From the NCBI RefSeq assembly GCF_036785885.1, contig NC_092326.1, positions 38,526,287-38,590,286 of the forward strand: DNA of 64,000 nt, given 5' to 3'. The notes under the pieces are model-generated. The model was not told the origin of the DNA and ran no database searches. It saw nothing but the letters and a program-made list of their open reading frames with translations. The DNA is from Coffea arabica. Lineage: Eukaryota > Streptophyta > Magnoliopsida > Gentianales > Rubiaceae. Shown here piece after piece: positions 1 to 64,000 of the stretch; positions within the stretch are counted from its first letter, which is position 1, and every line of letters starts with the position of its first letter. Both the position numbers and the translations under genes were made by a program.

Positions 1-19
1 CTCTCTGCCTTATTATCAG

Positions 20-3000
20 ATATGAAAATTAAGAAACTAATGCCAATGGATGCGGAGTCACGCAGACTCATTGACTGGATGGAAAAAGGCCTGTCTATCT
101 CCTTATCTGCTGGAATTATAGCTCAGAATCTTATTCTCTCTATTTTATTTCACGCATGTTTCTTTTCATTTGTAGGTGTTTATGATGCATTACAGAAGAA
201 GTACCTGAAAACGCTTCTCTTTTGTGTGTGTGAAGCCGTTGAAGGGCCAATGATTGAAGAATATGCATGTAAGATGCTACAATTTAAATTTGCTCTGCAG
301 GAATTTGTGGTCGTGGAGATAATGTTGACAACACCGTATCATCTTTTACATGTGATATTTTGTACAACAACACTAAATCATGAATTCAGACAAAGACAGT
401 TGCATTTTAGTTTTTTTCTTGAGGAACTACCTTTGTGCTTCTACAGCTTAGGTTCATACCACTTTAAAATTTGCTTAGTGATGAACATAATACATAAAGC
501 AGGACATAGATACTGCTCTCTGTTTTAGGAAATTTGTTTTTTTAACATTCCACTGTTGCTTTGGTCATATATTAACACATTTGTTCCCACAGTTTCTTTC
601 AGTTATCCAAATTCTGATTCTCAAGAAGTTTCAATGAACATTAATCGTTCTGGAACCAAGAAGGGAGGGACCTTCAAATGCAATTCCACAAAAGAAGTTA
701 CTCCCAATGAGATGAGGTAGTTCAAGCAAGATAAGTGGATCTAGATTCTGGTTGTTGTTATGTTGAAAATGTTACTTTATTTCAAGAGTGGCTTGGAGTT
801 TTATGCAAGCCATTGTTTTCAGGAGTTCTGCATGTAAGATGGTCAGAACATTGGTTCAACTGATGAGAACTCTGGACCAGATGCCAGAAGAGGTACTTTA
901 CTGTTATTTTTAAACTTAAATTGAAATTACTTCTGTTACTCATACTTGAGGTCATTTTCTGTTTCCATGATTCTAAACCTAACATACTTATTTTCTTTCA
1001 GCGTATTATCCTGATGAAGCTCTTGTATGAGGATATCACGGTATGTGCTTTATCAAGTTATAATTTACCAGTTATTTCCACCACTCATTGTATTATTGAG
1101 TTTCTAAAGAACTTTAATAACTATTATTTGAGTTTCAGGTAGTTAAATTGTATACACACATAGATTGTCTATCCATTTTCTTCTTTGGAGTACATGACAC
1201 AGAAATTGAAATATTCAAGGATTCCCATAATTTACTGTCATACTCTTTGAGGTATTCTAATCTTCTATATCGGAAATATTTAGGTAATTAGTATATGAGG
1301 GGGATAGTTTAGTCTTCTGTTAGGACTCGAGTAGTTATGGCCATGCATATGGCAGGTATCTCATGGATTAATCCACCTCCATAAAGTTGCATTTATGGAT
1401 TCTTTAAAGTTGTGCATTTGCTTGGCTTCCTTATATTGTCCACATAAAGTAAGAGAAAAACTCTTGATCTTGCAGCCTGCTGATTATGAGCCTCCTTTCT
1501 TCCGAGGCTGCACAGAAGAGGAAGCTCAAAATCCCTGGAGTAAAATTCCTCTCAAGATGGAGGTTGGAAATGTCAACAGCAAGCATTTGGTACTAACTCT
1601 GAAGGTAAATGATGTAGCTGCGGGAAATTATGCTATTTAGGTCAAGGGCTGCATCTAATCCACATTGATTGTGATGGGAACTTGTGTAGGTTAAGAGTGT
1701 GCTTGATCCTTGTGAGGATGAACATGATGAAAACCAGGATGAAGTGAGCTTGGGAGCTGCTGATTCTTCTCAGACTGACGGAGATAGTGATTCTGATAGT
1801 GATGTAATGTCTCAATAGCACTTTCTGTTTAAACTTTCCCTCTTGCATACATAATTCAAGATGTTGCAACATACTAAAACTTTTTAACTGGAATTCATTT
1901 CAGGCCAGTATGTCAGATGAAGATCAATACATAGTTGCGCCAGTCGGTAAATGGACATTATTGTGTTGTGCTTTGCAAATTCTTGAAGATTCACCTTTTT
2001 TATGTAATTCAGCAAATAATTATTCTTTTGGCAGAAAAGCAGCAGGGTCCTGAAAATGGCACCACTGTTGACGAAGGTATACATCTACTTGCTTAAAAAA
2101 TAATACTGGACTTCAGGATCACAATCTGATCCATGGCAAGCTATTTGTTCAGATGATACTCAGGATCCGGCAGAGGATGGACAACAATTAGAGCGGGTAA
2201 AGGACTGGATCAACACGTACCACCTTGAAACCATTGAACTTACTGACATTCTCGCAAACTTTCCAGATATCTCAGTGGTAAGCAGTAGTTTATATGGTGA
2301 AATTATGTTAAAGAAAATCGATCTCTTTGAAAATCTTCTAATAAGCTTAATTAAGCACCTTCATAGTAAAGGAGTATGGTTCATGCTATCATTGTAAATT
2401 TCTATTGCAGGTTTTGATTGAAGGTAACTCAGAGACCTGTTTTGTGCTAAAGCTGATTACAAAACAAACTTACTGTTGCCACTGTTTCATCATTTCGTCC
2501 TGGTTTTACTCGTATCAGAAATCATGGATAAGCTCATTAAGGAAGGTGTACTATCAAAATCTGGTGAAGACAGTTATAATATCAACAAAAAGAAGGTAGC
2601 ACTTTTTCATTGGTTGATTAGCATTTTTTACTCATATTTGTTGTCGTGTCTTAATTTTTTTCCCTTTTTGGCAATGTGTCAATTGCAGAAATTTGACTAT
2701 GACTTTGATGTTGTGAAAGAAGAAACCAATGTTCAAATGTTACCAATTGGAAAGTACAGTACAGATGATGGTCTTATGTACATGAAGGTGAGTTATTTTG
2801 AAATTTCTTGTCCACGTTTGGCAAAATTTAATATCATTTAGCAGCTAATCTTTTGGACCATCAGAATTTCCTCTGTAAAGCATGTCAACCTCATTTAAGG
2901 ATACGTTGCAGCATACTACTGAGCTCATGAGTATGCAATATGAGCTGCCATTGGTTTTATGTAACCAGAAAAGGAAATAGAAAGAACTGCTGAAGAGTGT

Positions 3001-4496
3001 GCTATGTTGTCTACTTTATGCTTAAATTTTTAGTTGGGTCTATTGATTCTTTATTGCCTGATTACTATGGAAATGCAACAATTGTTGTTTTTGTTTCAAG
3101 AAGAGATTTTTTTCCAATTCGACTACTGCACATCCTCTGGAACCGATGGGCAGAGCTGCTTTGTTTTTTATTGCGAGTCCGGTTTGATTGACTAAATAAG
3201 AATTTTGAGGTAAAACGTGGAAAATAAGAATCTAAATAAAGGGTAGGATAACTTGGAGTTCATCAAAATTCGGTTATCCCTGCATCACATTTGACGAAGA
3301 CTGTGGTTATGAAGTCAAGTTGCTCTCCAGGTCGCTATTTCTTTCCTATATTCCTACATAGCTTGTAAAATGGTTCTCTCTTTTTTTCAGGCTTTGTATC
3401 ATGCTCTCCCAATGAACTACATCACTGCTGCAAAGCTTCAGAGTAAACTCGATGGAGAAGCCAACCTGACCACTGTGCGGAAGTTAATAAATAAAATGAC
3501 CCAAGATGGCTTTGTTGAGGCTAACAGTAACCGCAAATTAGGTACATTCAGTTCAAACACGTCGTCTAGTCTTTATGTTTGGAAGCAGCTGTATCATTTA
3601 CATTTTTCAGTTTTCGTCTTAGGGAGGCGAGTCATACACTCAGACCTGACAGAGAAAAAGTTGTTGGAAGTCAAGAAAGCCCTGGACTTGGATGCCATGG
3701 TGATAGTCGTCGTTTTTTACACTTTCACTTAGAAGGCTTATATAATAGTGCACGTCTTTAATTATTCCTAATCAACTTTTTTATGGCCAGGATGTGGATG
3801 TGAATGAATCTACTAAAAAGGCCAACCGTCCAGAGATTGAGGCAAATGGTACTTGATCATATCTCCTCTGTACTTTTGGATGAGAGAGATGACTCTTGCA
3901 TGCTGTAATGGAAATTAATGATGTTGTTGGTGGCTAATTAGGAAATAGTCACAAGGATTTGTCCACCTGTGGTGGCCTTCACTCTATTGGATCAGATCTT
4001 ACACGTACCAGAGGCCGATCTGATGGATATGAGAATGGCTCTATTAGGAGCGAGCACACCGTCTCAAAGAGAAAGGAGCACGGAAATACGCCCATGAGTA
4101 GAGCTGAGGTTTTTTCAGTCATGAAATGACAAAAACCATCTATTGAAAGCAACACAATTCTATCTGTTTGTTGATATATTTCAGTGGTTTGATTTTAACG
4201 TATTGGCGTTTGACAGCCCGTGGCTTCTGGGGAGAGTTTTGCTGCTGGGGCTGAGAATGGCAGAGAAAAATCAAACGCAAATCTCCAAGATGAAGTTGAC
4301 ACTGTTTTATGTAGCAGGTCTACACAAGGCAAGCGTTACAGGAAAGCAAGCACGGTATGCTCTAAATTTGCCGCCATAAACTGGTTAGATATTTGTCATC
4401 CTGATATAATTCTCTCCTGAGATGTACCATTTTCTTTCACAGGTCAGAGAGCCAATCCTTCAGTACATAAAGCGCCAGAAATCTCAAGCTCAGTAG
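20..4496 (+). CDS. ASY1: ASY1/HOP1-like meiotic HORMA-domain protein (5' exons missing)
   Basis: Chromosome axis protein of meiosis, needed for synapsis and inter-homologue recombination in plants (family knowledge). The window starts just before an exon that encodes the HORMA motif [16 protein letters not shown] place 19 exons at 20-88, 176-268, 593-716, 823-892, 1002-1040, 1476-1604, 1690-1803, 1904-1946, 2035-2076, 2153-2277, 2411-2423, 2519-2595, 2689-2787, 3391-3541, 3623-3699, 3791-3848, 3942-4108, 4217-4354 and 4443-4496. They sum to an open frame of about 559 residues. HORMA motifs seen are [21 protein letters not shown] and [16 protein letters not shown]. An acidic, serine-rich linker follows, then a SWIRM-like region ([22 protein letters not shown]), a winged-helix-like part ([21 protein letters not shown]), and a basic tail ending [13 protein letters not shown]. 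The first intron appears to be GC-AG and one exon is only 13 nt. No premature stop is seen, so the gene looks functional. Confidence 0.93.
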
Positions 4497-5108
4497 AAGC
4501 AGTATAACGGTTGTTTTTCGGGTTTACTCTTCTGTTTCTTCAGACATTATTGTATTATACAAGCTTTCAAAAGGCTGTAGTATGTCCAATCCCGGGTCAT
4601 ATCTGTTTCCTAGAGATTTAGAAACTTCTTTAAGTTCTTTCCTGTTTTATCTACAGTAGTTAGTTGAATGAGTGGATTCCATGTTTGTCATACATGCCAA
4701 ATGTTCTATTAACTTCTTCAAATTGCAAATTAAATAGTACCAGTGGTATTAAAATTCTTATTCCCACCTCCTCGTGTCTTGGGTTTTTATTTATTTATTT
4801 ATTTTCCATTTTCTGTCCTCTATCGGGATTATATATGGATTTTTCCGTAGTGTTTTAAGAATCATGTTTGATTTATTGAAGTAGACAGACTTTGGGTTAT
4901 GTCTTTATGATATGTGATTGTCCACGCTTAAGTACTAGCAAAATCTCGACATTGAAAATTGAGTAAATGTGTGTTCATTGTCCCATGAGTTACACCCTTT
5001 TTTGTCCCCTCCTCAGAATAATTTGACACGAAGAAATATTTGACATATCCGTATATTTGTACACCAACTTCTATTTAGCTACCCAGATGCGACTCTACTG
5101 CCATTTGG
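4497..5108. other. Intergenic: ASY1 3' flank and PPR 5' flank
   Basis: AT-rich spacer between two genes on the same strand. It presumably holds the ASY1 3'UTR and polyadenylation signals and the promoter of the PPR gene. No repeat, RNA gene or further coding segment is recognised. Confidence 0.5.
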
Positions 5109-7028
5109 ATGAGACTATTTTGGACTGTTCGTAGACAAATTTCTTCTGTTAACACTACCAATTTCAAATTACCTACCCCAGTTCAACTCAACCATTTGCT
5201 TCAACTCTGCAGCAATTCTAAAGCGCTAAACCAAGGAAAACAGGCCCATCAGCAAATCATCATTAATGGGCTTCAACAGAATTATTTCATGTCTACCAAA
5301 TTGGTTCAAATGTATGCAGACTGCAACAAGATAGAGATCGCCCGCCGGTTGTTTGACAAATTGTCTGAACCAAACGTGTTCGCTTGGACTGCTATCATTG
5401 CGTTCTACTCGCGAAATGGGATTTTTAACGAGTGCATATTCACTTACAAAGAAATGAAACTCAAGGGTGTGTTGCCTGATAATTACGTGTTTCCGAAGGC
5501 TTTGAAAGCGTGCGCTGTGAGTTTGCATTTAGAAGTTGGCATTCAGCTTCATAAAGATGTAATTGTGTGTGGAGTGGAAATTAATGTCCGGGTTTGCAAT
5601 GCTTTGATTGATATGTATTCAAAATGTGGGGAGCTTGGTTCTGGAAGGTTGGTTTTTGATCTTATGGTGGGGAGAGATTTGTTGTCATGGAATGCAATGA
5701 TTTCAGGGTACGTATATAATGAATTTGCTGAGCTGGCTGTGGGAATGCTGGGGTCTATGAGATTGGATGGGATGGAGCCTGATATTGTAGCTTGGAATTC
5801 TGTAATGGATGCTTATTGTCGAATGGGGCAATGTGACGACGCATTGAAAATATTTAGGCAGATTGAGGAACCTACTGTAATATCATGGACAATTTTGATA
5901 TCTGGTTATTCTAGAATAGGAAAACATGTAGAAGCTCTGGATCTTTTTAGGACTATGGTTCGCCGAGGAAAAGTTTGTCCGGATGTAGACTGCCTTTCCA
6001 GTGTCCTTGCTGCCTGTCAACATTCTGGGGTGTTGAGATTTGGACAAGAGATTCATGCTTCTGGGATTAAAGTTCAACTAGGGAATGCATTTTACAAGTC
6101 AGCTGGGCCTGCCTTGGCTGCCCTATACGCCAAGTGTGGGAGAGCTCAAGACGTAGAGCATGTATTTGGCTTGATGGATACGTCTGATGTTGTAACTTGG
6201 AACGCCATGATTCTTGGCTTTGCCGAATTAGGAAGGGTGGATTCGGCTGTGAAGTGCTTCACAGACATGCAAAGCATGGGAATTAAGAATGATCACACAA
6301 CAGTTTCCACTCTTTTGCCAGTATGTGACCTGAAACTCGGGAAACAAATCCATGCCTACATTATAAAAGGCAATTTTACTCTAGCAAGTCCGGTTTGTAA
6401 CGCACTCATTCACATGTATGCCAAATGTGGAGATGTTGATATTGCCTATTCGGTATTTTCTCAAATGGAATCGCGGGATTTGGTATCATGGAATACAATG
6501 ATTCGAGCCTTTGGAATGAATGGCTGCGGCCAAGCAGCTGTTAAACTCCTTGAAGAGATGTGTAGTTCTGGTGTTAGCCCCAGCTCTTTGACATTCGCTT
6601 CTGTGCTGTCAGCTTGCAGTCATTCTGGTCTTGTAAACGAGGGTCTCAAGATTTTCGACAGGATGAGCACTGATTTTGGCTTCAAACCTCAGACAGGACA
6701 CTTTACATGTCTTGTTGATTTACTAGCACGTGCTGGTCAGCTGGATGATGCTGTTGACTTCATCAGAAAAATGCCTCATGGGCCTGATAAACATATCTGG
6801 GGTTCTATACTTGCTGCCTCTCTAGAACAGCAAAGCATAAGAATTGGAGTCCTGGCTTCAGAGCATCTGGTCAATCTGGAGCCAGAAAATGCTGGACACT
6901 ACGTGACATTGTCAAATCTATATGCTAAAGCTGGAAGACCAGATGATGCTGTGAGAGTACGGAGGTTAATGGAAAGCAGAGGATTGGTCAAGCAATTTGG
7001 ATATAGCAGTGTCAGTAGTGGAAGCTGA
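5109..7028 (+). CDS. Pentatricopeptide repeat protein, PLS class, E subgroup
   Basis: Single-exon frame of 639 residues, as is usual for plant PLS-class PPR genes. These are RNA-binding organelle proteins, often acting in C-to-U editing (family knowledge). Repeat signatures are plain: CNALIDMYSKCGELGSGRLV (around residue 162), DLLSWNAMISGYV, VISWTILISGYSRIG, VVTWNAMILGFAELG, VCNALIHMYAKCGDVDIAYS, DLVSWNTMIRAFGMNG and FASVLSACSHSGLVNEGLKI. The C-terminus (residues about 555-635, with HIWGSILAAS and NAGHYVTLSNLYAKAGR) is an E domain. The protein stops soon after, with no DYW deaminase domain, so an editing role would need a partner. The basic, hydroxylated N-terminus (MRLFWTVRRQISSVNTTNF) could be a mitochondrial or plastid transit peptide. 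The ATG at 5109 is the first in frame. The target RNA cannot be read from the sequence, and I do not assign an orthologue. Confidence 0.93.
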   Translation: MRLFWTVRRQISSVNTTNFKLPTPVQLNHLLQLCSNSKALNQGKQAHQQIIINGLQQNYFMSTKLVQMYADCNKIEIARRLFDKLSEPNVFAWTAIIAFYSRNGIFNECIFTYKEMKLKGVLPDNYVFPKALKACAVSLHLEVGIQLHKDVIVCGVEINVRVCNALIDMYSKCGELGSGRLVFDLMVGRDLLSWNAMISGYVYNEFAELAVGMLGSMRLDGMEPDIVAWNSVMDAYCRMGQCDDALKIFRQIEEPTVISWTILISGYSRIGKHVEALDLFRTMVRRGKVCPDVDCLSSVLAACQHSGVLRFGQEIHASGIKVQLGNAFYKSAGPALAALYAKCGRAQDVEHVFGLMDTSDVVTWNAMILGFAELGRVDSAVKCFTDMQSMGIKNDHTTVSTLLPVCDLKLGKQIHAYIIKGNFTLASPVCNALIHMYAKCGDVDIAYSVFSQMESRDLVSWNTMIRAFGMNGCGQAAVKLLEEMCSSGVSPSSLTFASVLSACSHSGLVNEGLKIFDRMSTDFGFKPQTGHFTCLVDLLARAGQLDDAVDFIRKMPHGPDKHIWGSILAASLEQQSIRIGVLASEHLVNLEPENAGHYVTLSNLYAKAGRPDDAVRVRRLMESRGLVKQFGYSSVSSGS

Positions 7029-7448
7029 ATTAGCGGCACCATTCAATTCTCAAAGGGTTTGTTCAAGGCATCTGTGACTCGAAAGGTTATCAGTCAATAG
7101 TGCCTCAAGAAATGCGACCGAGGATTTGAAGCCAAGGAAATGCCATCTTTGTAACTTTCATCTAGGAATGTAAATTCAATATTTTCTTGAGGGCGGATGT
7201 GCTAAAATGTAGTAATTAGTATGTCTCCAAACGTGGTCAAATTAGATGATTGAACAAGTATAAACTAGACTAATCTCGGATTAAAGGTTAGCTGTATGGT
7301 GACCAAGCCACAAAGCTGGGGTACATACCAAGACCCCATAATATTATAGAATTGAAGCAAAGTACAGAAACCTGTTTTGGTTCAACTATACTGGAAACAA
7401 CGATCACACTAATCAAAATCCTTTTCTCTTTCACCATTTCATCTTGTT
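7029..7448. other. Intergenic: PPR 3' flank
   Basis: Short spacer between the convergent PPR gene and the carboxypeptidase pseudogene. It presumably contains the PPR 3'UTR. Nothing else is recognised. Confidence 0.5.
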
Positions 7449-9285
7449 CTAGCTTGATGATGGAAGCTGTCCTTCCATGAAGGATGAGAATACAGCAAGT
7501 GCGCGAGCGGGCTGATAGCGAGGAACCAAAAGTCCAGCTCCTCGTACGGTCACAAATGTTAATTCTGATATTCCACCACATATCCTCCAACCTGATCAAT
7601 CCTGATTTAGATCACGTTTATTCAACACTAAGTGTTGGACAGAAATAAAAATGACTTGAAAAAGGTATAATACATCTGAGATTCAGCCTTTTGTTACCTC
7701 GCCTTGGGTGTGCCAAGGATGAAAAGTGGTTTTCCTTTTCACAGATACCTCTAACTTGTTTATCGCATACCTAGTTGCCGTCAGTCACAGGTATTAAAGT
7801 CATTTGTATCTCCACTTCAATTCAAAATTGTTCCATTTTCTTAGTTTACACATGAAATGGAAAGGTAGAATCTCGTTAATGCTAGCTTTTACACAACCAC
7901 AAGGTCATCACTTAGTTACCTATAAATCCACAAGTTGATGCCACTTGCCATTAGCTCCTTGATTGTAGGTAAAACTGTGTCCGGTTCAAAGACTCGGCCG
8001 AGACCGAGACGATTCGACCGAGTTGTCACCAGAACAGGGCTTTCCATTTCAATACCGAGACGAGATTACTCCGAGATAATGGATCGCCGAGAACTCGGCC
8101 AAGACGTCTCCGAGAAAGATAAAAGTGGCCGAATTGCCTTGAATTAACTCGAATTTTTATTATTTTTGCTATTTTTTTATTATCAAAAATTTGCATCTGG
8201 TCGAGACCGTCACCAATACGTTGAAACCAATATGGAACGGTCTGTGTCATGACCTTGACCGCAACCACGCCTTTGAACCATGGTCTGGACTATCTGTCCA
8301 ATTAATGGAGTTGCTATAAATGAAAATCCAAGTAACAGAACTATGTTGGTAATTCAGAGTAAAGTGTACAGAAACGCACATATATTGGAATAATGATTTT
8401 AAATAATGTAATGGTATGATTCCATACGTACCTGCACAAACTCGAAGGTCCAGATGTTCCTGTTGTAGTCGCATGAAGTGATTTTTGCACGTCAGGATTG
8501 TTTAGGTAGGATAATGCATAATCATCCGCCCATGGATCTGCTCCAGATATCTATTTCAATCATGGAACAAAGGTGATTTGATATTTCATTCAGATGAGAA
8601 TAGAGAGGTGATAATGTCATAAATGAAGAATCACATTCTACCGAAGGAGTATTTGAAGCAGAAGATCACAAGGGAGAATATATGTCATAATAATTGATAT
8701 TGCCAAGTGCCTTTCCCTCTTGTTCTAGGTAGTTTACACAAGCATCTGATACGGAACCATCTGTAGCAACGCAATTTGTAACTAAACCTTAATACATTTC
8801 ATCAGGTATTAGGCTGTGTGACCACAAAAAATCATGTTGCCCCTTCCATTCCGTTTCTGTATCCAGAATTGCATTTCCAATCTGAAAATAACAAGAAATA
8901 TCACCATTAGATGCAGAACATATAGATTGTAGATGTTCAAACAACAAACGTTCATGGAACCAATAAAGGAAAAAGAAGAGATTAAAACTGACTGCAATTC
9001 CTTTCAAGTTGATCACTGCTTGGTTAGTTATTTTGTTGTTATGGAGGACAAGTTGAGGTACGTGATGGCCAGCAAAAGAGGTTTGCTAGAAGTGTTTTCA
9101 GATTCGACAAAATAGTAAAAGAGAGCTCGACCAACCTTAGGATCAACAGTGACGTACCCAGAATACAGATCAAAATTCACTCGTTTTGGTTGCCCTGGCA
9201 ATGCCATGATTTTGTTGGCCTCCTTCAACCCCTCGAGGTCCAATGTAAACTGGGCAATACTCGTTTGTTGAATCCTCATCATCAA
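7449..9285 (-). pseudogene. Serine carboxypeptidase-like (SCPL) pseudogene
   Basis: Six exon-like pieces on the minus strand follow SCPL order. 9285 to about 9110: [20 protein letters not shown] and [11 protein letters not shown], ending where WLNGGPGCSS is expected. 8881 to about 8640: IGNAILDTETEWKG, WSHSLIPDE and NINYYDIYSPL, with in-frame TAA and TGA stops. 8550-8432: ADDYALSYLNNPDVQKSLHA. 8313-7920: INWTDSP, then a 302-bp MITE, then VLPTIKELMASGINLWIY. 7814-7698: RYAINKLEV and HPWHTQGE, out of frame with its 5' part. 7591-7449: VGGYVVEYQ, a one-base frameshift, then [20 protein letters not shown]. The exons with the oxyanion-hole motif and the GESYAG catalytic serine were not found. The catalytic histidine of GAGH is a leucine codon here. 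Introns keep splice-like ends, so this is a decayed genomic gene and not a retrocopy. It cannot encode an active enzyme. Confidence 0.88.
7981..8282. mobile_element. MITE with GGTTCAAAG ends, Mutator-like, in an SCPL exon
   Basis: Terminal inverted repeat GGTTCAAAG at the left and CTTTGAACC at the right. The interior resembles the element at 57138-57470: both share TCGAATTTTTATTATTTTT, AAAAATTTGC and a GGAACGGT block. It has no coding capacity. It interrupts the SCPL exon between the codons for WTDSP and VLP. No perfect target duplication remains; only a weak CCAGAC/CCGGAC match is seen at the edges. Mutator-type assignment comes from the 9-bp duplication of its relative at 57129-57479. Confidence 0.75.
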
Positions 9286-9985
9286 TTTGATCTCTTTAAG
9301 CTCTGCGAATTGACAAATTTTGGTAGAGTCTCGAATCCTTTTCCATCATTACATTGTACAACAGAAACTATACAGGCTTATCAGGGTAAGGTATAAGACT
9401 TGTCTGCCTTTCGTCCTTGACAGGTTGAGCATAAGCTATAAAAGTGATTGTTAGGAAATAGATGTTTACTCAACAGTACTATATGATAATTGTTTCCAAA
9501 CAAATTCACCTTGCCATTTCATAACTGGAAATTTTGTAGGGGAAAATAAAATTCAGTCTTCAATGTTTGTTTATGACTCGATTCGGCATTTAGGTAAACA
9601 TGCTGGTACAATAACATATTACCATTTTATGAAGGAAAAGCGTACTAGTTTCTCTGCAAAATATTATTATTAATTCGTTAAGGTGCTAAATTATCATTCA
9701 AAGTCCATATTCTGCAACTTGATTTTGTTGGAAAGCTGTTTCAAGTTTTGAAATTTGACTCAAAATTGGATGGCCAAATTCCAATTTCTTGCTCTTTTTC
9801 CATTCTGCCTTTCGCGTTTTCAAGAACTTCGAACTTTTCTTCCTTGATGATAGCATTAAGAATCTGGATTTTTTGAACTTCCTACTTCAAAACCATTATA
9901 TTGTTCATTTACCACATGTCATCAAACAAGAAGAGCTTGAATGTATGGTGCTTTCATCCTTCCCATGCCTGCAACGTAAAGATGT
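9286..9985. other. Intergenic DNA upstream of the SCPL pseudogene
   Basis: AT-rich, without recognisable coding segments. An open frame of 90 codons overlaps its right end and runs into the copia LTR; it has no recognisable similarity and I regard it as chance. The last five bases (GATGT, 9981-9985) are the left target duplication of COPIA-1. Confidence 0.5.
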
Positions 9986-10521
9986 TGTTAGGACTGGCTT
10001 AGGAATAAATAAACTAAAGTTGGAACAAAATAGGTGGTATAACCGACCATATAATATTTAAGCGATATAATCGACTATATAATGATTAAGCGGTAAAATC
10101 GACCATATAAAAGGGTTGTGGCAACCTAATAAAAACAAATAACAAAGCAAAATAAAAGACATCAAAATTTGCGTTGTTCGGTCAAATTGACCTACGTCCA
10201 TAGACGAGGGAGGAGCAATATTTCTACTATCAACAAGAAATACAAAAGCAGTAGGAAAGTGGTTCCTAGGCCACAATGGTACTTACAAAATGTTTAGGAA
10301 ATATTCATAAACTCAAAACAAGAGAATCTAAAATATTTGACTATAAATGGGTTAGATGACCCAAGAAACTAATAGCTCATATAATGCTCTCTTGAGCGAC
10401 GCGATTTAAAACCTTCATAAGGCTCCTTTATTTATAGGAAACCAAAGGAAGAATTCCTTTGGCTTCTATCGATGTGGAACGAAGCAAAAAACGCGTTGGT
10501 CAACAAACGCGTCGTTCAACA
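9986..10521 (-). repeat. COPIA-1 3' LTR (left)
   Basis: Begins TGTTAGGACT and ends GTTCAACA in plus orientation, and matches 14799-15337 throughout. Near its left end it holds about three imperfect copies of a roughly 26-bp motif of the type ATAACCGACCATATAAT. The adjacent interior (AAGGTGAAAATT on the minus strand) is a plausible polypurine tract. Confidence 0.93.
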
Positions 10522-10526
10522 AATTT

Positions 10527-13500
10527 TCACCTTGATGAGTCCCCAATATTGACAATAGCAAAATTGCTCCACCTTCTCCATATAAATCCCAATGGACCTA
10601 AATCATGAACAATGAACACCAACCAAGTCCAAGCACTGCTTGAACTTGTAAACTGGAAGAAACTTTGTAAACATGTCAGCAGGATTCTCCTTGGTATTGA
10701 TCTTTCGGACAAGGATTTTCCCTTCAACAATGATATTCTGGATATATAATGATATTTTATATCAATGTGTTTTGTTCTCTCATGATACATCTACTCTTTA
10801 GTCAAGTGTATAGTACTTTGACTATCACAGTGAATAACTGTAACACCTTGATGTAGATTAAACTCGCCAAATAAGCCCTTCAATCACAAGGCTTCTTTGA
10901 TTGCCTTGGTCACTGCCATGTATTCTGCCTCCGTAGTAAATAGAGTCACAACGGGTTGTAAAGTAGCTTTCCAACTGACTGCACAATCCCTAATGCAGAA
11001 TACATAGCTTGAAAGTGATCTTCTTCTGTCAAGATCCCCGACGTAATCTGAATCTACAAAATCAACCAGCGTGATTTTATTTCTTCCAAACTCCAAACAA
11101 ATGTTTGAAATCCCTTGCATGTATCTGAAAATTTACTTCACAGCCTGCCAATATTCTTTACTTGGACAAGACATATATCTACTAACAACATTGACTGCTT
11201 GTGAAATATCTGGATGACTACAAACCATTGCATACATAATACTGCCGACTGTACTGGAATAAGGAACCCGTGTCATATAATTTTTCTCTTTATCTGACTG
11301 TGGTGATTGAGCAGCAGATAGCCGAAAATGGCTAGCAAGAAGAGTACTTACAAGTTTTGCATTTTTCATGCCAAAGCGCTCTAAGACTTTCTTTAGGTAA
11401 TTTTCTTGAGTCAAAAACAACTTCTCTGCTTCTCGATCTCGCTTAATATCCATGCCAAGAATTTTCTTAGCTGCTCCTACATATTTTTTTTCAAATTTAC
11501 TACTTAACTGTAATTTCAAAGTGTGAATTTCTGACACATTCTTGGCAGCAATGAGCATATCATCAACATAAAGCAGCAAATAAATGAAAGAACCATCATT
11601 TAACTTTCGGAAGTAAATACAACTATTATACATGCTCCTCAAATAACTATGACCCAACATAAAAGAATCAAACCTTTTATACCATTGTCTTGGAGACTGT
11701 TTCAATCCATATAAGGATTTCTTTAACAAGCAAATATGGTCTTCCTTACCTTCAATTTCAAAATCTTGGGGTTGTCTCATATAAATTTGTTCTTCAAATT
11801 CGTCATCTAAGAAAGCTTTCTTAACGTCGAGCTGTTCTAACTCCAAAGTATACATGACAACTAAAGCAAGCAAAACACGAATAGAGCTATGTTTAACAAC
11901 AGGTGAAAACACATCATTAAAATCAATACCTTATACCTGGTTATAGCCCTTTGCAATCAATCGTGCTTTATATCTTGCATCTTCAACCCCTGAAATACCT
12001 TCTTTTTTCTTGAAGATCCATTTGCAACTACCTATTTTCTTATTTGACGGCGGTTTTACAAGAACCCAAGTTTCATTCTGATGAAGAGATTCAATTTTTT
12101 CATTCATCGCAATCAACCACTTTGCAGAATCATCACAAGAAACTGCTTCTGAATATATGGAAGGTTCACTAACTGCATCAGTTTCTTCTGTAGCAGACAA
12201 AGCATATGTAGCTAAATTTGTATATCTTTGTGGTGGTCGAATGTCTCTCCTTGGTCTATCTCTGGCTATGAAATACTCTTTTTCTTCTAAACTATCTTCA
12301 ACAGTAGATTCAGGTGCATCTACTGGCACTTGCTGAATAGAAGATTTGGTTTGAGAAGAATCAGAACTGCCAATATCAAGCTCCACCTGCTTCTGTGTAC
12401 TTTCAGTAATACAAGGACTAGAAGACTCCTTCTTGGAAGATAACATAGACAATTCATCAAAAGTAACATCTCTACTGATTACAAATTTTGGAGATTTGGG
12501 ATCAGGAAACCATGATCTGTATCCTTTCACCCCAGAAGCATACCCAAGAAAATTGCACTTTTTAATCCTAAACTCCAATTTTTCATCATTCACGTGCATG
12601 TATGCTAGACACCCAAAAACTTTTAAATTGAAATAATCAGCAGGAGTATCTGATCGAACTTTCTCAGGAGTTTTGAAATTTAGAAATGCAGAAGGAGAAC
12701 GGCTGACAATATAACAGGCCATATTGATTGCCTCTACCCAAAAGTCGTTTGTCAACTTTGCATTGGAGATCGGATATCTCGCTCTCTCCAAAAATATTCT
12801 GTTCATACGTTCGGCCATACCATTTTGTTGAGACTTCATTCTGATAGTGTGATACCGAATAATTCCTTCATTCCTACAAAATTCATTAAATTCGCCTTCA
12901 CAAAATTCCATACCATTATCTGTTCTCAACCGCTTTATATGTTTTCCTGTTTGTTTCTCAATCAAAACTTTCCATTGCTTGAAAGTTAGGAAAATATCAT
13001 TTTTATGCTTAAGAAAATATATACAAACTTTTCTTGAATAATCACCAATGAAAGTCAACATGTACCTGGCACCTCCTTTGGAAAGAGCACGAGAAGGGCC
13101 CCATAGATCTGAATGAATGTAATCAAAAGTACCTTTTGTCTTGTGAATTGCTGGTGAATTGAAGCTGACTCTTTTCTGCTTCCAAAAAATACAATGTTCA
13201 CAGAATTCCAATGGTCTGGTACTTTGTCCACAAAGAAGCTTTCTTTTGCTTAGTATGTCCAATCCTTTTTATTCATGTGCCCCAAACGCATATACCATAA
13301 TTTGATGATGTCGGTATCTGACAAAGATGATGTTGAAATAGTAGCAGCACCTGTAACAGTAGATCCCTGAAAAATATATAAAGTATCAGATCTGTGTGCT
13401 TTTATAACAACAAGAGCACCTCGAGTGATTTTGAGAACTCTATCTCCACCTGAATACCTGCACCCAATAGACTTAAAAGTGCTCAAAAAGATGAGATTTT

Positions 13501-13879
13501 TCTTCAAATCTGGAACATGTCTAACATTTGTGAGCGTCCTCACAATACCATCATACATTTTAATCCGAATTGTACCTTTGCCAACAACTTTACAAACGGC
13601 GTTGTTACCTATTAAGACAACTCCACCTTCAGTTGATCCATATATTGAAAATCAGTCCCTATTAGGACACATATGATATGAACAACCCGAATCTAAAATC
13701 CACTCACTGTTAGACCTAAAATTATTTTCTGTTACACAGAAAATGATTCCATCATTCTCATCAACGGCAATACTACCCTCGGTACTTTCACTCCTTTTCT
13801 CCTTTTGCTTTTCTTTATTTTTCAATTTAAAACAATCAGAGATAACATGACCCTTCTTTTTACAATAGTTGCATACCAT
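10527..13879 (-). pseudogene. COPIA-1 pol remains (protease, integrase, RT, RNase H)
   Basis: Broken pol in several frames, read right to left. 13879-13652: zinc knuckle CNYCKKKGHVISDCF and protease WILDSGCSYHM. 13558-13250: rest of protease and the GAG-pre-integrase start ([10 protein letters not shown]). 13262-11931: integrase with GDYSRKV, LRTDNGMEF and QQNGMAERMNR, then the linker to RT (WKWIFKKKEG-like). A TAA stop separates KGYNQV from GIDFNDVFSP. 11912-11133: reverse transcriptase with LEQLDVKKAFL, LYGLKQSPRQWYKRFD and YVDDMLIA. 11120-10884 and about 10790-10730: RNase H pieces (DSDYVGDLDRRRSLSSYVF, TEAEYMAV, RTKHIDIKYH). The element cannot make a full polyprotein. Confidence 0.9.
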
Positions 13880-14030
13880 ATTTTTATGTCTGGATTTTGA
13901 TCTACTTCTATTTCTGTGTTTCTCTTTTCATATCTACCCCGAATAAACATGCCATCGGTTTGATTCCTACTAATTTTCCCAATAATATCTCTATCTATCT
14001 GCTCTTAGATTTTAATGCAGATTTAATTTT

Positions 14031-14495
14031 TCAATACAAAATTGTTTCCTTTTCATAAATCATAATATCACGGAAATGTTTAAAAGATTGAGGAAGGAAA
14101 CACAAAAGTAATAGGGCTTGATCTTCATCATCAATTTTTGAATCTATATTTTCCAAATCCATAATAATGGAATCAAATTTATCAAGATGTGAGACTATAG
14201 ATGTACCTTCAAACATTCGAAGCATATACAAACTCTGTTTCAGATATAACCGATTCTCAATTATTTTCTTCATATACAATGCTTTTAATTTGTCCCACAT
14301 AACCTTGGCCGAAGTCTCCATTGTTACCTCAAGCAATATCTCATCGGAGAGATTTAAGATTATGCTGGATTTGGCCTTCTTATCCATATCGACGAAATCC
14401 GCATCATTTACATCTTCTGGCTTTTTTTCATTTCTCTGAATTGCCAAATCAACTCCGTCTTGAACAAGAATGACCTCCATCTTGAGTTGCCACAT
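14031..14495 (-). pseudogene. COPIA-1 gag fragment
   Basis: Open segment of 154 residues of copia Gag type: MWQLKMEVILVQDGVDLAI, AKVMWDKLKALYMKK, LDKFDSIIMDLENIDSKI and LPQSFKHFRDIM. The coding sequence begins further upstream at about 14533, where a start-like ATG is followed within two codons by TAG. The frame also fails before the zinc knuckle near 13880. Confidence 0.88.
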
Positions 14496-14616
14496 TCCGA
14501 AATTGACATTCCTGTCGAATTTCTAGACAACCATCCTTGATATCGTTATTGTTGTCACAAAATCTGTAACTTGAAGTTTATCTCAATAAACTAGTCAAAC
14601 AAATATACAAGTCTCA

Positions 14617-14760
14617 TGAGCCCCACAGGGTGAGCGGACCCACAGGGATGAATGGGCCCTATGAGATGAGCGGGACCCACAGATAAATGATTCTCACGAG
14701 TGAACGAGCCCCACGAGATGAACAGACCCCACAAGTTGAACGAGCCCCACAAGATGAACC
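14617..14760. repeat. 18-bp minisatellite in the COPIA-1 leader
   Basis: About eight head-to-tail units of 18 bp of the form TGAACGAGCCCCACAAGA, with unit-to-unit changes. It lies between the primer site and gag, in the transcribed leader of the element. The units are contiguous, so this is not a CRISPR array. Confidence 0.85.
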
Positions 14761-14798
14761 TATCTTCCAAAATATATTAACCATCTCTAATACCAATT

Positions 14799-15337
14799 TG
14801 TTAGGACTGACCCAGGAATAAACAAACTAAAATTAGAACAAAATAAGTGACATAACCGATCATATAATACTTAGGCGGTATAACCGACCATATAATGATT
14901 AGGCGGTAAAATCAATCATATAAAAGGGTTGTGGCAATCCAATAAAAATAAATAACAAAGCAAAATAAAAGACACCAAAATTTACGTGATTCGGTCAAAT
15001 TGACCTATGTGCACAGACGAGGGAGGAGCAATATTTCTACTATGAAGAAAAAAATATAAAAGCCGTAGGAAAGTGGTTCTTAGACCACAATGACACTTAC
15101 AAAAGGTTTAGAAAATATTTCTAAACTCAAAACAAGAGAGTCTAAAATATTTGACTATAAATGGGTTAGATGATCCAAAAAACTAATAACTCATATAATG
15201 CTCTCTTGAGTGGTGTGATTTAAAACCTTCATAAGGTTCCCTTATTTATAGGAAACCAAAGGAAGAATTCCTTTGGCTTCTGTCGATGTGGGATAAAGCA
15301 AAAAACGCATTGGTCAACAAACACGCATCGTTCAACA
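14799..15337 (-). repeat. COPIA-1 5' LTR (right)
   Basis: 539 bp, TGTTAGGACT to GTTCAACA, matching the left LTR with many substitutions. It is followed by target duplication GATGT at 15338-15342. As the 5' LTR of a minus-strand element it would carry the promoter. Confidence 0.93.
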
Positions 15338-15342
15338 GATGT

Positions 15343-15967
15343 GATGTCTTTTCCCATGCTTGTTTCCCTCGGATTTAAAACTGTACAACTTTGTGAAACT
15401 CTTGGAGCCTAGACTGATTACTGCCAATATTGTAGATTTGATAATTCAATTTAACACTTAAATTTAATGAGATCTTAATATATTCAGATGCATTTGATAA
15501 CCAAAATTAGAACATCTGAATTCATTAAGTGGTACTGAATTTTCTAGACAAAATTTGTTCAAAAAAAATAAATCATAAGTTATTCATTTATCACTTAATG
15601 TAATATACATTCAAATGTATTAAATTTAGTACTGACAATTTATTCAGTTCTTACAGCAACATCGAATTTCTTGGGTATAGATCATTATTCTCGATTCTTT
15701 TGTATCCCGTCCATTCTGCTTGTTTACCTTTAAGTACACAAATTATCAGTTATTAAGTGTTGAAATACATAACTTAAGTGGCAGAGCACAAATTAATGAT
15801 AGGTTTGGAGTGAATGTGGTAATTAACCTTTTTTCTTGTTATTTTTTAATACCATGTATGCTGTATATTAGAAATATTCGATGATGTGTCTGCAAATTTG
15901 GAAAAGAAATAAAATGAAAGAAAGAAGGAAGCTATTGATCAATCAATATAAAGAGGGGCTAATAATT
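15343..15967. other. Upstream SF3A1 flank, outer copy of a tandem duplication
   Basis: No gene. From about 15700 the sequence resembles 19140-19387: CTTGTTTACC followed by ACAAATTATCAGTTATTAAG, then TTTGGAGTGAATGTGGTAATT, ending GAGGGGCTAA. This is the left part of the tandem 5' duplication of SF3A1 copy 1. Confidence 0.65.
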
Positions 15968-16275
15968 GCAAAAGAGCAAATTATTTGAATGGTTAATGAA
16001 CTTTTGGAATCATTGAGTTTTGGCCACTGAATTATCTAAAATTTAGATTCTGGGTTATTCTATCAGATTTAATCGTTAACTATGTCCTTTTCTTTTATCT
16101 TGTAAATTATGCGAACACTCAGATCTGTCATGTTTAATGATTAAACCTAACGGAATGGTTCAAAATCTAAACTTTGAATAGTTTAATGGTCAAAACCAAA
16201 CTTTTAATAATTCAATAGTCAAAATTCAACGATTCCAAAAGTTTGGCGGCGACCGAGATAATTTACTCATAAGAG
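15968..16275. mobile_element. Foldback/MITE-like long imperfect hairpin
   Basis: The left half (AACTTTTGGAATCATTGAG, TTTAATCGTTAAC) pairs imperfectly with the right half read in reverse complement (AACTTTTGGAATCGTTGAA, TTTAATCATTAAAC), with AGAGCAAATTAT near one end and TGAGTAAATTAT near the other. There is no coding capacity. It sits at the GGGGCTAA site that is empty in the equivalent copy at about 50747. Confidence 0.65.
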
Positions 16276-16596
16276 AAAATGAGAGAATTAAAATTTTGAT
16301 TCGCAATGTTTGGAACACAAGCAATTTTAGTCCAGTTCAAACAAAAACAAATATAATCCCAAATATTTTGCTTTTTATTCACATCTAGTCCAATTGATAA
16401 ATTTTACAAATAATCTTCTATCTAAACAAAATTGTTACCTTTCAAATGCTATCATTTTTCCTTTCTTTGCTGTGGTTTCGATGATAAAAATTAACATTAA
16501 AAACATGACAAAAAATAGAGAAAAATGTAACATTAAACATCATTCCTCAATTCTTTTTTTTAAAATTACAAATAGGAAGTCTCAGATCCAAAACTT

Positions 16597-17604
16597 GGGC
16601 CTGTTTGGAAGGTGAGGTTTTTTAGTATTTATATAAAACTTTACTGAAAATCACTGTAGAAATTGTAGAAAAACTTTTGTAGAAAAACATGTGTGAGATG
16701 AAAAACTTTTTTTCCTTTTTCTTTTCTTTCTTTCCTTTTCTTTTTCTTTTTTTCTTTCTTTCTTTCTTTTTTCTTTTCCTTCCTTCCCCTTCCCCTTCCT
16801 TCCCCTGCGACTCCTCTTCTCCCTCTCCCGCCAACCCCCTCTACCCCCACCCCTTTTCCTCCCCTTTCCCCCGCCACTCCCCTCCCTCTCCCGCCGCCCC
16901 TCTGCCCATTCCCCTTCCTTCCCCCGCCACTCCTCTTCTCCCTGCCCCGCCACCCCCTTCTGCCCGCCATCCCTCCCTCTCCCTCTCCCGTCACCCCTTC
17001 TCCTCCCCTCTCCCTTGACGCCCCTCTTCTCTCTCTGCCCCACCCCCTCTGCCCGCCACCCTTTTTTCTCCCCCCTCCCCCATCCCTGTCGCTCTCAGCA
17101 GTCACACGCCAGAGTAATGGAAGCCATAAATTTTTTTTTTAGCTTTTGCCCGTCACCCCTTCTTCTCCCCTCTCCCCCACCACCTCTCCCTTTCTCTTCG
17201 CTGCGATCTGGTCGCGCAACCAGATTGCAGCCCCCCTCCCCCTCCACTTTTGTGATCTGGTCGCGAGAGGGGAAGGGTGGCGGGGGAGAGAGAGGGGAAG
17301 AGGGAAGGGGAGGTCGAGAGAAAGAGGGGGGTGAGGGAGAGAGAGAGAGAAAAAAAAAGAGGAAGGCAGTGCCGAAATTGTTGACCGGCACCGGGAGCGG
17401 TAGTAGAGGTGGTGGCTAGTGCCAAAGGACATGGTGGGTTGGGTAAGGGAGGGAAAAGAAGAAAAATTGAAGGGAAATTTTTTGTGTATTAGATGGGTGT
17501 GTAGGTTAAAAACTTTGATAAATTTTTTGGGATTCCTGTAACAAAAGTTGTTAAATAACTAGTTTTATACAAATTTGGTAAAAAATCAAGATTCCAAACA
17601 GGCC
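16597..17604. mobile_element. Non-autonomous TIR element with pyrimidine-rich core
   Basis: Ends GGGCCTGTTTGGAA at the left and TTCCAAACAGGCC at the right, with imperfect pairing that extends about 50 bp inward (TTTATATAAAACTT against TTGTATAAAACTAG). The interior has a long C/T tract (about 16700-17200) followed by a G/A tract (about 17265-17370). No transposase is encoded; the Gly/Arg-rich open frames here are low-complexity artefacts. TIR style suggests a PIF/Harbinger-like element, but no clean 3-bp target duplication is seen. Confidence 0.6.
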
Positions 17605-17669
17605 TTAGGTTGTGTGGTAACGAGTATAAAAAAGAAAATAGATGAAAAAGAGAAAAAAAGAATAAAAAA

Positions 17670-17896
17670 AAAAGAGAAAAGCAATTAGGAAGTAGTGACA
17701 GAAGTTACAGAACACGGTAAACCCCGCCCCACCCATTTTCCCTTCGGGTTTTGTTTAGATTTTACCATCTCAAAACGAACCGTAGAGTCGGCGAGAGTGG
17801 GAGTCGAAGAGCGGGAGAATAAAAAGAAGAAATTCCGAATCCCTAATCCTAATTTCTCAATATACTGTCTTCATTTGGCGAGCTCAAATCTCTCTG
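17670..17896 (+). other. SF3A1 copy 1, putative distal 5'UTR exon
   Basis: Block shared with 49003-49227. It ends CTCAAATCTCTCTG followed by GTCAGT, a donor-like site, with no ATG continuing into a long frame. The coding exon at 20549 begins right after TTTTTGCAG, so a leader intron is expected. A related block at about 19780-19970 suggests the leader region was duplicated in tandem. The transcription start is not determined. Confidence 0.55.
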
Positions 17897-19387
17897 GTCA
17901 GTCCTTCTTCGCTTTAATCATTTCCATTTGTTTCCTTTTATTTTTGTTTTTCGTTTTGAAGTTCTGTAATGAATAAACCCTATAAATGTAGAAGTTTCCG
18001 CTTTTGGTTGGGGTTCTGTAAAATTCAGGTAAAGTTGGTGAATTTGACTAAGAAGTAGCAGGCTTTCACTTTATAATTACCTCTTTACTCTATTTTTATG
18101 CTGAAATCTTCTTTTTTAGGTTACTCTTTGGGGTTTGGGATTTTTTGTGTTTGGTTAGCGACAAGTTATTCTTGCTTGCTGATTTGGTGATTTTTGTTCT
18201 CTGAAGTCTGAATCTTAATGGGCTTTGTTCTTTGTCTGGACAGGTGAATTTCATCGTGATTATTCTTTTCTGAAGTTGGTTGCTCTGTTACAATAATATT
18301 TGTTCTCGTTTTCAGCATAGCCAGCTTTCTAACATGTTAAACTTCGTTTATTCATTTTGCTTTTGATTAGGATTTTGTAGTGATACGAGTTGATATGTAG
18401 ACATATGGGGTGGAAATGTGTGTGAATGTTTGTCTTGAGGGACTTGAAAAGTTTGTGGATGGTCTCAAATGGGTTGGAAAGTGTACTCTAGTTTGTGTTC
18501 TTCATTGGGGGTGATACTCCTTCTCTTGTAATCGTGCTCATGTTTTGGGGAAAAAATGTCAATTTCCGAAAAGATTCCACCTTCTCGCTAGTTTTTCATT
18601 GTTAAATGGATTCCCTCCCCCCTTTTAATTTCAGCAAACAAAATAGTTAAAGAAAATCTCGTAGAGAGGCAACCCACTTGGATTTGGGATAGGACAAAGG
18701 ACTTCAGAGACAACCATCTTGGATTTACTTCATTTTATTATAAAAAAACACCGTTAGAAAGCCCAAGTGCAATTGTATCTTAACTCGTGTTGGAACAAAT
18801 GATGGAAAAGCTTGTACTTATTTCCTAGTCTTTGAACCAGACCTACTGGATTGTTTGAGTTAACCAGACACCAAACTAATTTGTTTTAATATCAGAATTG
18901 AGTTTAAAAACATGCATTCAAGTACCTTCAATGATTTTAAAAACTTGTAAATTCAAGTACCTCAAGGTGTTTGGAACGGTAGGAAAGAGAGGTAGAGAAT
19001 GTAAGTAGGTGCATATTAATATGGGTAGAATTTGTAAAATAAGAGGCGGTACTAAAATAGGCTTTGTATTGTCTTACTCATTAGTTCTTTGACCAACGTT
19101 GGATTTCTTGTGTCTAGTTCTGTATCTTTGAATTCTTTAAACCCTGGCCATCCCACTTGTTTGCCATTAATGCACAAATTGTTAGTGGTAAAGTGCTAAA
19201 TTGATATTATAAGTGAGAAAGTACAAATTAATAATAGTTTTGGAGTGAATGTTGTAATTACCCTTTTTATTGTTATTTCTGTATACCGTTTATGATGTAT
19301 ATTAGTGGTGTTTGTTGTGTATGCACATATAGATAAGAAATAAATTGAAGAGGGAAGCTTTTGATGAATCAATATGAAGTGGGGCTA

Positions 19388-19558
19388 GGGTTTGTTTGGA
19401 TTGTAAGATTTTCAAATAAAATTTTCAAATTTTGTTTTGCTTATATCATACACACAATTTCTAACCATTTTTTTATCTCATGTACATGACATTACAAAAA
19501 GTGTTACAGTAATTATTTCAAATAAATATTTCAAATAACTTCCTATCCAAACAAACCC
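19388..19558. mobile_element. Short MITE with GGGTTTGTTTGGAT ends
   Basis: 171 bp with inverted ends GGGTTTGTTTGGAT and ATCCAAACAAACCC. It lies between GTGGGGCTA and AATTCTTATTTTCAAATGC. The equivalent place in the other SF3A1 copy (about 50742-50770) reads GGGGGCTAACATTCTTATTT without it, which gives the empty site. Confidence 0.85.
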
Positions 19559-19774
19559 AAATTCTTATTTTCAAATGCTACTGTTTAACTTTTCTAGTGA
19601 AGGAAAAAGTAACGCTAAAAAATGACTAAAAAAAGGTTTAACTTGTGAACCTCCTCCTCTAACTTGATTAAGTAGTAAGAATTTTTTGGGACAGTTATTA
19701 AAAGAACACCGCTTGAAGGATATTGCATCCTGAAAAAGTTTTAGGGCTGGGTAGCGGACCATGAAAAGGAAGTA

Positions 19775-19975
19775 TAGGAAGTAGTAACAGAACCTGGAGT
19801 ACCCCAACCCACCCATTTCTTTTTCCTTCGGGTTTTGTTGAGTTTTTATGTCAATTCATGTAGAGTCAGCAAGAGTGAAAGTCTGAGAGAGCGAGAATTA
19901 AAAAAAAATGAAATTCCAAATCCCTAACCCTAGTTCCCCTATCGACAATTTTGAATCTGCAGCTTGTAGTGACCT
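19775..19975 (+). other. Second copy of the SF3A1 5' leader block (copy 1)
   Basis: Resembles 17690-17880: GAAGTAGTAACAGAACC, CCACCCATTTC, CCTTCGGGTTTTG, GTAGAGTCAGC, AAATTCC and CCCTAACCCTAG. The donor-like end CTCTCTG/GTCAGT of the distal block is not preserved. It may be an alternative promoter and leader, or a decayed duplicate. It has a counterpart at about 50970-51160. Confidence 0.5.
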
Positions 19976-20836
19976 CTTTACTCTTTCTTTATGCTGAGAA
20001 AGTTTCTTGTTATTCCTTGGTGGTTGGGGGATATTTTCTGTTAGGTCAGTGATGAGTTCTCCTTGCTTATTTTAGTTGGTGATGTTTTTGCTGAAATCTG
20101 AATCTTGATGCTCTAATGAATTTCATTGTGATCAGTTTATTCTGAAGTTGGTTGTTCTGTTACTGTAATTTATTTATTTTCATTTTAAGCAGAGGTGCTT
20201 TTCTAACATGTTTGATTCGTTAGTTTATTTTGCTTGTACTTGGGATTATGTAGTGATTCCACTTGATGTATGTGAACATATGTGATGAAATATGTTTGTG
20301 AATGTTTGTCTTGAGTGAATTGAAAAGTTTGTGGATGGTCTGAAGTAGACATGAACTCATACCTAGTTTATGATCTTCAAGGGGGTAATACCCGTCTCTT
20401 GTAGTTGTGCTCATTTTTGAGGTCTTCATCGTGATAAAGCTTCATGAAGTCATGAGTTATCAGAGCATGATATGCTAGGAAGTAAAAATAGTGTGCTGCA
20501 TGTGTTTTTTGTTGGTTTGTTTTTAACTTTTTTGTGAACTTTTTGCAGACCATCTGGAAATGTTGGGCAATTTGCCGATATTGCCTTTACCTGCACCCCC
20601 TTCTGATGGTAATCTTGGGCCTGTACCACTAGCTCAGATAACTGAAGAAGACGAGAAACAGAATGGAAGTCAAGAGGATCTGAGCAAAGCTGACAACTCC
20701 AACTCAGCTCCTATTTCGGTTGCGACTCATACGAGAACTATTGGTATTATTTATCCTCCTCCAGATATCAGAAACATTGTTGACAAGACATCTCAGTTTG
20801 TGGCCAAGAATGGTCCTGAGTTTGAAAAGAGGATTA

Positions 20837-21084
20837 TGTTGAAGATATGTGATCTGATATTATGGAAAGATTTGATAATATAAATATTAGGAAAGATCTG
20901 ATTATAGTATCATATATTAATTAGGTATCATATGATTATAGTATCATATATTAATTAGGTAATAGTATGATTATAGTATCATATGATTATAGTATCCACT
21001 TGTGTATATATATATTTGTATATTGTGTAGTCCAAAGTGAAATAGAAGAAAAGTATTTTTTCTCTCCATTTTTCTTAGTTTACA
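20837..21084 (+). repeat. COPIA-2 5' LTR
   Basis: 248 bp, TGTTGAAGAT to TTAGTTTACA. It contains internal short repeats of GATTATAGTATCATAT and a TATATATATATTTG stretch that may serve as the TATA region. Confidence 0.96.
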
Positions 21085-21231
21085 TGGTATCAGAGCCCGT
21101 CTAGGGTTCTGGGAAAAATACCACCTTTGCTTCTTGTCAATTCCAACCTTAATTGCTGGTTCCTTTCTTATTCTCTCCAGCCTTCATTGCTGTTCCTGTT
21201 ACTATACATTTTTCCCCCCTTCTATTCAATC

Positions 21232-22173
21232 ATGGCGGATGCTACATCCTCAACGCGGCAATTGTCTTCAACTATGGAAGAAGAACAAAGTATACGGAAC
21301 ACAACAGAGCTTCAAAACATCCAGGCAGCATATAGACTAAATGAAAAAAATTATTTGAAGTGGTCTCAATTGGTTCGAACATTCCTGAAAGGAAAAAGAA
21401 AGTTGAGTCATCTATTGGAAATAGCACCGGATAGTGAAACGGCGGGGTTTGAAGCATGGGAACAAGAGGATTCAATGATCATGTCTTGGTTATGGAATTC
21501 CATGATTCCTGAAATCAGCGATACATGTATGTTTCTTCCTACAGCAAAGGCAATTTGGGATGCCCTTCATCAGACATATTCCAAGGTTAATGATGCAGCT
21601 CTTATCTATGACATCAAGACAAAGACAACTGGAGCAAAACAAGGGACAAAAACAGTGACGGAGTATGCCAATTTTCTGCAAAACCAGTGGCAGGAACTGG
21701 ATTATTACAGGGCACTTGATTTGAACTGTAGCAAATGTGCAGTGTTTATCAAGAAGTTCATAGAAAGGGATCGAGTTTATGATTTTTTGGCTGGCCTAAA
21801 TTCTAAATTCGATTTTGTACGAATTCAAATTCTGGGCAGGCCAGAGTTTCCTTCTTTAATAGAAGCAATATCCCAAGTACGTGGAGAAGAAAGTCGCAGG
21901 GGTATTATGTTAGAGCTACCTTCAATAGAAAATTCAGCCCTTTTAAGTTCCAAATCTCAGCGGTTGGTACTGAACAAGGTTGCTGCGGACAAGACCAATC
22001 AAACAAGTGGGCCAAAGAATCGCGAGGAGTTGTGGTGCACATACTGCAAGAAACCACGACACACCATAGATCAATGCTGGAAACTACATGGGAACTACCC
22101 ACTCGTGAATGGGGACAAAAAGGTGGCCAGCAAAGGCAGGCTCATATGTCAGTTCAAGATCCAACTCAAGTGA
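21232..22173 (+). CDS. COPIA-2 Gag polyprotein
   Basis: The open frame begins at 21127, but the likely start is the internal Met at 21232 (MADATSSTRQLSS), which lies past a hydrophobic stretch unlike Gag. From there it is 313 residues. Copia Gag features: LNEKNYLKWSQLVRTFLKG near the N-terminus, AIWDALHQTYSKV, a long helical middle, and a CCHC zinc knuckle CTYCKKPRHTIDQCW near the end. It stops at 22171-22173, about 30 codons after the knuckle, in a frame that differs from pol. Gag forms the particle that packages the element RNA (family knowledge). Confidence 0.9.
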   Translation: MADATSSTRQLSSTMEEEQSIRNTTELQNIQAAYRLNEKNYLKWSQLVRTFLKGKRKLSHLLEIAPDSETAGFEAWEQEDSMIMSWLWNSMIPEISDTCMFLPTAKAIWDALHQTYSKVNDAALIYDIKTKTTGAKQGTKTVTEYANFLQNQWQELDYYRALDLNCSKCAVFIKKFIERDRVYDFLAGLNSKFDFVRIQILGRPEFPSLIEAISQVRGEESRRGIMLELPSIENSALLSSKSQRLVLNKVAADKTNQTSGPKNREELWCTYCKKPRHTIDQCWKLHGNYPLVNGDKKVASKGRLICQFKIQLK

Positions 22174-25100
22174 TTAGAGGGTTTAGTATGGAGGAAATTG
22201 AGAAGCTTAAAAGTATGTTAGAGACAGTTGACAAACCAGCAACTAACAATTCTCAATCAAGGAATCCGGGTATGTGTTCATTGACACTTTCAGGTAAGGC
22301 TCTAGTCTCTTTTGCATTTAGTGTTTTAGGCAATGAGCTTAGGAATGTCTGGATTCTTGACTCTGGTGCTACGGATCATATGACTCATATTTCAAATAAA
22401 TTCAAAACCTATAATCCCTGTCCTAGCAATAGAAAGATTGTTGTTGCAGATGGTACTACAACCACTGTGGCAGGTATTGGAGATGTCCAAGTTACTCCAA
22501 ATTTGATTCTTAAAAATGTTCTTCATGTTCCTCGATTATCTACAAATTTGGTTTCTGTAAAAAAACTTGCCAAGGATCTAGCTGGCTCTGTTATATTTGA
22601 TGAATCCTGTTGTGACTTTCAGGACCGGGGCTCGGGGAAGAGGATTGGACTAGCTAAGGAGCATGATGGACTCTATTACTTGGATACATCAAGTCAACCA
22701 GAATTTAGTAAATCTGCCCTGTCCACATTGTCTTCACCCTCCAATAAAGATGTCATCTGGTTACATCATAGACGTCTAGGTCATGTGTCTTTTTCTGCAT
22801 TAAAAATAATGTTTCCTTCCTTGTTCAAGGGATTTGATGTTCAGTCTTTTCATTGTGATATTTGCGAGTATGCTAAACACACTCATGTCCCATTTCCTAT
22901 CAGTAATAAACGATCGTCTTCTCTTTTCTTTTTAATCCATAGTGATATTTGGGGGCCATCAACTATTCCAAACATCTCAAGGTCTAAGTGGTTTGTCACA
23001 TTTATCGATGACTGCACAAGAGTCTCTTGGATCTATTTACTCAAAAATAAGTCTGATTTGAGTTATATTTTCCCTGTTTTTCATGCAATGATTCAAAATC
23101 AATTTGGCACCAAGATAAAACACTTTCGTTCAGATAATGCTCGTGATTATTTCAATCAAACTTTGAGTCAGTTTTTCCAAAAAGAAGGAATCATACATGA
23201 ATCATCCTGTATTGCCACTCCACAACAAAATGGAGTGGCAGAACGGAAAAACCGACATCTTCTTGAGTGCACTAGAGCCTTACTGTTTGAACAAAGTGTG
23301 CCAAAAGCATATTGGGGAGAAGCTGTACTCACATCAGCTTATGTCATAAATAGAATTCCTTCCAAGGTCTTGGGGTTTCAAAGTCCACTAGAGAACCTAT
23401 CCAAATTTTACCCCGATATTCGATCTTCCTTTAATTTCACTCCTCGAGTTTTTGGATGTACTTCCTTTGTTCATGTCCATAGTCATAACCGTGGGAAGTT
23501 AGATCCTCGTGCTCTTAAGTGTGTCTTCGTGGGGTACTCATCTACTCAAAAGGGTTACAAATGTTATCATCCACCTACTAGAAAACTCTATGCCTCGGCA
23601 GATGTTACATTTGTTGAAAATAAGCCCTATTTCATCACTCCTTATCTTCAGGGGGAGTTAGATACACTTGAAGATAAGGAGTTAAAATTTCCCTCCTTAG
23701 AGTTGACCACATCTGAGTCATCCAAATCTGAATTTCAAGAGTCAATTCTTCAATCTGATGTGGTAGAAGAAAAAAAGGAAGACCGTAAAATCTATGACTG
23801 GTTCCGGTTTGACCAAGTGTATACAAGGAAAGGAGATTCCATCGTGGTTACAAGGCAAGAACAATCCTCTAAATCAAGCTCCGGGAATGAGGTAACAATG
23901 AGTGAATCAAATCTGAATTCTACACCACCGACCGACCATTCTTCCAGTTCTAAATCACCTTGTCCTGAGCCTCTTAGCCTTGACCAGGACCTACATCTAC
24001 CTATTACTGTAAGGAAAAAACCCCGAGAATGCACCAAAAGACCCCTATATCCATTGTCTCACTTTGTGTCTTTTGAGAAGTTTTCCCCGAGCCATCAAAG
24101 CTTCCTTTCCACCTTAAATACAGTCTCTATTCCTAGCTCATTGTCTGAAGCATTATCAAAGAAAGAATGGAGACTTGCTATGGAAGTAGAAATGGATGCA
24201 TTAGAGAAGAATGGGACATGGGAATTAGTTGATTTACCAAAGAACAAGAAAGTAGTGGGCTGTAAATGGGTGTATGCAGTAAAGTTTAAAGCAGATGGGT
24301 CCCTAGAACGCTACAAGGCAAGATTAGTCGCGAAAGAATACACACAGACATATGGAGTAGATTATCGGGAAACATTTGCTCCAGTAGCAAAGATGAATAC
24401 GGTGAGAATTCTGCTATCCTTGGCTGTTAATTTTGATTGGGAATTACAGCAATACGATGTGAAGAATGCTTTTCTTCATGGAGAGTTAGAAGAGGAGATT
24501 TATATGAGCATTCCACCGAGATTCAGTGGGGTTGACAAAAACAAGGTTTGTCGGTTAAAAAAGGCATTATATGGGCTGAAACAATCCCCATGTGCTTGGT
24601 TTGGACGATTTGCCAAGGTAATGATAGCTAATGGTTACAAGCAAAATCAAGGAGATCATACCCTGTTCATCAAGCATTCAGCCTTGGGGGGAGTTACTGT
24701 TTTGATTGTATACGTAGATGACATCATAGTGACAGGAAACGATGAAGTAGAGAAGAAAACTTTGAAGTGGTGCCTAGCCAAGGAATTTGAAATAAAGGAT
24801 TTAGGAAAATTGAAGTATTTTCTGGGAATTGAAGTGGCTCGATCAAGGCAGGGAATTTTTATTTCTCAACAGAAGTATGTTATGGACCTGCTCAAGGAAA
24901 CAGGCATGACAGCAAGCAAACCAGTTGGAACTCCCATTGAGCAGAATCACAAATTAAGTGAGGCTCATGGAGATACAGCTGTGGACAGAGAGATGTACCA
25001 AAGACTTGTTGGGAAACTCATTTATCTCGCACATACTAGGCCAGATATAGCTTACTCAGTCAGTGTTATTAGTCAGTTTATGCATGATCCTAGAGCAGTT

Positions 25101-25667
25101 CATCTACAAGCAGTTTATCGAGTGCTTCATTACTTAAAGGCACATCCAGGGAAGGGAATTTTATTCAAAAAGGGTCCTGAAATTGATCTGGCAGTTTACA
25201 CAGATGCAGACTTTGCAGGGTCTCCAGTTGACAGGCGATCAACTTCAGGATATTGTACATTTCTTGGAGGAAACTTAATATCCTGGAGAAGCAAGAAACA
25301 AAGTGTAGTAGCAAGGTCAAGTGCTGAAGCAGAGTTCAGGGCTATGGCAGCAGGGGTATGTGAATTATTGTGGGTTAAAATTATCCTAGAAGACTTGAGG
25401 ATTCAATGGAGCAAACCGATGAAGCTATATTGTGATAACAAATCTGCTATAAGTATAGCTCACAACCCAGTGCAACATGATCGGATGAAGCACATAGAGA
25501 TAGACAGGCACTTTATTAAAGAGAAGCTAGAAAGTGGACTGATTTGTACTCCATATGTTCCGACAGGACTTCAACTTGCAGTTGTGATGACAAAGGGACT
25601 GTGTAACAACATGTTTCATGAAAGTGTTGTCAAGCTGGGAATGGAAGATCTATATTCACCAGCTTGA
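22032..25667 (+). CDS. COPIA-2 Pol polyprotein (PR, IN, RT, RNase H)
   Basis: Open frame of 1211 codons that overlaps the end of gag in another frame. Domains in order: aspartic protease WILDSGATDHM (about residue 106), GAG-pre-integrase (WLHHRRLGHVSFSALK, about 242), integrase core with FIDDCTRVSW, FRSDNARDYF and QQNGVAERKNRHLLE (about 325-410), reverse transcriptase with ETFAPVAKMNTVRILLSLA, LYGLKQSPCAWFGRF and IVYVDDIIVTG (about 780-900), and RNase H with YTDADFAGSPVDRRSTSGYC, SSAEAEFRAMAAG and YCDNKSAISIAHNP (about 1055-1145). No internal stop. The first ATG at 22032 is within gag and is probably not used as a start, since copia elements normally translate gag-pol as one frame. Confidence 0.93.
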   Translation: MVHILQETTTHHRSMLETTWELPTREWGQKGGQQRQAHMSVQDPTQVIRGFSMEEIEKLKSMLETVDKPATNNSQSRNPGMCSLTLSGKALVSFAFSVLGNELRNVWILDSGATDHMTHISNKFKTYNPCPSNRKIVVADGTTTTVAGIGDVQVTPNLILKNVLHVPRLSTNLVSVKKLAKDLAGSVIFDESCCDFQDRGSGKRIGLAKEHDGLYYLDTSSQPEFSKSALSTLSSPSNKDVIWLHHRRLGHVSFSALKIMFPSLFKGFDVQSFHCDICEYAKHTHVPFPISNKRSSSLFFLIHSDIWGPSTIPNISRSKWFVTFIDDCTRVSWIYLLKNKSDLSYIFPVFHAMIQNQFGTKIKHFRSDNARDYFNQTLSQFFQKEGIIHESSCIATPQQNGVAERKNRHLLECTRALLFEQSVPKAYWGEAVLTSAYVINRIPSKVLGFQSPLENLSKFYPDIRSSFNFTPRVFGCTSFVHVHSHNRGKLDPRALKCVFVGYSSTQKGYKCYHPPTRKLYASADVTFVENKPYFITPYLQGELDTLEDKELKFPSLELTTSESSKSEFQESILQSDVVEEKKEDRKIYDWFRFDQVYTRKGDSIVVTRQEQSSKSSSGNEVTMSESNLNSTPPTDHSSSSKSPCPEPLSLDQDLHLPITVRKKPRECTKRPLYPLSHFVSFEKFSPSHQSFLSTLNTVSIPSSLSEALSKKEWRLAMEVEMDALEKNGTWELVDLPKNKKVVGCKWVYAVKFKADGSLERYKARLVAKEYTQTYGVDYRETFAPVAKMNTVRILLSLAVNFDWELQQYDVKNAFLHGELEEEIYMSIPPRFSGVDKNKVCRLKKALYGLKQSPCAWFGRFAKVMIANGYKQNQGDHTLFIKHSALGGVTVLIVYVDDIIVTGNDEVEKKTLKWCLAKEFEIKDLGKLKYFLGIEVARSRQGIFISQQKYVMDLLKETGMTASKPVGTPIEQNHKLSEAHGDTAVDREMYQRLVGKLIYLAHTRPDIAYSVSVISQFMHDPRAVHLQAVYRVLHYLKAHPGKGILFKKGPEIDLAVYTDADFAGSPVDRRSTSGYCTFLGGNLISWRSKKQSVVARSSAEAEFRAMAAGVCELLWVKIILEDLRIQWSKPMKLYCDNKSAISIAHNPVQHDRMKHIEIDRHFIKEKLESGLICTPYVPTGLQLAVVMTKGLCNNMFHESVVKLGMEDLYSPA

Positions 25668-25674
25668 GGGGGAG

Positions 25675-25922
25675 TGTTGAAGATATGTGATCTGATATTA
25701 TGGAAAGATTTGATAATATAAATATTAGGAAAGATCTGATTATAGTATCATATATTAATTAGGTATCATATGATTATAGTATCATATATTAATTAGGTAA
25801 TAGTATGATTATAGTATCATATGATTATAGTATCCACTTGTGTATATATATATTTGTATATTGTGTAGTCCAAAGTGAAATAGAATAAAAGTATTTTTTC
25901 TCTCCATTTTTCTTAGTTTACA
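25675..25922 (+). repeat. COPIA-2 3' LTR
   Basis: 248 bp, matching the 5' LTR except for one visible base. It is followed by target duplication GATTA and then by the rest of the SF3A1 exon. Confidence 0.96.
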
Positions 25923-28214
25923 GATTATTGCTAGCAATGCTGGGAATCCAAAATTTAACTTTTTGAATGCCTCTGATCCATACCATGCGTACTATCAGCA
26001 TCGTTTATCTGAAGCCCGTGCACAAAATCAGGTTTCTGCTCTACAGCCATTGCAACTGGCAGATTCAGCTGCTCCTGAGTCCGCTGCTGCTGCCCCGGCT
26101 GCTAATGGCAAGGATGCGACTGCAAAGCCTGATCCATCAGTGCAGTTTAGGCCTGTTCGTAAAATTCTTGAACCCCCTGAAGCAGAGCAGTACACTGTTC
26201 GCCTCCCTGAAGGGATTACAGGGGAGGAGTTGGACATAATTAAGCTTACTGCCCAGTTTGTCGCAAGGAATGGGAAATCATTTTTGACTGGATTGACCAG
26301 TAGGGAGATTAACAATCCTCAATTTCTTTTTCTAAAACCAACCCATAGCATGTTTATGTTTTTTACATCTCTTGCGGATGCTTATTCGAAAGTATTGATG
26401 CCTCCAAAAGCGTTAACAGATAAGTTGAGAAAGAGTGTAACTGACATGACTACGGTGCTTGAAAGATGCCTTCTTCGCTTGGAGTGGGAACGGTCGCAGG
26501 AGCAGGCTAGGCAGAAAGCTGAAGATGAGATAGAACAGGAGCGATTGCATATGGCCATGATTGATTGGCATGACTTTGTTGTAGTAGAGACCATAGACTT
26601 TGCAGATGATGAGGATGAAGATTTGCCCCCTCCTATGACCCTGGAGGAGGTTATACGAAGAAGCAAGATGACAGGTATGGAAGAAGAGGAGATCATTGAG
26701 CCTGGGAAGGAAGTAGAAATGGAAATGGATGAAGAGGAGGTGCAGCTTGTTGAGGAGGGCATGAGGGCAGCTAGTCTTGAAGAGAACGGGGACCTGAAGA
26801 ATAATGAAGCTAAGGTTACAATAGATGAAGCAGAACCACCTATGAGGATAGTAAAGAATTGGAGGAGACCCGAGGAGAGGCTACCTGCTGAAAGAGATCC
26901 AACTAAATTTGTTGTGTCTCCAATAACTTGTGAGCTGATTCCTGACAATGAGATGTCTGAACATATCAGGATCTCTTTAATTGATCCAAAGTACAAGGAG
27001 CAGAAGGAGAGGATGTTTGCAAAAATTAGGGATACAACTCTTGCTCCTGATGATGAGATCACAAAAAATATTGTTGGACTTGCTCGAACCCGTCCTGATA
27101 TTTTTGGTACTACTGAGGAGGAAGTCTCTAATGCTGTTAAGGCAGAGATCGAGAAGAAAAAAGATGATCAACCAAAGCAAGTCATTTGGGATGGGCATAC
27201 AGGAAGTATTGGTCGTACAGCAAGTCAGGCCATGTCTCAGAATGCTGGTGGAGAAGATCTAAATGAAGCAGGCAACAGTGACATGAGAAATCTTCCAGGT
27301 CCTGCAGCTCCTCCTCCTCCCAGACCTGGCATGCCATCAATTAGACCTCTTCCTCCACCTCCTGGACTTGCCTTGAATATCCCTAGGCCTCCTAATACTG
27401 TTCAGTATTCAACCCCAACTGGTCCCGGTGTTTTGGCTCCACCTCCACCTAGGCCTCCAGTCGTCGGTGTTCTGCCTAGACCTGCACCTCATCCGATGTC
27501 AATGATGCCGGGCCAGCAACCTCTGATGGTAAATCGACCCCAAATGCATCCGTCCATGTCCATGAATTCCCCCAACATGCCTGTGCCACCGCCACCTGGA
27601 TCTCAATTTACACCTTTGTCTGCTCCGCGGCCTTTTGTTCCCCTTTCCATGTCACAACCTGGCATGCCTATGGTCCCACCGCCATCCATGCCTCAGGGAA
27701 TGCCACCACCTCCACCTGAGGAAGCTCCTCCACCACTTCCTGAAGAACCAGAACCAAAAAGACAGAAACTTGATGATGCTCTGCTTGTTCCCGAGGACCA
27801 ATTTTTAGCTCAACATTCGGTATGATGCACTTTTGCATTCATTTATATTTGTGATTTTTTTTTAAAAAAAAAATTTTCCTTTTGTACAAAGAGAAGGTTT
27901 TACGTCATTGGTTGTAATTAAGCTTGCATTTGTGTGCACTGCAGGGACCTGCTCGTATCAACGTGTCTGTGCCCAATCATGATGAAGGCAATATGAAAGG
28001 GCAGGTGCTGGAGATTCTTGTGCAGTCGCTGTCTGAAACTGTCAGCAGCTTGAAAGAGAAAATAGCTGGTGAGATTCAACTTCCGGCTAACAAACAGAAA
28101 CTGAGTGGAAGGCCTGGTTTTCTCAAGGACAATTTGTCGCTCGCATATTATAACGTTGCACCCGGAGAAACACTTCAACTCTCTCTCAGAGAGCGTGGAG
28201 GAAGAAAGAGATGA

Positions 28215-29296
28215 GAAGCTTAACATTGGCCAAAGCCTTGGAACGCTTTATTTTCCTATTTGGATCTGTTACTTCTCATTGTCCTATCATTGTCTCACCA
28301 AAATTATTTTTTGTGATGTTTAGAGCTTCCTTTGAAATTGCTTATTGAGTGATAAGGAGAGTAAACTGTCTTTTCTTAGTTCGGAATATCTGTATGTACA
28401 TTTCCTATAAACTCTAGATTAAAAAATCAAGCTAATTAACGGCATCCTAAACTCTAGCTATCTAACCCCAGACAAGTAACCTTATAGTCCATAGTCAAGT
28501 TTTACTGTTTAAGTTTACAATTAGGCAGATGGGTTATGGATGCAAATTATGCCTATCTTTTTTTTTTTTTTATATATATATAAAGAAATCGATTCTAGGG
28601 TAAAATGAAGAGTCAGTTGACTACTAAAATTTTCACGTAATTGATTGCAAGTAGGTTTTACTGTCCATCTCCTGACGAAAGACTGAATTTGATGCTAATT
28701 AAACCAGGAATTGCTCAATTTTCACAAAAACTTGACAAAAATTACTTCTTATTATTACTTGTTTTAGATATTGTATAACTGGCGTTTAAGAATTTGTTAT
28801 TGTGTCGTTTGCAACAAACGTTCAAAACTAGATTGAATATGGCGTCCCAGAAGCACACCATGTCTTGAGGTGCAAATAGGAGGAACACAGTAAACAGGAA
28901 TGGCCTTCAATTTACCCATTCGAAGATGAAAATGTTCCTCCCAGCAAAATCTGCACCTTTGAAAGCTTATCATCTATAAAAGCTGAAAATGATTTCAGTG
29001 TAAACTTCCACGCCTTTGCCTGACAAGTTTAGGCTTACATCTACGAGTAATGTTATGTACACAAGGGAAAATGTTCTTGCCAACTTCAAGGGTAGCTACA
29101 TTAATTCATTTCTATCCAGCTTCAAAATTCCAAACCAGCAGATGCAAGTTCTCATGTATACTTTCCATCAGAATTCGTCGTTGCCTCAGCTGCTGCTTTA
29201 GAAAATAAAGCAATGCCTGCCTCATCCAGGATTTGTGAAAACTGTAGAGTTGAAGAAGACAAGTGGCAGCTGAGTGTAGATAGCAATCGGCGACTT
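28215..29296. other. Spacer between convergent SF3A1 copy 1 and VSR
   Basis: Shared with the second copy only to about 28290 (CATTGTC). Beyond that it is AT-rich with a poly-T/TATATATA stretch at about 28560-28582 and no recognisable gene. The right part presumably contains the VSR 3'UTR. Confidence 0.5.
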
Positions 29297-32200
29297 CTAC
29301 ACAGATGAACGTTGTTGAAGAGGCTCAGCTTCATGATGGACAACCTGATTTTGCTGATTGTCGATTGGCATGTACTGTGACATGATGGCCATAATCTCCG
29401 AGTCCATGTAAGACTGCAAATCAGATGGAAGTTAGATACATGAAATAGATGATCGCAATGTAAGAAGTTTGTTGAGCTGATGATAATGAGACATACTCGA
29501 AGTCTATATTTGTAGAAGATGTAACCAGCCATGCTAGCAGCCACTACTGCAGCTAAAACCAATAATGTGAGGAACCACCCGAATTTTGATGTGTGCCTTT
29601 CTGTAAGGAATGAGAAAGATAGTAATTAGTAATTTGTTCTTTGTTTGCAGCATCCTACTAAAGTACATATTTTTCATCTCCCCTCAGGGGATAACTTGTT
29701 GAGTGCATAGCTTTTAACCTTATTACTAGCAACTCAAACGTACTGTCCTGTTGATAAAAGGTGGTTTGCCTCTCATTACAAGGAAAACAGTAAGAAATAG
29801 AAATGAAAAAGATGCAGGAAAACTGAAGTTAATGAAGTCTTGAACTGATACATGTGTCCTGATGCATAGGAGCTTATGTTTGTATACATAAGCAAAAAGA
29901 GAGAGAGAGAGATTATATATTGCAAACAAACAAGTAAAAGTAAATCTATTTATTTTGAAGAAATGAATCGTCGTTAAAGAAGTGAGTTTCATTTTCTTGA
30001 GTGACAACCTAAGACATTTGCTGTGGTTGAGGTTTTGGGCATTCCTGCAGACTATTCTGACATGGACGATATTCATAGGTCAGGTACACGAAAATACTAT
30101 CTAATCTTGTATACCTAGCCCCATGTGGTGGGAGTCTTGTGCATTATATCTTCTTATGCTGTTTACAAATAAGGCAGCAAGAGTAGTCTTTTGAGCTTTT
30201 TTTTTTTGTTGGTTTATTCGATGGGCAATTTTTAAATTAATAAGCACACGCACTTAGGAAGTCTGAGTAAATAAATCCCATAAAAATAGGCTCACATTGT
30301 ATTCTGCATGGAATATGTACTCAGGATTGAAAGTCAACACTTGTTAGGGTATTTAGATGTAGAGCTGTTAAGCCAATCGAGTAGCTCGAAAGCTCGTTAG
30401 AGCTCGGCTCGTTAAGGCTCGAGCTCGGCTCTTTAATTTTAGTTAACGAGTCGAGCTCGAGCTCGAAACATGCTCGTTTAGTTAACGAGCCGAGTAAGCT
30501 CGGCTCGTTTGATACTCGAGTAGCTCGTTAGAGCTCGTTAATGAAGGGCATATTTGTCATTTTAGAAATCAAAATTATATAAATTAAAAATTATAGGTTT
30601 TTATTAATGTTAATTTGCACGAGCTCGTGAAACTCGACTCGTTTGTCACAAACGAGTCGAGCTCGAGCTCGAACTCGAGCCACATGTACATTTAACGAGC
30701 CGAGTTCGAACACATTTTAAAGTTCGTTTTCTTAACGAGCTCGAGTTGAGCTCGGCTCGAATTAAACTCGAGTCGAGCTCGGCAACCAAATACTCGGCTC
30801 GACTCAGCTCGATTAACAGCTCTATTTAGATGGAACTCTATGCAAGCAAGGAGATATCAGCAGATTGAAGCAAAGAATAAGACATAGTTCATCTTTTACA
30901 TTTTGGTGGCTCTTACATCTTTTTTACCCTAGATGAATATTAGAATCTCGGAAAAATATGAAATTTTCATTTCAACCAAAGAGAAAGATAATGAAACTAG
31001 TCGCACATGATGTGTTTAAAGCAGCAAACAACTCTGTGTTACTTCTGCAGAATCGCAAATTCCAATCAATTTGAGATGATTTTTCTTACCAATGCAGGTA
31101 TCGTGCTCCAAAATGTAAAGTTTGTCCCCTCTGCAACCGCACTCAAATCCGCTCCATGTGTTCTTACAGGTGCAATCATCACATTGACAAACTTTACCTT
31201 CCTTACATTCATCTATTTCTGTCATACATTAAAGAGTAGAACATTGAATTGAAATCTCAGATTAAGGCAGTAAACTTAAGAATGATAGCCAGAGCTAAGT
31301 AGAAGACTGGGGATCTTATATATGTTAAAGAGTTATCCATCTTTGACAATGGCAGGAAAGCACCTTCACATCTATAGCCATCTCCAGTGAATCCAGGAGG
31401 ACAGTGACAGCCTGTAAGATCAGATTCCTGTTTATCCACAGAAGGATATCATATCAACATTAGAATGGTAGAATCCATAAAAAAACTGTTGTCTTTTGAA
31501 AAGTAATGTATCACTGAACTGTGCAAGCTGAAACTGTCAGTCCATGTCGAGTTTCTGACCAGCACCCTCCATGATTGACCATGCATCTTCCAGGTCCAAC
31601 AGCTGCAAATATAAAAGAGGAAGCAAAAGCGTAAGAGGCATGAATCCTGGATAGTATGTGCCTACGAGGTTATAATTCTAAGGAGAAACTCAGGTGCAAT
31701 CTTTGAATATAGAATTGAACATAATTTTAATTGGCCACTTATGTAAAGCAGCAGGGTTGGAATTGGTGAATGTGTAAGATACTTGCATGCCTGTTGGATC
31801 TAGGCAATGCGACAGAACAAAGCGAAATCACTTAAAATGTTATCTCGTAATGCCTTATTCTGGACCGCAAAAGCCCCCCAAAAAAATGGTTCCAGGAAAA
31901 GATTCCTTCACAAGTTGATAATAAAAGGGGAACATGTTTGGAAGTATCAAAGCTAAATTGTTGAAAGATATATCTCCCTATAGAATAGAATAGATACCTT
32001 CACAAGACTTGTATCCATCTCCTCTATATTGCACACCATTCGCTGAAGGGCACTGACAAACTCTTCCCCTGAATGTATCCTTAAGAAATAACAAATAAAG
32101 GCTGATAAGAGAGCAGCTAAAGTGGTTTATTCGTGTATTTCAATCATTCCACAGCAAGAAGCACAAGTCACCACGTGTATGTAATCAGAAGAAATGCTTT

Positions 32201-35200
32201 CACTTACCTTGCAGGCAGTTATGTTAGAATGAGAATCCTGCCAACAGCCACCATTGTTTTCAAGGCACTCGTTGGTCTCAAGATCTGTTTGTAAAGCAGA
32301 GAGATCAGATGATGCTACATAAGTACTATTTCTGTCACTAGCAAAAACCATCAGCCATGCAGAGCCAAACCTCCATTTAGACAAATGGGAGGATCAGTAG
32401 TCTCCTTGAATCCAGCGCAAATGGCTTTTAAGACGGCAATCCTCTCTAATTTTCCTTCATGGAGCGAAGAAAAAGTAAATTTAGTTTAGTTAGCAAAACA
32501 AAAATCCATCATTAACTAGAAAAATAGTTTCTTTAGATAATTATATGGTTAATTGTTTGATGTAGAAGCATTTCACATTATATGCTTTGGTCAAACTAAT
32601 TGAAGTATGATCAGAAATGCCACAACCAAATCAGAATTCATTCAGATTGTAAATTTGTTGGAGTTGCAAGAGTAAGTATTACAAATGAAATTCGCAATAG
32701 GGAATATGTCTCAGGAAAACCCATCCCGTTTTCTGAAATATTGTCTCCAATCTTGTGTCATTCTTACTGTGATTGAATTAAGTTATCAATTCAGTTACTA
32801 ATTTTGTTTGGATAAACTAATGCAAGATAATGCTGTTACTCCCAAATGAGTCCTTTTTATCTTCAGGAGAAAAAGGAGGCCAAAAGCTGCAGTTGCAGAC
32901 AGAATCTTGCATCTGATCTTAACTCGAAAAATTTTAATCAGAATGGATGACCATGTCAGCTGGCCAGCATCTTTGAACTGATACAGAAAATTACAAGTCC
33001 AATGTTTTCTCCATTAACCATCCAAAAAGAATGTGGATTAATCTTCTGAAGTAATATCCAAAACTACCAAGGGACTACAAGTATTGAACAACATAGACAT
33101 CTGTAACAAACCTCTGTACTGGACATCGTTTATAACCAATGTTGGCAATATTGTGACATCACCTCGAGATCCTCGACCAACCTAGATTTAACAAGGAACA
33201 AAAAGTCAATGTAATCGTCATTCATCCACCAAATCAGGTCTAATTTTTGTCTCATCAGCGTTAATTTCTGACAACTGAGACAAATAAAATTGAGGTGTGG
33301 AGATTGTAAGAACCTGGAGGTCTTGTTCAATTTTAAGTACTTGATTTTCCACATCAGCTTCGGGGTCACCCATACAACTCTTTATCTTCTCAATCGGTAG
33401 ATCTGATGGACAAGATACGTAAATAATTGAGTATTTTCAAAATGCAAGATCAATTTGTTCTGCAGAAAAAGCTTTTGAGAGCAGAACTTACGCAGCGATC
33501 TCATAACCTCCTCTGCACATTCCTTGCTGTATTTCTTTTGCTTCATTGAACACCTAATGTGGAAGTCTGTCACATAATCCCACCAAACCCAAGAGCGGTT
33601 GCTCTCATTCGCAACTCTGTGCACGCAGAGCTGTCTTAAATTTTCAAATACTACGTCCTTTCCTTGATACCCCATCCCAAAGTCTTGCTCAGGATCAGGT
33701 GCACAGTATCTTCCATGATTGATGCACTGAGACTTGCATTGACTGCTAAGAAGAAAAGCGTGAGGACAATACCAAGTTATGTAGTGTGGTGTGAAACGGG
33801 TGTATCCACCCTTCTCAAGAATCTGAGCATTGCCCTTAAAATTTTTGATGAAATTCATTTGTTCATCACACCGGATTCCACACTCATCATTACTATTGGT
33901 CCACAGCTCATACTCCACCCTCTGATCAGGATGTGGCATTGACTCCGACCAGTCAATTTTTACAACAACATTTGCAGCTTTCTTCAGTGCACCCTTTATG
34001 GATTCACCGACAGAATGATCAATCAAAACTGAAGGGACTCCAATCTTCTCCAAGTATCCATCTGCATCTGAGCTTTCTTCCGGTGAATCCATAGTTATTA
34101 GGGGCTCATCTACGCTATCAGCCACTAAAACTGCAGCAGCACCAGCTTGTTGTCCATTCCATACCTTCAAAGCGAAGTAACATCCTGTAAAGGGCAGAAA
34201 AAAGTTTTAATTAGAGACCACAGCGTTCCATTGCATCATAAAATTGTTTGTTCTAATTACTTGTTATTGGTTTCAATCGGGCTCGTCCATTTATCTCAAA
34301 AAGGTCTCCTGGTAATTGGTATGCAGCTAAAAGGTTCCCTCCACTCTCCCAGAAACCAGAATTAGCATGATTTCATAACAAGACAGGAGAAAAGAAGTAG
34401 AATTTCATCAACCACGGCCAAAACTTGAGATTCCATAAATCTGCAGTGTTTAAATTCCACTTTTGAACCCCTACCAATTGTTGCTCCGTTTATACTGTAA
34501 CCAAAATTATTTTGATTGGATTAGCATTCTGAGTTCATCCAGGACTTTCCGTTAAGCATCAATAATCCATGCACAAAGGATAGTATTCCAGGACCCAAAA
34601 TTGTTTGGGTGCCTCTAGGAAGACACAGATGGGTAATATAAGAACAGCTTGATGCATCAGAATCAACTTATTTCCTCTGAAAAATAAAAAGAAGTTTGCA
34701 CAAATACACCAGAAAAATCAAAGGTTTTAAATTAGGAAACTATAGTTGATTAAATTAAAAAAAAAAGCTATAAACTGCAAATTGATTCTCTGCCGTCGGA
34801 TGATCACATGGCAGAAAGTATCAAGGTTGACCATGAAAACAGAGCAATAAAACAGAGTAACTAAATCTGGACATCCAAAAAGACAATTTAATTACCTAAA
34901 GGACAGAAGCAACACATCAAAATCTTCTAAACAACGTTAAACTCACTTTAAAAAAATTAAAAAGAAATAATCCCACCACCTTAAAGAGCTAACTACTAAA
35001 ATCCCATTCTCCAAATTCTCAAAAATTGTTAAATTGCATATCACATAGACACATGCAGATGTATAAAACTAACAAAAAAAAAAATTGCACCAGGAAAAGC
35101 GACAGGAGAAGAAGAAAGCTGATGATTACCTCCACGATCAAGGAGGAGGATGGTGGGAGTGGAAGACTTTGACCTGAAGGGCTTATCACCCTCAAAAGGA

Positions 35201-35436
35201 GAACAACCAGTAGCACCTGTATCAGGATAAACAACAGTTCCAACCATTGATCCTCCATAGTCAGGCACACCAAAGTTGCCAATAGCAGCATCGTGCTTGG
35301 AGCGAATATCAGAAGGATCAAGTATACTAATACTACTCTTCTCCACCACGAATCTTGCCTCAGTTAAAAAACTAGTACTAGACAATACAAGGGTGGATAC
35401 AATCAAGAAAGCTCTTGAAAACAGAGTATTTGCCAT
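29297..35436 (-). CDS. VSR: Vacuolar sorting receptor (BP-80/VSR family)
   Basis: Type I membrane receptor that binds vacuolar sorting signals and recruits clathrin adaptors at the trans-Golgi and prevacuolar compartment (family knowledge). I place 12 exons, 5' to 3': 35436-35130, 34184-33492, 33402-33314, 33181-33112, 32454-32371, 32284-32208, 32079-31998, 31602-31520, 31427-31364, 31218-31090, 29600-29497 and 29413-29297. They total 1899 bp, or 632 residues plus stop, the usual family size. Features: signal peptide [20 protein letters not shown]; protease-associated domain ([16 protein letters not shown]); central region with WYCPHAFLL and [18 protein letters not shown]; Cys-rich EGF-like repeats ([40 protein letters not shown]); transmembrane [20 protein letters not shown]; and a cytosolic tail with the YMPI tyrosine sorting motif. 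The Met at 35436 is preferred over one 12 codons upstream because it places the signal peptide at the N-terminus. No counterpart follows SF3A1 copy 2. Confidence 0.95.
30360..30823. mobile_element. MITE rich in GAGCTCG palindromes, in a VSR intron
   Basis: Left end AGAGCTGTTAA and right end TTAACAGCTCT, flanked by ATTTAGATG at 30351-30359 and 30824-30832, a 9-bp target duplication typical of Mutator-like elements. The interior is full of GAGCTCGAGCTCG and CGAGTCGAGC strings on both strands and encodes nothing. It lies in the large last-but-one VSR intron. Related sequence is seen at about 46190-46830. Confidence 0.85.
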
Positions 35437-36576
35437 TTGAGATGCTGCAGAAACTGAGACAAGCGTTCGCAAAATTGTGGGTTCTGCTCAGATATAAAGA
35501 AAGAGGTGAAATGAAATGCTGACAAAATGGAAACAGATGGAGGGAAGAGGATAGAACAGGTCTTTCTACAAGGGGCAGTAAATGCTTGTAGTAGAACTAG
35601 TCCAAGTGTTTTTGCTACATGGGATGGATGGATATTGGATGAAGAGAGAGAGAGAGAGAAGACTTCGAAGGAAGAGAAACTGAGAAAAAAAGAAAGGTTT
35701 AGGGGTGGACTTTGGCTTCTATTGCACCTTTTTTCTTCTTCTTGTTCTTGAATTGAATCAATGCTATGACGTAAAGGAAACGACTGGAAAGGTGGGAGAA
35801 AGAGCAAGGAAGAGTTGGAGTGTGGATTGTGGAAAGCAGCCAGGGGAACCACCACGAATGCAACTTCCAACTGAAAATCAAAAGTACAGATTCTAAAAAA
35901 CACTTTTTAAAAAAAAAAAATTGAATAGAACTAACCTAAATTAAGACAGGTTTTTTTTTTTTCAATTGTAAAGTAGCATTTTTCAATCTTGAAACTCTAT
36001 AATTTTTTTTTTAATATTCTACTAATAGGGGATTTATGATACTAATAGGCAATTTCACAAAAAAGGGGAAAAAAAAAAAGAAAAGGCAATTATGTTGAAG
36101 TATTTTATTTACACTACCTACTTCTACTTGTTGCATGCTTACTTTTGTGATTACGTGTATTATTGACTTTACAGCTTTAATAGAAAATGCAATTCTCATC
36201 TTGTAGGCATCAACTGATAATAATAATAATAATAATAAAGAACAGTTTGTTCAAGTAATTACTTGGCCAACCATGATCAAATTTAAAAATTTATGCAAAT
36301 CTATGGACTTTTAGATGTGCATGCATATTTGACAATTGGATGTGTACCTTGTGCGGTCCATGAAATTTTTGTGCTCAATTGTAATTTTCTTAACTCATGT
36401 AACCACCTAATTAGCAATAATGAATCATAGAAACTCATCTATCTACTCACTTATTTACAAAATGTAAACCATGCAAGATCACCCCACAAGTTGAAGGTTG
36501 CACCAATTAAATAATTGATGACTGCTTTGGGATTTGGTGGGATTTCTTGTTAAAAAGTGAATTGAGATTTGTTCAT

Positions 36577-36584
<8 letters not shown>
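35437..36584. other. VSR upstream region
   Basis: Promoter and leader side of the vacuolar sorting receptor gene. It includes a short GA/CT run (35641-35661) close upstream of the start, common in plant leaders, several poly-A/T tracts, and an (AAT)n run at about 36213-36238. No other gene is recognised. Confidence 0.5.

Positions 36585-36664
<80 letters not shown>
36585..36664. repeat. (AT)40 microsatellite
   Basis: Uninterrupted AT dinucleotide run of 80 bp, preceded by ATACATAC. A short reading frame through it is only the repeat translated. Confidence 0.98.
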
Positions 36665-36668
<4 letters not shown>

Positions 36669-38124
36669 TTTCTTCTGTATAAGTTTCCACCTTGAGATTT
36701 GGGTACTCGATACTAAGTACCTCTAGCTTATCAGGCTGCAATTATTTGTAAGTTATAAAAGAATATATAGAAAATTTGAAAATTTCTTCCTGATTATTAT
36801 TTGTAAAATTTTCTTTTGAATTTTTCCCAGAAATAAGTTTGTTACAGGAAGGGAGATTAAAATAGATGAATCAGAGGGTTTTCTTCCAAAATCTGGTAAG
36901 TTATTATCTTACAATAATATATGTTGGTAGAGAGTTGCTGTTATCAACCACACTACAGTTAGTCAATTATACCTTCAATCTTTATCTTACAAATTAAGCA
37001 AAGGCTTGGAGAAGATAAAAAATTGAAAATGACATCGGTACTCCTCAAACGTAATAAAGAACTCTATATTTCTGATTTTACTGGTGAACTCCAATTGGAA
37101 TATCATATATTGCAGTGCCAATTGTCCTTTTTTTTTTCTTTTTGAATTCCATGCTAAGAAAAATGGGACTGCTGGACATATACTATGATTTACCATTCTG
37201 TGTTGGATTTTGCACTTCAAAAAAAAAAAAAAGATCTAATTGAATACCTTAAAATAAACTGTCTACAAATCAATTGGAAAAAACAGAAAGAAGAGAGAAT
37301 CAACAGATGGGGGTCTAGGGATATACTCATAGCTATGCAATGATGAATCCCTTTTGAGGATATTATCATAAAATGCCTCAAAAATCAAAATAAGGAGTTA
37401 AAAAATCTTGATCATAGAAAGGCATGGATGTACTTGTTTCAGGTAGATGGCAATCTGTGAATTCCAGTTGGATTATGAAGATTTTGGGTGATGTATTGTA
37501 AATTAAAATTTCTATTTCCTCTTAAACTTAGGTGCCATGATTCTGTGTCTTTTGGACAATCCACTCTAGCATATACAGTTGGAAGGCAAAGATAAGGCTT
37601 CTTTTATCCATTAAAGGGATAAAAAAGCAGATGCAAAACAACTTAGCGAATATGATAGCCTTATAGTTCGTTTGGATTACTATTTTCTAGAGTTTTTGTG
37701 AAAAATGTATTATAGCAATATGATATATGTGAAGTAAAAAAAAAAGTGATTGAAAAATGTGTTTACGAAAAATGTAAAATTTTTCTCTTATAGCTTCCTC
37801 GAAACTGGTCATCAAGTTAATAGTTCCATTAATATAAATCCATCAAAATACACGAAAAGAAAATGAAATCAATGATATCAAACAAAAGTTTTAAAAATAG
37901 AGAAACATTTTACTTATGGTATGAAATATAGGCCACGTTAATTTGTGTACTACAGAATAAAAATGCAGAAACAAAGATGGAAATTTGTTAATTGTGTATG
38001 TTTAATCGATGATCCCCAATATTGAGAAAAAAATTCGAGCGTTACTAAATATGGGGACTATCGAAATGCTACACATACAAGTTGATGCAAAATATATGGC
38101 ATGATGCAAAATATTACTCTTCAA
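36665..38124. other. Intergenic AT-rich DNA
   Basis: No gene found. A partial GTTTGGATT-type MITE-like stretch with TGTGAAAAATG and AAAAATGTAAAATT occurs at about 37665-37795, without clear ends. Confidence 0.4.
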
Positions 38125-38134
38125 CCCTTGGAGG

Positions 38135-38320
38135 GCCCCCGGGGCTAGATCACGCGGTCTGTGGCTGCTTCCGGCACTCGCAGGTCGTGAGGTCGAACCT
38201 CACTTAATGCTTGGGTGTGGTTGGGGTGGCGCTGTACTCCAGGCGCAGGGGATTAGTCGGGCCGCCTTCGGGTCTTGACCCGGACACCCCTGTGCTGCAA
38301 AAAAAAAAAAAAAAAAAAAC
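38135..38320 (+). mobile_element. tRNA-derived SINE with perfect target duplication
   Basis: 186-bp GC-rich body that ends in a 21-base poly-A and is flanked by a perfect 10-bp duplication CCCTTGGAGG (38125-38134 and 38321-38330). A B-box-like AGGTCGAACCTC lies at about 38191, with an upstream A-box-like segment after GATCACGCGGTCTGTGG. The clean duplication and long A tail suggest a fairly recent insertion. Confidence 0.9.
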
Positions 38321-38330
38321 CCCTTGGAGG

Positions 38331-39747
38331 AGTTTATTCCATTCTCCGAGAATCTATACTTTGCTTTTTATTCTTTTTTTTCCTATAGGGGAGGTGTGAG
38401 ACTTCAGAAGCGAGGAGGGAACATAAAAATTTAGAATTTAGAATCTCTAATTTCACTGAATCAAAACCTTTTCGGCCTCCAAAAAGGCAAATAAGGGCAA
38501 GTGATGCATGGCATATTAATTTCACACAAATCGTTTTCAAGAGTTAGTAAAAGTAAACTCGTTGAAATTCAAACCCATATGGCAAGGCAAAGAGTATTTG
38601 AAGGGTCTGAAGACTGATTCCTTGTTGATGTAAACTAAAGATTTTTTGGTATATTAATTAAAAGATCACATCAACATTGGGAAAACTTTGCTTGCTGTCA
38701 CATATTCAGTGTACTTCAAGTAAAGTTCATGTGATTCTCACCATTATATTGCCCCAGAAAAAGGGCTAATTTGAGTGATCAAGTTTTTTCAGATTCTTCC
38801 ATTAGTCAATTTGTTAGTACATCCATACAGTTTTTTTTTTTTTTTCATGGTAATCGTTTAAGGTTAAAAAAAAAAAACCACTTAAAATTGTGGTGGAAAA
38901 AAATTGTATTTTCCAAACAAAAAAAAAAAAAAAACACCGTTACAACATAAAATTTCATGAAGATCTTTACTTAAGTTAGAACTTAATTCCCCACAAAAAA
39001 AAAAATTGTCTGAAATTAAAAGTTACCTCTCTTAGTTTGTATGGATCGACACAGGTATTCGTCCTCAGTGGATAGAATCCTTCATTGACCTCCACTTTTT
39101 TTGGCCAGACCTTCTTGTACTGCATTTAGCTAGCGTATTGACCCCGAACTGGAAGCCACATAAAATTGTGGTGGAAGTTCTGACTAAACAATAAAGAAAC
39201 AAAAATTTGAAAAAAAAAAATTGAAAACATGGATTAAGCATTTAAAGTTGCCTCAATTAAATAAAATGCTTATTCAGCAAACAAGTAAATATTTTGCCAG
39301 ATGGCCGGTGTAGTTTACCTATAAAGATTCTCTAGGAAAGAGTATTACAATTCTTTAAGGTTCATTAGATCAAACTCCTAAGCTATGTTTCCCAATGTCT
39401 TACAATCAACTCGTAAATTTCAATTAATTTATAAATGAATCTTCAATACACTGACAATGTATACACCGTCAGCATTGAATGCATGATAATTCATCTGAAT
39501 TTATTAACATGATGGTTGTTGGACTCTAAATTTTCTTTTCTTTATTTTTTTTTCCCTTCAAGTTTTCAGTATAGTGGTTGGTCAACCACTGATGAAACCT
39601 TACATACCCCTTCTCTTTTGTTCTGCATTAATTCCGGACTGGAATTCTCGAAGTAAAACTTTGCAATCTCCATTGGTCTTTTTATGGTTCGAGAAAATTT
39701 TGGAAATATAAGCAGCTGTTATTACTTTTCCTTCTTTAACCAAAAAG
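38331..39747. other. Intergenic AT-rich DNA
   Basis: Several poly-A/T runs and no recognised gene or RNA. It lies within the interval (28290-39747) that is absent between the duplicated blocks in the second copy. Confidence 0.45.
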
Positions 39748-40077
39748 CAAAATGACATTTTCAAAGGCAAAAAAGGTTATTCATTTGACAGTTAGGTAAC
39801 TTTTGTGGTCTGAAAATTATTTATTTACAATCATGCTAAACTCTTGTTTTCTTCAGACTTCAGTAGTAGAATGGATTGGACCATTGGAGTTTCGGTTCAT
39901 CACTTTTTGGGCTCTAAGGAGGGCCGAAGGCCCGTGTTTGAGTAATGACGGCCGTATTCATTCGTCATGTTTTAGATATTAATTGTAAATTTCTAGGCTT
40001 TAGCCTTGTAATTTGCACAGTATTGAAATTTTAAAAAAAAAATTAGGGTTTTCACAGTAGTTTCTAGGCTTAGTAGA

Positions 40078-40197
40078 AATTTGTTTGGATATTGGTGTTT
40101 TTGGAGTTGTTTTTGAAATACACATTTACTGTAGCATTTGGATTGTGAAAAACAGTTTTTAAAAAACAGGCCAAAAAACAAGAATCCAAACGGACCC
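40078..40197. mobile_element. Small GTTTGGAT-type MITE, block A only
   Basis: About 120 bp between AAATTTGTTTGGATATTGG and AGAATCCAAACGGACCC, with inverted ends. The equivalent place in block B (about 54725-54745) runs directly from TTAGGGTTTTAGCTTAG to TAGTTTCTACAG. Confidence 0.7.
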
Positions 40198-41989
40198 AGG
40201 GTTTTCTAGGCTCGGTAGTTTCTACAGTAGTATAAACAGATTAGGAGTAGTTTGCACAGAAGTTTAGTTTTGTAGTTTGCACAGAATTATTAGCTTTTAG
40301 TTTAGTAGTTAGCTAAGAAGAGAAAATAAGACGAGCTTTTAACATTGTTCGAGAATTTAAGAAAGAAGTGAAAGGATTTTGAATATAAGCTAGGGATGGG
40401 TAAACCCTATACAACCACTCTTTTTGAAGACAAACTGGACCTTTTGATTTTGAGAACTTTTATAACCACACAGCAAATTTCCTCTCACTCAATTATCCAA
40501 GTTGGAAGGAAAGATTTTTTGTGGTGTATCTCAAAATTTTTTGGGGAATTTACGAAAGAATGTAATTGAAGTAGGGGAACTTTCCATTGGTTGAGAATAA
40601 TGCAAGATCAATTGAATTCTTTCAGGATCCAACTTTCATCAAGGAAGATCAATTTGGGATGGACGGTGAGCTTAAATAAGACGAGCCCATAAATTATTTT
40701 GCTTTTGGAGAAACGGAAATATTATGAACCAGGCAAAAAAGAGTCTCTAACGTACCAAAGATTGACCAAACTCTTCACAGATAGTCCCGCCAATTATCCT
40801 TTGGAATAATTTTAGAAACCTCCCTTGAGGTTTCTAACTATTTCACTGGCCACCTTTTAGACTTCAAAAATTATACTAACCTTTTTTAAATTTATTATCT
40901 TATAACATTTAGGTCCAACCAGCAATTAAAAGGTGATATCAGGAGAGAGAATATAACATGATTCCACCATTGCCTAGATTATTTAGTTAATCTAATATCA
41001 TCTCACACATTAAAGAAAAACACTAGCATCCGCTGTTTATCATCTAGGATCAAATCACATATAGTATCAAAAAATAATATATCATTGTATATATTTCACT
41101 TAATTTAAAATTCAAATTACTTTTTCAGTTATATACCAATTGTTATACATGATCAATAACAAATAATCAAAAAAATTTTGCAACCAAAAATTACAAAGAG
41201 CGAACTTTAATACCATAAAAATCTCGACAACTAACCTTAATATGTTGATAAGGGTATTTATGATATTAAGGTTTGCTCTTTGTAATGTTTCATTTGCAAA
41301 TTTTTTTATTATTTATTGTCGATTATGTTTGATAATAGGTATGTAACTGAAAACAATAATTAGGATCTTGCATTATTTTTTTTATTTTTTGGTAAACAAC
41401 TCATAATATGTTAAAAAAAATTAAGTAAGCTAGAAATAACAAAATCATCATTTTTTTCATACAAATTATGTTTTTATATTTTCAAATTTTGATGTATATG
41501 CATATATTATTGATATGTAGTCATAATAGATATAGCAAATAGAAGCTCATAACCATCATATTTATTTTAAATTTTTTAATAAATAACTTACAATATGTAA
41601 AAAATTAAAATGAACTATAAATAACCAAGTCATCATTTTATCATACAAATTATGATATTTTTAGTCCTTAAATTATAAGATATATGCATATATTATTAAT
41701 GTGCAGCTATATATATATATATGTATGTATGTATATTTTCTACGAGAATATCCTTCTCCGTCCCTTGCCCCATTTAAAATGGGGGAAGAAAAATCCCCCC
41801 ACTTTGGCACTGCCTCGCCTTGCCTCGTTGCTCTCTGGCTCTCTGCGGGACAAGTGTTTGCCATGCCTAACTTTTTTTTTTTTTATTTATTGAAACAATA
41901 GAATTGTATTGATTGGACAAAAGTATATAAAGGCGAGCACATGCTCGATGCTTTACAACGTGCATTTAGCACAGTAGATTGGGATTAAT

Positions 41990-42540
41990 CCACTCTACAT
42001 CATGATAATTACTCAGAGCTTGAGCATTAAATAAACAGCTAAGATAATTCTTATTAATTTTTCCTAGACAAAAGGAGCATTTGTAAAACACAGTACTCAA
42101 TTCACGGATGTCATTTGTCAGGGTAGCTAGCCATATATAGACTGTTTTACCCCCTTGAATTTGCTGCAGCTGGTCTTTATTTGGAACTCCAATGCATACA
42201 AACCTCCATCCTTGCTCTTGACACCTTCAGCACAATGTTGAAATTGACTCTTCTTACATTTTTTTTATGAAAGTAAGAATTCGACAAATAAACCTTAATC
42301 CCCAAAAAATCTTTCAAAAATCGATAACTTTTGAAGATTTTTAAGGAGACTTATCTATCCAAATCCTAACCCCCCAATACCGACCGACGTAGGATGGAAA
42401 CCCCAAGACCGATGTTGAAGTTGACTCTCACTTGCCCTTTCTCTCATCTTCCATCCCATCACATCCTGCCCCCTACTATCGGCTGCTACAATGCGCCCTA
42501 CTATCGGTTTGCCATTCCTGGCTACTATAGGAATATTTGG
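41990..42540 (-). pseudogene. LINE RNase H-like (RVT_3) remains, block A
   Basis: Degenerate counterpart of 56394-56790. It is split by the 160-bp insertion at 42252-42411 and lacks a short stretch around 42216 that is present in the other copy. Recognised by nucleotide collinearity, for example the segment encoding KDQLQQIQGGKTVYIWLA-like residues. Non-functional. Confidence 0.75.
42252..42411 (-). mobile_element. 160-bp retroposon insertion with 17-bp target duplication
   Basis: Flanked by ATGTTGAAATTGACTCT (42235-42251) and ATGTTGAAGTTGACTCT (42412-42428), 16 of 17 identical. Block B has a single copy of this segment at about 56661 and no insertion. A T-run at the left end implies a poly-A tail on the minus strand, so this is a SINE or a truncated LINE end. 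Confidence 0.85.
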
Positions 42541-43358
42541 CTGTAAATTCTTGACTTTGGAGGCCCCTCATCCCGCCTCTCAAAGGATTAGACTTTAGCG
42601 TTTGGTAGCACAATTTGCTGCGGTGTAATTTCGTGGGCCATCCCAACCATAAATAAATGTCAATGGGGTTCGTCACTCTCACTCTAAGTAACCCAGCCGG
42701 CGTCCGCATCTCTAATCTCAACATGAATGCTCGGCTTTGCCTCAAAGGGGATTCCTTAGAGCACCCATTTCACCCATTGCTATAACAATTGGATCCATGT
42801 ATGGTTTTGCTTATCCATTCGCTGTCGTCATAGCCGCTAGTTTTAGCTGGTAATGCTGAAGCAAACGCTGTAGCTGGCCATTTTTCCTCGTGTCCTGACA
42901 ACTTCCGGTCCTTTCTTGCTAAGTATCCCCACTGTGATTTGGGATCTATATATTTTCTAAACTATTATTAGCTGTAAATTTTTTACTTTGGCACTTCCCT
43001 GTCCAAGCTCGTACTTCATAGGGGATTTCAGTAGGGCAGGACAGTTGCTGCAGTGGATTTTCGTGAACGGTCCCAACCATATATAAGCTTGTCCCTGCTC
43101 TATAGGTGGGATTGTGGTAGGGTAGTTTCCTAAGGTAGCTGTTCTTGCACGTTTGCTGGGGCAGTCCCTTATCTATAAGACCGAGAAGTAATTGCATCGG
43201 TGCAATAGCTCACTATCCATCATTTCTTATCAAATACTTTGTAAAATTAAATTGTTCATAAATTGAAATATGATTGGTATTAGTATAGCAAGGGATAATG
43301 TCGGACTTCAAAGTCAGTATAGCTGTACTTTGTCCGGTTGGACCGGTTCTACTAGTCG

Positions 43359-44431
43359 CAATGTTTTAAAAACCGGACCGTTAATCGAACCGGTGAAATG
43401 AAAGGGTCGAGATTCAACCGGTCGGACCGGTTCAACCTCGATTCAATGAATTTTTTAAAAAATAATTTATATAAATATATATGTGCACAAAATAAGACAT
43501 GTAATGGATAATTTAATACTTTATATGATGAAAAGTTTACTATTTTTGAATAACTTGGATTTTTAAAAATAAATTTTTTAAATTATAAGTTAAAACAAAT
43601 AAATTTCATCTCAATTTCAATTATATCTACCAAAAAAATCTTAAATATAATCCAAAAATATCACAATATTTGAAATTATACAAAATTCACGTCTATGAGA
43701 ATTTAGACATTGTGAACTTAAATTTTAATTTACATTTTGGAATTTAAATTTACAATTTAAAAAAGGAAGTTTGGAGTTCGAAGAAAATCAAGAGAATTGA
43801 AAATAGAAATGCAAATTTGATAAGAAACAAAAAATGAGATAAAAGTGAGTGGTTGTGGTATTAAATAAATTGGGTTAAAGAAAAATAATTCTTTTTTAAC
43901 TTTTTTAAATTTAATGGACAAAAACAAAATTAAAATATGGAAGAAAACATCAATAAATTAAAAATAAAGAGGTTTGATTAAAAAATGAGTGGCAAAAGAA
44001 AAGATGATAGAGAGAGAGAGAGAGTGTGTGTGTGTGTGTGTGTTGAAGATTAAAAAGAAAGAGTCATGAAAGGATGATATTTTGTAAAAAAAATGGAACA
44101 AAAGAAATATGAGTGTTTGTTTTATATAAATAAGTTATAAAAAAAAACTAATAAGATGTGATAGCGCAACGGTTACTACATTGGTCTTCTATTACAAAGG
44201 TCTTGAGTTCGAATCTTGATAATTATATTTTGCAAAAAAAAAAAAAAAAAAAGGAAAACTCAAAAACCAGAAATAACCGGTTCAAATCCGGTTCAGCGGT
44301 TTCGCGGTCCGACCGATTTTTGACCAGTTTCTTAACAAAGTCAAACCTGACATTGAACCGGACCGGAGCCATGGCCGGTTCGCGGTTCAACCGGTCGAAC
44401 CGGCCGGTCCGGTCCGGTTTTCAAAACACTG
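43359..44431. mobile_element. Non-autonomous hAT-like element with CCGGTTC-rich ends
   Basis: Inverted ends CAATGTTTTAAAAACCGG and (reverse complement of the right end) CAGTGTTTTGAAAACCGG, flanked by a perfect 8-bp duplication ACTAGTCG (43351-43358 and 44432-44439). The CA(G/A)TG end and 8-bp duplication fit hAT. The core is AT-rich with no transposase. It carries a (GA)n(GT)n microsatellite at about 44010-44042 and a tRNA-like SINE segment at 44158-44252. Confidence 0.9.
44158..44252 (+). mobile_element. tRNA-like SINE fragment inside the hAT-like element
   Basis: A-box-like GATAGCGCAACGGTTAC, B-box-like AGTTCGAATCTTG, then TTTTGCA and a long poly-A. It could be a nested SINE or tRNA relic. 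No target duplication is visible. The acceptor stem does not pair well, so it is not called as a tRNA gene. Confidence 0.6.
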
Positions 44432-44439
44432 ACTAGTCG

Positions 44440-45100
44440 TCGTGTTTGCTACAACCCTTTTTTTTTTTTACATATTATTATTGTACCAAATTTACATAAA
44501 ATTAGTATTTAGTGCACGCTCAATGTATATGCATCAAATCTTAAATATCGTATATTTGTAAAATTGTTTTTATGAAAATTGATTTTGTATTTTCCTAGTG
44601 AATATATAGATACATCTATGTGAATGGATAGTAACTTATAATTAGTTTTTACTTGTTTAATGAATAATGAATTTGTTTACAAATGGTGGAGGACTAGGAA
44701 TGAATGATTGGAGAAGTTATTGGACAGAAAAGATGTTGGATGGTTTTAATTCTAGTCACTACCCTCGGTCAAATCAGGCCTCTAGGATCACTTGTCACTT
44801 ACAAGGATGATTAGAAAAATTTAAATAACGTATGGTTGTTAATTTAGCAGTGTCGAGAATAACGTGCAATTGTTGGGGATAATAGTTCAAATTCAAATAT
44901 GGTATTTTTTTTTTCTTTTTTAACCTAAGAGGTTAGGACCACTTAGGCCTTACAATTAAGGGTATAATAAAAATATCAAAACATTCTCACCAGTAGGGGT
45001 GGGATTGGTAGTGTATCTGAGAGAGGTTCCAAATTTTTCACTTACATTTAAAAAATTAAAAACAAAAACAAACGCTACCACCGATGTATGAACAATATTT
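44440..45100. other. Intergenic, upstream of the phylloplanin-like gene
   Basis: AT-rich with no recognised gene. It presumably includes the distal promoter of the gene at 45177. Confidence 0.45.
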
Positions 45101-45105
45101 TCTAG

Positions 45106-45112
45106 TATATAA
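45106..45112 (+). promoter_or_regulatory. TATA box of the phylloplanin-like gene
   Basis: TATATAA lies 65 bp upstream of the ATG at 45177 and is followed by the C/T-rich stretch CTCTCCTCCTTTTCTC, a Y-patch-like feature of plant promoters. Spacing fits a transcription start about 30 bp downstream. Confidence 0.6.
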
Positions 45113-45176
45113 CTCTCCTCCTTTTCTCTAACTTCTCCTCCTTTCCAAAAAAAAAAAAAAAACGGCGCTTTCCTCA

Positions 45177-45521
45177 ATGGCTTCTCATCGTGATCATTCT
45201 TTCTTTGTTGTCTTTCTTTGCCTCGCTATCCTCTTTGCTTTCATGGCTTCTGCTACAGCCAACATCAATATAGTTGTGCCCAGGATGAGGGTTTCTGGTC
45301 GATTACACTGCACCAATACAGGGAATCTTTTACCTGCTGGCCTTTCTCCTCCTCCAATTGGAGCCAAAGTCTCAGCCACTTGCAATCTTGGTTCTACAAA
45401 TTTTGTCACTCCGGTAACTATAACAGATGTGAATGGCTTCTTCAGTGTCACCACAAAAGATGTCGACATGATCCTTAATGACACCACAAATACATCTCGT
45501 CTAACTGTTGGAAAATTGTAG
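45177..45521 (+). CDS. Phylloplanin-like / Pollen Ole e 1-type secreted protein, probably truncated
   Basis: 114-residue frame with signal peptide MASHRDHSFFVVFLCLAILFAFMASATA, then VVPRMRVSGRLHCTNTG, PPPIGAKVSATCNLG and TITDVNGFFSVTTKDVDMIL. This follows the Ole e 1/phylloplanin pattern: short beta strands, conserved Cys, and a V(T/D)xNGxF core. Phylloplanins are secreted leaf-surface defence proteins; the molecular role of many relatives is unknown (family knowledge). The frame stops at TVGKL-TAG-TAA, where family members usually continue with another Cys-containing strand, so the C-terminus looks lost, or an intron lies there. A TATA box is present. Related broken sequence lies at 57008-57660. 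Confidence 0.7.
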   Translation: MASHRDHSFFVVFLCLAILFAFMASATANINIVVPRMRVSGRLHCTNTGNLLPAGLSPPPIGAKVSATCNLGSTNFVTPVTITDVNGFFSVTTKDVDMILNDTTNTSRLTVGKL

Positions 45522-45524
45522 TAA

Positions 45525-46189
45525 ATAACAAAACTAAACTAAACAAATGTAGAGACTTTGAGGGGTGAAAACACTTTTCTTAAGGTGTTATTTGCCTATA
45601 TTAGACAAATTATCTCTAGGATACAATAAAGTCTAAGAACTATCAAATGAAAAGTAAAAGTGATTTAATTCTGTCGAAATCCTACTATTTAAAAGAATTG
45701 AAACACCTGTCCAAGGCACTATCACAGGATGCGATCCTTGTTGAATAGGTATATAAGCAATTAACCAATTAACAGATATGTCTGCTAAACGTAACCTCCA
45801 ACCGCCATTAACTACCTCTGATTGTCTGCTCAATTACGATTTGGCAAGCATTTCTTTTTTCTGATTTTAGCACCCAAGAAATTTTAGAAGTTTAAAGAAT
45901 AGAATGCAAGAATAACCTTGTAAAAATTTCAAATAAAAATCCCAACTTTAGTCATATATATATAACACAAGCATGCAAGCTGGGTTTAGAGTATCATTGA
46001 AAAAGATGATAAGATTCATAACTTCATAGTGATAAGATTCATGGCTTGCAGAAATAAATTAGTAGAAACTACTTACTAATCACACGAGACTCTTGTGTGT
46101 TTGGATAGTAGATTTTTTGAAATATTATTTAAAATAATTAATGTAGCACTTTTTGTGATGTGATATATATGAAATAAATAAATTGTTGG
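45525..46189. other. 3' flank of the phylloplanin-like gene
   Basis: No gene. It contains a 22-bp segment (45904-45925) found again at 48249-48270, where it abuts the inverted repeat. Confidence 0.45.
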
Positions 46190-46830
46190 GGATTAGACCT
46201 GCAAACGAATCGAATCGAATCGAGTTTTGACCTAATGAGTTGGGTCACGACTTAATTTTACCAAAACTTGAACTCGAACTTGAGTTCGATGAGCTCTCAA
46301 TATAAAGTTCAAACTCAAACTTGATCTCAAATTCGAGTCGAGTCGAGCTCGAGTTTAAAAAAATAAAAAATAATTATTTTATTTTTTAAAATGAACAAAA
46401 TAGTAATTTTTCTTAACAAATAATAAAATATTAGGAATATATATATGCATGTGTGTGTGGGTGTAATTTCACTATTAAAATAAAAAAATATATAAAATTG
46501 AGCCGGCTCGCGAGTTAACGACCTCAATATCTTTGATCTTAAATTCGACTTCTTCAGCTCGAACTCAACTGAAGATCAGTATTAGGGCTACAAACAAGTC
46601 GAGTTAAGCCAAACTTTGGCCTAATTGAGCCAAACATTGACTTAGTTTTATCAAACTTAAACTTGAAATCGAGTTCGACGAGTTGTCAATTTAAAGTTCG
46701 AGTTCGAAAAATAAAAAATAATTATTTTATTTTTTAAAAATAAATAAAATAATATTTTTCTTAATAAATAATAAAATATTAGAAATATATATATAATTTT
46801 ACTATATATATATATATATACTCGAGCAAA
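46190..46830. repeat. Two tandem, diverged units of the GAGTCGAGCTCG repeat family
   Basis: Unit 1 (about 46190-46580) starts GACCTGCAAACGAATCG and unit 2 (about 46585-46830) starts GGGCTACAAACAAGTCG. Both continue with TTTGACCTAAT- or TTTGGCCTAATT-like text, CTTGAACTCGA-type strings and an AT-rich tail with AAAATAATAT. They are related in style to the element at 30360-30823. No target duplication was identified. Confidence 0.6.
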
Positions 46831-47059
46831 CTACAACAAAGAAAAAGTGGACATAAAATAAATTTCAAATTTCCATTGGAAAGTAAAAAATAAAAGATAG
46901 GTGGGATTTAAAATATGTAGCTAAATGAAGGGTCTGAATAAAATAGCAAACATATTTTAAATATAAATTTTTTTAGTAAATAAATAAATAAAAATTAAAA
47001 CTTGAAATTTTTGAAGCATTTTGCCTTGGCTTGGGCCGAAAGAGAGCTGAAGAGACAAC

Positions 47060-47426
47060 ATTACATATTATAAACCCCATCCCATCCCAAAGCTAGGCAC
47101 CTACTCTGCTTTTCAACTCCCCGGTCTCCGTTCAGGTATATTTACTACTGCTAATATACATATACTCCAAGATTACGTAATGGTTTCTTGTATTTGCTGT
47201 CTCGTCGGTTTCTTCTAAGTCGGCCGTCAACTGGGTCTTCTTGGTAATCCCGGAATTTTACAGATTCCGGCGAGAAAAAGCTTCAATTTTTACTGGGATT
47301 TTTGTTGATTTATTTCTTGGAGTTTAACAGGAAAATTGATTGATTCATTGGTTTGATTGTTTGCAGGTTGACAGAGAATCCCGGCAAGCAAGTCCCTTTT
47401 TCAGGTTTAGCCCTAATCCTCACCAG
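47060..47426 (+). promoter_or_regulatory. Possible orphan promoter and 5' leader exons
   Basis: TATTATAAA at about 47068-47076, a C-rich leader, a donor-like CCGTTCAG/GTATAT at about 47137, then an exon-like segment 47367-47426 bounded by TTTGCAG and GTAAAT (GTTGACAGAGAATCCCGG..CACCAG). No coding exon was found downstream before the inverted repeat at 48270. It could be the start of a gene cut off by the rearrangement, or chance. Low confidence. Confidence 0.3.
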
Positions 47427-48269
47427 GTAAATTCTACAATTTTTTGGGATTTTTTTTTGTTGAATAGATTGATTTTCAGCATTTTTTTTGGGTTGCAAAA
47501 TTGTGTGTTGATTTTGTTGGTTTTAGAAGGGTTTATGGTTGACAAGATTCCACATTGGCCCTGATTGGGTTTCTATCTTTCCTAAAGATACCAAAGGGAA
47601 AAAAAAGGGAAAATAAGAAGTTAAAGGGGAGATGTTCTACTAAAATTAGCTAATTCAGTAAGTCCAAGGTTACTTTATTTAATTTAGATATTAAATTGAG
47701 TATTTTGTTCAATGTTAGCATATTATTAAGGTTTTTGAAGATTAGTGTTGACATAATTAGGTATTGTTGAAGTTCCTTGTTTGATGATGCAGGGGAGAAT
47801 GCTTTCCTGTGTAGAAACTTTTCTACTTCAGAAGCATGAGAATATTTTTTGGTGTAGAAAGACTTGGTTTTGGAGCTCATTAGGTTCATTGAGCTGATTT
47901 TGTTAGTTGTATCTACTTCTTTTAGGGTCAATTGCTAAAATATTCTATGAATTTTTCACGAAATATTGTTGTCGTTCTTGAGATCTTTATCGTATGCCAA
48001 TTTAGTAATTGAACTTTGTTCATCCTTTGGTGGTTGTCTTGTGGTCATTCTTATGGGCATATTGATTGATTAGCTTGTTTAGTCATTTGATTTGGAGCAA
48101 ACGGGGAACTAAGGTTCAGTCCTCCAAAACTAAAGTCTTCTGGGACAAAAACTATTCTTTGGATTAATTTGACACCCAGTAAATGAGATGATGGTGATCA
48201 ATTAATTTAGTGACTTCTCCATTGGATCTAAAGCTTGCCTGTTATAATATGCAAGAATAACCTTGTAAA
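47427..48269. other. Intergenic between the possible leader exons and the inverted repeat
   Basis: AT-rich, with no coding segment recognised. It ends with a 22-bp segment shared with 45904-45925. Confidence 0.4.
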
Positions 48270-50509
48270 ACAAGTAGGATGGCCGGGTTTTAAAGAATTC
48301 CAAGATACAGAAATAGACACAAGAAATCCAACGTTGGTCAAAGAACTAATGAGTGAGACAATACAAAGCCTATTTTAGTACCGCCTCCTGTTTTACAAAT
48401 TCGACCCATATTAATATGCACCTACTTACACTCTCTACCTCTCTTTCCCACCGTCCCAAACACCTTGAGGTACTTGGATTTACAAGTTTTTAAAATCATT
48501 GAAGGTACTTGGATGCATGTTTTTAAACTCAATTCTGATATTAAAACAAATTAGTTTGGTGTCTGGTTAACTCAAACAATCCAATAGGTCTGGTTCAAAG
48601 ACTAGGAAATAAGTACAAGCTTTTCCATCATATGTTCCAGCTTGAGTTAAGATACAATTGCACTTGGGCTTTCTAATGGTGTTTTTTTTTAATTAAATGA
48701 AGTAAATCCAAGATGGTTGCCTCTCAAGTCCTTTGTCCTATCCCAAATCCAAGTGGGTTGCCTCTCTATGAGATTTTCTTTAACTATTTTGTTTGCTGAA
48801 ATCGAAAGGAGGGAGGGAATCCATTTAACAATGAAAAACTAGGGAGAAGGTGGAATCTTTTCAGAAATTGACATTTTTTCCCTAAAACATGAGCACGATT
48901 ACAAAAGAAGGGGTATCACCCCCAATGAAGATCATAAACTAGAGTACACTTTCCGGCCCATTTGAGACCATCCACAAACTTTTCAGGTCCCTCAAGACAA
49001 AAAAAGAGTGAAACAATTAGGAAGTAATAACAGATGTTACAGAAGCCGGTAAACCTGGCCCATCCATTTTCCCTTCGGGTTTCGTTTAGATTTTACTATC
49101 TCAAAACGAAGCATAGAGTCGGCGATAGTGGGAGTCGGAGCGAGGGAGAATAAAGAGAAGAAATTCTGAATCCCTAACCCTAATTTCTCAATATACTGTC
49201 TTCAATTAGCGAGCTCAAATCTCTCTGGTCAGTCCTTCGCTTTAATCATTTCCATTTCTTTCTTCTTATTTTTGTTTTTCGTTTTGAAGTTCTGTAATGA
49301 ATAAACCCTATAAATGTAGAAGTTTCCCCTTTTTGGTTGGGGTTCTGTAAAATTCAGGTAAAGTTGGTGAATTTTGCTAAGAAGTAGCAGGCTTTCAGTT
49401 TGTAATTACCTCTTTACTCTATTTTTATGCTGAATTATTTTTTCTTTTTTTTTTGGGAATGCTTGTTGGGGTTTGGGATTTTTTGTGTTTGGTTAGCGAC
49501 GAGTTATTCTTGCTTGCTGATTTGGTGATTTTTTTTTCTCTGAAGTCTGAATCTTAATGGGCTCTGTTCTTCGTTTGGACGGGTGAATTTCATCGTGATT
49601 ATTCTTTTCTGAAGTTGGTTACTCTGTTACAATAATATTTGTTCTGGTTTTCAGCATAGCCAGCTTTCTAACATGTTAGACTTCGTTTATTCATTTTGCT
49701 TGTGATTAGGATTTTGTAGTGATACGAGTTGATATGTGGACATATGGGGCGGAAATGTGTGTGAATGTTTGTCTTGAGGGACTTGAAAAGTTTGTGGATG
49801 GTCTGAAATGGGCTGGAAAGTGTACTGTAGTTTATGATCTTCATTGGGGGTGATACCCTTTCTCTTGTAATTGTGCTCATATTTTAGGGAAAAAATGTCA
49901 ATTTCCGAAAGGATTCCACCTTCTCCCTAGTTTTTCATTGTTAAACGGATTCCCTCCCTCCTTTTGATTTCAGCATACAAAATAGTTAAAGAAAATCTCG
50001 TAGAGAGGCGATCCACTTGGATTTGGGATAGGACAAAGGACTTGAGAGGCAACCATCTTGGATTTATTTCATTTAATTAAAAAAAAAAAACACTGTTATA
50101 AAGCCCAAGTGCAATTGTATCTTAACTCAAACTGGAACATATGATGGAAAAGCTTGTACTTATTTCCTAGTCTTTGAACCAGACCTACTGGATTGTTTGA
50201 GTTAACCAGACACCAAACTATTCTGTTTTAATATCACAATTGAGATTAAAAACATGCATCCAAGTACCTTCAATGATTTTAAAAACTTGTAAATCCAAGT
50301 ACCTCAAGGTATTTGGGACGGTGGGAACTGGGAAAGAGAGGTAGAGAGTGTATGTGGGTGCATATTAATATGGGTAGAATTTGTAAAACAGGAGGTGGTA
50401 CTAAAATAGGCTTTATATTGTCTCACTCATTAGTTCTTTGACCAACGTTGGATTTTTTGTGTCTATTTCTGTATCTTGGAATTCTTTAAAACCCGGCCAT
50501 CCTACTTGT
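48270..50509. repeat. Large inverted repeat in the 5' region of SF3A1 copy 2
   Basis: Left arm about 48270-49000 is the reverse complement of the right arm about 49768-50509, with a spacer of about 767 bp that contains the distal SF3A1 leader block. Examples are AAGTAGGATGGCCGGG (left) against CCCGGCCATCCTACTT (right), and GGTCCCTCAAGACAA (left) against TTGTCTTGAGGGACT (right). The right arm is in the native orientation, matching about 18440-19170 of copy 1; the left arm is extra. The left arm shares ACATATGATGG-type variants with the right arm rather than the AACAAATGATGG of copy 1, so it arose from copy 2. Confidence 0.92.
49003..49227 (+). other. SF3A1 copy 2, putative distal 5'UTR exon
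   Basis: Matches 17670-17896 and ends CTCAAATCTCTCTG followed by GTCAGT. Its upstream flank is the inverted left arm, so the native promoter flank seen in copy 1 is not here. The related proximal block is at about 50970-51160. Confidence 0.5.
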
Positions 50510-51752
50510 TTGCCATTAATGCACAAATTGTTAGTTGTAAAGTGCTGAATTGATATTATAAGTGAGAAAGTACAAATTAATAATAGTTTTGGAGTGAATG
50601 TTGTAATTAACCTTTTTATTGTTATTTCTGTATGCCATTTATGGTATATATTAGTGGTGTTTGTTGTGTATTATATATATATAAGAAATAAATTGAAGAT
50701 GAATAAATTGGAGAGGTAAGTTTTTGATTAATCAATACGAAGTGGGGGCTAACATTCTTATTTTCAAATGCTACTGTTTAACCTTTCTAGTGAAGGGAAA
50801 AGTAACACTAAAAAATGACTAAAAAAAAGTTTAACTTGTAAACCTCCTCCTCCAACTTGATTAAGTAGTAAAAATTTTTTGGGACAGTTATTAAAAGAAC
50901 ACCACTTGAAGGATATTGCATCCTGAAAAAGTTTTAGGGCTGGGTAGCGGACCCTGAAAAGGAAGAATAGGAAGTAGTATCAGAACCTGGAATGCCCCAA
51001 CCCACCCATTTCTTTTTCCTTTGGGTTTTGTTGAGTTTTTTTGTGAAACATACTGTAGAGTCAGCTAGAGTGAAAGTCTAAGAGAGCGAGAATAAAAAAA
51101 ATGAAATTCCAAATCCGTAACCCTAGTTCCCCTATCGACAATTCTGAATCTGCAGCTTGTAGTAACCTCTTTACTCTCTCTTTATGCTGAGAAAGTTTCT
51201 TATTATTCCTTGGTGGTTGGGGGATATTTTCTGTTTGGTTAGTGATGAGTTCTCCTTGCTTATTTTAGTTGGTGTTGTTTTTGCTGAAATCTGAATCTTG
51301 ATGCTCTAATGAAATTCATTGTGATTAGTTTATTCTGAAGTTGGTTGTTCTGTTACTGTAATTTATTTATTTTCATTTTAAGCAGAGGTGGCTTTCTAAC
51401 ATGTTTGATTCGTTAGTTTATTTTGCTTGTACTTGGGATTATGTAGCGATTCCACTTGATGTATGTGAACATATGTGATGAAATATGTTTGTGAATGTTT
51501 GTCTTGACTGAATTGAAAAGTTTGTGGATGGTCTGAAGTAGGCATAAACTCATACCTAGTTTATGATCTTCAAGGGGGTAATACCCGTCTCTTGTAGTTG
51601 TGCTCATTTTTGAGGTCTTCATCGTGATAAAGCTTCATGAAGTCATGAGTTATGAGAGCATGATATGCTAGGAAGTAAAAATAGTGTGCTGCATGTGTTT
51701 TTTGTTGGTTTGTTTTTAACTTTTTTGTGAACTTTTTGCAGACCATCTGGAA

Positions 51753-54311
51753 ATGTTGGGCAATTTGCCGATATTGCCTTTACCTGCACCCCCTTCTGAT
51801 GGTAATCTTGGGCCTTTACCACTAGCTCAGATAACTGAAGAAGACGAGAAACAGAATGGAAGTCAAGAGGATCTGAGCAAAGCTGACAACTCCAACTCAG
51901 CTCCTATTTCGGTTGCGACTCATACGAGAACTATTGGTATTATTTATCCTCCTCCAGATATCAGAAACATTGTTGACAAGACATCTCAGTTTGTGGCCAA
52001 GAATGGTCCTGAGTTTGAAAAGAGGATTATTGCTAGCAATGCTGGGAATCCAAAATTTAACTTTTTGAATGCCTCTGATCCATACCATGCGTACTATCAG
52101 CATCGTTTATCTGAAGCCCGTGCACAAAATCAGGTTTCTGCTCTGCAGCCATTGCAACTGGCAGATTCAGCTGCTCCAGAGTCCGCAACTGCTGCCCCAG
52201 CTGCTGATGGCAAGGATGCGATTGCAAAGCCTGATCCATCGGTGCAGTTTAGGCCTGTTCGTAAAATTCTTGAACCCCCTGAAGCAGAGCAGTACACTGT
52301 TCGCCTCCCTGAAGGGATTACAGGGGAGGAGTTGGACATAATTAAGCTTACTGCCCAGTTTGTCGCAAGGAATGGGAAATCATTTTTGACTGGATTGACC
52401 AGTAGGGAGATTAACAATCCTCAATTTCTTTTTCTAAAACCAACCCATAGCATGTTTATGTTTTTTACATCTCTTGCGGATGCTTATTCGAAAGTATTGA
52501 TGCCTCCAAAAGCGTTAACAGATAAGTTGAGAAAGAGTGTAACTGACATGACTACGGTGCTTGAAAGATGCCTTCATCGCTTGGAGTGGGAACGGTCGCA
52601 GGAGCAGGCTAGGCAGAAAGCTGAAGATGAGATAGAACAGGAGCGATTACATATGGCCATGATTGATTGGCATGACTTTGTTGTAGTAGAGACCATAGAC
52701 TTTGCAGATGATGAGGATGAAGATTTGCCCCCTCCTATGACCCTGGAGGAGGTTATACGAAGAAGCAAGATGACAGGTATGGAAGAAGAGGAGATCATTG
52801 AGCCTGGGAAGGAAGTAGAAATGGAAATGGATGAAGAGGAGGTGCAGCTTGTTGAGGAGGGCATGAGGGCAGCTAGTCTTGAAGAGAACGGGGACCTGAA
52901 GAATAATGAAGCTAAGGTTACAATAGATGAAGCAGAACCACCTATGAGGATAGTAAAGAATTGGAGGAGACCTGAGGAGAGGTTACCTGCTGAAAGAGAT
53001 CCAACTAAATTTGTTGTGTCTCCAATAACTGGTGAGCTGATTCCTGACAATGAGATGTCTGAACATATCAGGATCTCTTTAATTGATCCAAAGTACAAGG
53101 AGCAGAAGGAGAGGATGTTTGCAAAAATTAGGGATACTACTCTTGCTCCTGATGATGAGATCACAAAAAATATTGTTGGACTTGCTCGAACCCGTCCTGA
53201 TATTTTTGGTACTACTGAGGAGGAAGTCTCTAATGCTGTTAAGGCAGAGATCGAGAAGAAAAAAGATGATCAACCAAAGCAAGTCATTTGGGATGGGCAT
53301 ACGGGAAGTATTGGTCGTACAGCAAGTCAGGCCATGTCTCAGAATGCTGGTGGAGAAGATCTAAATGAAGCAGGCAACAGTGATATGAGAAATCTTCCAG
53401 GTCCTGCAGCTCCTCCTCCTCCCAGACCTGGCATGCCATCAATTAGACCTCTTCCTCCACCTCCTGGACTTGCCTTGAATATCCCTAGGCCTCCTAATAC
53501 TGTTCAGTATTCAACCCCAACTGGTCCCGGTGTTTTGGCTCCACCTCCACCTAGGCCTCCAGTCGTCGGTGTTCTGCCTAGACCTGCACCTCATCTGATG
53601 TCAATGATGCCGGGCCAGCAACCTCTGATGGTAAATCGACCCCAAATGCATCCGTCCATGTCCATGAATTCCCCCAACATGCCTGTGCCACCGCCACCTG
53701 GATCTCAATTTACACCTTTGTCTGCTCCCCGGCCTTTTGTTCCCCTTTCCATGTCACAGCCGGGCATGCCTATGGTCCCACCGCCATCCATGCCTCAGGG
53801 AATGCCACCACCTCCACCTGAGGAAGCTCCTCCACCACTTCCTGAAGAACCAGAACCAAAAAGACAGAAACTTGATGATGCTCTGCTTGTTCCCGAGGAT
53901 CAATTTTTAGCTCAACATTCGGTATGATGCACTTTTGCATTCGTTTATATTTGTGATTTTTTTTTTTAAATTTTCCTTTTGTACGAAGAGAAGGTTTTAC
54001 GTCATTGGTTGTAATTAAACTTGCATTTGTGTGCACTGCAGGGACCTGCTCGTATCAACGTGTCTGTGCCCAATCATGATGAAGGCAATATGAAAGGGCA
54101 GGTGCTGGAGATTCTTGTGCAGTCGCTGTCTGAAACTGTCAGCAGCTTGAAAGAGAAAATAGCTGGTGAGATTCAACTTCCGGCTAACAAACAGAAACTG
54201 AGTGGAAGGCCTGGTTTTCTCAAGGACAATTTGTCGCTCGCATATTATAACGTAGCACCCGGAGAAACACTTCAACTCTCTCTCAGAGAGCGTGGAGGAA
54301 GAAAGAGATGA
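51753..54311 (+). CDS. SF3A1: Splicing factor 3A subunit 1 (SF3A1), intact copy 2
   Basis: Subunit of the U2 snRNP SF3a complex, needed for branch-site recognition in pre-mRNA splicing; nuclear (family knowledge). Coding exons 51753-53921 and 54042-54311 give 812 residues, close to other plant SF3A1 proteins. Domains: SURP1 at about 70-120 (IRNIVDKTSQFVAKNGPEFE), SURP2 at about 190-245 (LDIIKLTAQFVARNGKSFL), the PRP21-like charged middle at about 250-480 (LERCLHRLEWERSQEQARQK), a Pro/Met-rich stretch at about 530-690, a basic EPKRQKLDD signal, and a ubiquitin-like C-terminus from the last exon (VLEILVQSLSETVSSLKEKI) that ends RGGRKR, the motif known to contact U1 snRNA in the human protein. 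Start: the ATG lies 11 nt after acceptor TTTTTGCAG. The ORF's apparent end QHSV-TGA is only intron read-through at the GTATGA donor. Confidence 0.96.
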
Positions 54312-56118
54312 GAAGCTTAACATTGGCCAAAGCCTTGAAACGCTTTATTTTCCTATTTGGATCTTTTACTTCTGCTAAGAAGCATTGTCCTGTCATTGTA
54401 AAATGACATTTTCAAAGGTAAATGATTATTCATTTGACAGTTTGGCTCTTGAGATTAAAAGATGATAGGTCCGGTTTGGTAACTTTTCTGGTCTGAAAAT
54501 TAATTTATTTACAAGCATGGAAAACTCTTGTTTTCTTCAGACTTCAGTAGAATGGGTTGGACCATTGGAGTTTCGGCGTATCACTTTTTGGGCTCTAAGG
54601 AGGGCCAAAGGCCCGTGTTTGAGTTATGGCAAACTCTTGTATTCATCATCATGTTTTAGATATTATTGTAAATTTCTAGGCTTTAGCCTTGTAATTGGCA
54701 CAGTATTGAAATTAAAAAAAAAAAATTAGGGTTTTAGCTTAGTAGTTTCTACAGTAGTATAAACAAATTAGGAGTAGTTTGCACAGAAGTTTAGTTTTGT
54801 AGTTTGCACAGAATTATTAGCTTTTAGTTTAGTAGCTAGCTAAGAAGAGAAAAGAAGATGAGTTTTTAATGTTGTTCGGGAATTTAAGAAAGAAGTGAAA
54901 GGATTTTGGATATAAGGGATGAGTAAATCCTATAGGTATTTTTTGGGGTATTTACGAAAGAATGTAATTGAAGTAGGGGAACTTTCCATTGGTTGAGAAT
55001 AATGCAAGATCAATTGAATTCTTTCAAGATCCAACTTTCGTCAAGGAAGATCAATTTGGGATGGACGGTGAGCTTAAATAAGATGAGCCCATAAATTATT
55101 TTGCTTTTAGAGAAACTGAAATATATGAACCAGGCAAAAAAGAGTCCCTAATGTACTAAAGATTGACCAAACTCTTCACATATAGTCCCACTAATTATCC
55201 TTTGGAATAATTTTAGAAACCTCCCTTGAGGTTTCTAACTACTTCACTGGCCCCCTTTTAGATTTCAAAAATTATACTAACCTTTTTTTAAATTTATTAT
55301 CTTATAACATTTAGGTCCAATCAGCAATTAAAAGGTGATATCAGAAGAGAGAATATAACATGATTCCACCATTGCCTAGATTATTTAGTTAGTCTAATAT
55401 CATCTCACACATTAAAGAAAAACACTAGAATTTGCTATTTATTATCAGGGATCAAATCACATATAGTATCCAAAAATAATATATCATTGTATATATTTCA
55501 CTTAATTTAAAATTCAAATTACTTTTTCAGTTATAGACCAATTGTTATACATGATTAACAACAAATAATCAAAAAAAAATTTGCAACCAAAAATTACAAA
55601 GATCGAACTTTAATACCCTAAAAATCTCAACAACCAACCTTAATATGTTGATAAAGATATTTATGATACCAACGTTTCCTCTTTGTAATGTTTCATCTGC
55701 AATTTTTTTTATTATTTGTTGTCAATTATGTTTGACAATAGGTATTTAACTGAAAAGAATAATTAGGATCTTGCATTATTTTTTTTATTTTAAGTAAACA
55801 ACTCATAATATGTAAAAAAATTTTAAGTAAGCTAAAAATATCAAAATCATCATTTTATCATACAAATTATGTTATTTATATTTTCAAAATTTAATGTATA
55901 TGCATATATTATTGATATGTAGTCATAACAGATATAGCAAATATAAGCTTATAACCATCATATTTATTTTAAATTTTTTTAATAAATAACTTACAATATG
56001 TAAAAAATTAAAATGAACTATAAATAACCAAGTCATCATTTTATCATACAAATTATGATATTTTTAGTTCTTAAATCATAAGATATATGCATATATTATT
56101 AATGTGCGGCTATATATA

Positions 56119-56154
<36 letters not shown>

Positions 56155-56393
56155 TATTTTATACGAGAATATCCTTCCCCATCCCTTGCCCCATTTAAAA
56201 TGGGGGAAGAAAAATCCCCCCTCTTTTGCCCCGCCTCGCCCTGCCCCGTTGCTCTCCGCGGGACAAGTGTTTGCCATGCCTAATTTTTTTTTGTCTAAAC
56301 GATATGATTGTATTGATTGGACAAAAGTATATACAGGTAAGCACATGCTTGATAATTTACAATGTGCATTTAGCACAGTAGATTAGGATTAAC

Positions 56394-56790
56394 CTATTCT
56401 ATATCATGATAATTGCTTAGAGCTTGAGCACTAAATAAACACCTAAGATAATTCCTATTAGTTTTTCCAAGACAAAATGAGCATTTGTAAAACATGGTAC
56501 TCAATTCAAGGATGTCATTTATTAGGGTAGCTAGCCATATATCGACTGTTTTACCCCCTTGAATTTGCTGCACCAGGTCTTTATTTGGAACTCCAATGCA
56601 TACAAACCTCCATCCTTGCTTTGCTGCTTTGATTAGTGCCAGTTTGACACCTTCAGCACAGTGTTGAAATTGACTCTCACTTGCTATTTCTCTCATCTTC
56701 CATCCCATCACATCCTGCCCCCTACTATCGGCTGCTACAATGCGCCCTACTATCGGTTTGCCATTCCTAACTACTATAGGAATATTTGGC
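56394..56790 (-). pseudogene. LINE RNase H-like (RVT_3) fragment, block B
   Basis: Open minus-strand segment whose product resembles the RNase H domain at the end of plant non-LTR retrotransposons: KPIVGRIVAADSRGQD, then KLALIKAAKQGWRFVCIGVP, DLVQQIQGGKTVDIWLATLI and NDILELSTMFYKCSFCLGKT. The upstream reading is broken by stops and the rest of the LINE is absent. Related text occurs again at about 57830-58060 and, in block A, at 42946-43197. Likely a relic. Confidence 0.7.
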
Positions 56791-57007
56791 TGTAAATTCT
56801 TGACTTTGGAGGTCCCTCATCCCGCCTCTCAAAGGATAAGACTTTAGAGTTTGGTAGCACAATTTGCTGCAGTGTAATTTCGTGGGCCGTCCCAACCATA
56901 AATAAGCTGGTACTGGATCTATACATAGGATTATGGTAGGACACGGTAGAATGTCAAGGACAGTTTGGTGGCCTCGTTACTTACTATCGACGCACCAGGG
57001 GGAAAGA

Positions 57008-57660
57008 TGGCTGTAGTTGTACCTGCGATGAATGTTTTTGTTCCCTTGTATTGGACCAACACGGGGGAATCTTTTCCCTAGTGGTGTTTCTCCTCCACTA
57101 GTAAGAGCCAATGTCTCACTTTCTTGTAATCTTACCAATGGTTCAAAGGTTCAGCCGAATCGTCACCGTCTTGGAGTCTTTCGATACGATTTCGGGATGA
57201 TACGATTCTAAGATACTTGACTCGTTGAAAAATTACCGTGAAGGATTGAAAAGGCCGAGTCACACCGAATCACTCTGAATCATCCAGAGTCAACTCGAAT
57301 TTTTATTATTTTTACTAATTTTTTAATTATTTTTGTTTATCATATTTTTTTTATAATTTTTAGAATATTAAATATTTCAAAAATTTGCGTCCAGCCGAAA
57401 CCGTGACTGATATGCCGAAATCGATGTGGAACGGTTCGGGCCGCGACTGCGACCGCAACTTTGAACCCTGATCTTACCACGACATTTTGTCACTCCAGGA
57501 ACCAAAACAAATGTCAATGGGGTTCATCAATCTCATCCTAAGTAGCTCAACCGATGTCAATATCTCTAATCTCAACATGAATGCTCAACTTTGCCTCAAA
57601 GGGGATTCCTTAGAGCACCCATTTCACCCATTGCTATAACAATTGGATCTATCTATGCTT
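57008..57660 (+). pseudogene. Phylloplanin-like pseudogene disrupted by a MITE
   Basis: 57008-57137 aligns with 45269-45395 of the gene at 45177 (GTAGTTGTACCTGCGATGA, ACCAACACGGGGGAATCTTT, TTTCTCCTCCACTAGTAAGA, TCTTGTAATCTTACCA). After the MITE, 57480-57545 aligns with the segment from GTCACTCC to GTGAATGGC. Frameshifts and stops are present (for example TAAGTAG after CATCC). Block A keeps only the last part, from about 42655. Confidence 0.75.
57138..57470. mobile_element. MITE with GGTTCAAAG ends and 9-bp target duplication
   Basis: 333 bp, flanked by ATCTTACCA at 57129-57137 and 57471-57479. Inverted ends ATGGTTCAAAG and CTTTGAACCCTG. Same family as 7981-8282. The 9-bp duplication indicates a Mutator-like origin. 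No coding capacity. Confidence 0.92.
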
Positions 57661-58177
57661 TTGCTTATCCATTGGCTGCCACCATAGCTGCTAGTTTTAG
57701 GTGGTAATGTTGAAGCATATGTTGTAGCTGGTCATTTCTCCTCGAGTCCTGACAACTTCCGGTCCTTTCTTGCTAAATATCCCCACTGTGATTTGAGATC
57801 TATATTTTTTAATCTATTATTAGCTGTAAATTTTTTACTTTGGCACTTCTCTGTCCAAACTTTTACTTCTTAGGGGATTTCAGTATGGTAGGACAGTTGC
57901 TGCGGTGGATTTTCATGGACAGTCTCAACCACATATAAGCTTGTCCCTGCTCTATCTATGGGATTGTGGTAGGGTAGTTTCCTAAGGTAGCTGTTCTTGC
58001 ACATTTGCTGGGGCAGTCCCTTATCTATAAGACCGAGAAGTCATTGCATGGGTGCAATAGCTCACCATCCATCATTTCTTATCAAATACTTAGTAAAATT
58101 AAATTATTCATAAATTGAAATATGATTGGTTTTAGTGTAGCACGGAATAGTGTTGGACTTCAAAGTGAGTATAGCTG

Positions 58178-59173
58178 TTAGGGGCGGGCAAAAAAACCCG
58201 TCAATCCGAAAATTCGATTAATCCAATCCAATCCGATCAGAAAAATAGGATATCCGATCTGATTTTTCTTAACGGAGCAGATGAGGGTCGAGTACCAGTA
58301 AAAACTGGGTACGGATACGGATCAGAAAAATAAAAACCCGCAGGTACCCGACCTGTATGGTATATTTTATAAATATTAAAAAATTAGGAATCATTTTATA
58401 ACTTTGTAATTTTTAATTCTAAGTGCAAGTGAAGTAGTTCACAGCCTCATATTCTAATCCTATATGATCTATATCTCCGCATCTTGTTTGAAGAAAATGA
58501 ATATTCTCAGTGAAACATGAACCAAATGAACAAAATGAAATTTTTTTTTGTGAAACTCTATTATAAAAATTGTTCATCCCTTTCATCTTTTTTATTTTTA
58601 TTCTACCTCTATCGATCTTTCCTGCAAATTTTGCATCAATTCAATCAAAGATTTGTGTTTGAAGTTTCAATATTCTGTTAGCTAGATAATTAAAACATTT
58701 GTGTCTTTCATTTATTTATTTATTTTATTGCAATTATGTCTCTTAAATTTGTCTCTTTTATTTACTGTAAGAAATTTATTTTTTTTTCATCACCTTTAAT
58801 ACCATAAGGTCTATTCCAAAGATGTAAAGAAGTTGGGGAAGATTTTTTTAAGGTTATTTTGGTTATATTTTTCCAAAAATAATTAGTTCCATTCAATTCT
58901 TTTCTGAACTTGATTTCACAATCGACTTATTTGGGATGCAGTCTTGTACCATAACATCTTTAAGGAAGTTGAAAAAGTTACCAAATACTTATTATTCTTG
59001 TGTTTGTTATGTTGTAGAAGGATGAAATGTGTGAAAATGGTGATATACTTAAAATTATTATGAAACTTCATTTTGTCCATTAGATATTACAATTTTAATA
59101 TGTACTAAATTTATAAGATCATTTTGATTGTTGGATGAAATGTGTGAGAATGGTGATATATAGACTTTAATTA
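58178..59173. other. Intergenic, with a GGGCGGGCAAAAAAACCCG-type repeat
   Basis: Begins TAGGGGCGGGCAAAAAAACC and has runs of the kind AATCCAATCCAATCCGATC, TACGGATACGGATC and AAAAACCCGCAGGTACCCG to about 58360, a style common in short plant DNA elements. Its ends were not defined. The rest is AT-rich and holds no recognised gene. Confidence 0.45.
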
Positions 59174-59865
59174 TGTTGGGAAAGAGGTACCGGTACAGAC
59201 ACATAATATCAGAGTTAGCCCAAGATAAATTTCTCTTTCCCCAAATACCAGTTAAAATAGGAATAAATCAAATCACCAATTAATAATACCAGCAGTGATA
59301 ATAAAATGTAAGAAAAATAAAAGGCACAGGACACCAAAATTTTTAAGTGAAAAAGCCAAATTGAAAAAAATCAGGGGACCTAATCCAGTAAAAAAATCTC
59401 TACTATCACAATAATGGGAATACACAAATCTACCCGAAATATTCAAGTGACAACAATATCACCAATACCAACCAAGCCAATCTGCTACAAAATTACCCCC
59501 AAAAATTACAACTGTCAAAGAAGTGGATTTGAAAAGGTGTTACCAAACGAAAAAGAAATTCGAAATCTGAATCGGTAGATGAGTAGAGCCTGACGAGAGG
59601 ATTGCGTGTCTAAAATTTCGTCTCAATTGGATTTCAAATCGCCTTCCAATTGAGGTTTCAAAGTTGCAAAGATTTTCTCTCTCTAGCTCTCACACTCTCT
59701 CTCTTCGTTCCTCTCAAAAAGGAGGAAGATGGCAGCTGACCTTTTCTCTCAATTTCAAGATGCAAACGACTGCTGCAAAAAAAGTATTTTAGCTTGCGAA
59801 ACACTCAAGCACTTGCATAAGTGGGTTGGCCCACAAATGAACTAGCCCACAGCACAAGTCCAACA
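59174..59865 (-). repeat. COPIA-3 3' LTR
   Basis: 692 bp, TGTTGGGAAA to AGTCCAACA. It matches the partial right LTR over all 84 bases available, with differences. It contains a CT-rich stretch (CTCTCTCTAGCTCTCACAC) at about 59674. Confidence 0.85.
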
Positions 59866-62800
59866 ATCTCCCCCTCCAGCTCGTTTAGGGGGCTCCACTC
59901 GACCTAATTCTTTTCTGTAAAACAAGAGTTTCTCCTTAGATAATGTCTTAGTAAACATGTCAGCACCATTATCATTTGTATGCACCTTCTCAAGTGTCAA
60001 CAGTTTGGAATCCAGTATTTTTCGAATCCAATGATACCTCACATCAATGTGTTTGGATCGAGAGTGAAATGTAGAGTTCTTACACAAATGAATAGCGCTC
60101 TAACTGTCACAATAAAGACTCTACTTCTCTTGTTTCATACCTAACTCTTGAAGGAATTTCTGCAACCAAAGAGTCTCCTTGCATGATTCAGTGGTTGCGA
60201 TGTACTCCGCCTCCGTACTTGAAAGGGCGATACACTTCTGTAACTTACTTTGCCATGACACTACTCCCCCTGCAAATATCATCAAGTACTAGATGTGGAC
60301 TTCCTATTGTCAAGATCACCTGCCATATTTGCATCAGTGTATCCATCTAGTATAATTTACCATTGCCGAAACATAGATACAATCTAGAAGTTCTCTTGAG
60401 ATATCTGAAAATCCATTTGACAGCATTCCAATGCTCCTTACCAGGATTAGAGAGATACCGACTGATTACTCTAATTGCATGAGCAATATCTGGTCTGGTG
60501 CAAATCATAGCATACATTAAGCTACCAATAGCCGAAAAATAAAGAACCTTCTTCATGTTTTCTTTATTTTTCTCACTTATAGGACACTGCTTGATATTCA
60601 ATTTAAAGTGACCTACAAGTGGAGTTGAGACTTCCTTAACCTTGCTCATGTTAAACTGTTGAGTACTTTTTTACTGTATTTTTCTTGAGACAATCAGAGC
60701 TTTCCATTTTGCCTGTCACATGAGATTTTCATCTCCAGTATCCGTCTAGTCGGACCCAAATCCTTCATTGCAAAGGATTTACTTAACTCCTTTTTCAACC
60801 TGTCAATTTTTATAGTATCACGGCCAACAATCAACATGTCATCAACATATAGCAAGAGAATAACAAAATCACCATCTGAAAAAATTTTCACATAAATACA
60901 GTAACCAGATATAGTCCTGTGGTACCCATGATCTGTCATGAAGGAGTCAAATTTCTTATACCACTGTCTCGATGCCTGTTTCAACCCATATAAACTCTTT
61001 TTGAAACGGCATATAAGATTTTCCTTGTCACTTTCTTTGAACCTCTCCGGTTGCTCCATGTAGATCTCCTCTTCCAAGTTACCATATAAGAAGGTTGTCT
61101 TCACATCAAGTTGTTCAATCTCCAAATTCAAGCTGGTTGCATTACCAAGAACAACTCGAATTGATGACATTTTTACCACAGGAGAGAAGATTTCTTCAAA
61201 ATCTATACCCTTCTTTTGACTAAATTCCTTCACAACCAATCTTGCTTTGTACTTTGGTTGTGAGGTGTGCTCCTGAGTTTTCAACCTGTAAACCCGTTTA
61301 TTCTTTAGAGTTCTCTTGCCGTTAGACAGTTTCACTAACTCATAAGTATGATTTTTATGCAAGGACACTATCTCCTCTTGCATGACTTACAACCAATTTT
61401 TTTTGTTCTCATGCTCTAAAGCCTTACAGTAGGATTCCGCCTCTCCTTTATCTGTTAACAACAAATATTCATGAGCATTATATTTGTTAGAAGGTCTCCT
61501 CTCTCTGGTAGATCTCCTAAACTCATCCTGTGGTGGTGGTGGTAGAATAGGTGGTGTCTCATATTCAGGTTCATCAGTAGTAGGATTATCACCATCATTA
61601 ACATCCTCTCTCTGCTCTGTCTCAGATTCCCCTTGATTAAAATCAACAGGTACTGGAATTGGATTTGGATCTAAATTTGAGCTAGCAGGAATGTCATCTA
61701 AAAATTTTGACTTATCACCTTTATCAGTATCTTCAATGGTTTGATTTTCAAAGAAAACAACATCTCTGCTCCTGATCACTTTCTTCTTAATAGGACCATA
61801 CAATCTGTAACCAAAATCTTCATATCCATAACCCAGAAAAATACATTGTTTTAATTTTACATCAAATTTTGACATCTCATCTTTGGGAAATGAACAAATG
61901 CCCGACAACCAAAAACTCTCAAGTGTTTAAAGGACACATCTTTTCCCGTTCATACCCTCTCTGGGATATCACCATCTAGAGAATTGATGGAGAAAGATTT
62001 ATCAAAGCAATACAGTCCTCATTGCCTCACTCCAAAAGAATTTTGGAAACTTAGCATTAGAGAGCATACATCTGACCCGTTCAGTGATGGATCTATTCAT
62101 CCTCTCTGCTACTCCATTCTCTTGAGGAGTTTTTGGCACAGTTTTCTCCAATATGATCCCACGGGACTTGCAATAGATTTCAAATGGTCCTTTATACTCA
62201 CCACTATTATCAGCACGTACACACTTTAACTGCTTACCATTTTCTCTTTCAATTTTGTTATAAAAGTCTTTAAACACATCCAAAAGCTGATCTTTGGATT
62301 TCAAAGCAAAACACCAAATCTTTCTAGCAAAGTCATCAATAAAAGTTACAAAATAAACAGCACCACCAAGAGACTTATTTTTCATATAACAAACATTAGT
62401 GTGCACCAATTCTAACGGATTCAATTTTCTAGATGGAGGAAAATTTTGAAATGCAACTCTGTGTTGTTTCCCATAAATACAGTCAACACAGGGTTTAGGT
62501 GCATTACCTTTAACTTGAGGTAGGAGTTGTTTGCAAACAAGTGTCTGAATCCCCTTTTTACCCATGTGTCCAAGTCGCTTATGCCAAAGGTCAATTAAGG
62601 AATCACGAACTGCATTCACTTCTCCCTTTCTCAACTTAGCTTGCATCACGTAAAGGGTACTATGCTTCTTTCCTCTGGCAACAACGAGATTTTCTTTGCT
62701 GAGTTTTCATTTGCCTCCACCTTACGAGTTATAATAGCCCTCATCATCAAGTTTTCCTGTAGAGATAAGATTAAGACGAATGTCAGGGATATGTCAAATA

Positions 62801-62975
62801 TTTCTCAATATCAGCTGGCACCCGGTATCCGTGTCCAAGTATATGTCTCCCATTCCAACAACTTTGCATGAGATCTCATTTTCCATTCTAACATATCCAA
62901 AATCTCATTCTGCGTAGGTTGAGAAGAAATGCCTGTGAGGAGTAACATGGTAGGATGCACCCGAATCAACTACCC
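59842..62975 (-). pseudogene. COPIA-3 pol remains
   Basis: Read right to left: protease VVDSGASYHVT at about 62975-62945; GAG-pre-integrase and integrase at 62649-62002 (LWHKRLGHMGKKGIQTLV, FIDDFARKIWC, VRADNSGEYKG, PQENGVAERMNRSI); integrase end and linker 61908-61387 (KLKQCIFLGYGYEDFGYRLY); reverse transcriptase 61383-60694 (EQLDVKTTFLYGNLEEEIYM, LYGLKQASRQWYKKFDSFM, LLYVDDMLIVG); RT end 60649-60347 (ALMYAMICTRPDIAHAIRV-like); RNase H end 60087-59842 (RSKHIDVRYHWIRK). The pieces are separated by stops and frameshifts; the RNase H catalytic centre lies in a broken stretch. Non-functional. Confidence 0.88.
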
Positions 62976-63462
62976 TATCGTTGTCATAATAAATAATATT
63001 CACCTGACCATCATCACAAAATACAAACATGTCATAATGAGTTGCCACAACTGCTGTAGTCTATTCATCATCTTTTTTCTGCGCCCTATCTTTTTTCTCA
63101 GTTTGTTCCCGTTTTAGAATTCTGCATCTTTCATATAATGCACATTCTTCTTATAATAATAGTGTGCAATATTTTTTCGCGACTCAGATCTACCTCTGAA
63201 TTTGTCATTCCTGTTGTGGGGTTCTCTACTTTTGCTTCTCCCTTTTTTTTTTTTTTATTTTCTGTCACCAAAACCTAAGACTCATAAACAATTCCTTATT
63301 CCTTCCTCCTGAATTCTTCATTCATCACGACCTCTTTTGCAATAGTTATGGTTAACACACCATTGGGAGCTGAATTGCTAACAGAGACCACCATGATTTC
63401 TCAATTATCCGGTAGTGAACTGAATAATAATAAAGCCTGCACTTCATCATCCAAATTCAAAT

Positions 63463-63705
63463 TTAATGTAGTTGTCTGATTATCGATCCTTGAAAATTAC
63501 GCAGCTGTTCAGTCATATCTTTCCCATTTTTATATCTCATCCGAGTAATTTGCTTCAGACAACTAGCCTTGTTCAAATCGGCCTTCCGTTCATAAATATT
63601 TTTAAGCTTTTTCCATAATACATCAGCTCTGGTATCATTAGCAAAATATTGAAAAACACTTTGACCAATCCATTTTCTAATATTACCAACAATTTTTCTG
63701 TGCAT
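63463..63705 (-). pseudogene. COPIA-3 gag fragment
   Basis: 80-residue open piece with ADVLWKKLKNIYERKADLNK and LKQITRMRYKNGKDMTEQL, typical of the helical middle of copia Gag. Flanking parts on the same strand (to about 63870, and 63190-63120 with a poor zinc-knuckle remnant) are out of frame. Confidence 0.8.
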
Positions 63706-64000
63706 AACAACTCATTTTTCATCATTCATATAACTTGGTCTACCTTTATCCCCTAGAATAGGTTCAAACAAATCTCTACAATACAGGTAGCCTTCCATTC
63801 TAGACTTCCAAATCGAATAATTAGTAGCATTCAATTTTATCATGCAATCACTATCCGAATCATCCATTTTTAACTAGTACAACTGAGCAGCCCAACATGA
63901 CTGTTCTGATACCACTTGTTAGAAAAGGGGTACCGGTACAGGCACACAATATCAGAATTAGTCCAGGATAAATTTCTCTTTTCTCAAATGCCAGTTAAAA

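Follow-up and report, generated by a model that had tools for sequence, protein, structure and literature searches.

The question raised by this locus is whether a duplicate of a splicing-factor gene is being lost in coffee, and by what event. The window analyzed, a 64,000-nucleotide stretch of Coffea arabica contig NC_092326.1, contains two tandem copies of SF3A1, a component of the branch-point recognition machinery, one of which is interrupted by a retrotransposon. The intact gene, copy 2, has the predicted architecture of an SF3A1/SF3a120/Prp21 protein, namely two SURP domains, a PRP21-like region, and a C-terminal ubiquitin-like domain. In mammals, SURP1 is the SF1-binding module. Pfam located two Surp stretches and PRP21_like_P in exon 2 of copy 2, and the whole protein shared 99% identity over 100% of the query with P0001, for which ubiquitin (PF00240) is among the precomputed domain annotations. 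The match to human SF3A1 (5z56) had an E value of 8.5e-93. The coordinates of the features are provided in Table 1.

Table 1. Features of the interrupted and intact SF3A1 copies and of the copia element (positions within the window)
Feature	Position	Strand	Remarks
SF3A1 copy 1, coding exon 2 upstream of element	20560-20836	+	Codons 1-92 and base 1 of codon 93; includes left GATTA
Target-site duplication GATTA, left	20832-20836	.	Flanks the element
5' LTR	20837-21084	+	248 bp, TG...CA ends; 99.6% identity to 25675-25922
Likely primer-binding site TGGTATCAGAGC	21085-21096	+	By-eye reading
gag reading frame	21127-22173	+	CX2CX4HX4C zinc knuckle (by eye)
pol reading frame	22032-25667	+	Beta-barrel domain, pre-integrase, integrase, SH3-like, reverse transcriptase
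Likely polypurine tract GAGGGGGAG	25666-25674	+	By-eye reading; adjoins 3' LTR
3' LTR	25675-25922	+	248 bp; acceptor-like pyrimidine tract at its end
Target-site duplication GATTA, right	25923-25927	.	G after LTR-final CA gives acceptor-like CAG triplet
SF3A1 copy 1, remainder	25928-28214	+	Exon 2 to 27819, intron 27820-27944, exon 3 to stop
SF3A1 copy 2, intact, 812 aa	51753-54311	+	Exon 51753-53921, intron 53922-54041, exon 54042-54311
Empty site, single GATTA in SF3A1 copy 2	52025-52029	+	

The interrupting sequence is a full-length Ty1/copia element of ~5.1 kb (20837-25922) in sense orientation relative to copy 1. It starts with TGTTGAAG and ends with TTTACA, and its paired LTRs with TG...CA ends, together with the short target duplication, are those of a Ty1/copia element. 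The order of pol domains, with the integrase (rve, 302-396) ahead of the reverse transcriptase (RVT_2, 727-970), is also that of Ty1/copia, and the primer-binding site is presumably of the initiator-methionine tRNA type. The gag frame matched Retrotran_gag_2 (E 2e-5) and Retrotran_gag_3 (E 4e-5), both slightly below the curated cut-off. The element does not have gag and pol joined in one frame; the two lie in different frames that overlap at 22032-22173, possibly owing to a sequencing error. In relatives such as P0122 (1498 aa), P0124 (1454 aa), and P0128 (1457 aa), among the best 120 of 4387 matches, gag and RVT_2 are found in one protein. The one-base difference between the LTRs that had been noted by eye was recovered on recomputation as a single mismatch at LTR position 212. 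As a result, the 3' LTR contains AATAAA at LTR position 210 and the 5' LTR AAGAAA. We considered a selected change in this motif and set it aside as coincidence, the motif occupying 6 of 248 positions and having been spotted post hoc.

The insertion point falls in codons 91-93 of copy 1, within SURP1. A preliminary description of this DNA had claimed a perfect GATTA duplication at this site and the pre-insertion sequence in copy 2 at about 52024-52038. Both claims were reproduced: GATTA was present at both ends of the element, and copy 2 reads ...GAAAAGAGGATTATTGCTAGC... across the corresponding site, with one GATTA and no element. Joining the flanks of copy 1 yielded a sequence with 5 differences from copy 2 in 310 bp, the closest being 115 bp from the junction, and the segment upstream of the element differed from 51753-52029 of copy 2 at 1 of 277 bp in the alignment. 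The reported equality of exon lengths was also borne out, since coding exon 2 of copy 1 amounts to 277 + 1892 = 2169 bp once one GATTA is discounted and that of copy 2 to 2169 bp.

The insertion breaks the reading frame. The 5' frame of copy 1 reads into the LTR and ends at a stop at 20881 after 107 codons, so that the uninterrupted frame through SURP1 of a working gene is missing. The first Pfam Surp domain comprises residues 71-121 in copy 2, whereas in the 5' piece of copy 1 the match is confined to profile positions 1-25 of 53. In the downstream piece (from 25963), Pfam found a single Surp, the second. The first in-frame ATG downstream of the element is at 26350, within SURP2 as placed by Pfam, and is preceded by six out-of-frame ATGs counted from the insertion. 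The remainder of copy 1 is still open, as had been described: the joined flanks contain the normal stop and no other, intron 1 keeps its acceptor and intron 2 both its donor and its acceptor, but the copy has acquired five amino acid changes of its own. Taken together, the data support a real and young insertion that, judging from the reading frame, is inactivating, in line with the earlier claim that one duplicate has been lost.

The proposed dating by LTR divergence, at a rate of 1.3e-8 per site and year, gave an age of ~0.16 Myr, with an interval of 0.004-0.86 Myr that is wide because there is only one LTR difference. This single difference compares with 7.3 expected at the synonymous divergence of the two copies (P 0.0056) and 9.7 expected at their promoter/intron divergence (P 0.0006). 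The LTRs are thus too alike for equal age, which indicates that the insertion is younger than the duplication, and its claimed recency holds in these relative terms. It may, as was also suggested, be polymorphic in the population. Copies 1 and 2 differ by 7 nonsynonymous and 16 synonymous changes, and the resulting dN/dS of 0.127 indicates purifying selection on both during their divergence. Silent divergence is ~3-4% in the gene and divergence in the flanks is 7-10%; gene conversion between the copies could depress their divergence and thereby blur the time scale. Polarized by the C. eugenioides protein, 5 of the 7 amino acid differences are copy-1 changes, an excess over the other 2 that is not significant by itself. 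They include G427C and H275L. Residue 427 is G in 48/48 aligned plant homologues, and residue 275, L in copy 1, is H in 41/48, N in 6/48, and R in 1/48. At residue 157, the polarity comes from the C. eugenioides protein alone, and homologues vary, 9/48 having the T of copy 1.

Starting from the observed insertion, empty site, broken frame, and young LTRs, we consider the following account very probable as a whole. A tandem duplication in the Coffea genome would have produced two SF3A1 genes that were both held under purifying selection, until the copia element entered the SURP1 codons of copy 1 in sense direction and duplicated GATTA. Transcripts from the copy-1 promoter would end in the LTR or read through it and encode a fragment of at most 107 residues, and those from the 3' LTR would offer no in-frame ATG start before SURP2. 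With these two outcomes, copy 1 would be a new pseudogene and SF3A1 function would be carried by copy 2.

Several other readings, which are not mutually exclusive, were weighed against this account. The element may have landed in a copy 1 that was already a pseudogene, inactivated by G427C or by some other lesion. We regard this as unlikely: the changes at conserved residues 427 and 275 could have preceded or followed the insertion, but the low overall dN/dS, the coding sequence free of other stops or frameshifts, and the preserved splice sites speak against an earlier death, and neutral drift since the insertion could account for roughly five protein changes (by hand calculation, the LTR rate predicts ~4.9 substitutions, of whatever kind, over 2439 bp). 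It is very unlikely that the two copies are haplotypes misplaced in tandem, in which case the insertion would be a heterozygous allele and no duplicate would be lost. Gene order is identical in both units, as this reading would have it, and read depth cannot be shown by the window alone. However, the flank divergence is high for alleles, one unit alone has an ~11.5-kb stretch that includes vacuolar-sorting-receptor coding sequence, the window has no N gaps, and an inverted extra piece (48268-49001) suggests a real rearrangement. An N-terminally shortened SF3A1, driven by the 3' LTR, would be without SURP1 and the start of SURP2, would keep the PRP21-like and ubiquitin-like parts, and might interfere with the intact protein. 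The shared orientation of element and gene, the frame that is open to the normal end, a TATA-like sequence in the LTR, and the alternative starts possible from ONSEN insertions in Arabidopsis (PMC12112155, in the part available) are compatible with such a product. Its formation is nevertheless highly improbable: the promoter role of the LTR is a prediction, two ATGs in the 3' LTR (scanned from 25800) add to the six out-of-frame ones, and no separate shortened Coffea protein appeared among the best 120 of 1349 matches, in which only P0001 exceeded 88% identity, a result of little weight because P0001 stands for one Coffea cluster whose 15 proteins are not separated.

Finally, the element might be spliced out as an intron, which would allow an almost complete protein to be made from copy 1, as reported for Evelknievel, a copia-like LTR element with perfect LTRs that is present in exon 13 of Arabidopsis CMT1 in some ecotypes only (PMC6238269). 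Both elements lie in a coding exon of a gene with a paralogue, break the frame, and form an acceptor from the LTR end and the target duplication. The splicing-out of Evelknievel was demonstrated by transcripts and an element-free ecotype, whereas in coffee the neighboring gene copy serves as control, read from sequence alone. By pyrimidine count, acceptors of this kind exist at 25917 and 25924. The LTR end is an excellent one, with 19/20 pyrimidines before the exon start at 25917 (15 and 13 at the gene's own two acceptors), and the second (16/20), made by the LTR CA and the G of the target copy, corresponds to the junction type of Evelknievel spliced variant SV2 (PMC6238269). In a scan of 20700-20881 for GT or GC donors and of 25675-25990 for acceptors, the strong acceptors paired in frame only with weak donors, and none of the 18 pairs that keep the frame through exon 2 joins a strong acceptor with a good donor. 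Donor 20838 with acceptor 25917 would keep the frame and add four residues, but shows no favorable U1 pairing (+1.1). The sole donor comparable to the gene's real one (20744; -4.2 versus -4.4) requires the weak acceptor 25892, and the best LTR donors, 20925 and 20959, come after the stop at 20881. Most new full-length genic ONSEN insertions in Arabidopsis were spliced out, but whole removal concerned mainly intronic insertions, with a single exonic case in the part of the report available (PMC12112155). A spliced-out product would, moreover, still have G427C and H275L. Removal of the element is therefore rated as very improbable, and its in-frame excision as a new 5-kb intron through an LTR/target acceptor (e.g., with four extra residues in SURP1) as slightly more so; a splicing-factor gene would then itself rely on splicing around a transposon.

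The loss of duplicates by LTR-element insertion is a familiar route, and the inactivation of copy 1, although cleanly displayed, is ordinary and adds one more case to a well-known kind. A literature search returned precedents, no paper joining Coffea and SF3A1, and, among the papers listed, nothing on this locus. ONSEN insertions in Arabidopsis genes similarly cause truncation, alternative starts or ends, or intron-like removal, but stem from another element family and an experimental burst with RNA data (PMC12112155, in part). Arabidopsis also has a tandem SF3A1 pair, atSAP114-1a/-1b (At1g14650/At1g14640). In the available part of its description (PMC545797), atSAP114-1b looks reduced, with two SURP domains and the ubiquitin domain not listed, and what we presume to be a column of EST/cDNA numbers has an entry for -1a and none for -1b; no retrotransposon is named there as the cause, whereas coffee copy 1 carries a copia insertion. 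The coffee case leaves the view of spliceosome evolution as it was, because an intact SF3A1 is still present 31 kb away. The locus does provide an internally controlled snapshot of duplicate loss, with long constraint on both copies followed by one young disruption, in a copy that also has protein changes at conserved sites, and the insertion is a convenient presence/absence marker for Coffea populations.

The frame interrupted by the element is that of SF3A1 (Prp21, SF3a120). GATTA at each extreme of 20832-25927 encloses a 5,086-bp Ty1/copia element, and this pentamer covers the third base of codon 91, all of codon 92, and the first base of codon 93, within SURP1 (residues 71-121). At the corresponding empty site, copy 2, the intact tandem duplicate, has continuous sequence with one GATTA (52025-52029). 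When the flanks of copy 1 are joined, 310 bp can be compared with copy 2; there are 5 mismatches, the closest being 115 bp from the junction, and the coding length of exon 2 is 2169 bp in both copies. Taken together, the GATTA pair, the empty site, and the agreement in flanks and length exclude chance as an explanation. The preliminary description of an element inside SURP1 with a perfect GATTA duplication, of the pre-insertion sequence in copy 2, of equal exon lengths with one target duplication discounted, and of a one-base difference between the LTRs (1 of 248 positions) was thus confirmed. Around the insertion site (20400-20836 plus 25928-26000), the copies differ at only 2 of 509 bp, partly coding, and this very low divergence possibly marks a gene-conversion tract.

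The LTR mismatch, at LTR position 212 (21048 and 25886), lies within the polyadenylation hexamer, which is AATAAA in the 3' LTR and AAGAAA in the 5' LTR. A candidate primer-binding site, TGGTATCAGAGC, which we take to be of the initiator-methionine tRNA type, and a purine tract, GAGGGGGAG, were located by eye. The gag frame matched copia-type gag models of Pfam with scores just under the curated cut-off, and the pol frame contains, in this order, pre-integrase, integrase, SH3-like, and copia reverse transcriptase domains (Pfam). Intact relatives are known. In relatives such as P0122, P0124, and P0128, gag and pol form a single protein, whereas here they occupy separate frames overlapping at 22032-22173; because of this difference, the copy is probably non-autonomous in its present form, barring sequence error.

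Features of the analyzed stretch
Feature	Coordinates	Remarks
SF3A1 copy 2	51753-54311	intact, 812 residues
LTRs	20837-21084 and 25675-25922	248 bp each, TG...CA ends
Tandem units	17667-43326 and 48999-58178	SF3A1 plus common downstream block
Vacuolar-sorting-receptor stretch	28293-39749	~11.5 kb, ends by eye; coding sequence on minus strand; unit 1 only
Inverted third copy	48268-49001	94-95% to 18429-19162 / 49768-50511; adjoins unit 2 start
Older partial copies of SF3A1 5' region and first intron	17687-18550 and 49018-49888	~70-74%; upstream of each SF3A1
Probable old copia element	9985-15340	543-bp terminal repeats, 88.8% identity; pol fragmented, minus strand
Pol pieces of a further copia	60694-62649	minus strand
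PPR-repeat protein gene	5109-7028	open, 639 aa
Frame with partial HORMA-domain match	22-528

The exon 2 part of copy 2 encodes two SURP modules and a PRP21-like domain and matches human SF3A1 in solved spliceosome structures. The protein shares 99% identity with a Coffea eugenioides protein (P0001), which identifies the plant as a Coffea, but it is unlikely to represent the same allele, since N46 and R405 occur in both copies and are absent from P0001. An Arabidopsis prp21 mutant is reported to show intron retention and ABA sensitivity at germination (commentary PMC12198954), so the gene matters, and one intact copy is left here.

In copy 1, the ATG frame runs for 107 codons to a stop at 20881 inside the LTR, and of SURP1 this 5' piece keeps roughly half, corresponding to profile positions 1-25 of 53. 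Downstream of the insertion the frame is open up to the normal end, as anticipated; its first in-frame ATG (26350) lies in SURP2 and is preceded by 6 out-of-frame ATGs. Since in mammals SURP1 binds SF1 and SURP2 binds SF3a60 (PMC4666396), neither piece would be expected to retain both contacts. The copia insertion has caused a young loss of one SF3A1 duplicate that is probably complete, a tidy case of a known process and not a new kind of system.

Excision of the element as an intron, with full restoration of the frame, is judged very improbable from the splice sites predicted. There are two precedents: copia-like Evelknievel is spliced out of an Arabidopsis CMT1 exon, in one variant with an acceptor composed of LTR end and target duplication (PMC6238269), and new insertions of the LTR element ONSEN are frequently removed as introns (PMC12112155). 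In copy 1, acceptors are predicted at the LTR end, at 25917 (19/20 pyrimidines) and 25924 (16/20), SF3A1's own being weaker (15 and 13), and 18 donor-acceptor pairs preserve the frame (donors 20700-20881). However, in none of the 18 is a strong acceptor combined with a donor on a par with the genuine donor of SF3A1, whose U1 pairing is -4.4, and whole removal of ONSEN chiefly concerns intronic insertions, with one exonic case reported (PMC12112155). The strongest LTR donors (20925 and 20959) are 3' of the stop at 20881, so that a seemingly element-free transcript could still be truncated. A second alternative, that the two units are merged haplotypes instead of tandem duplicates, is unlikely, because their flanks diverge by 7-10%, the vacuolar-sorting-receptor stretch, which begins ~80 bp past the SF3A1 stop, is confined to one unit, and an extra inverted piece, likely a rearrangement scar, is present. 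The likelihoods given to these alternatives overlap, and their sum with the main reading need not equal one.

For the main reading, disruption of one tandem duplicate, the coding sequences of the copies differ at 23 positions (16 synonymous and 7 nonsynonymous). The resulting dN/dS ratio of 0.127 (dN 0.0037, dS 0.029) indicates constraint on both copies during most of their history. Divergence was 3.9% in promoter, 5' UTR, and first intron (K2P, 997 aligned bp) and 7-10% in the flanking blocks; gene conversion may be the cause of the gene's lower value, and the copies would then appear younger than they are. An insertion as old as the copies should have produced 7.3 or 9.7 LTR differences, whereas 1 was observed (P = 0.0056 and 0.0006, respectively). 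At the rate of 1.3e-8 applied to Coffea LTRs (PMC11018527), LTR divergence dates the insertion to 0.16 Myr (interval 0.004-0.86). Together with the stop at 20881, this age supports the proposal that a recent copia insertion disables one duplicate.

Relative to P0001, the protein has changed at residues 22, 152, 157 (polarity from P0001 alone), 275, and 427 in copy 1 and at 146 and 615 in copy 2, a difference (5 versus 2) that is not significant. Among 48 aligned homologues, hand-picked from 120 listed protein matches, residue 427 is G in all 48 and C in copy 1. At residue 275, where copy 1 has L, the homologues have H (41), N (6), or R (1). These changes, absent from the preliminary description, may reflect relaxed selection after the insertion; at the LTR rate, ~4.9 substitutions of all kinds are expected in the 2439-bp coding sequence (hand calculation).
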